In this document: positions 1 through 39,892 of the stretch, in pieces
Layout: every line of letters starts with the position of its first letter
How positions within the stretch are numbered: position 1 is the stretch's first letter
Virus record (IMG/VR): IMGVR_UViG_3300034980_000562
Span: 1 to 39,892 of that record
Reading direction: 5' to 3' (one strand)
Length of the DNA stretch: 39,892 nucleotides
DNA from: a virus
Program-made: the position numbers and the translations under genes
Notes under the pieces: generated by a model
The model's database searches: none
Told to the model about the DNA's origin: nothing
What the model saw: only the letters and a program-made list of their open reading frames with translations

Positions 1-81
1 AGTCTCTTGGGGTCCAACCTCCACAACAATGCCGTGGTGCGCGTGGTCATCCCTTCTTTTAACTAAGTTACCGACTTTCAC
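1..81 (-). CDS. GDLV-family small protein (partial, 3' end missing)
   Basis: Only the first 27 codons are in the window. The frame opens with GTG and reads MKVGNLVKR, then a GIVVEV strand, the same opening as the paralogues at 68-250, 513-734 and 721-915. It was recognised by that similarity, being too short to stand out otherwise. The start lies inside the 3' end of the upstream paralogue: the last 14 bases of that gene are also the first 14 of this one. The fold is probably a small SH3-like beta barrel (inference from the alternating hydrophobic pattern). Function unknown. Confidence 0.7.
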   Translation of the reverse strand, partial: MKVGNLVKRRDDHAHHGIVVEVGPQET

Positions 82-250
82 TAATCACCTCCAAGATCCC
101 CGGATTTGTTCTCTCAACAAGTTCGCCAGATGACCACAATACCACGAAGGCATCTGCAAGCAGCGGATTCCATGGGCTTTCAGCAACGATCACACCTACG
201 GAACCGATAGAATTATCAGCCTCAAACTTTACCAAATCACCAATCTTCAT
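68..250 (-). CDS. GDLV-family small protein (60 aa)
   Basis: A 60-residue protein with the family layout: MKIGDLVKF at the N-terminus, GVIVAE near residue 20, VVLWSSGE near residue 37, and a C-terminal LEVISESR. These short hydrophobic strands separated by turns suggest an SH3-like beta barrel. That is inference from the pattern; no function is known. It has its own promoter (257-285) starting seven bases before the start codon, so its leader is very short or absent. Its last 14 bases overlap the GTG start of the next paralogue. Confidence 0.8.
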   Translation of the reverse strand: MKIGDLVKFEADNSIGSVGVIVAESPWNPLLADAFVVLWSSGELVERTNPGILEVISESR

Positions 251-256
251 ACATAT

Positions 257-285
257 AATATAGCACCCAAACGGGCGATCGTCAA
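257..285 (-). promoter_or_regulatory. Sigma-70-like promoter for the GDLV gene at 250
   Basis: On the minus strand, TTGACG (280-285), a 17-base spacer, then TATATT (257-262). Each box is one base off consensus. The predicted transcription start falls at or just before the ATG at 250. Confidence 0.75.
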
Positions 286-316
286 CCTCTAAGTTGTCAA
301 GTGATTGTTAGGTGCG

Positions 317-523
317 TTAAACTTTTGTCGTCCTTCCGCTTGGGCTAATAACTTTTAGGCTTATGCGTGGCCACCATCCGGCAGGGTTGTTTTCGGATGA
401 CCACAGGATTTTACATTCGATTCCTTTAGTCTCCGTCACCAACCCAGCGCAAGAAATGTCGCGCTCCACATCGTAGAGTGCAACAACAAGATCGCCGATG
501 CTTGGTGCGCCGCTATCCTTCAT
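317..523 (-). CDS. GDLV-family small protein (68 aa)
   Basis: The family core starts about eight residues in: SIGDLVVALYD, then CAGLVTE, CKILWSS and a terminal LKVIS. The ATG at 523 is chosen over the in-frame TTG three bases upstream. The start overlaps the 3' end of the upstream paralogue by 11 bases, so the two are probably translationally coupled. The tail after the last strand is basic. Function unknown. Confidence 0.75.
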   Translation of the reverse strand: MKDSGAPSIGDLVVALYDVERDISCAGLVTETKGIECKILWSSENNPAGWWPRISLKVISPSGRTTKV

Positions 524-734
524 CAATAGGTACCAAGTCTGTGATCGGGAACGCTATCTTGTCGCCGTTAATCAACACAACCGCGTGAGGTTCGGGGTCG
601 ATCTTCTCCCAATCGATCTTATTGCCAAACACATCTGTACGCCAGCACTTCTTTTCTATCAGATCAACAATAAGTCCAGCGCGGAATGATGCTCCGACCG
701 AGGACGAAAGTTTAACTAAGTCACCTACTTTCAT
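513..734 (-). CDS. GDLV-family small protein (73 aa)
   Basis: Opens with MKVGDLVKLSS, followed by a GLIVDL strand, a longer insert with a Trp, then AVVLINGDKI and a closing DLVPI. It starts inside the last 14 bases of the upstream paralogue (stop at 721-723) and itself overlaps the next paralogue by 11 bases, so three family members are nested head to tail. Function unknown; the small beta-barrel fold is an inference. Confidence 0.8.
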   Translation of the reverse strand: MKVGDLVKLSSSVGASFRAGLIVDLIEKKCWRTDVFGNKIDWEKIDPEPHAVVLINGDKIAFPITDLVPIDEG

Positions 735-915
735 TTATCACCACCAGTCTTTGAATGTCAACCCACCAAGTTTCGCCATCGTTAAACAGCACTTGTGCTG
801 ACTCCGTGTTGTGTCCCGTCTTGGACATTTTAACCACCAAACCAAGTTCTTCTCGATAACGATCCATATCATCATTTAGGACATTCATCCACTTTACCAA
901 ATCACCGACTTTCAT
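721..915 (-). CDS. GDLV-family small protein (64 aa)
   Basis: Family layout: MKVGDLVKWMN, LGLVVKM, AQVLFNDGETWW, and a C-terminal LVVINESR. The final Asn-Glu-Ser-Arg-stop is read from the same bases that encode the MKVG start of the next gene. First gene of a short run transcribed from the promoter at 922-950. Function unknown. Confidence 0.8.
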   Translation of the reverse strand: MKVGDLVKWMNVLNDDMDRYREELGLVVKMSKTGHNTESAQVLFNDGETWWVDIQRLVVINESR

Positions 916-921
916 ACCTAT

Positions 922-950
922 AATATAACACCCATTTGCTCTCGCGTCAA
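922..950 (-). promoter_or_regulatory. Sigma-70-like promoter for the GDLV run 915 to 317
   Basis: TTGACG (945-950), 17-base spacer, TATATT (922-927) on the minus strand. Almost the same boxes and spacing to the ATG as the promoter at 257-285, so gene and promoter may have been duplicated together. Confidence 0.75.
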
Positions 951-971
951 GTCAAGAGCCTGTCAAGTAGG

Positions 972-1154
972 TCACACTCTTTCACTTATTGTTTCCAGTG
1001 CAGAAGTTTGTTCGATCACTAACGGATCTTCATCGAAGTTATCAAACCACATAACCTTAGCTTGTCTGCCTCCAATATACATTTCTACAACAATCCCATA
1101 GCCGAGCCAAAAAGACGAGTCATGTTTAATCTTTACCAGATCGCCGGCTTTCAT
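972..1154 (-). CDS. GDLV-family small protein (60 aa)
   Basis: Start placed at the ATG giving MKAGDLVKIKH, which matches the paralogues; a longer frame upstream adds 14 residues with no family similarity. Further strands are GIVVEM and AKVMWFDN, with a closing LETISERV. The first 29 bases lie inside the 3' end of the upstream gene (1126-1380), the longest overlap in this array. Function unknown. Confidence 0.75.
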   Translation of the reverse strand: MKAGDLVKIKHDSSFWLGYGIVVEMYIGGRQAKVMWFDNFDEDPLVIEQTSALETISERV

Positions 1155-1380
1155 CTTGTGGCTCCTTCTGACATACGATAACGGCATCCTGTTCATCGTG
1201 CAGCTTTACCACATAGAAAATTTTACCTTCGTAAATCTCGCACGGGAAAGCGGTTACCGGCATCACTGCGATGGCGGGCCCACCGTTAGATGCCGGTGTA
1301 GTATTTAGCTCCACCGTTGCGAAATGAGTATCGTAAGTATCAACCATCCCCACTAAAATAAATGTAGTTAATATCGTCAT
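1126..1380 (-). CDS. Hypothetical protein (84 aa)
   Basis: Begins with a hydrophobic stretch (about residues 2-12) and contains two beta-rich segments, around FPCEIYEGKIFYVVKL and DAVIVC. The C-terminus is basic because it is read through the start of the next GDLV gene (DESRRSGKD then stop). It overlaps the upstream gene by 4 bases (ATGA). Not clearly a GDLV member, although the second half has a similar strand pattern. Function unknown. Confidence 0.65.
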   Translation of the reverse strand: MTILTTFILVGMVDTYDTHFATVELNTTPASNGGPAIAVMPVTAFPCEIYEGKIFYVVKLHDEQDAVIVCQKEPQDESRRSGKD

Positions 1381-1583
1381 TTATATACCTCCAAATAACT
1401 TATCCATTCTTCTGAAAGTTGGCCATCGTGCCAGCGTATTTCAAACCGGCGCGTGGTAGTGCCCTTCGCCTTCACCTCTCTCAAGATAACTCCCGGCAGA
1501 ACCTTAAACGCATCCGTGTACCTCTCCCACTTAAATGTGGCAGAAGGACTTGGAATATATTTAACCAGAGTTCCTATCTTCAT
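1377..1583 (-). CDS. GDLV-family small protein (68 aa)
   Basis: Opens with MKIGTLVKYIP (Thr replaces the usual Asp), then GVILREV, FEIRWHDGQ and a closing YLEVYK. The ATG at 1583 was chosen because it gives the family N-terminus and makes a 4-base ATGA overlap with the small upstream gene; an upstream in-frame start would read back through that gene. Function unknown. Confidence 0.75.
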   Translation of the reverse strand: MKIGTLVKYIPSPSATFKWERYTDAFKVLPGVILREVKAKGTTTRRFEIRWHDGQLSEEWISYLEVYK

Positions 1584-1723
1584 TTTATAAAACCAAGACA
1601 GCAAGAAAGTATTTCGGAGAGCATCGACTTAATTTCAGATGCCATATAGATAATGTGTTCGGGGTGATTGGCGACCCAACAAGCAATAAAACAAAAAGTA
1701 GCGATATTTAATAGAGCTTTCAT
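1580..1723 (-). CDS. Small hydrophobic protein (47 aa)
   Basis: A 47-codon frame between two adjacent genes: its ATG shares one base with the stop codon upstream (TGATG) and its stop overlaps the next start by 4 bases (ATGA). The predicted protein begins MKALLNIATFCFIACWV, a likely signal sequence or single membrane segment, and ends with a second hydrophobic stretch containing two Cys. The exact fit to its neighbours is the main reason to believe it. Function unknown. Confidence 0.6.
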   Translation of the reverse strand: MKALLNIATFCFIACWVANHPEHIIYMASEIKSMLSEILSCCLGFIK

Positions 1724-1908
1724 CACACATCACCATCAAGCACTTTCTGAATTTTAATCTTCAGATCATTTGCCGTGAGGATAGAGGCATCACTTATATT
1801 GTCTAATACTTTCTGCACTTTCTTTAGTTTCCTTTCGATTCTAATTAGTGGGTTGACCACCGCAATACCAGTTTTTGAATATCCGGGATCTTGATCGTGA
1901 TATGACAT
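1723..1908 (-). CDS. Hypothetical protein (61 aa)
   Basis: Start set at the ATG giving MSYHDQDPGYSK, preceded by an AAAGGA ribosome site. A longer frame would run back into the tRNA-Ile gene and is rejected. The C-terminal two thirds is charged and probably helical (RIERKLKKVQKVLDNI). It lies just downstream of tRNA-Ile and probably shares its transcript. Function unknown. Confidence 0.65.
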   Translation of the reverse strand: MSYHDQDPGYSKTGIAVVNPLIRIERKLKKVQKVLDNISDASILTANDLKIKIQKVLDGDV

Positions 1909-1934
1909 TTTGTTTCCTTTTAATAGATATTCGG

Positions 1935-2007
1935 TACGGGAGGCAGGATTTGAACCTGCGACCAATCGCATATAAGGCGACTGCTCTTACCACTGAGCTA
2001 CACCCGT
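1935..2007 (-). tRNA. tRNA-Ile (anticodon UAU)
   Basis: Cloverleaf folds by eye: D arm GCTC/GAGC, anticodon stem GTCGC/GCGAT around loop CTTATAT, T arm GCAGG-TTCAAAT-CCTGC. The acceptor stem has one T-T mismatch at its sixth pair. CCA is not fully encoded (ACC then G). Anticodon UAU reads AUA, a codon that is rare in GC-rich bacteria. Confidence 0.88.
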
Positions 2008-2012
2008 GAAAG

Positions 2013-2089
2013 TGGCACACTCGGTTGGATTCGAACCAACGGCCCTCGGCTTAGAAGGCCGATGCTCTATCCAACTGAGCTACGAGTGC
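2013..2089 (-). tRNA. tRNA-Arg (anticodon UCU)
   Basis: Acceptor GCACTCG pairs with CGAGTGT, anticodon stem TCGGC/GCCGA encloses CTTCTAA, and the T loop is TTCGAAT. The 3' CCA is encoded. Reads AGA/AGG. It lies five bases upstream of tRNA-Ile, so the two are probably cut from one transcript starting at the promoter at 2103-2131. Confidence 0.93.
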
Positions 2090-2102
2090 ATATTACTCTT
2101 AT

Positions 2103-2131
2103 ATTATAACGCGACTTTGACCTCAAGTCAA
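2103..2131 (-). promoter_or_regulatory. Sigma-70-like promoter for tRNA-Arg and tRNA-Ile
   Basis: TTGACT (2126-2131), 17-base spacer, perfect TATAAT (2103-2108), ending 14 bases before the tRNA-Arg 5' end. The -35 box overlaps the last bases of the gene at 2128-2331. Confidence 0.78.
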
Positions 2132-2331
2132 GCAACATTTGTAAAAGAAATGTCAGATGCAAAATATACAAGATGATTCCCAGGCATGATCATAACTGGT
2201 GTCTGGCCCGGTTGTGCATACTCTTTTTCAAACTCAGCCCATGCATGGTTTTTATCATGACGCCTTGATACAAATGTAAATGCGCCCATATTTCCCGTGG
2301 TTTGTTCTTCATAAATAACTGTGTAGGTCAT
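2128..2331 (-). CDS. Hypothetical protein (67 aa)
   Basis: A small, probably soluble protein beginning MTYTVIYEEQ and containing an aromatic/charged helix (AWAEFEKEYA). It overlaps the upstream gene by 4 bases (ATGA), indicating coupled translation. No recognisable domain; function unknown. Confidence 0.65.
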   Translation of the reverse strand: MTYTVIYEEQTTGNMGAFTFVSRRHDKNHAWAEFEKEYAQPGQTPVMIMPGNHLVYFASDISFTNVA

Positions 2332-2609
2332 TCTTCTTCTCCTTTGTTAATGTTTTTGCCATCTCTGTCGCGGCCCTCAAGTTGCCATTGAAGTTTTTTA
2401 AGCTCCGATAGTCTTAGGCTGGATTTCCACACCTTTGCGGCATATTCGTAGCAATCGTGGCTTGTGCTATAGTTGTGATCCAGTCCATTAGTTTTAACTC
2501 GATTTAAGGTTTCTTGTGCCACTTTTATGAGATTTGTCAGATTACACTCCATGTCCTGCAAAGCAGCCAACTGACTTTGCCATACATCCTCTGCTTTAAT
2601 TGTTCTCAT
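2328..2609 (-). CDS. Hypothetical protein (93 aa)
   Basis: Predicted largely helical (heptad-like Leu pattern around residues 10-40 and 60-80) and ends with a charged tail. It follows the CAU tRNA gene closely and is coupled to the next gene by an ATGA overlap. No domain recognised. Confidence 0.65.
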   Translation of the reverse strand: MRTIKAEDVWQSQLAALQDMECNLTNLIKVAQETLNRVKTNGLDHNYSTSHDCYEYAAKVWKSSLRLSELKKLQWQLEGRDRDGKNINKGEEE

Positions 2610-2625
2610 GTGATCTCTCTTGTAA

Positions 2626-2702
2626 TGGTAGGCTCTCTCGGGCTTGAACCGAGGACCACCCCGTTATGAGCGGGACGCTCTGACCAACTGAGCTAAGAGC
2701 CT
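2626..2702 (-). tRNA. tRNA with CAU anticodon (Met or Ile2)
   Basis: Acceptor AGGCTCT pairs with AGAGCCT, anticodon stem TCCCG/CGGGG encloses CTCATAA, and CCA is encoded. A paired first position (A-U) argues against initiator tRNA. Whether it is elongator Met, or Ile2 whose C34 becomes lysidine to read AUA, cannot be settled by eye. Confidence 0.92.
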
Positions 2703-2708
2703 GTGAAA

Positions 2709-2784
2709 TGGTGGGTGATGTGGGGCACGATCCCACGACCTGCGGATTAAAAGTCCGATGCTCTACCAACTGAGCTAATCACCC
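2709..2784 (-). tRNA. tRNA-Lys (anticodon UUU)
   Basis: Acceptor GGGTGAT pairs with ATCACCC, anticodon loop CTTTTAA, D arm GCTC/GAGC, encoded CCA. The upstream protein gene (2775-2993) ends inside it: that gene's last codons and TAG stop are the first ten bases of this tRNA. Confidence 0.93.
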
Positions 2785-2993
2785 TTCTTTTTGTCTTTCT
2801 TCTTTTTCTTTGTCGGCTGCGCCGGCTCAGAACTGTATGACTTATATTGAAATAAGGCAAATTCATAACCGGTTTCCACCCTCTGATCAACTTTGTTCCT
2901 GAGTCCTTTGAGCAGCAACGGATTAGCCGCGGCCCAGTTCAGTCCAAAATATGCCACGATTGGCGCCATAATTAATTTTACTATTGTTTTCAT
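2775..2993 (-). CDS. Small signal-anchored protein with Lys-rich tail (72 aa)
   Basis: Residues 1-25 (MKTIVKLIMAPIVAYFGLNWAAA) look like a signal peptide or membrane anchor; the last 15 residues are almost all Lys/Asp. The stop codon is inside the 5' end of tRNA-Lys, a 10-base overlap. The gene sits between tRNA-Leu and tRNA-Lys on the same predicted transcript, so processing of tRNA-Lys would cut the mRNA at its stop codon. Function unknown. Confidence 0.65.
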   Translation of the reverse strand: MKTIVKLIMAPIVAYFGLNWAAANPLLLKGLRNKVDQRVETGYEFALFQYKSYSSEPAQPTKKKKKDKKKGD

Positions 2994-3012
2994 ATTTCCC
3001 TCCTACAAGAAA

Positions 3013-3098
3013 TGGTAGCTGATGCGGGAGTCGAACCCGCAAGCCCGACCGGGCGGGAGATTTTAAGTCTCCTGTGTATACCGTTCCACCAATCAGCT
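3013..3098 (-). tRNA. tRNA-Leu (anticodon UAA)
   Basis: Class II tRNA with a long variable arm (CGCCCGGTCGGGC). Anticodon stem GGAGA/TCTCC around CTTAAAA, acceptor AGCTGAT with ATCAGCT, encoded CCA. Reads UUA/UUG. First gene after the promoter at 3107-3135. Confidence 0.93.
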
Positions 3099-3106
3099 AT
3101 ACTATT

Positions 3107-3135
3107 AGTATACCTCGTTGGAGGGTGCCTGTCAA
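3107..3135 (-). promoter_or_regulatory. Sigma-70-like promoter for the tRNA-Leu/Lys/CAU run
   Basis: Perfect TTGACA (3130-3135), 17-base spacer, TATACT (3107-3112). The -10 box ends nine bases from the tRNA-Leu 5' end. Confidence 0.8.
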
Positions 3136-3153
3136 CCGAAAAGTGAAGGGGGG

Positions 3154-3387
3154 TCAGATTATTTTCATCATCTCTGATTCAACAAAAAACCTCTTTATTT
3201 GGTCGAGACATAAAACTGTGTAAAGATAATCATCAAAAAAATATCCATCATACTCACACCCAATAACGACTCCGATATGAAAGTATGGGCCTTCTATATT
3301 TTCTTCAAACCAATAGAATTCTTCCATAAAGGTATAATAACCCTGTACTAAATCGCCATGTTTAAATTTTGGAGGAATTGCCGGCAT
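3154..3387 (-). CDS. GDLV-family protein with aromatic insert (77 aa)
   Basis: The family core is present (FKHGDLVQGYY, then IGVVIGCEYD), but the segment between is rich in Phe/Tyr/Trp/Glu and the C-terminus is diverged. ATG at 3387 is preceded by a 123-base stretch (3388-3510) that holds no obvious gene on this strand. Function unknown. Confidence 0.65.
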   Translation of the reverse strand: MPAIPPKFKHGDLVQGYYTFMEEFYWFEENIEGPYFHIGVVIGCEYDGYFFDDYLYTVLCLDQIKRFFVESEMMKII

Positions 3388-3510
3388 GTCTTATATAGAC
3401 TTGCTGCTTCACTTTCTATGTTCTTGCCGGGTGCCGTGGCTCACAATAACCGCACTACTTTCCGCACCCAATGGAAATGCATGCTTTTTGATGACACAAT
3501 ATGTTAGCGC

Positions 3511-4155
3511 CTATTTTCCCCTACGTGCTTTCTTGAGGTATCTTTCCTCAACAACGAGAGGGGTTGTGCCTCCCACTGGGAGCAATTTGTACCTTTTGGC
3601 CCCTTTTGCGGCGCTACGAATTCCATCCTTAATTTCTAATACGAAGCCGCCGCGATTTTCAAAACCCTGCACAATCTTATTTTGGCTTGACCACACTAGA
3701 TCCCCTTCCAGTTCAACACACTTATAGCTGTCGAAAGAGGCTCGCACCACTAAATAATCACCCACGTTATACTTGGGAGTGGCTCGGTGCTGCTCCAATA
3801 CTTTCTGAGAATATCTATTCGCATGCATCTTGAGAAATTTATTGCGATCAGGTACTTTATTCGATATAATATCCGAGGACATGGCGCGGTAGTATGGCTG
3901 TCTTTGGTGATATTTTGCCAACGCTGTTGCGTCGTCTCTATACTTTTTTTCATATTCTGTTGCCCAGTTGTTGTGAGTCAGTTGGGAACTTTCGTCGGTG
4001 CGCTGCAATACTTCAGAAAGCATTTTGCGTTGCTTGTTTGACAGGGCCTTCTTTTTCAAAATCTGAGCCAAGATAGATTCTAGAAACCCGCGATCCCAGC
4101 CGGCGCAGACCGTACGCGATAAGGCTAGCTCAATATCATTTTGAAATTTATTCAT
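3511..4155 (-). CDS. Protein with helical N-terminus and C-terminal GDLV-like domain (214 aa)
   Basis: Residues 1-110 are charged and helical. From about residue 130 there is a region similar to the GDLV proteins (KYNVGDYLVVRA, then ELEGDLVWSSQ and GGFVLEIKDG). This is the only long member, a fusion of the small barrel to another domain. ATG at 4155 was chosen over an upstream in-frame start because it lies after the promoter at 4179-4207 and begins MNKFQND. Function unknown. Confidence 0.7.
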   Translation of the reverse strand: MNKFQNDIELALSRTVCAGWDRGFLESILAQILKKKALSNKQRKMLSEVLQRTDESSQLTHNNWATEYEKKYRDDATALAKYHQRQPYYRAMSSDIISNKVPDRNKFLKMHANRYSQKVLEQHRATPKYNVGDYLVVRASFDSYKCVELEGDLVWSSQNKIVQGFENRGGFVLEIKDGIRSAAKGAKRYKLLPVGGTTPLVVEERYLKKARRGK

Positions 4156-4178
4156 TTTATTCCCCGTGCTTCTCTTAT

Positions 4179-4207
4179 AATATAGCTCGTAGAACAAAAT
4201 AAGTCAA
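4179..4207 (-). promoter_or_regulatory. Sigma-70-like promoter for the gene at 4155
   Basis: TTGACT (4202-4207), 17-base spacer, TATATT (4179-4184). It fills the 73-base gap between the neighbouring genes. Confidence 0.75.
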
Positions 4208-4228
4208 GTCTTATATGTCAGAGAGGTG

Positions 4229-4534
4229 TCAATAGTCATCGACGTCAGAAGATAGCAGAATCGTATCAATATATCCAGGAGGGCATTTAACTATTTGGCA
4301 CCGCCAGCCGGCCCACTTTGGAATAATCTCGTTTAGAGGGAAATCTGGGCATTGTTCCCGCACAGAAACAGAAGGTACCGGTACCTCTACAAATACCTCT
4401 ATAACAGATCCGCCATCATCAGAGTTTGTTTTCACTTCGTATCTACCATCAAAATAATTTGATATTTCGAGTGTGAGCGAGTTAATCGCCTCTTGTTTGG
4501 AGAGTTTTTCTCCGTTAAAAAATATATTAGCCAC
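4229..4534 (-). CDS. Hypothetical protein (101 aa)
   Basis: Starts with GTG directly after the upstream stop, with GGAG about nine bases before. The protein begins MANIFFNGEKLSKQEA, has a central acidic beta-rich section with repeated Val-Pro, and ends with several Asp. No domain recognised. Confidence 0.65.
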   Translation of the reverse strand: MANIFFNGEKLSKQEAINSLTLEISNYFDGRYEVKTNSDDGGSVIEVFVEVPVPSVSVREQCPDFPLNEIIPKWAGWRCQIVKCPPGYIDTILLSSDVDDY

Positions 4535-4768
4535 TTATTTTGCTCCGCTTAAAGTTATTATGCCATCTTGTGCGGTATTCAGAATAACTAACGCAATTCT
4601 TTTACAATTAAAACAATGTGCTATGAGTGATTGAGGCTCTGCGTGTGATACTTCTATCACAATACCCCGAGAATAAACCGGCGCTATTCCTCGCACAACG
4701 TCTCCCGACGCTTCAAAAATATCGTGATGAGAAACCCACTTTATCAGATCGCCTACTCGATGTGCCAT
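4535..4768 (-). CDS. GDLV-family small protein (77 aa)
   Basis: Start placed at the ATG giving MAHRVGDLIKWVSHHD; the upstream in-frame extension has no family similarity. The core continues with YSRGIVIEVSHAE, and there is a CFNC pair near the middle that could bind metal. The stop abuts the GTG of the next gene. Function unknown. Confidence 0.7.
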   Translation of the reverse strand: MAHRVGDLIKWVSHHDIFEASGDVVRGIAPVYSRGIVIEVSHAEPQSLIAHCFNCKRIALVILNTAQDGIITLSGAK

Positions 4769-4804
4769 GTAGTAAGTATGACGGCCGGCCAACATATGCA
4801 ATGA

Positions 4805-5068
4805 TTATTCTCGGAGACTCGTTTTTAGTATGGTTATTTTACTATTATCAGAAAAATAATCTACTTTTACATCTATCTCACCCTTAAAAATATTACGTAA
4901 AAGGGTCGCATTCGGCGTTTTTCTCTCTGAGTTGTGAAAGACTACCACGGGTGAGTAACCGGAGTTGCAAAGTTTAAGGGCATCCCTGTGGGCGGCCTTG
5001 ATCGAAGAATAAACTCCATATAACGCCTGAGTCTTGTCAAAAACACAGTATATGTTCAATTTTGTCAT
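4805..5068 (-). CDS. Hypothetical protein (87 aa)
   Basis: Start at the ATG giving MTKLNIYCVFDKTQALYGVY, one base after the upstream stop; longer versions would overlap the upstream gene heavily. The sequence looks like a small alpha/beta protein (AHRDALKLCNSGYSPVVVF). Function unknown. Confidence 0.65.
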   Translation of the reverse strand: MTKLNIYCVFDKTQALYGVYSSIKAAHRDALKLCNSGYSPVVVFHNSERKTPNATLLRNIFKGEIDVKVDYFSDNSKITILKTSLRE

Positions 5069-5069
5069 A

Positions 5070-5327
5070 TTAGTTTTCTTGCTCGGAATCGGAAAGAGAA
5101 TATATAGATATTTTATAGGCGCCTTCGAGGTAGCACAACTCTGTCTCAAGCGCCTCAATGCTTGCTGGGTTTTTCTCTTCTTTCGCTTTCTCAAGTTTAA
5201 ACTGGAGCTTTTCATGCTCTTTCATGGTTTCCGAATACAGATAAGAAAAATACAAATTATATCCTATTTCTTCAATTCTTGCCGATGCCGACAAAAATGG
5301 CCCACAACTAAATTCAAATGGTTTCAT
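5070..5327 (-). CDS. Hypothetical helical protein (85 aa)
   Basis: Residues 30-65 form a charged amphipathic helix, probably a coiled coil (KEHEKLQFKLEKAKEEKN). The C-terminus is acidic. Adjacent genes follow without gaps, so it is part of an accessory operon. Function unknown. Confidence 0.65.
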   Translation of the reverse strand: MKPFEFSCGPFLSASARIEEIGYNLYFSYLYSETMKEHEKLQFKLEKAKEEKNPASIEALETELCYLEGAYKISIYSLSDSEQEN

Positions 5328-5344
5328 TTATCTTTCCTTCCACA

Positions 5345-5581
5345 TTAGCCGCCACACCCCTTGCAGCCGGCATATTGGCGCGCTTGGAGCTGATTTTTGT
5401 TAACTTCTATTTTTTTAAATTTATCAATACTATCTGTAAAGTATCGGCCGTTTCCCAGTGCCTTTATGAGATTTTCTTCCTTGACAAACGCACCACACAA
5501 AACAATTGCACTCGTTGGCTCGTGATAGACATACTCACCGGGGAAAACAGTAATATCTTCAACAATATCAATAAATTTCAT
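5345..5581 (-). CDS. Hypothetical protein with Cys/Gly C-terminus (78 aa)
   Basis: Begins MKFIDIVEDITVFPG and has a hydrophobic strand at TSAIVLCGAFV. It ends in a short Cys-Gly motif (YAGCKGCGG) that could be a metal or thiol site. Its start touches the stop of the nucleotidyltransferase gene upstream. Function unknown. Confidence 0.65.
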   Translation of the reverse strand: MKFIDIVEDITVFPGEYVYHEPTSAIVLCGAFVKEENLIKALGNGRYFTDSIDKFKKIEVNKNQLQARQYAGCKGCGG

Positions 5582-6502
5582 TTATTCCTCACTTATTGTC
5601 ATCATATCATCATACGCTCTAGTTTTTAAGTCATTTAACATCCCTAGGGTACCATTTCTTCGAAGAATTTTAAACGCAATATTTTCTATGGAGAATTCTT
5701 GCCTCTCGCTCTCCAAGCCTGCTCGCCTCATATTCTTAATTTTCTTTTTAAGCCTCTCAATATTTTTAGTGGCTTGTTCATATTTCTTTGCTGTCAGCAT
5801 GTTCGACACGATGTTAGCTTGAAATTCTATATCTTCTGCTTTTCTTTTAGCAGAGCCAAAATCAATTGATTGTCTGTATTTACGAGGTTTAACGATCCAT
5901 TTGTTATTTTTAATAGAGTAAACACCCGAAGATTTATGTGACTCCCGACTATCTTCAACATATATTTCAACATCATATCCTTTAACTCTAATCTGGTGCT
6001 TATTGTTCCACCTCATTCTGGCGTTATCAAAAAATGATTTTACCAGTACGGTATTTTCGTCAACTCCCAAGAAGTCGACAATGATATGTAAATCTACATC
6101 AGAATAATTTGACCAGTTGTAGTTTGCCAAAGAGCCGGTCAACGTAATATCTTTTATCTTTACCGGTACTGGGAGTTCAGCTATAAAATCTTGTGCTACT
6201 TTGAGCAGTATGTCACGGATATCTTGATTGATATGCAGGTCGCTCCATATGTCAGGCTGCAGCATTTCGTGGGTATCAAACGATTCCGGCTCAACTTCTT
6301 CTCCCATGGCACCGAATCCCGGTGGGGCAGACTTCGAACGCGAGTTCGGGGGCGCCTGATTAAAAGGCGCGCCGCCTTTTTTCTGAGGGCCTGTTCGTGT
6401 GTACTTGTTTCTATCTTTAACGTACCCTTTTCTTACTTTCTTTTGGTATGCCTCAACCTCATGGATCGAGTCTACAAAGTCTTTCCAACTCATCCCATTC
6501 AT
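5582..6502 (-). CDS. Nucleotidyltransferase-fold protein (306 aa)
   Basis: Residues 117-145 carry the Pol beta superfamily signature: LTGSLANYNW, then SDVDLHIIV, with Gly-Ser at 123-124, Asp135 and Asp137, and a probable third acid near residues 177-179 (YDVEIYVED). This family transfers nucleotides to proteins, RNA or small molecules; the substrate here cannot be told. Residues 1-85 are a basic, Pro/Gly-rich linker-like region and the C-terminal third is helical and basic. It lies directly after the tail-fibre gene. Confidence 0.78.
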   Translation of the reverse strand: MNGMSWKDFVDSIHEVEAYQKKVRKGYVKDRNKYTRTGPQKKGGAPFNQAPPNSRSKSAPPGFGAMGEEVEPESFDTHEMLQPDIWSDLHINQDIRDILLKVAQDFIAELPVPVKIKDITLTGSLANYNWSNYSDVDLHIIVDFLGVDENTVLVKSFFDNARMRWNNKHQIRVKGYDVEIYVEDSRESHKSSGVYSIKNNKWIVKPRKYRQSIDFGSAKRKAEDIEFQANIVSNMLTAKKYEQATKNIERLKKKIKNMRRAGLESERQEFSIENIAFKILRRNGTLGMLNDLKTRAYDDMMTISEE

Positions 6503-6525
6503 AATATTATATAATCCTCATCTTA

Positions 6526-9500
6526 TTACCACCCACCTGCGATGGCCGCTCTCTTCCAATTGTCGGTGGCTATACATATATAAATATAATTTGCATCCCA
6601 TCGAATCTCACCTGCAACACCGGGAGCGCCGGCACTAGCAGGGGTACTAGAATTTCGGAGGCGCATCGCACTTCCAGATATATCGAGCGTGACTCCGATG
6701 GCCGGATCTGATACCCCTATTCCAACCTGATTAGAACCTGTGACAAACAGCATGTGTGCGTTGGTGGATGATTCAACCCTAAAGTTAATCATTGATTCTG
6801 GCGATTCGTTGACAACGACTTCTGGTACAGCGCCATTTAAGCGCAAGCCTTCTCTGATAGTTCCATTGTCATTGGCCTTAAAGACGATATGTTTATTGAT
6901 CACATTGTTTTGAATCAAAATGTTATCTGTTGCGTTATAACCTATCTGTCCTAAGACGGTCGAGCCATTACTTCCACTAAAGTATATTGTAGGCTCCACA
7001 TTTTGCATGATAAGGTTGCCCGAGATGAATGCCTCTCCACTACCGCTTACATAAAATGTTGGATCCCGGGCATCACCTTTGATGCTAAATAATTTATCTA
7101 AATCTGACCCACTTACATTTAACTTAGCATCCAGATGTAAGCCACCAACTGCGACCTTACCCGACCCGGTGATTCCCATTATAAGTGGGTATCCATCGGT
7201 TTGAAAGATTGCCAAGGTTGAATTATCTGAGCCGCTGACACTGAGTTTCGCGTTTGAGTCAATTCCGGTACCGACATCGATGGTGCCTGCCACATTTAAA
7301 TCCGCTTCCATTTTTGTATCTACCGAAGAAGTCAGTGCATTGGTACCGCCATCTAATCTTAGATAAGTGGTGGCCGCGGTGCCACCCGTTGTTACTTCGA
7401 ATAGCATATAGCCGGCTTCGCTAGTGTTGGTGGGGGATCCTATTTTGGTACTTATCTTGCTGTATTGTGTCGCGGCGGATGTAGAATCTTTAGATTTAAA
7501 CACCACGCCTCCACAAAAATCATCCGCTTGGCCGGCATTTCCAGCTCTGCTGTTTATTAGCTCCAGCACAGCGCCCGTGGCATTATCGCTGGGGTGTGTA
7601 AATTGGGCTACGGGGTTGTTGGCGACGGTTGCTGCTAAGGTACCGGTCGCCGTAACGGCGCCGGAAACACTAAGAGTGCTCCCAAGTGTGGTGGCGCCCA
7701 CCGCTTGAAGTGTGCTGGAAGCGGAAACATCACCAGTAATGGCCAACTGTGTTCCATCAAATGTAAGATTTGCTTCACCTGTCGCTGTTGTGCCACCATC
7801 AGACGTTATTACTCTATTCGAGCCAGCGCTATTCAGCGTGGTGATTGCCGCCGGCGTCAAGCCTGTCAAGTTGGCGCCATCACCATAGAAGGCTGCGCCA
7901 GAGATGTTGAGAGAGCTTGACACATGAGTGCTGTCGATCACTGTGGCAGCAGTACGCAGCGAAGATCCAGTCACGCCCTGTGATGCAGTCACATTACCAA
8001 CGACGCTCAAATCGAGTCCATCAAACGTAAGGTTGGCCTCACCTTGCACGCTGGTTGAGTTAACGGATGTGATAACTCTATTGTCAGTTGCGTTGCTGTA
8101 TGTGGTAATCACAACTGGCGTTAAACCTGTCAGTCCGGCGCCGTCACCATAAAACGCTGCGCCAGAGATGTTGAGAGAACTAGAAACATGAGTCGTGTTG
8201 ATCACAGAGGCAGCAGTTTCAAGCGCGGTAGCTATTACCTCACCTGACACCCTCATAGGTACCGAGGCGGTCAATGCCCCAAAAGTACTCGCGCCGTCAT
8301 AGCTGTTTATTCTCAGAACGTCGCCCTCTACGCCCTCATCATTATCTTGCATTCTGATTCTGAATACGCCGGGTTCGCCCTTAACTTCGCTTCCGGCGGT
8401 AATCGTAAGGTAAGGGCGGCTCTGCACTTCGGTGGCGCTTATTTTGCCAAGCTCAGTCGTCGCCGCAAATGTTAGTTGTGCCTGATTTCCTGAGTGGGCA
8501 TCGATGCAGACGGCTGCGCTCTTTCCAGCAGGGCTGTTAATGTGCAGATCGTATTGTGCGCCGCCTCCACCACCAGCGGCGCCGGTGCCAATTGCAACAG
8601 TGCCGCTAAAGATTGTAGTACCAGACACCATCAGGGCTGTACGATCTGAAACTCCCACTAAATGAGAGGTTGAAATATGCATACTCGCACTTGGGAATTT
8701 TTCTCCAACTCCCACGTTTCCACTGCTGTTAACTGTCAACGCAAAATTAGTTGAATCATTGATCGATGCCATCGTGGATCCTGAAGGCGTCACATAAAAA
8801 GACATTCTAGTTGGGCGCGATGTTGATGTCCATGTCGTACCATCGACTTCGGCGCGTATTCTAAAGTTTGGCTGTGGTGTGTCTCCGCTGCCGCTAGTGC
8901 CGCCGAATGCGATCTCGCCCACATGATCATCCTGTGTGAAAGCCTGCCCGTAAGACGACGCGCTTTTTATTATGGCAAATCGTGGGCGCGCAGCGAAGGC
9001 TGCTGCGCTTGAGCCAGAGTCAAGCATATTAAATACAGCGGAATTCATTTCTGAGCCGCTGATGTTGATGCCCACTGTTCTGTTTAAATAATCAGCATAC
9101 AATAAAGGTGCCTCAGTTGCATAGGACAGAGTTGCAGCCGAAGCTGTAGCGCCATAAATAACAAGGGCTCCACTCAACTCCAAGCGAGAATGTCGGTTTA
9201 CAACGGACGCTCTTTCTAGGTCTGGTTGAAATTTAAGCTGGTAGTTGCTCTCCATGTTTCCACCATAGCCATACAACACTTCATTGCTACCTGCGGTGCC
9301 CGTTAAGACATTGGACAGGCTAGCCCCATCGCCAACGAAAGAAGATGCAGTTATCGATCTTGAACAAGAAAGATGAGTAGACGCAGTGATCACTGTCGAA
9401 GCAAATGTGGCTCCAGATATTATAAGCGGAATATTCGTTTGGCCATGAGTCTTGAAGGCTATATAGCCTACTTCAAAATCAATCTTGGTTTCATTCGGAT

Positions 9501-9558
9501 CTTCTTCGAATTGAATATCCCCTGAGTGCTGGGGGCCTTTATCAGAGTTATATGCCAT
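6526..9558 (-). CDS. Tail fibre / tail spike protein (1010 aa)
   Basis: Long, low-Cys, Ser/Thr/Gly/Ala-rich protein built from beta-structural repeats typical of phage fibres, such as SGNVGVG, GDGAGLTGL, and SGSDN followed by LAIFQTDG. The N-terminus (GDIQFEEDPNETKIDF) matches that of the fibre at 10707-11516, suggesting a shared attachment domain. The C-terminus (GEIRWDANYIYICIATDNW) is a common end of T4-like fibre proteins. An 88-residue tandem duplication starts at residues 456 and 544. Probably trimeric and involved in host binding. Confidence 0.88.
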   Translation of the reverse strand: MAYNSDKGPQHSGDIQFEEDPNETKIDFEVGYIAFKTHGQTNIPLIISGATFASTVITASTHLSCSRSITASSFVGDGASLSNVLTGTAGSNEVLYGYGGNMESNYQLKFQPDLERASVVNRHSRLELSGALVIYGATASAATLSYATEAPLLYADYLNRTVGINISGSEMNSAVFNMLDSGSSAAAFAARPRFAIIKSASSYGQAFTQDDHVGEIAFGGTSGSGDTPQPNFRIRAEVDGTTWTSTSRPTRMSFYVTPSGSTMASINDSTNFALTVNSSGNVGVGEKFPSASMHISTSHLVGVSDRTALMVSGTTIFSGTVAIGTGAAGGGGGAQYDLHINSPAGKSAAVCIDAHSGNQAQLTFAATTELGKISATEVQSRPYLTITAGSEVKGEPGVFRIRMQDNDEGVEGDVLRINSYDGASTFGALTASVPMRVSGEVIATALETAASVINTTHVSSSLNISGAAFYGDGAGLTGLTPVVITTYSNATDNRVITSVNSTSVQGEANLTFDGLDLSVVGNVTASQGVTGSSLRTAATVIDSTHVSSSLNISGAAFYGDGANLTGLTPAAITTLNSAGSNRVITSDGGTTATGEANLTFDGTQLAITGDVSASSTLQAVGATTLGSTLSVSGAVTATGTLAATVANNPVAQFTHPSDNATGAVLELINSRAGNAGQADDFCGGVVFKSKDSTSAATQYSKISTKIGSPTNTSEAGYMLFEVTTGGTAATTYLRLDGGTNALTSSVDTKMEADLNVAGTIDVGTGIDSNAKLSVSGSDNSTLAIFQTDGYPLIMGITGSGKVAVGGLHLDAKLNVSGSDLDKLFSIKGDARDPTFYVSGSGEAFISGNLIMQNVEPTIYFSGSNGSTVLGQIGYNATDNILIQNNVINKHIVFKANDNGTIREGLRLNGAVPEVVVNESPESMINFRVESSTNAHMLFVTGSNQVGIGVSDPAIGVTLDISGSAMRLRNSSTPASAGAPGVAGEIRWDANYIYICIATDNWKRAAIAGGW
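7666..8193 (-). repeat. Tandem 264-base (88-residue) duplication in the tail fibre gene
   Basis: The segment starting THVSSSLNISGAAFYGDG at residue 456 (base 8193) recurs at residue 544 (base 7929), a 264-base period. Both copies continue with LTGLTP, NRVITS and GEANLTFDG. The 3' end of the second copy is fuzzy. Confidence 0.8.
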
Positions 9559-9578
9559 AGTGTGCGGGTTCCTTCCTT

Positions 9579-9589
9579 AATAAATAGTT
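9579..9589 (-). promoter_or_regulatory. Shared motif AACTATTTAT, candidate late promoter element
   Basis: In the 65-base gap before the tail fibre gene, 21 bases before its ATG, the minus strand reads AACTATTTATT. The same 11-mer (10/11) occurs before the genes starting at 16209 and 24537. No -35 box is seen. The role is inference. Confidence 0.35.
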
Positions 9590-9623
9590 TCTTTTAATTA
9601 AAGCGCCAGATACATTAAAACGA

Positions 9624-10706
9624 TCAAAATGGTTTAACCTTGTTGTATTCAACAGACACCATATGCTGATTAGCTGACATGGTGTGAACTGTTATCCAAG
9701 AGTCCCCAAGATCGGTAGATACATTAACATAACCCTCTCGGCCTGTCGCCACAATACTGGTTCCATCAGATGCCAAAGAATAGGCGTTATTATTTGTGGA
9801 AGTGCTCCCTCCATAGTTGGGGAGGCTCGTTACCTGCTCCCAAGATGCCGCGTTATCAGTGCTCTTCCACATCACCCTTCTCCCTCCGCCGACCATCCAT
9901 GTGCTGCCGGTGACATGAGTTATTGAATCACCGGCTTTGGTGGTTGGGGGATCTACTTGCGTCCAAGTGTCCGTGGTATCACTTTCTGCTACTGAGGTAC
10001 AAATGTTAATTGTTTCTCCTTTCTCGGTAGCTACCCACACCCCATTTGCGTATTCTAACCCGATATGCTGATCACTTCCAAGATCAGCAGACTTATACCA
10101 GTTAATCCCGTCATCATAAGACTTCAAGATTACGCCAAGTGTTCCCATACCAGCGAGCCACTTTCCAGTGCCATTAGTCGCCAGAGAATCTGATGCCTTC
10201 GGGGCGTTGCCGGGAATATTGTTAATAGTTGTGTCGCTCCAGTTAACTCCGAAGTCTGTGGAGCGGCGTATTGTGTAGTTTTCGTGCTCTCTACCCATTA
10301 TTAGGGTCTCAGTCGCACCATATTCTATGGTTGTACCACCGCCTGTGCCCGGAGGATTTACAACAGCCCAAGAAGCTGCGTCTGTGGGGTCCGTACTATA
10401 ACCAACTGCTTTTGAATCTGATGTAGAACATCCATACCATGTGTTTGTCCCGCTAGCGTTTTTTCCAAATGTAAGATCCTTAAAGCTGAAAACGCCGGCT
10501 GTCGAAACCTCAGTCCAGCTGCCTGTGGGTATGGCATCGGTCGAATATGCCAGCTTGTTGCCACCGACAGCTACCCACATTGGGCTGTGGACTGCTGGAG
10601 CGCCGGAGATCGTCTGTCCCATGGCTTCTGCATAGTCAGCCACTACTTTTCCGTTTATCTTGGCGATTGCCGATACGGCTATGCCGCTTATCTTGTTAAC
10701 ACCCAT
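9624..10706 (-). CDS. Seven-bladed beta-propeller adhesin (BNR/Asp-box repeats, 360 aa)
   Basis: Contains regularly spaced Asp-box-like motifs (S-x-D-x-x-x-x-W) near residues 55, 104, 149, 196, 240, 281 and 330, for example RSTDFGVNWSD, KSYDDGINWYK and VSTDLGDSWIT. The ~47-residue spacing and count suggest a seven-bladed propeller of the sialidase/Ycf48-like type. Sialidase catalytic residues cannot be confirmed. Lying between two fibre genes, with a short N-terminal region (MGVNKISGIAVSAIAKING) that looks like an attachment segment, it is probably a fibre-tip or baseplate adhesin that binds host glycans or surface protein. Confidence 0.78.
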   Translation of the reverse strand: MGVNKISGIAVSAIAKINGKVVADYAEAMGQTISGAPAVHSPMWVAVGGNKLAYSTDAIPTGSWTEVSTAGVFSFKDLTFGKNASGTNTWYGCSTSDSKAVGYSTDPTDAASWAVVNPPGTGGGTTIEYGATETLIMGREHENYTIRRSTDFGVNWSDTTINNIPGNAPKASDSLATNGTGKWLAGMGTLGVILKSYDDGINWYKSADLGSDQHIGLEYANGVWVATEKGETINICTSVAESDTTDTWTQVDPPTTKAGDSITHVTGSTWMVGGGRRVMWKSTDNAASWEQVTSLPNYGGSTSTNNNAYSLASDGTSIVATGREGYVNVSTDLGDSWITVHTMSANQHMVSVEYNKVKPF

Positions 10707-11516
10707 TTAACTTAACTCCAGATAAATTGACTCCGGACTAAAATATATAACATTGGCAGTGTTCGTGCAATATCCCACACATCGGACTATATCGCCGGTT
10801 CCTGATGGTTGTGTTGTATCCATGTTTGCGGCAGTCGTTGAAAGATATACCGGTAAGCCCGATATAAAGTTAGACAGGTAGGTGGTTGCGTCGAAAAATC
10901 CGCGCAACAAAACCCCATCAGACGAAGAAGAACCAAGCGCAATACCCAACAAGCCATCACTCGTAGCAATAGCATCTGCGTCAGTCTCAGTCCACGCGCC
11001 ACTGCTATTGAGATAGTAGATTTTACCGGCTGTCAGGTTCCCGGTACCGAATGTCACCACTTCGCCGCCGCCCGTATCGTTTGATAGGGCAGTCGGATTA
11101 TGGTGAACATCTAGTTTTACTTTTGGGTCAGTCGTTGCAATGCCAATGTTGCCATCATTATCTATATGCATTCTGTCGGCGCTGTTGACATAAAAACGCA
11201 AATCTGACGTGCTGCCCGGCATCCAAACATATGCCGACGATTGACCATCCTGCGAAAGTTTGAGGGCTGACTCATCTCCAGCTTCGCTTTCTATCTTTAC
11301 GTGACAAGTACCCGGACTCTTGACGTGTAAGGTGTGGTCTGGCGATGTTGTTCCAATGCCGACCTTTCCATCTTCTACATATAGTTGTGCGCTGCCGCTG
11401 GGTCGGAGCGTTATTGTGTCTTGCCCAAAATCAATGTATGTGGGATCGCCTGCGCGATCATCTTCAAAATAAACGTCGCCCTTGCGAACACTGCCCGTTG
11501 TAAATTTATATGACAT
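10707..11516 (-). CDS. Tail fibre protein (269 aa)
   Basis: N-terminus MSYKFTTGSVRKGDVYFEDD resembles that of the 1010-aa fibre, and the middle carries the standard fibre repeat VGIGTTSPDHTLHV with a second copy near IGIATTDPKVKLDV. The C-terminal half (from about residue 150) has a distinct beta-rich domain (GKIYYLNSSGAW). It sits directly between the adhesin and a small gene with near-zero spacing, so is co-expressed. Host recognition or fibre assembly is the likely role. Confidence 0.85.
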   Translation of the reverse strand: MSYKFTTGSVRKGDVYFEDDRAGDPTYIDFGQDTITLRPSGSAQLYVEDGKVGIGTTSPDHTLHVKSPGTCHVKIESEAGDESALKLSQDGQSSAYVWMPGSTSDLRFYVNSADRMHIDNDGNIGIATTDPKVKLDVHHNPTALSNDTGGGEVVTFGTGNLTAGKIYYLNSSGAWTETDADAIATSDGLLGIALGSSSSDGVLLRGFFDATTYLSNFISGLPVYLSTTAANMDTTQPSGTGDIVRCVGYCTNTANVIYFSPESIYLELS

Positions 11517-11518
11517 GA

Positions 11519-11866
11519 TTAACCTCCATCATACATAGTTTGTTCGCCATCCTCAAACGTAATAATCGTTTTGTTTGTGGGGTGCGGTTTTATATGAATC
11601 TTTAGAAAATCGTCAAACGCATCGAAAAAAGCGATGGACCCTCTGGGTGCCGGAGTCAGCCAGTGTATAACAGTATGACCGGTCGCGAACGTAGCGCCTT
11701 CAATCACAACCCCCTCTCCGGAGATGCCAGTTTCATCGCTTTGGCGACAAACTGTAAATGTCCTGATTCCCTCCGGGGCACGGTTAGAGGGCCGCTTGGG
11801 CTTCAAATCGGCCGGCTCGGTGGAAATCTCCTTCGGTTCTTCTTCGGGCGTTTCTTGTTTAGTCAT
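11519..11866 (-). CDS. Small protein in the tail-fibre cluster (115 aa)
   Basis: Start at the ATG giving MTKQETPEEEPKEIS, with AAGGAG ten bases ahead. Residues 1-45 are acidic then basic, Pro-rich and disordered; residues 45-115 look beta-rich (IRTFTVCRQSD, TVIHWLTP). Its place between the serine protease and fibre genes suggests a structural or assembly role, but no domain is recognised. Confidence 0.7.
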   Translation of the reverse strand: MTKQETPEEEPKEISTEPADLKPKRPSNRAPEGIRTFTVCRQSDETGISGEGVVIEGATFATGHTVIHWLTPAPRGSIAFFDAFDDFLKIHIKPHPTNKTIITFEDGEQTMYDGG

Positions 11867-11909
11867 TGGACTCCTTTGTGTCGTTAACAAATTATAACAC
11901 ACATTGATA

Positions 11910-12680
11910 TTATTTATATAGTACTGAAAAATCTACTTTGTATATTGGAACTACTAATAAAACATTCTCGAGAACTTGCACTCCAAACTCTGTTTGTCCC
12001 ACATCTAAGGCCATTATATAACCCACGAGCTTCCCTTCGTGGTTGAACACACCAGATCCAGATGAACCTGACCATGCATATGAAAACATATTAATATACT
12101 CATCATCAGTATAGGCCATCACGGTGCCTTCAAGCGTTGCGGGCCCCATTGAATTTGGATAGCCCGTATATATTAGTTTGTTTAAAATCGATAGGGCGCG
12201 CCGCCATTCTTTACCTGAAGTGAAGTCGGCCGGAAATTTAATTGGCTTTCTGCTGGTGATGTGTTCGACTGAGATTATTACATAATCGTTTTCTTCATCT
12301 CTTTTTAGTAACGATATGCAATTATGTAGCACCCCATCGGCCTCAACCTGCACTGATTCGCAGCCTCCGATAACGCCATGGCTAGTGGTAAGAACATAGT
12401 GCCCTTCTTTAAACTTAAAGTAGGTGCCGGTAGAGACCGCCAAAGTCCCATTTTGTTCATCAATTGATAATATTCTTACTGCTGAATTTCTGGAACGGAC
12501 AACAGCTTTCTTTTGAGAAACACTGAAATGACTTCCCACATTTGAATGGCTGAGTAGTTCGGAGCGTGCGGAAGGGCGCGAAGATTCAATCTGCCCCTGC
12601 GCTATCAAAAAAGTTATTATTGCCATAAAGGTAAAAAATAAACAACTTGTTATAAAAAATTTCTTTAGTTTGGCTCTCAT
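11910..12680 (-). CDS. Membrane-anchored trypsin-like serine protease (256 aa)
   Basis: Start at the ATG giving MRAKLKKFF. Residues 8-28 form an N-terminal membrane segment or signal. The rest has the chymotrypsin/HtrA-like catalytic triad: His101 in VLTTSHGVIGG, Asp132 in EENDYVIISV, and Ser207 in WSGSSGSGVF (the G-x-S-G pattern). No PDZ domain follows, so it is shorter than DegP. It follows the 1175-aa gene by one base and precedes fibre genes, so it is probably late-expressed. Exported, it could process virion or envelope proteins; the substrate is unknown. Confidence 0.82.
   Translation of the reverse strand: MRAKLKKFFITSCLFFTFMAIITFLIAQGQIESSRPSARSELLSHSNVGSHFSVSQKKAVVRSRNSAVRILSIDEQNGTLAVSTGTYFKFKEGHYVLTTSHGVIGGCESVQVEADGVLHNCISLLKRDEENDYVIISVEHITSRKPIKFPADFTSGKEWRRALSILNKLIYTGYPNSMGPATLEGTVMAYTDDEYINMFSYAWSGSSGSGVFNHEGKLVGYIMALDVGQTEFGVQVLENVLLVVPIYKVDFSVLYK
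11912..11919 (-). promoter_or_regulatory. TATAAATA box, possible T4-type late promoter
   Basis: The minus strand reads CTATATAAATAATAT, containing the exact T4 late-promoter octamer TATAAATA, about 46 bases before the start at 11866. It overlaps the stop codon of the protease gene. A single occurrence in A/T-rich sequence is weak evidence. Confidence 0.3.
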
Positions 12681-12681
12681 A

Positions 12682-15600
12682 TTAAACTTGCATTTGATAG
12701 CTAAAGAACACTGGCAATTCTTGCAAACCTGCTTTCTTTGCAAACCATACCAAATCTTCGTTGCCGGTTATTTTTATTCTCCCATTCTTACCTATCGCCA
12801 CATATACCGGCAATGTGGCTCCATCGCGAATGAAATTTTGATACATTCCATCAAATGCATCCTTCGGTGCTCTAAAATATCTAGTTGATAAATATTCTAA
12901 TAGCTCTTCTACCGGGACCATAACGTGGTACTGCATATCGTTGGTGTCCATTGGCCGATCGTATCCCATGATTCCGCTTGATACCCATTCGCTCGCGAGT
13001 TGACCGAGCATTTTTCTTGAAGATGGCATTGCCGGAGAAGCCGCCGGCGGTGGTCGGCCTCCCAAGGCCTCACTCAAAGATTCGCGCACCGTTCGAATTG
13101 TGCCGCGAGTGTTTGTTCTATGAATCGGGCTAACTCTTAAGATTTTCAAGCCTTTTATTTTCATCATGCCGGGGATCAGCAGCCTGTCCCGGTATTTCAC
13201 TCGGCCTAGGCTGCCTAATAACTCAAATTTTATCTCATAAGTGGCTATTTGCGCGGTGCCGACATTCATCGTATCTCCCATGGTTCGAACGGTAGTTACC
13301 CCTTCGATACCACGAATCTCTGTTTGAGTCTCTTGCACCTCACCGCCCACATTTTTTTGAATAGATACGTCTATTTTAATACTGTAAAGTCTGAGATCAT
13401 ACGTATCATCCTTTTCTTTAAGCAACCTATCAATCCTATCAATCTGCTCTTCCACGCTCTCCGACAGGTCGCGCGGCTCTCCTAGTGTGCCTGTCTGCGT
13501 TTCGCCGTGTTGAACGCCACTATAGTCGCGCACAGTGCCACCAAACGCACCCAGCTTGTTGAGTTGGTCCTTAACATATTTCTCCCAAGTCGATGGCTTG
13601 CCAAGATTGTTGTTGTCATCCATCTCAATATTGGGAATGTCGCGGGCAAAATTGAGGCGCCTCGTTGCTAGCGGTAGAGCGTATTTATAGTAAGCAACCC
13701 ACTTTTCAACCTCGTCCATGCTGCCCCAGTTATCTTTAATCCACCTCGTTGTCGCTACGGACCTTTCTGCCCACTCATCTGAGCCGGAAGCGACTTGCGC
13801 TGCGTACATGCTGTCGATGCGCTGGGCGGCCGCGTTTAAGCGTACGCCAGAGAGAACCTCGTCCTTAGTTGCGTCTGCGAGCGCTTTGATATTAACAAAT
13901 CTTTGTCCGATAACTTCTTCGGCTGCGTCTTCTATCATGTCGGGGTTGTCGTTAAAGTATTTAACCATAACCTTAACTGCTTCGATCTTCTCTTCGGATG
14001 ACCTAGCGTCCACAAAAATCTCAAACTTGTAGTTAACTAGTTGCTTGCGGTATCCGCCACCGCTGAGACTTGATTCGGCTATAACAACAAAGCGAGAGTT
14101 TGATCTTAACACCTCAGACCAAGGAGGCGCCGTATCTCTCCCTTTGTATGCAGCACCCAAAGCGAGCTGCTGTTGTTTGGGATCAGGCCCTTGGCGATCG
14201 CCATGGTGTTTACGCAATGCGGATGCCATCTCTCGGTTAAGGTCAGGGTTCTCGATCTTTGCGGGATGTGTTCGCGAAGCAGGAGAGCCAAACATTTTAC
14301 TATAGAGCCCATCGATCATTCCTTCTTGACCCTCATCAAACGCCCACATCTTAAACTCATTTGGAATTGAACCGAATTCGCCACCAAGGTTGTTGACTGC
14401 GTTTGATGAATTGGGATCACTCGTAAACCAAAACTCGACGGCACTGCTGTTGTCATCATCGTATACATGCCAGTGTTTAAGATCGGTCTCTGTCAATTCT
14501 GTGCGGGTGCGATCATAGGCTGTCTTGGCTATGAACTCGCCTTCCACCAGCTTTCTGCGTATCTTCTCTCTGATCTCGTCGTATATATCGGCAAAGTTTT
14601 CTTTGATTTGTTCGGCAAACTGCTCAAACTCCCACTTGGCTTCGTCAGGATCGTTGGCTGGCTCTTGGTGGGTCATGCGAACGGTTATCTCAAGGTGTGC
14701 GGTTTGTGGTGCGTCGGGGTTTATTTCTTCGCCCTCTGGTTGGGCTCCCGTTAGCATCCTAACATCCCACTCAACCTCGCCTTCGCCGGGAAGATCCCAT
14801 TCAATGTTGTCAATCTCGATCTCAGATGCGAAATCTCGGGCTTCTCTTCCGTAAGTGTTAGCGGGGATCGGCTGGAAGTTGTCGTCATAGTCGCCGGAGC
14901 CTGCTTCTACCGAAGGGTAAGCATCACCACCATCGCGCACTACAATGTCGGGCCATCCCAAGTCAATCTGCAGATTGCAGTAGGCGTTCATATAGATGTA
15001 GTGCCCCTCGCCGCCGTGTTCGTCAGGGCCCGCGACCTCAGCATTAATGCTGGAGTTGTCGTCCTCGTATTCGTTTTCCACTTCGTTCAAGGCTTCTTGG
15101 ATTGCGGCTTCATCGACAACGCCTGTGAATGAAACTTGAGGGTTCTCGCGCTGGAGATAGTTTAACATTTCTCGGAAGTCTTCAGGATTGCGTGAGTGCT
15201 CCCCGTCTTCTTGGACATTCGTAATACCCATGTTTTTAATGAACCAGTCGATATGATCCCACATTTCATCGGGAGGTGCTTCGTTGGAGCGTCCTTTAAT
15301 TTGATAGAGATAGTTACCACCGTATCCTTCGTTTTCCCAAGTCATCGTGATATAAGACGAGGATGCTTTGCGCTTGCCTTGACGCTTGCGGAGCGACACA
15401 AGCACGCCGCGAGAGTCTGACCCGCAATGTCCCATTCGCTCGGCTTCGACGTCGCAACTAGACACGCTCAAGTTATACCAGTAGGAGCCGTCATCGAATT
15501 CGTGGAGGACATTCTCTGGTTCTTCGCGGCTCTCTAAATCTTCTTTGGCTATATTGTATGCTGAGTTGATATCATCTTCATTTTTAATCATTTCATAGTT

Positions 15601-16209
15601 GGTGGGCTCGTCATTAAGCCAATCAAACAATTCAGTGTACCGATTCCAAAACCTACGGAACTCGCTCATCATAAATTCTTGGAGGTGTTCTTTTACTTTC
15701 TCGACCTTTTCAGAAGGAACACCCGATTTGCTTAGTGACTTGAGTGCTTTCATGAATGTCTTGCGCCAAGTGCCATTGGGCTTGGCGATAGCAGCCTTTA
15801 CATTTTGTACAACGAAGGCGATCTTCTTGTTTTGCTCGATGGCTTCTTCATCGTACTGCTTGCGCTGCTGCGGGCCCACGTCGCGGTCGACGCGGTAGGG
15901 GGTGATTGTGCGTGCGACAATCTCGCCCGTGGGGGCGCTCTCATCCCCAACCATCTTTACCATTATCTCGTTCTCGAAGTTCTCCTTCATCCAGTCAACC
16001 CAGAACTGCTGTGGGCGCGAGACGTAGCCTGGGTTTAGCTTGTTCTCCTTCCATTGGTTGCCAGCGTACATCTTTGACTTCTCGGGCGCCTTTGCCATCG
16101 CGTTCTCAATAAAGTCGACAATCTTTTCGGGGAGACCTATATCTCTCAACCCTTCCGTTAAAACTTCTTCTCGAAGATATTCGAACCAGCTGCCTGTAGA
16201 TATATCCAT
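12682..16209 (-). CDS. Very large protein with PcfJ-like and ParB-like regions, likely virion-associated (1175 aa)
   Basis: N-terminus MDISTGSWFEYLREEVLTEG. Residues ~250-335 contain a pattern recalling the PcfJ-like domain: an MGHCGSDSRG motif, LVSLRKR, then YLYQIKGRSNEAPPDEMW. The last ~80 residues (LPVYVAIGKNGRIKI, GNEDLVWFAKK, LPVFF) resemble the ParB/sulfiredoxin-like fold that binds or cleaves nucleotides or DNA. Between lie acidic, helix-rich regions. Both assignments are inferences by eye. First gene of the fibre operon, so a late structural or injected protein is plausible. Confidence 0.6.
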   Translation of the reverse strand: MDISTGSWFEYLREEVLTEGLRDIGLPEKIVDFIENAMAKAPEKSKMYAGNQWKENKLNPGYVSRPQQFWVDWMKENFENEIMVKMVGDESAPTGEIVARTITPYRVDRDVGPQQRKQYDEEAIEQNKKIAFVVQNVKAAIAKPNGTWRKTFMKALKSLSKSGVPSEKVEKVKEHLQEFMMSEFRRFWNRYTELFDWLNDEPTNYEMIKNEDDINSAYNIAKEDLESREEPENVLHEFDDGSYWYNLSVSSCDVEAERMGHCGSDSRGVLVSLRKRQGKRKASSSYITMTWENEGYGGNYLYQIKGRSNEAPPDEMWDHIDWFIKNMGITNVQEDGEHSRNPEDFREMLNYLQRENPQVSFTGVVDEAAIQEALNEVENEYEDDNSSINAEVAGPDEHGGEGHYIYMNAYCNLQIDLGWPDIVVRDGGDAYPSVEAGSGDYDDNFQPIPANTYGREARDFASEIEIDNIEWDLPGEGEVEWDVRMLTGAQPEGEEINPDAPQTAHLEITVRMTHQEPANDPDEAKWEFEQFAEQIKENFADIYDEIREKIRRKLVEGEFIAKTAYDRTRTELTETDLKHWHVYDDDNSSAVEFWFTSDPNSSNAVNNLGGEFGSIPNEFKMWAFDEGQEGMIDGLYSKMFGSPASRTHPAKIENPDLNREMASALRKHHGDRQGPDPKQQQLALGAAYKGRDTAPPWSEVLRSNSRFVVIAESSLSGGGYRKQLVNYKFEIFVDARSSEEKIEAVKVMVKYFNDNPDMIEDAAEEVIGQRFVNIKALADATKDEVLSGVRLNAAAQRIDSMYAAQVASGSDEWAERSVATTRWIKDNWGSMDEVEKWVAYYKYALPLATRRLNFARDIPNIEMDDNNNLGKPSTWEKYVKDQLNKLGAFGGTVRDYSGVQHGETQTGTLGEPRDLSESVEEQIDRIDRLLKEKDDTYDLRLYSIKIDVSIQKNVGGEVQETQTEIRGIEGVTTVRTMGDTMNVGTAQIATYEIKFELLGSLGRVKYRDRLLIPGMMKIKGLKILRVSPIHRTNTRGTIRTVRESLSEALGGRPPPAASPAMPSSRKMLGQLASEWVSSGIMGYDRPMDTNDMQYHVMVPVEELLEYLSTRYFRAPKDAFDGMYQNFIRDGATLPVYVAIGKNGRIKITGNEDLVWFAKKAGLQELPVFFSYQMQV

Positions 16210-16226
16210 TAATTTAACTCCATCAT

Positions 16227-16237
16227 TATAAATAGTT
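16227..16237 (-). promoter_or_regulatory. Shared motif AACTATTTAT, candidate late promoter element
   Basis: AACTATTTATA on the minus strand, 18 bases before the ATG of the 1175-aa gene, in the 42-base gap after the phosphomannomutase gene. Compare 9579-9589 and 24587-24597. Confidence 0.35.
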
Positions 16238-16251
16238 GTTTTTAGCAGTAA

Positions 16252-17010
16252 CTACACAAAAGCATCGGTCTTTAATAGCTCGGCAGTGTCTTGCCATCTC
16301 TTAACCTCATAGGGCCGGCCGTTTTTATGTGCGCGCAATACTTCAGCTAGAGAGCAGTCGTTGCCAGGAAAAGAGATCCTATCCCCCACAAAGTGAATTT
16401 GGTTATGTTCCAGGGCTTCTTTAAAATAGCGCTTGAGAATCTGAGATTTGTCGTTGCCTTCGTTGAATATATCGATACTAACAGCACCACCAATTACAAA
16501 GTCAAGTTGGGGGTATTTTTTTCTCAGCTTCCTCACAATTTCTCTTCTTTCGTGGTTTTCGGCGTCCCACTCTTCATAACACCTTCTCTCGACTGTGTTT
16601 GCATTGCGGCCCACTACTGAAAAGTTTATCATACCAGTGCGTTCTTCATAGTGCTTTCCAGTTTTAGTTGAAAAATCAGATTTCGTAACAATAGAGTTTA
16701 ATGAACGCTTAAGGTTTCTGGGGCAGACGAATTTATTCTCATAGATTATGTTCCATTCGCTATAACCGTTCGCAGAGATCTGATCGCGCTTCTGATAAAA
16801 GGCATTCCCCATACAGGGAAAAACACCCGACATTCTCTCTATTATGTCCATTCCCAGTTGATTAATGAGTCTGGGGAAGGATCCCCCTGAAACAATATAG
16901 ACCTCTTTGTCTCTTCCCCATTCATAAAAAGCTTTTTTAAACAGTGGATCGATCTTATCTCTAGAGGGAGTCAGTGTCCCGTCCACATCAAAAAGATATA
17001 TATTACTCAT
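16252..17010 (-). CDS. Eukaryotic-type phosphomannomutase, HAD superfamily (252 aa)
   Basis: Interconverts mannose-6-phosphate and mannose-1-phosphate. It matches the eukaryotic PMM family across its length: FDVDGTLTPSR (Asp8, Asp10), VSGGS (41-44), VFPCMGNAFY, the cap motif RTGMINFSVVGRN (124-136), GGAVSIDIFNEGNDKS, and VGDRISFPGND (Asp210, Asn217, Asp218). Length 252 is close to the usual ~245-250. Most bacteria use the unrelated alpha-D-phosphohexomutase instead. The start overlaps the cupin (mannose-6-phosphate isomerase type) gene by 4 bases, pairing two consecutive steps of GDP-mannose synthesis. Confidence 0.88.
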   Translation of the reverse strand: MSNIYLFDVDGTLTPSRDKIDPLFKKAFYEWGRDKEVYIVSGGSFPRLINQLGMDIIERMSGVFPCMGNAFYQKRDQISANGYSEWNIIYENKFVCPRNLKRSLNSIVTKSDFSTKTGKHYEERTGMINFSVVGRNANTVERRCYEEWDAENHERREIVRKLRKKYPQLDFVIGGAVSIDIFNEGNDKSQILKRYFKEALEHNQIHFVGDRISFPGNDCSLAEVLRAHKNGRPYEVKRWQDTAELLKTDAFV

Positions 17011-17339
17011 CGATCATAGTCGTCGGCTAGCCTAATTACATCTCCGAGATGTGGTGTGGATACCTCCATCAAGCGCACCATCTCTTTGCCGGCGCCGAAT
17101 CTATGTACTTGGTTGGGTTTGATGTGCAATATGTGACCGGTCTTATACTTTTTGGGGGGGGTCTCTTCGTCCGTCCAATTTAAAAGAGTGCCTTCCAGAA
17201 CGTATACTGTTTCTTCTTTAATCTCGTGGAGTTGTAAAGAGAGCCTGTTTTTAGGTTCAATGTGCAACATCTTAGCCACATAATTGTTTGTCTCTGCCCA
17301 TATATACTCGAAGCCCCATGGCTTCTCTATTATTCTCAT
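17007..17339 (-). CDS. Mannose-6-phosphate isomerase-type cupin (110 aa)
   Basis: Resembles the stand-alone cupin domain found at the C-terminus of bifunctional PMI/GMP enzymes: EKPWGFEYIW, SLQLHEIKEETVYVLEG (His38, Glu43), PNQVHRFGAG (His79) and the diagnostic ending DVIRLADDYDR. It probably converts fructose-6-phosphate to mannose-6-phosphate. It overlaps the phosphomannomutase gene (ATGA). The guanylyltransferase domain usually fused to it is absent; a separate nucleotidyltransferase-like protein is at 32869-33753. The second His of the usual RxEHW motif is Thr here. Confidence 0.85.
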   Translation of the reverse strand: MRIIEKPWGFEYIWAETNNYVAKMLHIEPKNRLSLQLHEIKEETVYVLEGTLLNWTDEETPPKKYKTGHILHIKPNQVHRFGAGKEMVRLMEVSTPHLGDVIRLADDYDR

Positions 17340-17340
17340 G

Positions 17341-17691
17341 TTATCTCCAAAATATTTGAACACCAATAATTAAAAAGGAAAGAAAAACACATACCATGGT
17401 CTTGGCAGTGAGCATACTCTCGTTAAGCAGATACCAAGTAAGCACCGGAAAAACGAAATATGATGAAGCAAACCCAAGAAACCTAGATGTCCACACGGCG
17501 CCAGTATCATCAACTATTAATCGGGTAGCATACCAAAAACACAACCCTACGGGAATCGAGTATAGACCGACGGCAACAAGCGGGCGATCTCTCCACCAGT
17601 CCCAAACAAACTGGGAATTAAGTTGAAACCACGCAAAAGTGTGCCCGAGGATAAAAAGCAACACTCCCATAAAAATATTAAAAGTTGGCAA
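17341..17691 (-). CDS. Four-helix membrane protein (116 aa)
   Basis: Four predicted membrane segments (about residues 5-21, 38-56, 70-90, 96-114) with Trp-rich loops (SQFVWDWWRDRP). Size and topology resemble small DMT/EmrE-like transporters, but no diagnostic residue is clear. Start is probably the TTG at 17691, preceded by AGAGG at good spacing and inside the upstream gene's end; an ATG at 17670 is the alternative. Position beside the mannose genes could mean a role in sugar or lipid-linked sugar handling, which is speculation. Confidence 0.75.
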   Translation of the reverse strand: MPTFNIFMGVLLFILGHTFAWFQLNSQFVWDWWRDRPLVAVGLYSIPVGLCFWYATRLIVDDTGAVWTSRFLGFASSYFVFPVLTWYLLNESMLTAKTMVCVFLSFLIIGVQIFWR

Positions 17692-18445
17692 TTATCAATT
17701 CCTCTGCAAATTTGTTGGTCTCGGTTTGGCGCCCCCATTTGTCAACAATGTACTGATTATATTGTTGATACATTTTGGCAATAGAAGGAGAATACTCATA
17801 CACCACAAGTGTTTTGTGGGTAGTGTTGCTAAAGAACTTGTGAACCTCTTCGTGATCTATCATTGTTTCTTCAAAAGTACTCTTTGTGTCTTTTTCAAGC
17901 AAGTTCATCTGATGCCTCCCCGCCGGAATAACAAGATAATCGCAGTCATCTTGAATTTTTTCGAAGCACGGTAAAAAAGGGCCCTCATCATCAAGAAACA
18001 AATGAAAGTTTGGTGGCATGATCGCTGATTTTAGATTAAGAATAGCCAGTGGGCTATAATTATCTATGTCCATGGCCCCTCGAGAAACGAGGCCTGTATC
18101 AGAATAACGGTTAAGCATCAAAAATAGGCCGGCACGGACGAAGGGATCCGCATATTTCGGCCAGTTTTCCTGCAGGAGATAAAATATATTCTTATCCTCT
18201 ATCGGGTGCATATGCTCCGCGAATGCCGCCACTCTGCGAGGATCCTCACGTAGACATCTCCAAAACTCATAAATAACATATTTTGTTGTATGTGCCACCA
18301 CAAACCTGTTGTTAGAGGCTAATTCAATTTCCAACTTTCCATCGTATAATAGGCCCGTGTGGACCAGAGATTGCGGCGGGATCAGCTTGAGAAGTGTGGC
18401 TACGCTTTTAAGTTCAATCGACGGCGATTTCAGTGGGGTTTTCAT
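17678..18445 (-). CDS. Degenerate D12-class adenine methyltransferase-like protein (255 aa)
   Basis: Residues 100-119 (DPFVRAGLFLMLNRYSDTGL) match the DPFRRAVLFLYLNRYGYNGL block of Dam enzymes, and the preceding helix (YVIYEFWRCLREDP) and end (KFAEELIIANF) also align with the D12 class. The catalytic DPPY is replaced by IPAG (173-176) and the SAM motif I is not recognisable (LVHTGLLYDG). It is therefore probably not an active methylase; a DNA-binding or decoy role is inference. It starts 32 bases inside the end of the upstream gene and ends inside the membrane protein gene. Confidence 0.65.
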   Translation of the reverse strand: MKTPLKSPSIELKSVATLLKLIPPQSLVHTGLLYDGKLEIELASNNRFVVAHTTKYVIYEFWRCLREDPRRVAAFAEHMHPIEDKNIFYLLQENWPKYADPFVRAGLFLMLNRYSDTGLVSRGAMDIDNYSPLAILNLKSAIMPPNFHLFLDDEGPFLPCFEKIQDDCDYLVIPAGRHQMNLLEKDTKSTFEETMIDHEEVHKFFSNTTHKTLVVYEYSPSIAKMYQQYNQYIVDKWGRQTETNKFAEELIIANF

Positions 18446-18905
18446 CAGGTATACTATCGGCAAATTTTTGAAGCTTTTCTTGTAACTCGTGAAAGTCCGG
18501 CGCGGGTGGAGCTAAGGGTCGATCAATTCCCGGGGGATTGCCGGAAGCGATAGGTTGCCGCTGCGGAAAGCCGCGGGATGGCGCATTGGGGGAGGAGATA
18601 ATTTCTGGTGAGGCTTGGGTAGTTGGTTCTTGTGGGGTGCGCGCATCCATGTTCATTTTAAGGTACCCATTTATAATTTTTACCATATCTTCCAAGACGA
18701 GATCTGCTTTTGTAAGACTGATCCTTAGATCATTAATCTTTGACAACGTTGCTATTGTAAGCAAATCACTGTGACTTTCTAAGCTACTTCCCTCTTTAGC
18801 TGCCTCGTCGATGTTGTCGACCGCTTTATTAAGCATTCGCTCCACTTCTGAAGGCAATTCTTCTAAGTCAATTGAATACTGTATATTTACTCTAGTTGGT
18901 TCCAT
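18414..18905 (-). CDS. Hypothetical protein with Pro-rich linker (163 aa)
   Basis: Residues 1-85 are helical and acidic (LPSEVERMLNKAVDNIDEAAK, a probable coiled coil); residues 90-140 are Pro/Ala-rich and disordered; the last 20 are again helical. It starts MEPTRVNIQY one base after the upstream stop. Function unknown; in the groEL operon. Confidence 0.7.
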   Translation of the reverse strand: MEPTRVNIQYSIDLEELPSEVERMLNKAVDNIDEAAKEGSSLESHSDLLTIATLSKINDLRISLTKADLVLEDMVKIINGYLKMNMDARTPQEPTTQASPEIISSPNAPSRGFPQRQPIASGNPPGIDRPLAPPAPDFHELQEKLQKFADSIPDENPTEIAVD

Positions 18906-18906
18906 G

Positions 18907-19206
18907 TTATCCTTTTAATAATTGTTGGTTTTTTATTGTGTTGAGAGAGTTCTCAACAATAGAGGGTGCACCCACGACTACTATCTCAGTACCGGTGTGG
19001 CCCCTGTTAATTGTCAATTTTGTAAATCTGTGAGATTTATCTAAGTTATCGGGGAGGGCCCCCGACTCGTTTAACTTCTTCATGCGCATGTCATCGCGGA
19101 TCATTATTACATGCTCCGGGTTTACAAATACTTCACGAAGAGTATATTCCTGCTGGGTTGTTATCGCATTATTGTAGCACACCTCTGTTAATTTAACGAG
19201 CGGCAT
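18907..19206 (-). CDS. Small conserved-looking phage protein (99 aa)
   Basis: Start at the ATG giving MPLVKLTEVCYNN. The middle reads LREVFVNPEHVIMIRDD, a strand-turn-strand with NPxHV reminiscent of FlbD-like small proteins; later segments (TKLTINRG, TEIVVVG) look like further strands. Family memory suggests similar proteins in marine T4-like phages, but that cannot be checked here. The start overlaps the upstream gene by 14 bases. Function unknown. Confidence 0.7.
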   Translation of the reverse strand: MPLVKLTEVCYNNAITTQQEYTLREVFVNPEHVIMIRDDMRMKKLNESGALPDNLDKSHRFTKLTINRGHTGTEIVVVGAPSIVENSLNTIKNQQLLKG

Positions 19207-19411
19207 AGTGTTCTCCCATCGGGTATACGTATTTTTTCTCAACGGTATTTTCTCTTCCTTGTGCGTAAACCCGATAAGTGTTTGAGGCCGTTTCTCGCAA
19301 GAACACCCCAGTGATAGGCTTTTGCGTCCTAATAATGTTCATTGACCCGTTCTCCGTGTGATTCCATAAGCTAACATCTTGTGGAATATGTACTAAGTCT
19401 CCTTCAATCAT
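19193..19411 (-). CDS. GDLV-like small protein downstream of groEL (72 aa)
   Basis: Begins MIEGDLVHIPQDVSLW, then PITGVFLRETA and NTYRVYAQG, so it keeps the GDLV start and the second and third strands of the small barrel family seen at the left end. It begins one base after the groEL stop and its last 14 bases overlap the next gene's start, the same overlap length as two GDLV gene pairs there. Function unknown. Confidence 0.7.
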   Translation of the reverse strand: MIEGDLVHIPQDVSLWNHTENGSMNIIRTQKPITGVFLRETASNTYRVYAQGRENTVEKKYVYPMGEHYAAR

Positions 19412-20998
19412 CTATCTATCCTCCGTTTGTATGATACCATAGTTAGTGGTTATAAGGGTGCCGGCACAAGACGCTGCGTTCTGCAGGGCGGTACGTGTGA
19501 CCTTTGCTGGATCTATTATACCCTTTTCCACGAGGTTTGTCAAGCGACCTTCTTTAAAATCCCAGCCGTGATTTTCCCCAGAGGCTATTACTTCTTTGAT
19601 TATTAAATCTGCCGACTCATCAGAGTTTAGCGCCATTTGTGTTATGGGGGCATAGCAGGCTTGTTTAACTATCAGGGCGCCCTTCACCTGCTCAGTCGAC
19701 TCGTCGTCATCGGTCATAAATGCTATCGTTTGCGAAGCGCGGAGAAGAGCAGCGCCACCGCCAGGCACAACACCTTCTTCTTGTGCTGCGTTAACTGCTT
19801 CAAGGGCGTCTTCTATCCTGTGTTTCTTTTCGGTCATCTCAACATCTGTGGCGCCGCCGACGCGGATGACGGCTACCCCCGAGGACAACCTCGTGATCCT
19901 ATTTTGTATCACTGTACACTGTGCGAAGTCTTCGGTGTTTTGAATTTCGGCCTTAAGGGATTCGATTCTCGTAGTAACCCCTTCGACATCCGCAGCGCCT
20001 CCAACAAATATGGTGGAGGCGTTACTACTTTCTACAAATTTAGAAGTACCCAGATCCGCCATCTTTATATCTTGAAGCTTGCTGCCCGCGGAGCGAGAAA
20101 TAAAGTTGGCGCCAACAGAAGAAGCCAGATCGCTCAGCGCATCTCGGCGTTCCTTTCCGTAGCCCGGGCCTTTTATGGCTGCGACCTTTAAGGTTCCGCG
20201 GATGGCATTCATTATAATAGCCGCCAACGCTTGGCCTTCAATATTCTCTGCAACTATTATCAATGGCCGGCCTTCGCGAGCTACCATTTCTAGTGTTCCT
20301 AGGATTTGATCTACTGTGCTTATGGCATGGTCGGTAACCAAAATCAAAGGCTCCGTATGGTACATTACCGATCGGCGCTCATCGGTAACAAATGATGGCG
20401 AACAATATCCGGAATTAAAACTAAAACCCTCAGTAATATCAAGAGAGGTCTCCATCGAATTGGATTCTTCTATGGTTATAGATCCGTCTTGGCCAACTCG
20501 ATCAAAAGCCATGGAAATCAGGCGACCAACTGATTTATCGTTATTCGCAGAGATAGTGGCGATATGCTCAATATCTTCAATACTGCTTATTGGAATTGAC
20601 ATCTCTCTAAGGTTCTGGCATATTATTTTTACTGTTTTTTCAATCCCTCGTTGTAATTCTACGGGAGATATACCGGCAGCTAAATATTTCTGAGACTCTA
20701 CAAGGATGGCCCGGGCCAATACAGTGGATGTGGTTGTGCCATCGCCGGCATTGTTGTTTGTCTCAATAGCGGCCTGCTTGATGATTTGTGCCGCGGCGTT
20801 CTCAAAGGGGTCTTCCAGAGACACAAAGTGGGCAACTGTAACACCGTCTTTGGTGATAAACGGAGTTTTACCCTTTTCTTTTAACAGGACATTCCTGCCG
20901 CGGGGGCCAAGTGTGGAAGCCACATTATCTGCTAGCTTGTTGACACCATTCATTATCTTTTGTTGTAGCGACTGGTTATCGTCGTATGCGCGGTCCAT
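19412..20998 (-). CDS. groEL: GroEL/Hsp60 chaperonin, phage-encoded (528 aa)
   Basis: ATP-driven folding chamber subunit. Family motifs run in order: STLGPRGRNVLL (29-39), DGVTV (51-55), AGDGTTTSTVLA (84-95), an apical domain with VAENIEGQAL and VAAIKGPGYGKERRDAL, and RIEDALEAVNAAQEEGVVPGGG, in which Asp397 corresponds to the E. coli ATPase residue Asp398. Length 528 against ~548: the Gly-Gly-Met tail is missing. It is driven by a perfect sigma-70 promoter (21022-21050) and heads an operon running to 16252. A GroES-like gene is at 37342-37608. Large phages EL, OBP and AR9 also carry GroEL homologues. Confidence 0.97.
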   Translation of the reverse strand: MDRAYDDNQSLQQKIMNGVNKLADNVASTLGPRGRNVLLKEKGKTPFITKDGVTVAHFVSLEDPFENAAAQIIKQAAIETNNNAGDGTTTSTVLARAILVESQKYLAAGISPVELQRGIEKTVKIICQNLREMSIPISSIEDIEHIATISANNDKSVGRLISMAFDRVGQDGSITIEESNSMETSLDITEGFSFNSGYCSPSFVTDERRSVMYHTEPLILVTDHAISTVDQILGTLEMVAREGRPLIIVAENIEGQALAAIIMNAIRGTLKVAAIKGPGYGKERRDALSDLASSVGANFISRSAGSKLQDIKMADLGTSKFVESSNASTIFVGGAADVEGVTTRIESLKAEIQNTEDFAQCTVIQNRITRLSSGVAVIRVGGATDVEMTEKKHRIEDALEAVNAAQEEGVVPGGGAALLRASQTIAFMTDDDESTEQVKGALIVKQACYAPITQMALNSDESADLIIKEVIASGENHGWDFKEGRLTNLVEKGIIDPAKVTRTALQNAASCAGTLITTNYGIIQTEDR

Positions 20999-21021
20999 TA
21001 TTACCTCTAAATTGTATTAGT

Positions 21022-21050
21022 ATTATATCCGCTTTTTATATAAATGTCAA
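21022..21050 (-). promoter_or_regulatory. Consensus sigma-70 promoter for the groEL operon
   Basis: Perfect TTGACA (21045-21050), 17-base spacer, perfect TATAAT (21022-21027). The -35 box starts three bases after the upstream stop codon. An AGAGG ribosome site precedes the ATG at 20998. Confidence 0.9.
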
Positions 21051-21053
21051 ATA

Positions 21054-22757
21054 TTATTCATCAACATCTGCAATTTTTCTTGTGTTGGCGCCGACCTTGT
21101 CCGCAGCTTGGGCAGCAACCTTGGCTTCGTCTGGCTCGTTGAGGCCATTAGCGAAAAATGCATTAAGACTATCAGACATCGCTGATACCTGATCAAAGAT
21201 TCCAAATACTTCATCCATAAGTTCCCCGCGGGCTGATTCAAGCACCCTCATAACTGCTGCGGCCCCAATCTCTAACTTTGCAAAAGGTGTGCCACCTCCA
21301 AGCTTGAGCGTGGCACCTCTTGACAATACCCAGTGAGAGCGAGTTAGATATCCTTTGGTATTCTTGATTGCCATGGCTTTAAGTTCGGGTGTTAAAGAGT
21401 TGTACCACTCTACCACCGGTGCACCCGTGACCCATTCGCCCGACTTGTCAAGAAATTGGCCGCGTGCATCGCGACTTCTTATAACATCTTTTTTAAATTG
21501 TGCGAAAAGCCTTAAGAACATGTCTCTTACGAGGCCGGCCCTCTTTGAGTCAGCATGCTGGTGGTTGCTGGCCTTAACTTCTGGATTAAGGACTGAGAGA
21601 ATTCCTGCCTTAAGGGCACCGGCCGGTGTCGACAGCGCGTTCGCGTTTTGAGTTGTCTCAATCGACTGAATGTATAGTCTCAATACGGCATCCACAATCT
21701 GTTTTTTCTGTTGTTCATCAACACCCACTTCTCTGAGAGAAGACAAATCGGCCTTAGAAAGATAATCAGCCCATAGACTGGATATCTCTGCGGAATCACT
21801 GGTGTCGCTGCGGGCCGGAATGTTCGCTGCCCAATTAAGCGCGTCGGTTTGTTCACCGGTTTTCATATATTCAGTTAAAGCCGCCATAAAAGTCGTGTTC
21901 GACAATATGGCTTTTCGGCCGGCGTCTGTTACCGACAACAATTCAAATAGATTTTTGCGTGTGATGTCGAACTGATAAAAATCAATATGGCCTTCCTGCT
22001 CAACGCCATCGCCATCCAAGATTTTAGTGCACGCTATATATCTCATTGCACCGCCTTCAAATTCGCGGTTTGCGTTTGCCCATGCTGCCCATTCGGCATT
22101 AGGCTCAAGCATGTCGTTGCACAGATCAAAGAAGCTGCCTCCGACTTCCAGTCCCTTATCACTATACAATTTGAGGCTAATCGGGACTCTTTCATCATCC
22201 ACATTGGCGGTGATATCTGCGATTGTCTTTGCTCCGCCGGCGGGGATTTGCCTTCCTTGCATCAACGCAGCAAGAAATGCTTCAAAGTTGAAGCCCGCAG
22301 CAGATGCGTTAAAGTTGGTAATCGCCATTGTCAGAGTTTTATAAAAGACCAGATAGGCCATGGCCTGCTGGATGAACTCTTTGGGGTTATCCTTCGGAAT
22401 TGAACCAATACCATCGACCATGATACGAGAGACTGCATTAAGTTTGTCCTCAAAACCTGAGCCGGGGATTTTACTAAGGTACTGCTCTAGCCCTTGGCGC
22501 TGTGACGGCGGTGCGTTTGGATCATCCGATAGGGCATCGTCATCCGCATTCGCCCATCCGAGTTCTGAAATCGGGATCATTGGGATCTCGGAGATGTGAT
22601 ATGTTCGAACTTTGGGCTTTTGGCCGGCCTCTTCTTCGAGGCCCAGAAGAGGCATGTGTGTGATCTCTTCGATCATCTCTGTTATCATTTGTAGTTGGGT
22701 GATGGGATCTTTCTTCTCCCTCACTTCAATAAACATATCTTTCATAAAATTTGACAT
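21054..22757 (-). CDS. Hypothetical protein, possibly virion-associated (567 aa)
   Basis: A mostly soluble alpha/beta protein with no recognisable catalytic motif. The N-terminus (residues 1-90) is acidic with repeated Ile-Pro (ISEIPMIPISELGW); the middle is Asn/Ala-rich and helical; near residue 435 is RGQFLDKSGEWVTGAPVVEW. It lies ten bases after the ClpP-like gene and just before groEL's promoter. Position between a protease and a chaperonin makes a substrate or assembly factor possible, but this is guesswork. Confidence 0.7.
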   Translation of the reverse strand: MSNFMKDMFIEVREKKDPITQLQMITEMIEEITHMPLLGLEEEAGQKPKVRTYHISEIPMIPISELGWANADDDALSDDPNAPPSQRQGLEQYLSKIPGSGFEDKLNAVSRIMVDGIGSIPKDNPKEFIQQAMAYLVFYKTLTMAITNFNASAAGFNFEAFLAALMQGRQIPAGGAKTIADITANVDDERVPISLKLYSDKGLEVGGSFFDLCNDMLEPNAEWAAWANANREFEGGAMRYIACTKILDGDGVEQEGHIDFYQFDITRKNLFELLSVTDAGRKAILSNTTFMAALTEYMKTGEQTDALNWAANIPARSDTSDSAEISSLWADYLSKADLSSLREVGVDEQQKKQIVDAVLRLYIQSIETTQNANALSTPAGALKAGILSVLNPEVKASNHQHADSKRAGLVRDMFLRLFAQFKKDVIRSRDARGQFLDKSGEWVTGAPVVEWYNSLTPELKAMAIKNTKGYLTRSHWVLSRGATLKLGGGTPFAKLEIGAAAVMRVLESARGELMDEVFGIFDQVSAMSDSLNAFFANGLNEPDEAKVAAQAADKVGANTRKIADVDE

Positions 22758-22767
22758 CTTCGTTCCT

Positions 22768-23418
22768 CTAAATTATAATGTCGGCAATGCCATGTTCAAC
22801 GGCCTCTTCTGCAGTTAAATAGACGTTAACTTTGCGTTCTAGCAGATCTTTTAGATCTTTTTTGGACATATTTGTTTCTCGTATAAGCGCTCGGCTGTAC
22901 ATCTTTTGAATTTGCTCAACGGCTTCCATCTCATTAATAAGATTATGGAGCGGACCATGATTTCCTCCGATGACCGAGTGAATCATAACTCTACAATTCT
23001 TCCCTATTCTTCTTTTTCCCTTCGTGCCAGAGGCTAGCAAAAGAACGCCGGCTGACATCACCTTGCCTAGTCCAAAGGTGTGTATTTCTGTTGACTCTTG
23101 TATGAACCTCATTGCATCATACATACCAAACATGTCATCGGCAGAACCACCATACGTAGAAATATAAAATTCTATGGGGTCTTTTTTAGAATTAATCACG
23201 TTTGATTCACTTAAGTAAAGCATCGCGTGTATAAGTTCGGCCACCTTTTCTTCTGAAACGTCGGAAAAAAGCCCTACCACTCTCAAGTCCGGTTCTTTGG
23301 GGGGTATAAGGCCTTCTATGGATATTATTCTATCGATTTCTGATTGAAGGACGCCTTCAACTTCCGGAGTAATTGGGGTGGTCTCTCCAATAATGGCATC
23401 CATAATTTTCTTAATCAT
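22768..23418 (-). CDS. ClpP-like protease with altered triad (216 aa)
   Basis: ClpP/crotonase fold: IEFYISTYGGSADD (83-95), GLGKVMSAGVLLLASG with nucleophile Ser122, CRVMIHSVIGG with His147, and the closing YLTAEEAVEHGIAD. The third catalytic position, Asp two residues before the aromatic in true ClpP, is Asn198 here (KVNVYLTA). The protein may be weakly active, or a non-catalytic partner of the second ClpP homologue at 28758-29363. It overlaps the upstream membrane protein gene by 8 bases. Confidence 0.88.
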   Translation of the reverse strand: MIKKIMDAIIGETTPITPEVEGVLQSEIDRIISIEGLIPPKEPDLRVVGLFSDVSEEKVAELIHAMLYLSESNVINSKKDPIEFYISTYGGSADDMFGMYDAMRFIQESTEIHTFGLGKVMSAGVLLLASGTKGKRRIGKNCRVMIHSVIGGNHGPLHNLINEMEAVEQIQKMYSRALIRETNMSKKDLKDLLERKVNVYLTAEEAVEHGIADIII

Positions 23419-23818
23419 CTTTTAGTCTCCAAAAGTCGTACGCTTCATCGCGATTAAGGGAGAGATATAACATTGCGGTGTCCCAATCATAGAATCCAAT
23501 GTTCTCTTTAAATGTGTGAGGGGTGCTATCAATAAGATATTTAATAGTCTTACGTTTAAAGAGATCTTTTTCTGCTTCGAAATTGATCCCAAATGCCTCT
23601 TTTATGTTTTGAGGGGTTTTTGAATCGTTCATATATTGCAACATAAGCGCCTCTGAAGCTGCATAGTTTTCGATTGCCTTAACTAGCATAGATAAATAGA
23701 CCACTTTGCTAGATTTTAAAAGTTTTAATGTAATCCTCGTGCCCTTCATAAAGTAAAACGTTTGGCACGTTACATATCCAAAAAGGAATACAAGAATATA
23801 AAGCCACCAATCTCCCAC
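23411..23818 (-). CDS. Membrane-anchored hypothetical protein (135 aa)
   Basis: GTG start with GGAGG five bases ahead. Residues 4-24 (WWLYILVFLFGYVTCQTFYF) form one membrane segment, followed by a charged, helical cytoplasmic domain ending in DEAYDFWRLKDD. It overlaps the ClpP-like gene by 8 bases, so it may tether that protein to the membrane (inference from order alone). It is transcribed from the promoter at 23858-23886. Confidence 0.75.
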   Translation of the reverse strand: MGDWWLYILVFLFGYVTCQTFYFMKGTRITLKLLKSSKVVYLSMLVKAIENYAASEALMLQYMNDSKTPQNIKEAFGINFEAEKDLFKRKTIKYLIDSTPHTFKENIGFYDWDTAMLYLSLNRDEAYDFWRLKDD

Positions 23819-23826
23819 TATGCCTC

Positions 23827-23860
23827 CAAAAAAATAACCACCGGGTTTCCAGTGGTTATT
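23827..23860 (-). terminator. Rho-independent terminator after the acidic-repeat gene
   Basis: Minus strand: AATAACCAC, a 10-base loop, GTGGTTATT, then a run of seven T. A perfect 9-bp stem. Its 5' arm overlaps the -10 box of the promoter at 23858-23886 by three bases. Confidence 0.9.
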
Positions 23861-23886
23861 ATATCATCTTCAACAAAAGATGTCAA
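23858..23886 (-). promoter_or_regulatory. Consensus promoter overlapping a terminator
   Basis: Perfect TTGACA (23881-23886), 17-base spacer, perfect TATAAT (23858-23863). The predicted start (~23851) falls in the hairpin loop, so transcripts made here lack the left arm and should escape termination, while read-through from 24537 should stop. Confidence 0.87.
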
Positions 23887-23889
23887 TAT

Positions 23890-24537
23890 TTATTGTGTCA
23901 ACCTTTGCATAATTTTCTCTGCCAAGGTGTCGACCACGTTGGCCTTCTTGTCTAGAGATTGAAGTCGCTTTGCTACACGGCGTGCAACTTCGTTAACAAG
24001 CTCTTCTTGGTTTTCGTATACGCCGTCACGCATGCCGGGTACCTCTTCCTCGTCATCAGGTGCCATTTCTGGGCCCATTTCTGGCTCAACTTCTGCAGCG
24101 ACATCTAAAGCCTCTTCGTCTTCCAGCGCGTCTTCATCTGCCATCTCGTCATCAATCTCAGTAGAAACCGGTTCGCCTAGAATATCTTCTAGCGCTGTCT
24201 CAAGTGCTGACATAAAATCATCGATAGGCACCATCTTTGCTCCGGACTCCATGTCGGCGCCCATATCCATCTCAGGATCCTCCATGCCCATCTCGGGATC
24301 CTCCATACCCATCTCGGGATCCTCCATGCCCATCTCGGGATCCTCCATGCCCATCTCGGGCTCATCGGCCATAGGCGGGACTTCCTCTTCAAGAGATTCC
24401 CCATTGGGACCTTTGGGCTCACGATCGTCGTCGTCACCGTATATTTCTTGGACTCTTGAATCGCTGAGCGGTCTAAGCTCAGCTAGCTTCATAAAGCTTC
24501 GAAGTTCTGCTTCTGTTAAAAGTGTTTTGCGGGCCAT
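23890..24537 (-). CDS. Acidic protein with DPEMGME heptad repeats (215 aa)
   Basis: Very acidic protein with five near-identical seven-residue units (E-D-P-E-M-G-M) around residues 58-95, then further Met/Glu/Asp-rich sequence and a helical C-terminus (VARRVAKRLQSLDKKAN). The N-terminus (KTLLTEAELRSFMKLAELRPL) is helical. It stands alone between a candidate late motif and a strong terminator. Such composition suits a scaffold, an internal head protein or a DNA-mimic/charge-buffer protein; none can be shown. Confidence 0.78.
   Translation of the reverse strand: MARKTLLTEAELRSFMKLAELRPLSDSRVQEIYGDDDDREPKGPNGESLEEEVPPMADEPEMGMEDPEMGMEDPEMGMEDPEMGMEDPEMDMGADMESGAKMVPIDDFMSALETALEDILGEPVSTEIDDEMADEDALEDEEALDVAAEVEPEMGPEMAPDDEEEVPGMRDGVYENQEELVNEVARRVAKRLQSLDKKANVVDTLAEKIMQRLTQ
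24271..24360 (-). repeat. 21-bp tandem repeat in the acidic-protein gene
   Basis: Four full 21-base units and a partial fifth, each containing GGATCC and differing by only one or two bases, encoding the DPEMGME heptads. The near identity at DNA level suggests recent slippage expansion. Confidence 0.92.
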
Positions 24538-24586
24538 TGTAAATCTCCTTCATTTTGCATACATTATGCGGCACAAATAAATCATT

Positions 24587-24597
24587 AATAAATAGTT
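24587..24597 (-). promoter_or_regulatory. Shared motif AACTATTTAT, candidate late promoter element
   Basis: AACTATTTATT on the minus strand, 50 bases before the ATG at 24537, in an 85-base gap that otherwise holds only a GGAG ribosome site. Same 11-mer as at 9579-9589. Confidence 0.35.
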
Positions 24598-24622
24598 GGT
24601 AAAATCGCAAAAACTTACATTT

Positions 24623-24868
24623 TTACCAATCATCTCCAAAACGTTTTAGTTTCACTAGTGCTTTTGTTTCAATTTGCTTGACTCTTGCGAAAGATATCCC
24701 GAGTCTCTTTCCAACTTCGCGGAGAGTCATGTTTCCGTTTTCAAATATAGATATAAGAGCGCAATTGTTGTCCTCTGGGTATTCAATCCACATTCTACAC
24801 TCCTTTTCCGGGCACTCTATATTTAGATCTTTGCACATTCTCGAGCAAGGCCGCATTCCATCTTTCAT
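24623..24868 (-). CDS. Sigma region 4-like helix-turn-helix protein with Cys cluster (81 aa)
   Basis: Residues 46-78 (MTLREVGKRLGISFARVKQIE, then KALVKLKRF) match sigma-70 region 4, which recognises the -35 element. Region 2 is absent. The N-terminus has four Cys (8, 12, 19, 24) plus Cys36, a possible zinc site. It could redirect host RNA polymerase or act as an anti-sigma mimic, as in other phages; this is inference. The start overlaps the gene upstream by 4 bases. Confidence 0.8.
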   Translation of the reverse strand: MKDGMRPCSRMCKDLNIECPEKECRMWIEYPEDNNCALISIFENGNMTLREVGKRLGISFARVKQIETKALVKLKRFGDDW

Positions 24869-25197
24869 AACTCAGGGTGTTCCTCCGCTATCAAATCAAA
24901 AATATCTTCAATCTGATCTTCCGAAAAGCCCAGATCTTTGGTGGCCACAATGCCCTCATCCCTTAACTTTCTACTAAGTTTTTTCTTACTATTTGACTGT
25001 GTTTTTATCTCGTCGATGTAACTCACTATTCTTTGATCATTCTCTATATACGCGGTGATGAGACCCCTAAAGAAATCTGATTGTCGGAGGCCATCATGCT
25101 TCAATCTTACAAGTAGCTGGGCATGTCGATGATCGTTTTCTGTAAACACAATTCTTTTATTTAATTTGCCATAATCTATGCCGGACATCGTCACCAT
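24865..25197 (-). CDS. Putative ribbon-helix-helix DNA-binding protein (110 aa)
   Basis: Residues 12-50 (LNKRIVFTENDHRHAQLL, then LRQSDFFRGLITAYIEN) fit a strand followed by two helices, as in ribbon-helix-helix repressors. The C-terminal half is basic then acidic (KKKLSRKLRDEG, EDQIEDIFDLIAEE). It overlaps the enzyme gene upstream by 7 bases and the sigma-like gene by 4, so the two regulators are co-expressed. Confidence 0.6.
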   Translation of the reverse strand: MVTMSGIDYGKLNKRIVFTENDHRHAQLLVRLKHDGLRQSDFFRGLITAYIENDQRIVSYIDEIKTQSNSKKKLSRKLRDEGIVATKDLGFSEDQIEDIFDLIAEEHPEL

Positions 25198-26261
25198 TGC
25201 CTTCCGGTAATGTGTGTTTTACTCTCGCCTATACCCGCGGTTGTCTGTTTAATAAAAGCGGCGACGGTTTGAAGTTCTTGTATGCTCCTGGCGCCACTAT
25301 ACGAGAGCCCGGACCTAATTCCCTTCTCAAGATCTTTTAGGATGCTCTTCACGGAGCCGCGGTATGGCACCCTTGCAGAAACACCCTCAAAAGACGAATA
25401 GTTTCCGCGCCACTTAATCTGGGCTTCTTTGGACGCCATTCCTCGGTATGTTTTCCATCGAGTACCATCGCTCTCTTCTATAATTTTCCCTGGTGCTTCA
25501 TCGGTACCTGATAAAAGGGAGCCACACATAACCACGTCAGCGCCGGCCGCATATGCCTTGACCATATCTCCAGAATTCGTTATTCCACCATCGGCAATAA
25601 TCGCCACATCGCGGTCGACTTGTGCACAATCTAAAATTGTTTGAAGGCCTGGCATGCCATGGCCCGTTTGTATGCGTGTCGAGCATATGGATCCTCCACC
25701 AATGTTACATCGGATCGAGTTAGCGCCCCAGTCGGAGAGGTCTCTTGCTCCTTGTATCGTCGCGACATTTCCGGCCATGATGTGGTATTTATCTCCTAAT
25801 AAAATACGCAGTTTTTCTAGCGCATCTTTCATCATCACATGATGGCCATGGGCGACATCTATGCAGATAAAGTCGGCACGAGAACCTAAGAGCAACATGG
25901 CCCTTTCTATAAAATCGCCGGTGACACCCACGGCGGCACCAACTACAATTTGGCGGCCGTGGAGGTTGGTCGCCATTTCCTTAGCTAATTTAACGTGGGC
26001 GGCCTGTTCGTCGGGGGTATTATATCGGTGAATGACTGCGGCGCCACCGGAGAGACCCACCTCAAGAGCCATGGCAGCTTCTGATATTGTATCCATCGGG
26101 GATGCCAAAATAGGCAGTTCAAGAATCAAGCCATTTCCAAGATCGGTAGACACATCTATTTCAGATCTAGATTTAATATCAGAATAGCGCGGCATAAGTA
26201 GCACATCATCATATGAAAGGCCGGCACTATATTCTTTGATGCTGGTTTCCCTATGCGTCAT
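25191..26261 (-). CDS. IMP dehydrogenase / GMP reductase family enzyme without CBS domains (356 aa)
   Basis: TIM-barrel purine enzyme: [37 protein letters not shown], the loop [15 protein letters not shown] with catalytic Cys193, [26 protein letters not shown], and [13 protein letters not shown]. No CBS pair. The short flap and [12 protein letters not shown] recall GMP reductase, while GTDEAPG and the MDT region recall IMPDH, so direction (IMP to XMP, or GMP to IMP) is unresolved. The usual GPGS is GGGS. ATG at 26261 chosen over an upstream TTG. Probably adjusts guanine nucleotide pools during replication. Confidence 0.88.
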
Positions 26262-26631
26262 CGCGATTCTCGTCAATAAAGCTTTTAATATCTCTCATCT
26301 TATAAAAAGTCGCGTCACTGGGATCGTTGGGGTCGGCCAAGATTTTAATCTGTGGCAGTCGTCGATTCTTATAGGTATTAATCATGGCAATCGTAGGTAC
26401 CCCGTTGAACCCAAGATCGGCCTGAATATCTGGGTATGTATCTATATTAAAGGCATAAAAATGTATATTTTCATACTCTTTATTGTTCGACATGTCTTCA
26501 TAATATTCTTTCAAATTGTGACACATGTGGCACCCATTGGAATAGAATTTTAAAACGCATGTTGCGTCATTCCTCACTTTTCCTGCGACTATTTTTTTCA
26601 ATGCCGGATAAGTTAACCGATCAACGCTCAC
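26251..26631 (-). CDS. Thioredoxin-like protein (126 aa)
   Basis: Active site CHMC (Cys34, Cys37) in the context VLKFYSNGCHMCHNL, followed by a strand FYAFNIDTYPDI and the cis-proline loop GVPTIAM, all standard thioredoxin-fold features. GTG start chosen because AGGAGG lies six bases before it. It overlaps both neighbours by about 11 bases. It could supply electrons to the ribonucleotide reductase at 37837-39804 (inference). Confidence 0.88.
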   Translation of the reverse strand: MSVDRLTYPALKKIVAGKVRNDATCVLKFYSNGCHMCHNLKEYYEDMSNNKEYENIHFYAFNIDTYPDIQADLGFNGVPTIAMINTYKNRRLPQIKILADPNDPSDATFYKMRDIKSFIDENRDDA

Positions 26632-26863
26632 CAAACACCTCCTGCACTTTTTGCAGACATTCCGGACAGAACAATCTAATCGTGTCCTGCCTGGCAGTGA
26701 CCTTCCACGTTAATGCCATCTCCTTATTCGTCTTATCATATTCCTTATGACAAGAGCTACAGCTTTCTGGCAATTTGGTATATTGAAAGACCTTATCCGC
26801 TAGCTTTTCCATACCGGCCTCGCCCATTATCTTCTTCATTTCTCTTCTTTGCTTACGATTCAT
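26621..26863 (-). CDS. Zinc-ribbon protein (80 aa)
   Basis: Basic N-terminal helix (MNRKQRREMKKIMGEAG) followed by a zinc ribbon with ligand pairs C-x-x-C at about residues 35-38 (CSSC) and 66-69 (CPEC). Similar small proteins are, from memory, widespread in marine T4-like phages. Likely nucleic-acid or protein binding; no defined role. Overlaps the genes on both sides by 11 bases. Confidence 0.75.
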   Translation of the reverse strand: MNRKQRREMKKIMGEAGMEKLADKVFQYTKLPESCSSCHKEYDKTNKEMALTWKVTARQDTIRLFCPECLQKVQEVFGER

Positions 26864-27254
26864 CTTTCTTCCTCTTTCTCTGTGTCGATCTCTTGAAGGT
26901 GGGTGACCTTGTTTCTAGATCTTTCTCGGTAATAGGCTTGTTGGGGTCGGCCTTGGTTGCTGGCTCCAATGGGGTCGGCCTAGGCTTCTTTTGTGCCGGC
27001 ATGGGCTTCTTTAAGGGCGCCCTCGGATTCTCAGTGGGTGCCGTCGCGCCTTGCGCAGCGTCGGCCAGTTGGCGCAAATACTGCTGCAGGGTTAGCATGG
27101 CGCCCTCTTGTTGCACAAATTCAAGCGCTAAATCAGCTATTTTTTGGGCATCCCCTCGTTCTGCGGGGCGAGCCTCGATCTCTTTAATCATACCAAAGGT
27201 TTCGACAGCTTTCGACCTTAGTAACATTATACTTGCATTAATTTTATCAGACAT
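26853..27254 (-). CDS. Hypothetical protein with Pro/Lys-rich tail (133 aa)
   Basis: Residues 1-70 are helical (MSDKINASIMLLRSKAVETFG, then LALEFVQQEGAMLTLQQYLRQL). Residues 70-133 are Pro/Ala/Lys-rich, ending in a very basic tail (KRSTQRKRKKDES) that could bind nucleic acid. The reverse strand has a long open frame here that is discounted. Function unknown. Confidence 0.7.
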   Translation of the reverse strand: MSDKINASIMLLRSKAVETFGMIKEIEARPAERGDAQKIADLALEFVQQEGAMLTLQQYLRQLADAAQGATAPTENPRAPLKKPMPAQKKPRPTPLEPATKADPNKPITEKDLETRSPTFKRSTQRKRKKDES

Positions 27255-27264
27255 ATTTTCTCCT

Positions 27265-27738
27265 TTATCTGTTCATGGCTCCAAAAATTTGAGGGCGATT
27301 TTCACCATCAAAAACGACTATGGCGGAGGGAAATGGAGCACTATTTTCACTATCACCAAACTTAAGTCTTCCTTTGACAAAATATACTTCGTCGGCGCGC
27401 ATGACATACTGGTGCCAATACTTGGTATCAGTTCGCGCAGGAATAAGCATAACAACTTTTGTTCCCGGTGCTCGAGACTCGTCGTATCCTTTTTTAATCC
27501 ACGCGTCGATGCCGCGGCCATAGGGGGGATTAACAAAACATGTAAACCCCTCCCACTTCTTTGAAAGGCCGTCTTCGGCCTCTGTAAAGAAGTTAACACA
27601 CTTAGTGTTAGTCGGGTTGGCGCACGGGTCCAAATCAAAGGGTCCGAATCTCCAATCTAATTTATCAAAAAATTCCCGCGGGGTTGCCCATTGTGTAGTC
27701 TTGGACGAAAACATAACTACCTGTGTTTCTTTATTCAC
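27265..27738 (-). CDS. dam: Phage DNA N6-adenine methyltransferase (Dam, PF05869-like, 157 aa)
   Basis: Methylates adenine in DNA. The layout is typical of the short phage family: QWATPREFFDKLD (16-28), FDLDPCANPTN (34-44), CFVNPPYGRG with catalytic NPPY at 70-73, VVMLIPARTDTKYWH and RLKFG, then PFPSAIVVF. Length ~157 is typical. GTG start with GAGG six bases ahead, overlapping the upstream gene by 8 bases. Probably protects phage DNA from host restriction or marks it for packaging or replication. Confidence 0.92.
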   Translation of the reverse strand: MNKETQVVMFSSKTTQWATPREFFDKLDWRFGPFDLDPCANPTNTKCVNFFTEAEDGLSKKWEGFTCFVNPPYGRGIDAWIKKGYDESRAPGTKVVMLIPARTDTKYWHQYVMRADEVYFVKGRLKFGDSENSAPFPSAIVVFDGENRPQIFGAMNR

Positions 27739-27985
27739 TGTTATCCTCGTCGCTGATCATTTCAAAGTTTTCCACCACTTCGTCAATATTATACTTCTGC
27801 TTGTAAAGACGATATGCCTTTACTGCTGCTCGGATCTCGTCCGTATTGAGCCATCCATTCTCTCGGAACTCAGATCGCAGTTCGCGCTTTTGCTCCTGAT
27901 AGGGTTCAATGCACCCCTCAATTGCTGCCAAAGAGCGGATATACTCCTTGATGTATTGCTTCTTCTCGTTGTTTGTTGTGGCCAT
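27731..27985 (-). CDS. Small helical protein, DUF2312/GapR-like architecture (84 aa)
   Basis: Helical throughout: a first long charged helix (residues 5-45), then a short helix after a turn (NTDEIRAAVKAYRLYKQKYN). The spacing and content recall DUF2312/GapR nucleoid proteins, but similarity is weak. It is the first gene after the promoter at 28010-28038 and is coupled to the Dam gene by an 8-base overlap. Confidence 0.55.
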   Translation of the reverse strand: MATTNNEKKQYIKEYIRSLAAIEGCIEPYQEQKRELRSEFRENGWLNTDEIRAAVKAYRLYKQKYNIDEVVENFEMISDEDNSE

Positions 27986-28009
27986 TAGGCTCTCCTTTAT
28001 TACTCTAAT

Positions 28010-28038
28010 AATATAGCACTATGCAGTGATATTGTCAA
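28010..28038 (-). promoter_or_regulatory. Sigma-70 promoter for the Dam/IMPDH-like operon
   Basis: Perfect TTGACA (28033-28038), 17-base spacer, TATATT (28010-28015). AAGGAG precedes the ATG at 27985. It probably drives the run from 27985 down to 24623. Confidence 0.83.
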
Positions 28039-28045
28039 TAGCTTA

Positions 28046-28741
28046 TTAAACATTAATTTGAAAAATTTGAAAGATGAAAGCTTTTACCAGCGCATCCTTT
28101 TCTTCAATGTCCTGACACTCGGAAAACTTGTAGTTATATGTTTTCTTTTTCTGATCAATCTCGGTGGATATTTTATCTCTTTCTTTCCGAAACCACTTCA
28201 ACTGGCGCGAGTAATTTTCGGGTACCAATATATTATACTTTTGAGCGATTTTTACTAAATGAAAATACCTTTTTTTATCCAAACAGCTCTTAGCCTTTGA
28301 GAAGTCCCAGGATTGCTTCCTTTTCTGTTCTATATCTAACACATAATTGCCTATTCTATCCGGGTGTAGCCGCAGTGCTATTTTTTTAAAAAGCTTGTGA
28401 AAATCCTCATGCAAATCTTTAAACGATATATCTTCGTGTTCATTAAATAAGGGTTCATCACCCTCCTCAATGGTCGCGAGCACCATTGAGGCATCGCCGG
28501 CACACTCTGGCGTTGGCGGCTCCTCTTCTATTTTAACTTCGTAGATCTCGCAGATCTTTTCATGATTTTCTTGATTAAGCTTGTCTATGTCTATATCATT
28601 TTCTGCGCAGAAAGCACGATAATAACTTTCAAACTGATTGTTTGTCTCCTTTTCCAGATCTTCGATGAGTTCTACCTCTTGATAAAGATAGCTTAAATCA
28701 TTGAGTATTCTTTTCCACTTTATTTTGGCGGTTCTAGACAT
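28046..28741 (-). CDS. J-domain (DnaJ-like) protein (231 aa)
   Basis: J-domain with the essential HPD motif in KLFKKIALRLHPDRIG (about residues 114-129), preceded by an amphipathic helix and followed by a helix containing KRYFHLVKIAQKYN. J-domains stimulate Hsp70 (DnaK) ATPase; this protein lacks the Gly/Phe and zinc regions of DnaJ. The N-terminal half is acidic with a coiled coil and the C-terminus is charged and helical. It could recruit host DnaK for phage replication or assembly. It follows a ClpP-like gene. Start has no strong ribosome site. Confidence 0.8.
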   Translation of the reverse strand: MSRTAKIKWKRILNDLSYLYQEVELIEDLEKETNNQFESYYRAFCAENDIDIDKLNQENHEKICEIYEVKIEEEPPTPECAGDASMVLATIEEGDEPLFNEHEDISFKDLHEDFHKLFKKIALRLHPDRIGNYVLDIEQKRKQSWDFSKAKSCLDKKRYFHLVKIAQKYNILVPENYSRQLKWFRKERDKISTEIDQKKKTYNYKFSECQDIEEKDALVKAFIFQIFQINV

Positions 28742-28757
28742 CTAACATATATAGATT

Positions 28758-29363
28758 CTATTTGAAACCAAATGTGACCTTTGTTTCAATTTTTAATTCT
28801 GGAACATGGAGGTGGTTTGCCAAGCCGTGTTTTTTACACTCATCGGCTTCCAAAAACCAGTCGGCATGACCCTTTTCGTGAACAATGTCTAAAAAGTAAT
28901 CTTGGTGCTGTCCACAATTTTTCGCCATCATGGTATAAATCTTCTGATTAAGCCTCTCTGTTTCCTCGGCGGAGGCCTTAACCTCTTCAACCTTACCATG
29001 CTCCATGGAGCTAACGTCATGGATCATGATCGTGGCGTCCGGATCCATATACCTCATACCTTGGGTGCCAAAACTAAATAAGATAGCGCCGCAAGACATT
29101 GCCTTCCCTTGCACTATCGTGGCAACGGGAATGCGACTGTGTTTGATATCTGATATCATAGACATGAGGCTATAAACCTGGCCCCCGTAGCTATCAATGA
29201 TGATCGGAAGGACCGGTTGGCCCGTGTTTTGGGCTTTCATCACCGCGCTCGAAAAGGCTTTTGCAGTCGCTTCATCGAATTTGGTAAGCCTTATAATAAC
29301 GGGTAAATCATCGATTAATTTTGGCTCTTTTAAAAGAGGGCTAAAATTCTTAAGTACATTCAT
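28758..29363 (-). CDS. clpP: ClpP-like serine protease with intact triad (201 aa)
   Basis: Crotonase-fold protease: LPIIIDSYGGQVYSL (52-66), VQGKAMSCGAILFSFG with Ser90, ATIMIHDVSS with His115, and HADWFLEADECKKHGLAN with Asp168. All three catalytic positions are present, unlike the paralogue at 22768-23418. Only ~20-25% residue agreement with that paralogue by eye outside the motifs. It lies between the DNA polymerase and J-domain genes, spaced 3 and 16 bases. Whether it pairs with a host Clp ATPase is unknown. Confidence 0.9.
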   Translation of the reverse strand: MNVLKNFSPLLKEPKLIDDLPVIIRLTKFDEATAKAFSSAVMKAQNTGQPVLPIIIDSYGGQVYSLMSMISDIKHSRIPVATIVQGKAMSCGAILFSFGTQGMRYMDPDATIMIHDVSSMEHGKVEEVKASAEETERLNQKIYTMMAKNCGQHQDYFLDIVHEKGHADWFLEADECKKHGLANHLHVPELKIETKVTFGFK

Positions 29364-29366
29364 TGC

Positions 29367-32300
29367 TTATCCTAATAATTTAAATGTTTTGCCAATAGCG
29401 TATGTTGAGAACCCCCAGTTCTCATCGTATTTAAGACGAGCCATATAGGGACGGTTAAGGTGAATAACATCTTTTTGTGGTTTAACTCCCCAACACCTTA
29501 TCCTAGTTAGTTCATTATTGGAGTCAATGACCTCAACGATCCAATAAAGTTTTCCATTTTTTGTCTTTTTGGCCACAACTTTGCGAGGAATGAACCAACA
29601 AACCTGCAGATCTTCATCGAACTCTGAAATAGGGGGAATAAGCCGCTCTTGCAGCTTTTCTACTGTTGTGGGTGTTATGACTAAATTCATTGGAAATATT
29701 CCAATCAAGTCTGTCTTAAACTGTATAATCTCCTCTTCTGAAAAATCTCCTTCGGGGGCATACAACTCAATATTATCAGAAAATTTCTTAAGATTTTTTG
29801 GTCGATCGACGATTGTTGCAGACCAAAAATGTTTTCGACCAGTGAAGCGGTCATCAACAATGTTGTCCAAGGCCCCGCCGCGGCAGAGCGCATCTAGGGA
29901 CTTCTTATTGAGTTTGCTATAAGAAATATCTTCTCTAAACAACAGGTCTTCTGCGTTCATGAATGGACGATTTTCTAAGACCTGCTCGATGGCAGCGACA
30001 CCGAGGCCCTTGATCGAGGAAAGAGGCTGGATTAGAGTCTTTGCATCCTTGCTGATTTCCCACACAACACCAGATTTATTTATGTCAAGCTCTGCGATAT
30101 TGAATCCGTACTGCTTTGCGATATTAATCGCCTTCTCCTTGCGAGTCTCAGGCTCCTTGTCTAAGAATGCTGCCATCCACTCGGCGGGGTAATAGTTCCA
30201 CAGCCACGCACACTGGAATGAGATAATACTATACGATACTGCATGAGACTTATTGAATCCATACCCTGAGAAAAATTCAAACTTATCCCACAGGGTCTGG
30301 GCTTTATCTCTGGCGATCTTATTTTTAAGGCAACCGGAGATAAACTTATCGTGAAGTTTGCCCTTGATTGAGCCTTTGCCGGTGCCCTTTTTGGTTAACA
30401 CTTTGCGAAGCACATTACCTTCATCAAGAGTTAGACCACCAAGCTTATGAGCTAGCAGGGCGATCTGTTCTTGAAAGATCAAGAAACCAAAGGTCTCTTG
30501 TGTGATCTCATGAGAGTCGCCATTCAGATATTCAATGTGGTGTGGGTTTTCCTTGGCATCTATATACTCATCGTGGACGTTTGCAGACAAAGGGCCCGGG
30601 CGATAGATGGAGGTGATAGCAGAAACATCAATAATGTTGCGCGGCTTAGCGCGTACACAAAACTTCTGGGCGCCCTGTTCAGTAAACTGGAATATTCCAG
30701 CCCATTTGCCTGTGTGAAATATATTCTCGTATATTTCTTGATTGTCCATATCGATCACATCCGGGTGTAGATGCTCATTATAATAATTTTGTACCTGTAC
30801 GAAGGTCGGACTTTCAACTCCATGGTGGCGACGAAGGATGTGTTCAATGGCGCCCTCCATCATTTTCAAAGTCGAAAGACCAAGTAAATCAAATTTAATA
30901 AAACCCATCGGTTCAAGGTGACGGACATTCTGTCCTTCGGCCCATGGTGCTTGGCGCACGCCTCCGGAATTGATCAGGGGCATGTTTTTGTCTAGGTTCT
31001 CAGCTATAACAACTCCGCCGGCGTGCCGGGAGCAAGAACGCACCTGGCCCACAAGGCCCTCAACGTGAGTCTTGACTTCTGGGTATTTATTCAGATATGC
31101 TCTCAGTGTGGGTGAAAACTCCATGACCTCTTCCCATGATGGTGCATATACTCCCGCCTTGATGCCGTGCTTTCGCTTCACTTCGGGGGTAGCTTCACGG
31201 ATCATGATAGAAGTAACAGTGTTTACCTCTGTAAATTCGATGTTGTATAATTTTGAAATGTCCTTGATTAAACTTTTGAGCTGCAGCGTATTCCAGTTGG
31301 AGATTGGAGCAACGCAATCGGCGCCCCACATCTCAACGAGCTTCTCTTTTAGAGCCATACTGTCAGATACATCATAGTCGATATCAGGATAGTCAGTCGC
31401 ATCCGAGCGCAAGAATCGAGAGAACAGCAAACCATGCTTAATCGGGTCAACTTGTGTAATGTTTAATGCGTACGCAACAAGCGAACCTGCTGCAGAGCCG
31501 CGGCCCGGGCCAGTGAGCATCATATCGGTGGCGACATCAACAATGGACTTCATCGTTAAGAAGTATTTAGAGAAGCCTCGATCATCGATGACATTAAGCT
31601 CGAGCTTCAATCGATCGGTATATTCTTTTTTGATATGAAGGCCCTTATCTTTAAGTCCCTCAAGAGCAAAATTAACAAGCGCCTGTGTTGCTGTGAATCC
31701 GGCTGGTACCACAAACTCCGGCAAGCGTACTGTGTTGTCGGGCAGAAACGACTCAATTCGATCGAACGCGATGGTATGTGTCTCTTCGATGCTCTGCATG
31801 ACTAAGTCATCGTCGTATTCAAATCCCTGTTCGTCGGAGTATTGCTTATAACTCTCCCACATTTGATCGCCGTTCTTTGGGTACAACTCGTAACCAATTT
31901 CCTCGACGCCGGCAGGGAGTTGTGATTCCTCATCGGCCCACGATGGGCGCCCTTTGCCGAGCCAGCCTAAGCGCTTATAAAGTTCTCTGTCCTTCCAGGC
32001 GTCAGGATTGGGATAGTGACTGTCGGCAGTCGTTACCAGCTTGACGTCAAATTCTTTCGCGACCTGAATGACATACTGATTCAGCTCGTGCTGCTCTTTA
32101 ATGTTGTTCCATTGAATCTCGGCATACCAGCGATCTCCGAAGATATCAACCATTTGTCGTGTAGACTCTCTCATCGCCTCTAGGACGGCTTCGGCGCCTT
32201 CGTCCCGATGTTCCCAGTAGTTACCAGCGTAAACGCCGCCTAGGCACGCTGACGAGGCTATGATACCCTCATTATATTTCTTCAGAAGCGCGTAATCAAT

Positions 32301-32795
32301 GCGCGGATATCGATAGAAATTTTCTGCTTTGTATGACTCGGATACAAGCTTGAACAGATTGTTTAACCCTGTCTGATTTTGAACCAGTAGAACAAGGTGT
32401 CGCCGGCGTTTGAGTATTCCTTGGATCTTCTTGCTATCGCCCTCGTCTTCAACGGTGGCGCCCGACTGTTCATCCTTTTTAATCGAGCGCGCCTTCTTCT
32501 TGTCTTCCATCGCCTGATTATACGCGTCGTGCCACTCGGCGATGGACGGCGTAAAGTAGGCCTCGCAACCAAAGATCGGTTTAAACTCTCTCCCCTCCTC
32601 TTGCATCTTCTTAGCGTGTAGCACCTGATATGCCAACCCATTCATATTACCATGATCGGTGAGGGCTAGTGCTTCGCCACCGTTCTCATATGCAAAGTCC
32701 ATGTGTGCCTGGGGATACCCAATGGCATCAAAAATTGAACCTGCCACACTATGTGCGTGCAGTCCAACAAATTTAATCTTAGATTGTTTTCTCAT
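29367..32795 (-). CDS. dnaE: DNA polymerase III alpha subunit, family C (1142 aa)
   Basis: Replicative polymerase. N-terminal PHP domain: GLHAHSVAGSIFD and ALTDHGNMNG. Polymerase palm: TGPGRGSAAGSLVAYAL, then YPDIDYDVSD with catalytic Asp471 and Asp473 and CRHAGGVV. Fingers and beta-binding regions follow (GPLSANVHDEYI, GFLIFQEQIALLA, GYGFNKSHAVSYS), then a C-terminal OB fold. Length is near E. coli DnaE (1160). Most large phages carry family A or B polymerases, so a family C enzyme is notable. ATG at 32795 chosen over an upstream start; the promoter at 32830-32858 precedes it. Confidence 0.96.
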   Translation of the reverse strand: MRKQSKIKFVGLHAHSVAGSIFDAIGYPQAHMDFAYENGGEALALTDHGNMNGLAYQVLHAKKMQEEGREFKPIFGCEAYFTPSIAEWHDAYNQAMEDKKKARSIKKDEQSGATVEDEGDSKKIQGILKRRRHLVLLVQNQTGLNNLFKLVSESYKAENFYRYPRIDYALLKKYNEGIIASSACLGGVYAGNYWEHRDEGAEAVLEAMRESTRQMVDIFGDRWYAEIQWNNIKEQHELNQYVIQVAKEFDVKLVTTADSHYPNPDAWKDRELYKRLGWLGKGRPSWADEESQLPAGVEEIGYELYPKNGDQMWESYKQYSDEQGFEYDDDLVMQSIEETHTIAFDRIESFLPDNTVRLPEFVVPAGFTATQALVNFALEGLKDKGLHIKKEYTDRLKLELNVIDDRGFSKYFLTMKSIVDVATDMMLTGPGRGSAAGSLVAYALNITQVDPIKHGLLFSRFLRSDATDYPDIDYDVSDSMALKEKLVEMWGADCVAPISNWNTLQLKSLIKDISKLYNIEFTEVNTVTSIMIREATPEVKRKHGIKAGVYAPSWEEVMEFSPTLRAYLNKYPEVKTHVEGLVGQVRSCSRHAGGVVIAENLDKNMPLINSGGVRQAPWAEGQNVRHLEPMGFIKFDLLGLSTLKMMEGAIEHILRRHHGVESPTFVQVQNYYNEHLHPDVIDMDNQEIYENIFHTGKWAGIFQFTEQGAQKFCVRAKPRNIIDVSAITSIYRPGPLSANVHDEYIDAKENPHHIEYLNGDSHEITQETFGFLIFQEQIALLAHKLGGLTLDEGNVLRKVLTKKGTGKGSIKGKLHDKFISGCLKNKIARDKAQTLWDKFEFFSGYGFNKSHAVSYSIISFQCAWLWNYYPAEWMAAFLDKEPETRKEKAINIAKQYGFNIAELDINKSGVVWEISKDAKTLIQPLSSIKGLGVAAIEQVLENRPFMNAEDLLFREDISYSKLNKKSLDALCRGGALDNIVDDRFTGRKHFWSATIVDRPKNLKKFSDNIELYAPEGDFSEEEIIQFKTDLIGIFPMNLVITPTTVEKLQERLIPPISEFDEDLQVCWFIPRKVVAKKTKNGKLYWIVEVIDSNNELTRIRCWGVKPQKDVIHLNRPYMARLKYDENWGFSTYAIGKTFKLLG

Positions 32796-32829
32796 TACTT
32801 GCCTCCATAAAGAATTTTCTAACATGTAT

Positions 32830-32858
32830 ATTATAGCATGTTACGCCAAACACTGCAA
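32830..32858 (-). promoter_or_regulatory. Promoter for dnaE (perfect -10, weak -35)
   Basis: TATAAT (32830-32835) with TTGCAG (32853-32858) 17 bases upstream. GGAGG lies eight bases before the ATG. The -35 box is only 3/6, so an activator may be needed. Confidence 0.6.
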
Positions 32859-32868
32859 CATAAAAGTT

Positions 32869-33753
32869 CTATGTTGTAGAAGGAAATTCGTTATGCTTGC
32901 GAGATTTGATCAAATCGGTCCCGGGGTGTAGGATTAAGTGATTAGAGGAAAAATATTCAATATATTGTTCCCACCGGTGTGCGTCGAAAAACCACTCAGT
33001 CTCTTCTGTGTGGGACTCGGATAGATTCATCGGCTGGAATATCTCGTTCAGCGGGAAGCTTTTGGCCGTCCATCGTAGATGCGGGGGTAACTTCTCCGAA
33101 GGGTAAGTTTCGCCGGGTAAAGGGGGTAAATATTCCTTTGTTGTTTTTTGGTTGATTTGTCGTCTGCATTTTTTAAAGTCTTCTCCGAACATTGTGAAAG
33201 ATAGTGGAATACCATCTTTTATGCTTTTGTTATTAAATATGAAGAAAAAGTTTTTTTCTTTATCTCTTATTAATTTCCGATTCTCTCTAATTTTAGAAAG
33301 ATCAAAAAGAGCCAAAGGAAACGAAATATAGTATTTATCAGGGGTAAGCCATCCAGAAATACTATTGGCAGTTTTCCAGGCCATCAGTTCTCCGTAGAGG
33401 ACTGACCAACCATAGGAGTCTCTTCTATTGCGATCTTTAGGGTGGATCGGTACATAATAAATAGGTACCTCTTTTCTTACGTTACTATGAAACTTCGTTA
33501 AATTTCTATTGTGATATACGGGATCATATACCCAGTCTCCCACCACCTTCCTTACGAGTGGTGCCAAATCATCATTGGCCACTATCCATATTGTGCTACA
33601 GCCGGCCATGGCACACTCATACACTGACTTCTGAATCGCACTAAACCCGTTATCAACGGGAAGCAATATCGCAGGAAATGGTGTTTTGTGATCAGTTTTA
33701 ATATTTGCAACGGGAATTATGCCGGCCATATGAAGGCGCGCTCGAATGCTCAT
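32869..33753 (-). CDS. Nucleotidyltransferase-like protein (294 aa)
   Basis: Residues 9-55 resemble the GT-A fold of sugar nucleotidyltransferases: MAGIIPVANIKTD, then PAILLPVDNGFSAIQKSVYE and CAMAGCSTIWIVANDD, followed by LVRKVVGDWVYDP. The classic G-x-G-T-R-x motif is missing, so activity is doubtful. Later sections (VPIYYVPIHPKDRNRRDS) match, from memory, a family in marine T4-like phages. It could complete the mannose-1-phosphate to GDP-mannose step, but this is a guess. Overlaps the previous gene by 4 bases. Confidence 0.6.
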   Translation of the reverse strand: MSIRARLHMAGIIPVANIKTDHKTPFPAILLPVDNGFSAIQKSVYECAMAGCSTIWIVANDDLAPLVRKVVGDWVYDPVYHNRNLTKFHSNVRKEVPIYYVPIHPKDRNRRDSYGWSVLYGELMAWKTANSISGWLTPDKYYISFPLALFDLSKIRENRKLIRDKEKNFFFIFNNKSIKDGIPLSFTMFGEDFKKCRRQINQKTTKEYLPPLPGETYPSEKLPPHLRWTAKSFPLNEIFQPMNLSESHTEETEWFFDAHRWEQYIEYFSSNHLILHPGTDLIKSRKHNEFPSTT

Positions 33754-34616
33754 GAAATATACCGATGAGAGTGCAGAGAAATCTCCTGTAGCATTTCTGC
33801 GGTGTTGCATTCGATCCTTTTAACATTAAACTGAGAGGTCCAAGTCGGTGATCGTAGTAATCTTTTTTCTCTGCCGATTGAAGACGCTTTGAACTTATAA
33901 TATCTTGGGGTGCCGCGGTTCGTATACCCATTTAGCTGGCCCTTCATGCCATTTTCATACATAATCGAGAGTGCCTTAAAACGGGACATTGTCTCAGAAC
34001 ATGAAAAATCGTCTATTTGCTTCTTTGTCAGCCTTGATAGCACACAAGCATCTTTAACGCCAGTATTCCCGCAAATTCGGTCACTTGAATAGAACCATAT
34101 CTCGCTAACAAAATCTTCACTTGTTGTAATATAGTCAATCTCATGCTTACCTCCTTTGTGGAATCCAATATAATCATAACATAAGTATGTTGGATTTTCA
34201 ATATTTTGTTTTTTAATAAGGCCGCTTATATTGGGCTCATCAAAGTAAAAGCACGTATTAAACTTTACTTCTGCAATTTTTGAATACTCGTTGGTACAAA
34301 TAATTTTTTCTCCATCATAGCGCATACCACTGCACAAATCTGACAGCGGGGCCCTTCCGGAAAGAGAGAGCAGAAAAAGAATTCTTTCCCAAACAATTTC
34401 TTTGCGGATACCAACGTTTTTAGTCTCGCCAAAAGTTGTTAATTTTCTATCCTCTGGCGGAATCTTCAAGAAGGACAAATCAATTTCAGCTTCTAAATAA
34501 TCAAACCTAAACGGCCTTCGAGCTTCAGTAAAAAAAACTGGGTAGTCGTTCTTATATGCATATAGAAGTGCTTCTAAAGTGCTCCCCACCACTATATTAT
34601 CGTACTCTAAATTCAA
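33750..34616 (-). CDS. Rossmann-like protein (288 aa)
   Basis: The N-terminus (YDNIVVGSTLEALLYAYKND, then YPVFFTEARRPF) looks like a beta-alpha-beta dinucleotide fold with a relaxed G-x-x-x-x-A motif, recalling FAD/UDP-sugar mutase-like proteins. The rest is mixed alpha/beta with no clear catalytic motif. Starts with TTG, overlapping the secreted protein's stop by 4 bases (TTGA). It is co-transcribed with the nucleotidyltransferase-like gene, hinting at a joint sugar or lipid modification role, unproven. Confidence 0.6.
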   Translation of the reverse strand: MNLEYDNIVVGSTLEALLYAYKNDYPVFFTEARRPFRFDYLEAEIDLSFLKIPPEDRKLTTFGETKNVGIRKEIVWERILFLLSLSGRAPLSDLCSGMRYDGEKIICTNEYSKIAEVKFNTCFYFDEPNISGLIKKQNIENPTYLCYDYIGFHKGGKHEIDYITTSEDFVSEIWFYSSDRICGNTGVKDACVLSRLTKKQIDDFSCSETMSRFKALSIMYENGMKGQLNGYTNRGTPRYYKFKASSIGREKRLLRSPTWTSQFNVKRIECNTAEMLQEISLHSHRYIS

Positions 34617-35800
34617 TCCTTCCTTCTGAAGCCTGCCACCAAAGCAGCCATAAAAATAACGTATAAACTACCACGATTAGTCGCTGTGGACATGCAACCC
34701 GAGGAAGACTTTGGCCCGGGGTCGGTGGGTGTATCTGCAAATTCAAACGGCACAGAGGTATCTGTGTCTTCTCCGTGATTGAGGCCAGAGTCCTGATGCT
34801 CGGGGATATCCCCTGTATCATCTTCTGTGACGACAGCTTCTTCCTCTTCTTCGTCTGCGGGAATAAAGAACGGCTGTGAAATAATTAAGTCCGTGAGTGT
34901 TACACCGAGTTCATGGTGAAAGGGATCGTACCAACCAGTATCAAAGTTTCCCATAAAGTTTAACTCATCTATCATGAATGGCATGCCTTCTTCAACCTGA
35001 ACACTCAAGAAGTATTCGTGGTAAGCTGACTGTGTTTCTCTTGCGCCGAGATTCAGGTACATGTCCCACGCCATCAAATCTGCTCTTCCATCCACAAACA
35101 CATCCCACTCATAGAGGGTGACTTCGTATTGAGTTTGAACCGAATATTCTGATGAGTGGTAGCCCTTGATCTGAACATTCCCCTCCGCTTCTACTTCTCC
35201 ATCTTCGTTAATTGGATACTCACCATGAGCCATGACGGCGCCTTCTGAATCAGATCCTATTCCGTATGCGTTCTGAAACGTTACCTGCCCATAGGCATCG
35301 ATACCATAGGACTCAAACGGAACTGACCAATCCCAACGGAAGGCTCCCTGTTCGCGTGCCACGTCAGTCATGGCCTCCACACTTAGAACCGGATGTTCAC
35401 CCCAATCACTCCATTCATCAGCCCAGAGTTTGCATTGTGCACCTCTTGCCCAGGCCCAAGGTGCGTAGTGACAATCATGTCCTGGGGTAACTCGCGTTTT
35501 AATGACGGCAACATAAAAATCTGTACCCCGATCAATCGACGATTGGAACCAGAAAAATTCCACAATGGCATCAATGGTGTTATCGTAAACATCCGAGTTC
35601 CCAACGTAAAGCGTATTCCCCTCAAAAAAGGCGTACGGAAATCGGTCCTCACTGCCAGCGATGTCGGTAGCGGTTTCAAACGATACGTCCCAGTCCCCTT
35701 CTAAAATAGATGCGCCCGAATAAGACGTCTCGCTGTCGCTAAAATCGTCAGCGTTTGCGGTGCCCATAAGGCACAGCGATAACAATAAGTTTGTAAACAT
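34613..35800 (-). CDS. Secreted protein with MYXO-CTERM-like sorting tag (395 aa)
   Basis: Signal peptide MFTNLLLSLCLMGTANA, probably cut before DDFS. The body is Trp/Tyr/Asp-rich and beta-like with no known domain. Residues ~325-362 are an acidic linker (EDDTGDIPEHQDSG, GEDTDTS). The end is a sorting tag: SSSGC, a short spacer, a hydrophobic helix (SLYVIFMAALVAGF) and RRKD. This matches MYXO-CTERM, which directs anchoring to the outer surface of Myxococcota. A phage gene with a host-type surface anchor suggests a protein displayed on the infected cell, perhaps blocking superinfection or altering the envelope. Strong promoter upstream. Confidence 0.83.
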   Translation of the reverse strand: MFTNLLLSLCLMGTANADDFSDSETSYSGASILEGDWDVSFETATDIAGSEDRFPYAFFEGNTLYVGNSDVYDNTIDAIVEFFWFQSSIDRGTDFYVAVIKTRVTPGHDCHYAPWAWARGAQCKLWADEWSDWGEHPVLSVEAMTDVAREQGAFRWDWSVPFESYGIDAYGQVTFQNAYGIGSDSEGAVMAHGEYPINEDGEVEAEGNVQIKGYHSSEYSVQTQYEVTLYEWDVFVDGRADLMAWDMYLNLGARETQSAYHEYFLSVQVEEGMPFMIDELNFMGNFDTGWYDPFHHELGVTLTDLIISQPFFIPADEEEEEAVVTEDDTGDIPEHQDSGLNHGEDTDTSVPFEFADTPTDPGPKSSSGCMSTATNRGSLYVIFMAALVAGFRRKD

Positions 35801-35825
35801 GTTTCTCCTAGTTTATGTTTAAGGT

Positions 35826-35854
35826 ATTATAACTTAGTGGGCCAAGAATGTCAA
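35826..35854 (-). promoter_or_regulatory. Consensus sigma-70 promoter for the MYXO-CTERM-like gene
   Basis: Perfect TTGACA (35849-35854) directly after the upstream stop codon, 17-base spacer, perfect TATAAT (35826-35831). TAGGAG ribosome site before the ATG at 35800. Confidence 0.9.
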
Positions 35855-36388
35855 CTATTTCCTTAGTCCTTTGGAATCGTGACCACCAAGAAACCAGTTT
35901 GAGTGCATTATATGAAATTTCTGATTATAATGACTCCAACCTAAAGCATGGCCGATCTCATGTTCAAGTACGCGATCTTTTTTGTGAGACCGAGGAAATA
36001 TGTGTATCTGGGCCATTATTATATCATTCGTCTTTATATGAGTATACAAGCTCGTTGACGCTATCCGGCTATTATCAAAAGTGCCATCGGGCAGCGAAAA
36101 AACTATTTCGCCGGCACGGGGAGCAGCACATACTATTGCATGATCCACCTGTATCTTTTTAAACTCATATCCTAAAATTTCCCAATATAGCAGCGCTTTT
36201 GCGAGCCGATACATTGAGATGCCGGTCTCGGCGCAGACTCTCACGGAAGGGGCGTCTGGCCACACTGCCTTTTGCAGAGGGGGACCAAGAACAAATACCT
36301 CCATGTGATCTTGTATCAGGAATCTGTTGTCCAGCGGGAGCATCGCGCATGCCAGACACATGAACCATATATAAACTTCCTGGAACAT
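35855..36388 (-). CDS. Metzincin-type zinc metalloprotease (177 aa)
   Basis: Zinc site HEIGHALGWSH at 143-153 (the HExxHxxGxxH metzincin motif) followed by a Met-turn at Met161 (FHIMHSNW), as in matrixins. Residues 1-20 are hydrophobic and could be a signal or anchor. The region around VWPDAPSVRVCAETG recalls phage metalloproteases of this type. It sits 17 bases after the amidase gene, so the two probably form a lysis or envelope-degrading unit: amidase cuts peptidoglycan, protease cuts envelope protein (inference). Confidence 0.88.
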   Translation of the reverse strand: MFQEVYIWFMCLACAMLPLDNRFLIQDHMEVFVLGPPLQKAVWPDAPSVRVCAETGISMYRLAKALLYWEILGYEFKKIQVDHAIVCAAPRAGEIVFSLPDGTFDNSRIASTSLYTHIKTNDIIMAQIHIFPRSHKKDRVLEHEIGHALGWSHYNQKFHIMHSNWFLGGHDSKGLRK

Positions 36389-36405
36389 GTATTAAGTAGT
36401 TTTAC

Positions 36406-37320
36406 TTATTCGTTTTCTTTAATTTCGTCCAGCAGTGTTTTGATGTCTAGTCCCGCACAATCTATTTTTCTCTTACTAACGTGGTAGTGGCTAACAAATC
36501 CTGAAAATTTACCATACGTCACCTCTTGTTCATATTTTGTTGATGTTTTGCCGAATTGGTTTAACGGAGTTTCATAAGGGATATCTAGACCCGTATGGAT
36601 AGCGCGCCACAGAGTTTTAAGCGCCTCAATCTGTTTGGGGTAAAAACCCAGGAATGGCTTCAGTTGGGATCCGTGTACCCATGCATCGGTTATGACCGGG
36701 CGTTCACCAAAGCCGTTTTCGATGTACCATTTTTGATACTTAGTATAATATGCGTTCGATATCTCAACACCAACAGAGGGTCGGTTTGAGCGCGCTGAGC
36801 CGGCATGCCACGCAGCATGCTGCATATCCATCGTCTGGTATATTGTTCCGTCATTATCAATCAAGAAGTGAACCGAAATCCCTCTTCGGTCGAGGACACC
36901 CTGGCAAGATCTCGCAGATAAACAAACATCCCAATGGTTCACAAAATAACGAATTTTTCTTGCTGGGCGCGCTGAATAGTCATAATAGTGGCCGCGCTTG
37001 GCCTGCAGGCCGCCGTCATCAGACCACAGCACAACGTTCTCCCATTCAATGGGCAGAAATTCACCATTATATACGATATGTTTAGAGTAGTTTGGGGGTC
37101 TATCTTCACAGTAATCTCCAACGATTTCCCTCTCTTGCCTCTCGGTCCACAATCTACGAAATGTCATGGGTCCGCAGAGGCCGTCGGACGAAAGGCCACG
37201 GGCGCGCTGCCACTTTTTAATTGATCTGGTTAATTTATCATCAAAATACTTCTCGCCGAACCAACTTGGTTCCCAGCCTAATTTCTTAGCAGAGGCCTCG
37301 TTATAAAAGTTTTTATCCAT
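36406..37320 (-). CDS. N-acetylmuramoyl-L-alanine amidase with peptidoglycan-binding domain (304 aa)
   Basis: Endolysin-like enzyme. Residues 12-58 form a peptidoglycan-binding domain (KLTRSIKKWQRARGLSSDGL). The amidase_2 domain follows: YFVNHWDVC (zinc His129), MQHAAWHAG, VGVEISNAYY, and FVSHYHVSKRKIDCAG with His278 and Cys288 at the T7-lysozyme ligand positions. It cleaves the amide between MurNAc and the stem peptide. No signal peptide, so it needs a holin (none seen in this window) or acts from the virion. Next to the metzincin. Confidence 0.92.
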   Translation of the reverse strand: MDKNFYNEASAKKLGWEPSWFGEKYFDDKLTRSIKKWQRARGLSSDGLCGPMTFRRLWTERQEREIVGDYCEDRPPNYSKHIVYNGEFLPIEWENVVLWSDDGGLQAKRGHYYDYSARPARKIRYFVNHWDVCLSARSCQGVLDRRGISVHFLIDNDGTIYQTMDMQHAAWHAGSARSNRPSVGVEISNAYYTKYQKWYIENGFGERPVITDAWVHGSQLKPFLGFYPKQIEALKTLWRAIHTGLDIPYETPLNQFGKTSTKYEQEVTYGKFSGFVSHYHVSKRKIDCAGLDIKTLLDEIKENE

Positions 37321-37341
37321 AAAATAGGGGGTCCTAAAATG

Positions 37342-37608
37342 TTACGCTATTCCAACAACGTAGTTGTCTAGAATGACGCTGTAATTAGTTCCTCCAACGT
37401 TTATTCGCTCCAACATCGACTGATCAACAATTAGTTTATTTCCAACAACGATCTCAAATCTCACATCGCTTGAAAAATCCAATACTTCTACTACTGCATA
37501 TTTTTCCTCTACGGGCTTATAGTCTTCCGGAAGCACGATTAGGGACTCCTCTGACGGGTTCTCATTTAGTTTCTTTACTAATATATGCCGATTGACCGGT
37601 TTAAACAT
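37342..37608 (-). CDS. groES: GroES-like co-chaperonin (88 aa)
   Basis: GroES fold: MFKPVNRHILVKKLNENP (N-terminal strand), SEESLIVLPEDYKPVEE (mobile-loop region with Ile-Val-Leu, the hydrophobic tripeptide that binds GroEL), YAVVEVLDFS, VGNKLIVDQSMLERI, and a C-terminal strand YSVILDNYVVGIA. Shorter than E. coli GroES (97). It should cap a GroEL ring: the phage GroEL at 19412-20998 or the host's. ATG at 37608 with AGGAG seven bases ahead; the in-frame TTG upstream is not favoured. Overlaps the zinc-protein gene by 8 bases. Confidence 0.85.
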   Translation of the reverse strand: MFKPVNRHILVKKLNENPSEESLIVLPEDYKPVEEKYAVVEVLDFSSDVRFEIVVGNKLIVDQSMLERINVGGTNYSVILDNYVVGIA

Positions 37609-37828
37609 CTCCAATCTCCTTTTGAATTAGTTTTTGCTGGATAAAGTACTCTTCCTTAGTCAGAAAAATATCTTCTCGCCGGCCACAATTTTTACAAAAC
37701 AGTGTCATGTGCACATTTTCTCCAGCGGTGCTACGAATATTGCCGGCCGGTCTGAAGTAACAACTGCTGTTGTTTGCCTTGCATTGCCGTTTTGTGGATT
37801 TTGCTTCCATTAAATGATTAAAATTCAT
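37601..37828 (-). CDS. Small zinc-ribbon protein (75 aa)
   Basis: Cys pattern KRQCKANNSSCYF (first pair) and TLFCKNCGRRED (second pair), a likely zinc ribbon, followed by a charged helix (KEEYFIQQKLIQKEIG). ATG at 37828 (MNFNHLMEAK) chosen; the longer frame lacks a ribosome site. It lies eight bases after the reductase gene. Function unknown. Confidence 0.7.
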   Translation of the reverse strand: MNFNHLMEAKSTKRQCKANNSSCYFRPAGNIRSTAGENVHMTLFCKNCGRREDIFLTKEEYFIQQKLIQKEIGDV

Positions 37829-37836
37829 ATTACCTC

Positions 37837-39804
37837 CTAAATGGTGCATGTATCATTTGTACAAAATTTTGTACCAGTTCCGCCGGGATCCTCAGAGAGT
37901 TTGTTTAGTGGCTTTACTTTGGCTATCATCTTCTCATATTCTTTCTTGGTAATTGCTTCATATGGTGCTTGTTTATATCCTGTTTCTGTGAGTTTCAAAA
38001 AAGATACAGCTTTGAGGCGCGACTCATACATTTCTAAAGCATCCTTAATCTGATAGGATTCTTCATCTTTGAAGGTGATCGTGACTGATACTGAGTTATC
38101 CGCCCAATAGTACTGATATTGAGCCGCGATTTCCAGCTGTTCCCACATGCTAACGCTTTTTTTGCCCTTTGTGAAGTAAGGTTCTTTAACTGCAAATTCA
38201 ACAACCATGGTGTTTGGCGTATATTCATCTGCCTCAATCTTATAACCGGCTTCTTCCAGGGGTCCTAATAGTCCAGAGTCAGATCCAAATCTGATTCTTC
38301 TAATATAATATTCATCCTCTGGGAAATGAATTCCCGGCGTCGAGCCGTTCAGGAGCGATACTGTGCCAGATGGTTTAATTGACGTCATACGAACCGATTT
38401 GGGAATGCAGAGCCAGTTAGAATATTCTTTATCTAGCTGTGTTACATATTCATATGCTTGATCGCACCAGTTGTACATCTGTCGACGACCATGTTTATTA
38501 AATGCCTGCACCACACCCGATTGGGACAACCCAATCCGGCGGTTCTTGAGCATCTTTGCATTGGTCTCAGGCCAGTGTGTGTTTGAGAGGGTAATCGTTT
38601 TCCCATATAGGTAAGCAATTTTGAGCGTTTTCAAATAATCTTCAAGATCTTCATGCTTCGCAGGGAAAGTTTCAACAAGACAGCACAATTCGGCGTCTTC
38701 GAGTTGTTGTTCGACGCACGGGTTAAAGCCGGCGACATTTATATCATCAAAGCGCTCGCCATCTCTAAAGCGGCCGCGGGTTCGCGCATTGTTTAGCCAG
38801 ATATATCCGGGTTCGCCGTTCTTTTGTGATTGGTTGGCGTGCCATGTATAATCCATCCCAACAACAGCATTAAAAGAATTGTTGGACCCCCAGCGGTGAT
38901 GATAAAGTTTTTCTTGATCATTCTTCATTTCAAGATATTGGATATCGTCATGAGAACCCATCGCAAGGGCCGCTGAGCGTCGGACATTTCCGGACACCAC
39001 ACAACGGCCGATTAAATTCTCCGTGTCTACAATATCAACCGATGTAATGGACTCGCCTATCTTGGCTGTGTAAAGTTCTGTCAGGCTTTCGTGCAATTCG
39101 ATCAGGGGGTCCGGACCGCTTGAGGTACCTCCAAATCCTTTAATTTCTGCGCCATAAGGTCTAATCGCAGAATAATCAAATTTGGGTACCTTCGAACCGT
39201 GGAAAAATCCGTCCAATAATGTATGAACCGAGTCTACCCAGCCTTCGCGAGAATCATCAATCACAAGCGTGTCGTTTGTGTATTCTGGCTCTCGGATAGA
39301 CAAAGTGTCTGAGCCTTCAGTGTCGAAGCCCACACCAATACCCACCATTAGAGCGTCCATCATCCAAGCGAATAAATAACCACCCTTTGTAGATAAATCG
39401 CGAGTAGAGCGAAAAGCACAATTAAACAGCCCTGCCGCAGTACGTTCTTCAATAAATTTTGTGCCCATCATCCACAGGCCGCGGCCAGGTGGCGTCCATT
39501 TTAGATTAAACAATCGATCATATGCGTCTTTGGCTGTTTTCTGAGCCTTGCTATCGTTCCATTCAAGACCCAGGGCAAATACATGCTGTTTTTGCATGTT
39601 AAACATGCTCTCTACCACTCGCCGGCATGTCTGCCACCACTCTTCGGAACCCGAAGCAGCCGGATCAAACTCGCTCAATCTTCGAGCATATGTTCTTTTA
39701 AAGGTGATATATCCTAGGGGGCCCCAAGGTACTTCCGAGTCCACATATGGCTCGATGAAGGAATCCGAAAGGCGGAATCTGCGTATATTTTCTACTGTTC
39801 TCAT
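37837..39804 (-). CDS. nrdJ: Class II (adenosylcobalamin-dependent) ribonucleotide reductase (655 aa)
   Basis: Makes dNTPs from ribonucleotides. It matches the monomeric B12-type family: GLFNCAF with Cys129, NRRS-like ENLIGRCVVSGNVRRSAAL, active-site loop FNPCVEQQLEDAELCCL (Cys363 thiyl site, Glu365, Cys374), SIKPSGTVSLLNGSTPGIH, and a C-terminal C-x4-C (Cys648, Cys653) for thioredoxin reduction. No ATP cone. Somewhat shorter than the Lactobacillus enzyme (739). The B12 dependence means the host must supply or import cobalamin. First gene of the run down to 35855. Confidence 0.93.
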   Translation of the reverse strand: MRTVENIRRFRLSDSFIEPYVDSEVPWGPLGYITFKRTYARRLSEFDPAASGSEEWWQTCRRVVESMFNMQKQHVFALGLEWNDSKAQKTAKDAYDRLFNLKWTPPGRGLWMMGTKFIEERTAAGLFNCAFRSTRDLSTKGGYLFAWMMDALMVGIGVGFDTEGSDTLSIREPEYTNDTLVIDDSREGWVDSVHTLLDGFFHGSKVPKFDYSAIRPYGAEIKGFGGTSSGPDPLIELHESLTELYTAKIGESITSVDIVDTENLIGRCVVSGNVRRSAALAMGSHDDIQYLEMKNDQEKLYHHRWGSNNSFNAVVGMDYTWHANQSQKNGEPGYIWLNNARTRGRFRDGERFDDINVAGFNPCVEQQLEDAELCCLVETFPAKHEDLEDYLKTLKIAYLYGKTITLSNTHWPETNAKMLKNRRIGLSQSGVVQAFNKHGRRQMYNWCDQAYEYVTQLDKEYSNWLCIPKSVRMTSIKPSGTVSLLNGSTPGIHFPEDEYYIRRIRFGSDSGLLGPLEEAGYKIEADEYTPNTMVVEFAVKEPYFTKGKKSVSMWEQLEIAAQYQYYWADNSVSVTITFKDEESYQIKDALEMYESRLKAVSFLKLTETGYKQAPYEAITKKEYEKMIAKVKPLNKLSEDPGGTGTKFCTNDTCTI

Positions 39805-39892
39805 TTAGTTTGTTTCCTTATTATTGTTCTAAATTTTTGATATGTATTCTGTAACAGATCTCTCTGTTCTCTTGATGTGAGGGCTACGGGGC
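39801..39892 (-). CDS. C-terminal end of an unidentified gene (partial)
   Basis: A frame open from the window edge, ending VALTSREQRDLLQNTYQKFR and a short basic tail, whose TGA overlaps the reductase start by 3 bases within AAATGAG. The overlap pattern is typical of this genome, but only ~29 codons are visible and a second frame is open for part of this stretch. Unidentified. Confidence 0.45.
   Translation of the reverse strand, partial: PVALTSREQRDLLQNTYQKFRTIIRKQTK

Follow-up and report, generated by a model that had tools for sequence, protein, structure and literature searches.

The left end of the window (the whole 39,892-nucleotide stretch of viral DNA that was analysed) raises the question of whether the short genes crowded there, described in an earlier note as about 11 copies of a fast-diverging paralogous "GDLV" family, belong together, and what a phage might gain from keeping them. 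The open reading frames listed in that note were all found at the starts it gave, on the minus strand (Table 1). When the window genes were scored with a profile of 736 non-redundant members from other contigs, the window being excluded (E for Z=1000), seven of the 11 were firm (g0-g6) and two probable (g7 and g9), while membership was unsupported for the C-terminal domain of 3511-4155 (profile E 1.1; core reached by 86/500 shuffles) and for the gene at 19193-19411 (profile E 8.2; core reached by 168/500 shuffles). The array continues past the contig end, where the truncated g0 is identical in 93/93 bases to a complete member, L100:13618-13800.

Table 1. Features of the GDLV array in the window (E, profile E-value).
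Feature	Position	Strand	Description	E
g0	1..81	-	GDLV gene truncated by contig end; GTG start at 81; VKVGNLVKRRDDHAHHGIVVEVGPQET...	
Joint g1/g0	62..93	-	TGGAGGTGATTAGTGAAAGTCGGTAACTTAGT: g1 end (LEVISESR stop), Shine-Dalgarno GGAGGTGAT, GTG start and KVGNLV of g0	
g1	68..250	-	GDLV SH3-like gene (predicted), C-terminus LEVISESR	1.3e-11
Promoter	257..285	-	Sigma-70-like, TTGACG-17-TATATT; end 6 nt before g1 start codon	
g2	317..523	-	GDLV gene, variant start (MKDSGAPSIGDLV)	1.4e-5
g3	513..734	-	GDLV gene	3.5e-7
Joint g4/g3	715..746	-	Overlap 14 nt, ATG start	
g4	721..915	-	GDLV gene, structure predicted	1.5e-10
Promoter	922..950	-	Sigma-70-like, TTGACG-17-TATATT; end 6 nt before g4 start codon	
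g5	972..1154	-	GDLV gene	1.6e-10
X	1126..1380	-	Non-family gene upstream of g5	
g6	1377..1583	-	GDLV gene, second predicted structure	8.6e-6
tRNA genes	1933..3098	-	Five (Ile, Arg, Met, Lys, Leu), between g6 and g7	
g7	3154..3387	-	Probable distant member	0.059
g9	4535..4768	-	Probable distant member	0.0015

The family was recognised by a K-x-G-D-L-V start, a G-[ILV]-V strand, a V-x-W motif and a 14-nt joint with a neighbouring gene; such joints were found at g0, g1, g3 and g4, with g5 and g6 qualifying by protein only. The overlap of g2 with the end of g3 measures 11 nt from its ATG and 14 nt from a TTG at 526. The earlier note had made the family depend on similarity beyond the first eight residues, and this was examined by removing the first and last 8 residues and scoring the remaining core against 500 shuffles. 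The cores of g1, g2, g4 and g5 scored above 500/500 shuffles and that of g6 above 499/500, with a weaker result for g3, whose score was reached by 10/500. Across the family, 62-72% of the held-out cores without termini scored above the 99th percentile of shuffles, which supports the claim that the firm genes form a single paralogous family. Both g7 and g9 are probably distant members, since GDLV proteins similar to g7 occur in loci L079 and L005 and orthologues of g9 in L010, L012 and L100.

What joins these genes is a DNA stretch of about 32 bp that is read in two frames, a feature missed by the earlier note, as were the shuffling of cassettes and their spread over many marine T4-like phages. 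In one frame this stretch supplies the upstream protein with its last beta strand and tail (L-E-V-I-S-E-S-R-stop); in the other it holds the Shine-Dalgarno sequence, a GTG or ATG start and the M-K-V-G-D-L-V of the following protein. The L-x-x-I-S-E end had thus been seen correctly, but it is no separate motif, being the overlap with the start of the next gene. The overlap with the preceding family ORF was exactly 14 nt in 510/908 members and 4 nt in 69/908, in loci that were collected with a DNA pattern of the joint, so that array and joint counts are enriched. Information content around the start codon peaked between -12 and +20, and a [SN]E[SGN]R tail was carried by 328/428 genes whose downstream overlap was 14 nt, by 0/52 with a 4-nt overlap and by 37/296 with no overlap. 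Joints of the same array had a median identity of 81%, and the longest unbroken match between them had a median length of 13 bases. The idea that the joint holds a conserved hairpin was rejected; its consensus keeps no palindrome (GAT, at 76%, breaks the arms of AAGTC-GGT-GACTT).

The joint pattern was adopted after a search for related loci with a single member found nothing, because the members are too diverse. With it, the joint was found in at least 120 IMG/VR stretches, and 22 other records held 10-31 copies each, counts that share the enrichment noted above. The gene for the T4 capsid protein Gp23 was present in 17/19 of those tested, bearing out the phage context proposed earlier; the array is carried by large marine T4-like phages. 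When fragments over 80 kb were chosen by terminase instead, 4/11 had at least two clear members, and the region may be missing from such fragments. Among 50,697 named phages, tblastn with one member and one consensus gave no match and blastn of the joint gave chance-level matches only, and profile searches of Microcystis phage Mel-JY01, Flavobacterium phage immuto, Rhodothermus phage RM378 and Synechococcus phage S-SSM7 found no member. The strict joint matched once in 84,980 bacterial and archaeal genomes, on an 11-kb contig of a Flavobacteriales MAG that is probably a phage contig. Neither Pfam, PHROGs nor PADLOC gave a consistent family for the members; PADLOC models searched against 141 of them gave three single marginal matches (best E 0.01), none convincing. 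No earlier description of such arrays was found in the open-licence literature.

Comparison of related loci revealed how the arrays differ. Within the same locus pairs, neighbours were kept for 97/140 family genes versus 147/175 other genes, and 160/171 broken adjacencies were 14-nt joints. Counting distinct adjacencies, 93/135 of the 14-nt joints had ever been broken versus 7/19 of the others (p=0.009, for contig pairs and adjacencies that are not independent of each other). Loci L044 and L094 had cassettes in common at about 96% identity in scrambled order, and a single cassette present in 15 loci had 12 different successors and 9 predecessors. Homology blocks stopped inside the joint. Relative to the window, one additional complete gene separated g1 from g0 in L100, flanked by TGGAGGTGATTAGTGAAAGTCGGT on both sides, and g0 was 100% identical while its neighbours were 84% identical. 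L100 also lacked g5 between X and g4; there X stops at DESR, 14 nt into g4, whereas in the window a GGC in place of the GGT codon lets X run on across the joint (QDESRRSGKD). These comparisons show that cassettes are shuffled and that the 14-nt overlap is re-formed exactly each time.

Genes unrelated to the GDLV family also use the GDLV joint. Cargo at the same 14-nt joint included GTP cyclohydrolase II (Pfam E 1.9e-61) and GIY-YIG proteins (6e-17 and 4e-17), all ending in IISESR or IVNESR.

The cassettes themselves were conserved. The median dN/dS between orthologous cassettes was 0.23 (348 pairs), by which diversifying selection on orthologues was rejected; g2 had orthologues in L008, L010, L012, L019 and L100, and those of g3 were up to 92% identical with dN/dS of 0.12-0.26. 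The description of the family as fast-diverging was not supported by this result; turnover is, as judged from the loci compared, a matter of shuffling, gain and loss with the cassette sequence kept.

AlphaFold2 predicted five strands for g4 (pLDDT 88.9) and the same strand order for g6 (pLDDT 82.2), both window models being five-strand barrels in which the last strand follows a short helical turn. The best VIA Z for the two models was 9.0 (over 59 residues) and 8.2. These predictions agree with the SH3-like barrel proposed in the earlier note and support GDLV proteins being minimal SH3-like barrels. A five-strand barrel of this kind would be common to PetP, PsaE and NdhS, the KOW domains of Spt5 and NusG, Rv2302 and tudor/PWWP domains; GDLV proteins differ from these known small SH3-like barrels in having no consistent Pfam family (141 scanned) and in being encoded by tandem, exchangeable phage genes.

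Could the barrels be KOW-like nucleic-acid-binding regulators of transcription, translation or the nucleoid, the size of the array setting dosage and not target range? We regard this as unlikely. In its favour, the members weakly resemble KOW, Spt5, NusG and ribosomal proteins in sequence and have Spt5 KOW, eS4 and L21e among their fold neighbours. T4 MotB points the same way, having a predicted N-terminal KOW (SH3-like) domain and binding DNA; an early gene of a nonessential region (PMC7827196), it is otherwise a single gene with an added OB-fold domain and no array. However, PetP, PsaE, NdhS and nitrile hydratase domains matched the fold equally well, so that it is no pointer to nucleic acids, and KOW (PF00467) was found by Pfam in only 2/141 members (best E 4.1e-5). 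Net charge was widely spread (5-95% range -8 to +6, median 0), with pI above 8 in only 38%, and gives no hint of one common ligand.

The uptake of unrelated cargo and the range of 10 to 31 copies would also suit an array that is mainly a product of recombination, in which a short self-compatible joint eases tandem duplication and exchange, the cassettes being for the most part neutral passengers or in effect selfish. The ORFanage of cyanophage S-PM2 also speaks for this: that region, likewise made up of small genes of unknown function, was lost in culture, and fitness rose (PMC4503421). Purifying selection inside cassettes and the persistence of single cassettes in up to 15 loci speak against this account, which we judge less likely still. 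Small overlapping ORFs are common among phages, and those of S-PM2 overlap predominantly by 4 nt, yet an ordinary cluster of unrelated small ORFs, with GDLV starts arising by chance and start-stop overlaps of the common kind, is scarcely credible, being refuted by cores that beat shuffles without their termini, by the exactness of the 14-nt overlap and by the same predicted fold in two members at about 25% identity.

On the whole, the array is probably best explained as an operon for small binding proteins whose genes can be exchanged and are shuffled at the dual-coding joint, and the suggestion that the array is a system in its own right is supported. The left end of the window would be the end of a tandem array of small SH3-like barrel genes, in which recombination between joints may insert, delete, duplicate or reorder whole genes; because all of them begin and end with near-identical DNA, each would be exchanged with its ribosome site, start and stop intact. 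The agent may be homologous recombination or template switching, and as a 13-base identical run is short for the classical form of the former, template switching or rare events would be needed. Stop-start overlap would couple translation, allowing an inserted cassette to be expressed from an existing promoter. Because the cassettes are conserved one by one, the proteins probably have separate tasks, most likely early, host-directed binding of protein or nucleic-acid targets in takeover or counter-defence. GDLV proteins may thereby bind variable host targets, with the array as a quickly re-assorted repertoire. Tentatively, and with less confidence than in the operon itself, the joint could be recombination site, ribosome-binding site, stop-start coupler and coding sequence at once, in a combinatorial assortment system that deploys counter-defence or takeover binders against hosts. 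An exchange site that is itself the coding joint would explain how a phage gains, loses and reorders genes without breaking expression. The joint is also a DNA signature by which hundreds of uncharacterised small proteins can be found in marine T4-like phages, turning "hypothetical protein" clutter into a defined repertoire open to testing.

Exchange of small genes is known elsewhere. PeSL elements, promoter plus stem-loop, shuffle genes in T4-type phages (Arbiol 2010; Comeau 2014) and, as described in PMC4503421, resemble the joint as short repeated elements of variable T4-like regions that exchange small genes and carry an expression signal. Unlike a PeSL as described there, the joint is itself coding: it holds a ribosome site, a start and a stop and contributes residues to both proteins. 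It is not a promoter followed by a stem-loop between genes, the joints lying in overlapping coding sequence with no intergenic space. Integron cassettes, too, form arrays of small genes, each exchanged as a unit at a boundary that recurs along the array, but the boundary here is coding, and codon counts gave no conserved inverted repeat of attC type in the joint consensus. The S-PM2 ORFanage shares small overlapping unknown genes near tRNAs, a marine T4-like phage and poor synteny (PMC4503421); most of its overlaps measure 4 or 8 nt instead of 14, and it contained no GDLV member (best profile E 0.42).

The two promoters of the window array are separate from its joints. Sites similar to that before g4 were present in L100, L008 and L019, and the sequence type of that before g1 also occurred in L100; a promoter before every non-overlapped cassette was looked for and seen only in the window's close relatives. 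tRNAs were present in 25/51 scanned array loci.

At the boundary between g1 and g0, two neighbouring GDLV genes at the left end of the window, a single stretch of DNA, the joint TGGAGGTGATTAGTGAAAGTCGGTAACTTAGT, is read twice. In the g1 frame it encodes the C-terminal end L-E-V-I-S-E-S-R and the stop codon, and in another frame it gives the GTG start of g0 followed by K-V-G-N-L-V, with GGAGGTGAT as a Shine-Dalgarno sequence at the usual spacing to that GTG. At the corresponding site of g4, L-V-V-I forms the final barrel strand of the AlphaFold2 model. An exact 14-nt overlap with the previous family ORF was found in 510 of 908 members, with conservation limited to positions -12 to +20 around the start. 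Presence of the S-E-S-R tail followed the downstream overlap (14 nt, 328/428; 4 nt, 0/52; none, 37/296), and codon 4 was GGT in 100% of the 14-nt-overlap genes compared with 80% of genes without overlap, as the TGA stop of the upstream gene requires GGT. The start and end motifs described in the earlier note therefore both exist, not as separate features but as one DNA element read in two frames. The end of the non-family gene X (1126-1380) is a natural variant of the joint, where GGC replaces GGT, so that reading runs 29 nt into g5 and adds a short tail.

Coding in this 39.9-kb IMG/VR virus fragment is mainly on the minus strand, and all previously named ORFs were recovered with the same starts. 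The joint DNA pattern retrieved at least 120 IMG/VR stretches, yielding 827 unique high-confidence members, and profiles were built from 736 non-redundant sequences with the window left out; g1-g6 matched with E-values of 1.3e-11 to 1.4e-5. After eight residues were trimmed from either end, the cores of g1, g2, g4 and g5 outscored 500/500 shuffles, g6 499 and g3 490, and in cross-validation 62-72% of held-out cores exceeded the 99th percentile of shuffled cores, so relatedness in the proposed GDLV family extends past the eight N-terminal residues, and the family claim survives the refutation test that the earlier note had set for it. Its membership was revised: g1-g6 stand, as does the gene cut at 81, which matches a complete gene of the related locus L100 at each of 93 bases, and the genes at 3387 and 4768 are, by sequence, probable distant members. 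Two other members counted earlier, the 3511-4155 domain and the gene starting at 19411, were unsupported by the family profile.

Coordinates of the joint, promoter-like sites, joint-ended cargo genes and other window genes
Feature	Position	Strand	Remarks
Joint g1/g0	93..62	minus	TGGAGGTGATTAGTGAAAGTCGGTAACTTAGT
Sigma-70-like promoter TTGACG-17-TATATT	922-950	minus	-10 box ends 6 nt before g4 start codon; consensus match
Sigma-70-like promoter TTGACG-17-TATATT	257-285	minus	-10 box ends 6 nt before g1 start codon; consensus match
GroEL	19412-20998
ClpP-like or head maturation protease	22768-23418
DnaE-type polymerase III alpha	29367-32825
Class II-type ribonucleotide reductase	37837-39804		46.7% to Mycobacterium phage Gaia
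GTP cyclohydrolase II	L219:390-983		joint at 3' end
GIY-YIG	L073:10059-10361		joint at 3' end
GIY-YIG	L102:2170-2424		joint at 3' end

AlphaFold2 with family alignments predicted SH3-like barrels for both g4 (pLDDT 88.9; strands 6-9, 24-33, 37-44, 49-53, 57-61) and g6 (pLDDT 82.2; strands 6-9, 31-38, 45-51, 56-60, 64-66), which share ~25% identity. The closest solved folds were PsaE, PetP, Spt5 KOW, NdhS and eS4 (Z ≤9.0, 59 residues, rmsd 2.0; top match of g6, Z 8.2), and weak sequence matches of the family profile to the PDB were mostly SH3-like barrels (Spt5, NusG, MIB1, L24, L26, Rv2302). The barrel suggested earlier is thus borne out as the predicted fold. Many BFVD structural matches came from one run of UniProt accessions (A0A516L/M series); these may be the same arrays, deposited from a small number of uncultured phages.

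Cassettes, the exchangeable genes of the array, are shuffled with exact re-formation of the joint. Among loci sharing cassettes, family neighbours were retained in 97/140 cases versus 147/175 for other genes of the same loci. Common cassettes of L044 and L094 show ~96% protein identity in a different order, and both ends of the DNA homology blocks fall at joints in both loci. Broken adjacencies were 14-nt joints in 160/171 cases; of distinct adjacencies, 93/135 such joints were ever broken versus 7/19 others (p=0.009). One cassette, present in 15 loci, had 12 successors and 9 predecessors, all through the exact 14-nt overlap. L100 has an extra gene between g1 and g0, flanked on both sides by the 24-base TGGAGGTGATTAGTGAAAGTCGGT, and its X adjoins g4 directly, where the window has g5. 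A GTP cyclohydrolase II (L219) and GIY-YIG proteins (L073, L102) also end at this overlap, with IISESR or IVNESR as their last residues; as unrelated proteins use it too, the unit of exchange is the joint rather than the protein family. Array mobility might involve the GIY-YIG nuclease genes. Joint identity within an array had a median of 81% (longest identical run, median 13 bases), and recombination would take the joint as its homology. Among known processes, PeSL-mediated shuffling in T4-type phages comes closest; its element, as described in PMC4503421, is a promoter plus stem-loop, whereas the joint is coding. In the S-PM2 ORFanage (Synechococcus phage S-PM2, 5000-17500), genes overlap by 8 nt at several boundaries, where ends in N-D or D-D meet starts in M-T-E or M-T-D; this may be a comparable joint of a second type.

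The cassettes are conserved; across 348 orthologous pairs, compared without their termini, the median dN/dS of 0.23 indicates purifying selection. Net charge spreads widely among members, which argues against a single common ligand. Promoter-like sites similar to those of the window also occur in its close relatives L100, L008 and L019, and the 6-nt promoter-to-start spacing, from consensus matching, suggests leaderless early transcripts. Translation of neighbouring cassettes may be coupled, and the array proteins would bind host targets early in infection.

Twenty-two other IMG/VR records hold 10-31 members apiece, an enrichment that stems in part from picking loci by the joint. T4 major capsid Gp23 was found in 17 of 19 records tested (on contigs 102-267 kb long); no capsid gene lies in the window, which is tied by synteny to L012, whose record has one. 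The closest named terminases (44% identical) belong to Microcystis phage Mel-JY01 and Flavobacterium phage immuto, from which family members are absent. The label 'marine' is tentative, as it presumes an aquatic origin for most IMG/VR sets of this kind and for the nearest named relatives. Among 84,980 bacterial and archaeal genomes, the strict joint turned up a single time. In a terminase-chosen sample, two or more clear members were present in 4/11 fragments >80 kb, among them the sole near-full-length fragment (192.6 kb, 9 members). tRNA genes were present in 25 of the 51 array loci scanned.

What the first reader, a model, noticed from the sequence alone, without database searches (positions are those of the whole stretch)
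34613..35800. Phage surface protein with a MYXO-CTERM-like sorting tag
Signal peptide, Asp/Thr-rich linker, then Gly-Cys, hydrophobic helix and Arg-Arg-Lys: the layout of MYXO-CTERM, found in Myxococcota and processed by a myxosortase. I know of no description of this tag on a phage protein. Its perfect promoter suggests strong early expression, so it may decorate the infected cell and block superinfection, or be a moron gene that benefits the host. It also gives the strongest clue to the host.
Basis: partly seen in the sequence, partly recalled or inferred. Interest (0 to 1): 0.8.

Follow-up and report, generated by a model that had tools for sequence, protein, structure and literature searches.

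The report
Phage surface protein, myxobacterial anchor, pore-toxin fold
A large phage of uncultured myxobacteria carries a gene taken from its hosts for a protein that is predicted to look like a pore-forming toxin and to be tethered on the infected cell's surface with the host's own anchoring tag; how it helps the phage is not yet known.

Summary
ORF 35800..34613(-) has a signal peptide, a folded body, an acidic D/T-rich linker and a Gly-Cys / short hydrophobic helix / Arg-Arg-Lys tail. Over 50 IMG/VR viral loci encode homologues (50-93% identity). The linker is not conserved, but the tail Cys is invariant in all 36 aligned sequences, bacterial ones included. The window's own tail gives no TIGR03901 hit, but 10 of 25 family tails match it. 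A profile of 57 host-class MYXO-CTERM tails ranks 31 family members above all 617 unrelated phage ORFs.

The body is shared with chromosomal proteins of Myxococcota, mostly one class (the UBA796 lineage), whose own copies end in MYXO-CTERM-type tails; 64/67 genomes of that class have an MrtX-like protease. The phage genes form one clade nested in these: a single capture.

Two AlphaFold models (phage and bacterial) give the leukocidin/alpha-hemolysin pore-former fold (Z 11-12), with a strongly alternating stem-like hairpin.

Best reading: a captured, host-sortase-anchored, probably membrane-active surface protein on the infected predator cell. Its benefit (auxiliary weapon, superinfection exclusion or lysis aid) is inference. 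No paper found describes this.

The parts
34613..35800 (-). ORF of the tagged protein, 395 aa plus stop
   Evidence: homologues in 54 viral loci
35826..35854 (-). Promoter TTGACA-N17-TATAAT upstream of the ORF
   Evidence: exact match, conserved in most close relatives with divergent spacer
35805..35809 (-). AGGAG ribosome-binding site
   Evidence: read directly; conserved AGGAGAAAC in close relatives
35750..35800 (-). Signal peptide, residues 1-17, AxA end, no lipobox
   Evidence: hydrophobic N-terminus kept in family members although sequence varies
34865..35749 (-). Body, residues 18-312: leukocidin/alpha-hemolysin-type beta fold (predicted)
   Evidence: bacterial homologue
35399..35485 (-). 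Residues 106-134: insertion with two Cys (C110, C123) in most phage members, absent in the aligned bacterial homologues
   Evidence: alignment
35126..35290 (-). Residues 171-225: amphipathic beta-hairpin in the position of the pore-forming stem
   Evidence: charged 1% at odd vs 23-38% at even positions
34703..34864 (-). Acidic, Asp/Thr-rich linker, residues 313-366, not conserved in sequence
34616..34702 (-). MYXO-CTERM-like tag SGC369...helix 377-390...RRKD
   Evidence: Cys codon 34694..34696
35858..36388 (-). Upstream neighbour: secreted matrixin-like metalloprotease (HEIGHALGWSH); syntenic in the close clade
   Evidence: PF00413, E 6.7e-4, below cut-off
36409..37320 (-). Upstream neighbour: endolysin (Amidase_2 plus PG-binding domain)
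33753..34616 (-). Downstream neighbour overlapping by 4 nt, unknown function, syntenic in 33 loci

Best explanation
The gene encodes a Sec-exported protein whose beta-rich body has the leukocidin/alpha-hemolysin fold and whose C-terminus carries a MYXO-CTERM-like tag. It was captured once from Myxococcota of the UBA796-type class, where chromosomal copies with the same body and the same kind of tag occur. Shown by sequence: signal peptide, body homology, invariant tag Cys, helix, Arg tail, single-origin phage clade. Predicted: fold and stem hairpin. Inferred: in the infected cell the host RNA polymerase transcribes the gene from a consensus sigma-70 promoter; the host's MrtX-like myxosortase cuts the tag at a lipid-modified Cys; the protein is left tethered by its linker on the outer surface of the infected predator cell. 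There I think it most likely acts as a contact-dependent, membrane-active (pore-former-like) surface protein that keeps the infected cell able to attack or resist neighbours: an auxiliary surface weapon rather than a virion part.
For: Homologues in 54 viral loci, all intact ones with the tag. Chromosomal homologues among L056-L060 lie beside lipid-A or mur/fts genes, in genomes with 23-106 TIGR03901 matches. More homologues in the same phylum, with Cys-helix-Arg tails, and in 9 of 71 genomes of the class. Host-class tail profile separates the family from 617 other phage ORFs. MrtX-like protease in 64/67 class genomes with EExxxR and HxxxN motifs kept in the four checked; no CPBP protease in 25 phage records. 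Phage clade 100/100, nested in bacterial sequences, sister L056 at 99/92. Models of a phage and a bacterial member both give the leukocidin fold; the strongest polar alternation lies in the stem region. Conserved promoter. Kept in many unlike gene neighbourhoods.
Against: The window tail itself gives no hit to any curated tag model and only 7.3 bits on the host profile. MrtX-like hits are far below the curated 180-bit cut-off. The fold is predicted at moderate confidence (mean pLDDT 64-67; stem region under 50), with about 6-13% identity to solved relatives and no Pfam match. No experiment shows pore formation, processing or surface display. The host is inferred, not shown by a spacer or culture.
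Confidence: 0.55

Rival explanations
1. Superinfection exclusion: the tethered protein masks or blocks a surface receptor (or hetero-oligomerises with the host's own homologue), so that other phages cannot enter.
For: Host-type promoter suggests early expression; surface anchoring keeps it on the infected cell; most phage forms carry a two-Cys insertion absent from the bacterial forms, which could be a new binding surface.
Against: No receptor known; the kept stem-like hairpin is not needed for simple masking; no phage-resistance data.
Confidence: 0.25
2. Lysis aid: a membrane-active protein that weakens the outer membrane together with the neighbouring endolysin and metalloprotease.
For: Endolysin and matrixin-like genes directly upstream in the close clade.
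Against: Has its own consensus promoter apart from those genes; other phage lineages carry it in neighbourhoods without that cassette; tethering on the outer leaflet and close bacterial homologues do not suit a dedicated lysin.
Confidence: 0.12
3. The fold is leukocidin-like but the protein does not form pores: an adhesin or structural surface protein that changes cell contacts.
For: A shared fold shows no function; stem confidence is low; several bacterial copies sit near housekeeping envelope genes, not toxin islands.
Against: Strong polar alternation kept in the stem position across phage and bacteria.
Confidence: 0.3
4. The tail is an ordinary membrane anchor and the Cys is incidental.
For: Window tail has no model hit.
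Against: Cys invariant in every intact homologue across a very divergent tail, bacterial homologues with MYXO-CTERM-type tails, and profile separation.
Confidence: 0.06

Closest known systems
MYXO-CTERM sorting tag and myxosortase MrtX (TIGR03901/TIGR03382, NF040593; Guo, Haft and Wall 2025, PMC11980579)
   Same: Signal peptide, invariant Cys, short helix, Arg-rich end; relatives score on the models; candidate host class has MrtX-like proteases with the catalytic motifs
   Different: Carried by phages; the window's own tail falls below the model; processing untested
Leukocidin/alpha-hemolysin superfamily of beta-pore-forming proteins (e.g. 7ahl, NetB, Vibrio cytolysin)
   Same: Predicted fold over about 160-195 residues, mostly near 3 A, Z 10-12; amphipathic stem-like hairpin in the same place
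   Different: About 10% identity, no Pfam or PDB sequence match; C-terminally anchored on the producing cell instead of released; activity unknown
Panton-Valentine leukocidin, a toxin carried by temperate staphylococcal phages (own knowledge)
   Same: Phage-borne gene with the leukocidin fold
   Different: Secreted and soluble, two-component, on temperate phages of a Gram-positive; here single gene, surface-tethered, on large phages with no sign of lysogeny seen
Uncharacterised Myxococcota proteins L056-L060, L076, L078, L079, L081-L086, L090, L091
   Same: Homologous body; those with a complete C-terminus end in Cys-helix-Arg type tails
   Different: Chromosomal; lack the two-Cys insertion in those aligned; some carry Cys-rich repeats between body and tag

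Membership tests
MYXO-CTERM (TIGR03901/TIGR03382) | Invariant Cys in a short motif near the C-terminus | tested here: met
   C369; invariant in 36 homologues and in 25 divergent tails
MYXO-CTERM (TIGR03901/TIGR03382) | Transmembrane helix after the Cys, then Arg-rich end | tested here: met
   Helix 377-390 and RRK; pattern in 46 family members, 0 of 617 others
MYXO-CTERM (TIGR03901/TIGR03382) | N-terminal signal peptide | tested here: met
   Residues 1-17 by inspection; no predictor run
MYXO-CTERM (TIGR03901/TIGR03382) | Score above the curated cut-off of the model | tested here: not met
   Window protein: no hit. Relative L027 22.4 bits, over the 20-bit cut-off, but 17.7; bacterial homologue L057 24.2. 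So the window protein is called MYXO-CTERM-like, not filed as a member
MYXO-CTERM (TIGR03901/TIGR03382) | Occurs in organisms with a myxosortase | tested here: inconclusive
   MrtX-like in 64/67 genomes of the inferred host class, all below the 180-bit cut-off; host itself inferred
MYXO-CTERM (TIGR03901/TIGR03382) | Cys-dependent cleavage and surface anchoring | not testable with these tools
   Needs experiment
Leukocidin/hemolysin superfamily | Leukocidin fold | tested here: met
   Predicted only: phage; bacterial homologue
Leukocidin/hemolysin superfamily | Sequence membership (Pfam or PDB profile match) | tested here: not met
   no match. So fold-like, not filed as a member of the sequence family
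Leukocidin/hemolysin superfamily | Amphipathic stem hairpin | tested here: met
   as a sequence pattern; model confidence there is low
Leukocidin/hemolysin superfamily | Oligomeric pore formation | not testable with these tools
   Needs liposome or vesicle assay
JDVT-, GlyGly-, Synergist-CTERM tags | Model match above cut-off | tested here: inconclusive
   3-5 of 25 tails hit weakly (bit scores not shown there); MYXO-CTERM models hit more members and more strongly; window tail hits none

The most novel reading that the evidence does not exclude
Large phages of predatory Myxococcota carry an auxiliary surface weapon: a captured leukocidin-fold pore-former that the host's myxosortase tethers on the infected cell, so that the infected predator keeps permeabilising prey or repelling competitors while the phage replicates.
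Probability: 0.25. Interest if true: 0.88.

Novelty: new variant of a known kind. Interest (0 to 1): 0.7.

Why it matters
As far as the searched literature shows, this is the first phage protein that appears to use a bacterial C-terminal surface-sorting system of the myxosortase type, and it links a large group of uncultured phages to uncultured Myxococcota. It also exposes an undescribed family of myxobacterial surface proteins with a pore-former fold, giving a concrete candidate for contact-dependent killing by these predators and a direct way to test it.

Tried and rejected
Direct model search with the window protein and its tail alone gave nothing; the signal appears only across relatives. 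INPHARED phages: no real homologue. PHROGs, Pfam, PDB sequence: none for the body. BFVD fold search: no match at E 1e-3 or better. Phage-encoded CPBP protease: none in 25 records. Other tagged proteins in the phage loci: none by pattern. A promoter special to this gene: rejected, five perfect copies in the window. Lipoprotein at the N-terminus: rejected, no lipobox and Cys10 is not conserved. Host link through the neighbouring matrixin-like gene: only 1 of 67 class genomes, weak. L055 (Gemmatimonadetes MAG) as evidence of another host: rejected, a 3.7 kb contig nested inside the phage clade. Literature searches found no paper on phage MYXO-CTERM proteins and none on leukocidin-like proteins in myxobacteria.

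Full report
WHAT IS THERE. The ORF at 35800..34613 on the minus strand encodes 395 residues: a signal peptide ending AxA, a body to about residue 312, a linker rich in Asp, Glu and Thr, and SGC-MSTATNR-helix-RRKD. It has an AGGAG site and a perfect TTGACA-N17-TATAAT promoter. That promoter is exact in most close relatives although the 17-nt spacer has diverged. The window has four more perfect copies, one directly upstream of groEL, so this is a promoter class of the phage, presumably read by host RNA polymerase. The record is a phage: endolysin, head-maturation protease and tail-fibre families are present, with five tRNA genes.

IS THE TAG REAL. TIGR03901 and other NCBIfam models give no hit to the window protein. 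One scan of IMG/VR found 54 loci with homologues of 50-97% identity over the matched part. In all intact members the end is a Cys, a few to some 14 residues, a hydrophobic helix and a basic end; L038/L039 and L043 have a weaker basic end. The Cys is the only invariant column in 25 divergent tails and the only invariant residue of the linker-and-tail region in the alignment of 36 proteins. Ten of 25 tails match TIGR03901 and eight match TIGR03382, with other CTERM tags behind. A profile that I built from 57 MYXO-CTERM tails of the inferred host class ranks 31 family members (30 up to and including the window protein) at or above the best of 617 unrelated phage ORFs; the best E-value is 1.1e-6 and the window protein has 0.14. 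So the tag is a MYXO-CTERM-like tag under selection; the window copy is a weak example.

WHERE IT COMES FROM. A scan of bacterial genomes found homologues in 'Deltaproteobacteria' and 'proteobacterium' assemblies, among them the UBA796 reference genome. UBA796 is treated as a class of Myxococcota in the literature (PMC11937823). Where flanks are long enough the genes lie on chromosomes, next to lipid-A genes (L058) or the mur/fts cluster (L059, L100). Five of the six genomes have 23-106 TIGR03901 matches. Further searches found strong homologues in 13 or so of 284 genomes of the phylum and 9 of 71 of the class; those with a complete C-terminus carry Cys-helix-Arg type tails. An MrtX-like CPBP protease occurs in 64 of 67 genomes of the class, below NCBI's strict cut-off, and the four checked keep EExxxR and HxxxN. 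No CPBP protease was found in 25 phage records, so the phage must rely on the host's. In a maximum-likelihood tree all phage sequences (with the mis-binned L055) form one clade (100/100) inside the class's sequences, sister to L056 (99/92): one capture, then long evolution in phages, where the gene now sits in many unlike neighbourhoods. Most phage copies also have a two-Cys insertion that the aligned bacterial ones lack.

WHAT THE BODY IS. No Pfam, PHROG or PDB sequence matches. AlphaFold models of the phage protein and of the bacterial homologue L056 (the two alignments share rows, so they are not fully independent) were compared with PDB. Foldseek puts NetF/NetB and alpha-hemolysin first (E 1e-4 and 1.6e-5). 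In the second look the 50 listed entries for both models are leukocidin-superfamily pore-formers, Z about 10-12.3, about 160-195 residues, mostly near 3 A. The poorly predicted middle, residues 171-225, is where the pore stem lies in that superfamily. Its odd positions are charged in 1% of cells and its even positions in 23-38%; 201-225 is among the four most alternating 25-residue stretches in the body. This is what a membrane-crossing hairpin should look like. It is a sequence pattern, not proof of pore formation.

HOW IT MOST LIKELY WORKS. Shown: export signal, tag, homology, single origin. Predicted: fold and hairpin. Inferred: transcription by host polymerase, processing by the host MrtX-like enzyme, tethering on the surface of the infected cell, and a contact-dependent membrane-active role there. 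I favour an auxiliary surface weapon because the anchor would hold a pore-former-like protein on the producing cell and because the hosts are thought to be predators (PMC11937823), but superinfection exclusion, an adhesin role and a lysis aid are all open.

NOVELTY. No paper found describes a MYXO-CTERM-type tag on a phage protein. Phage-borne leukocidins are known in staphylococci (own knowledge), so the combination is a new variant: phage-borne, surface-tethered through a host sorting enzyme, from an undescribed myxobacterial family.

LIMITS. The host is inferred from homology, not from spacers or culture. The source environments of the viral contigs were not checked. The window protein formally fails the tag model's cut-off.

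Noticed in passing
window 1933..3098: Five tRNA genes on the minus strand (Ile-TAT, Arg-TCT, Met-CAT, Lys-TTT, Leu-TAA).
   Followed up: no
window 19415..20998 and 21022..21050: Phage groEL with a perfect sigma-70-type promoter directly upstream; other perfect copies at 19515, 22751(+) and 23858.
   Followed up: partly
window 11913..12743, 16255..17010, 22771..23418, 25194..26276, 37840..39804: Trypsin-like protease, phosphomannomutase-like, ClpP-like, IMPDH/GMP-reductase-like and class II ribonucleotide reductase genes: a rich set of host-like functions.
   Followed up: no
window 29370..32825: Bacterial-type DNA polymerase III alpha subunit (PHP domain included) encoded by the phage.
   Followed up: no
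L007, L011, L018, L024, between the matrixin-like gene and the tagged gene: An extra 89-110 aa gene with a lipoprotein-like N-terminus, present only in these relatives.
   Followed up: no
L081, L084, L082, L085, L086: Bacterial members of the body family with Cys-rich repeats (CDGLDNDCDG or CxxG type) between body and tag: a wider undescribed Myxococcota surface family with a predicted pore-former fold.
   Followed up: partly
L055 (DUCW01000115.1): Contig in a Gemmatimonadetes MAG that falls inside the phage clade; probably a mis-binned phage fragment.
   Followed up: yes
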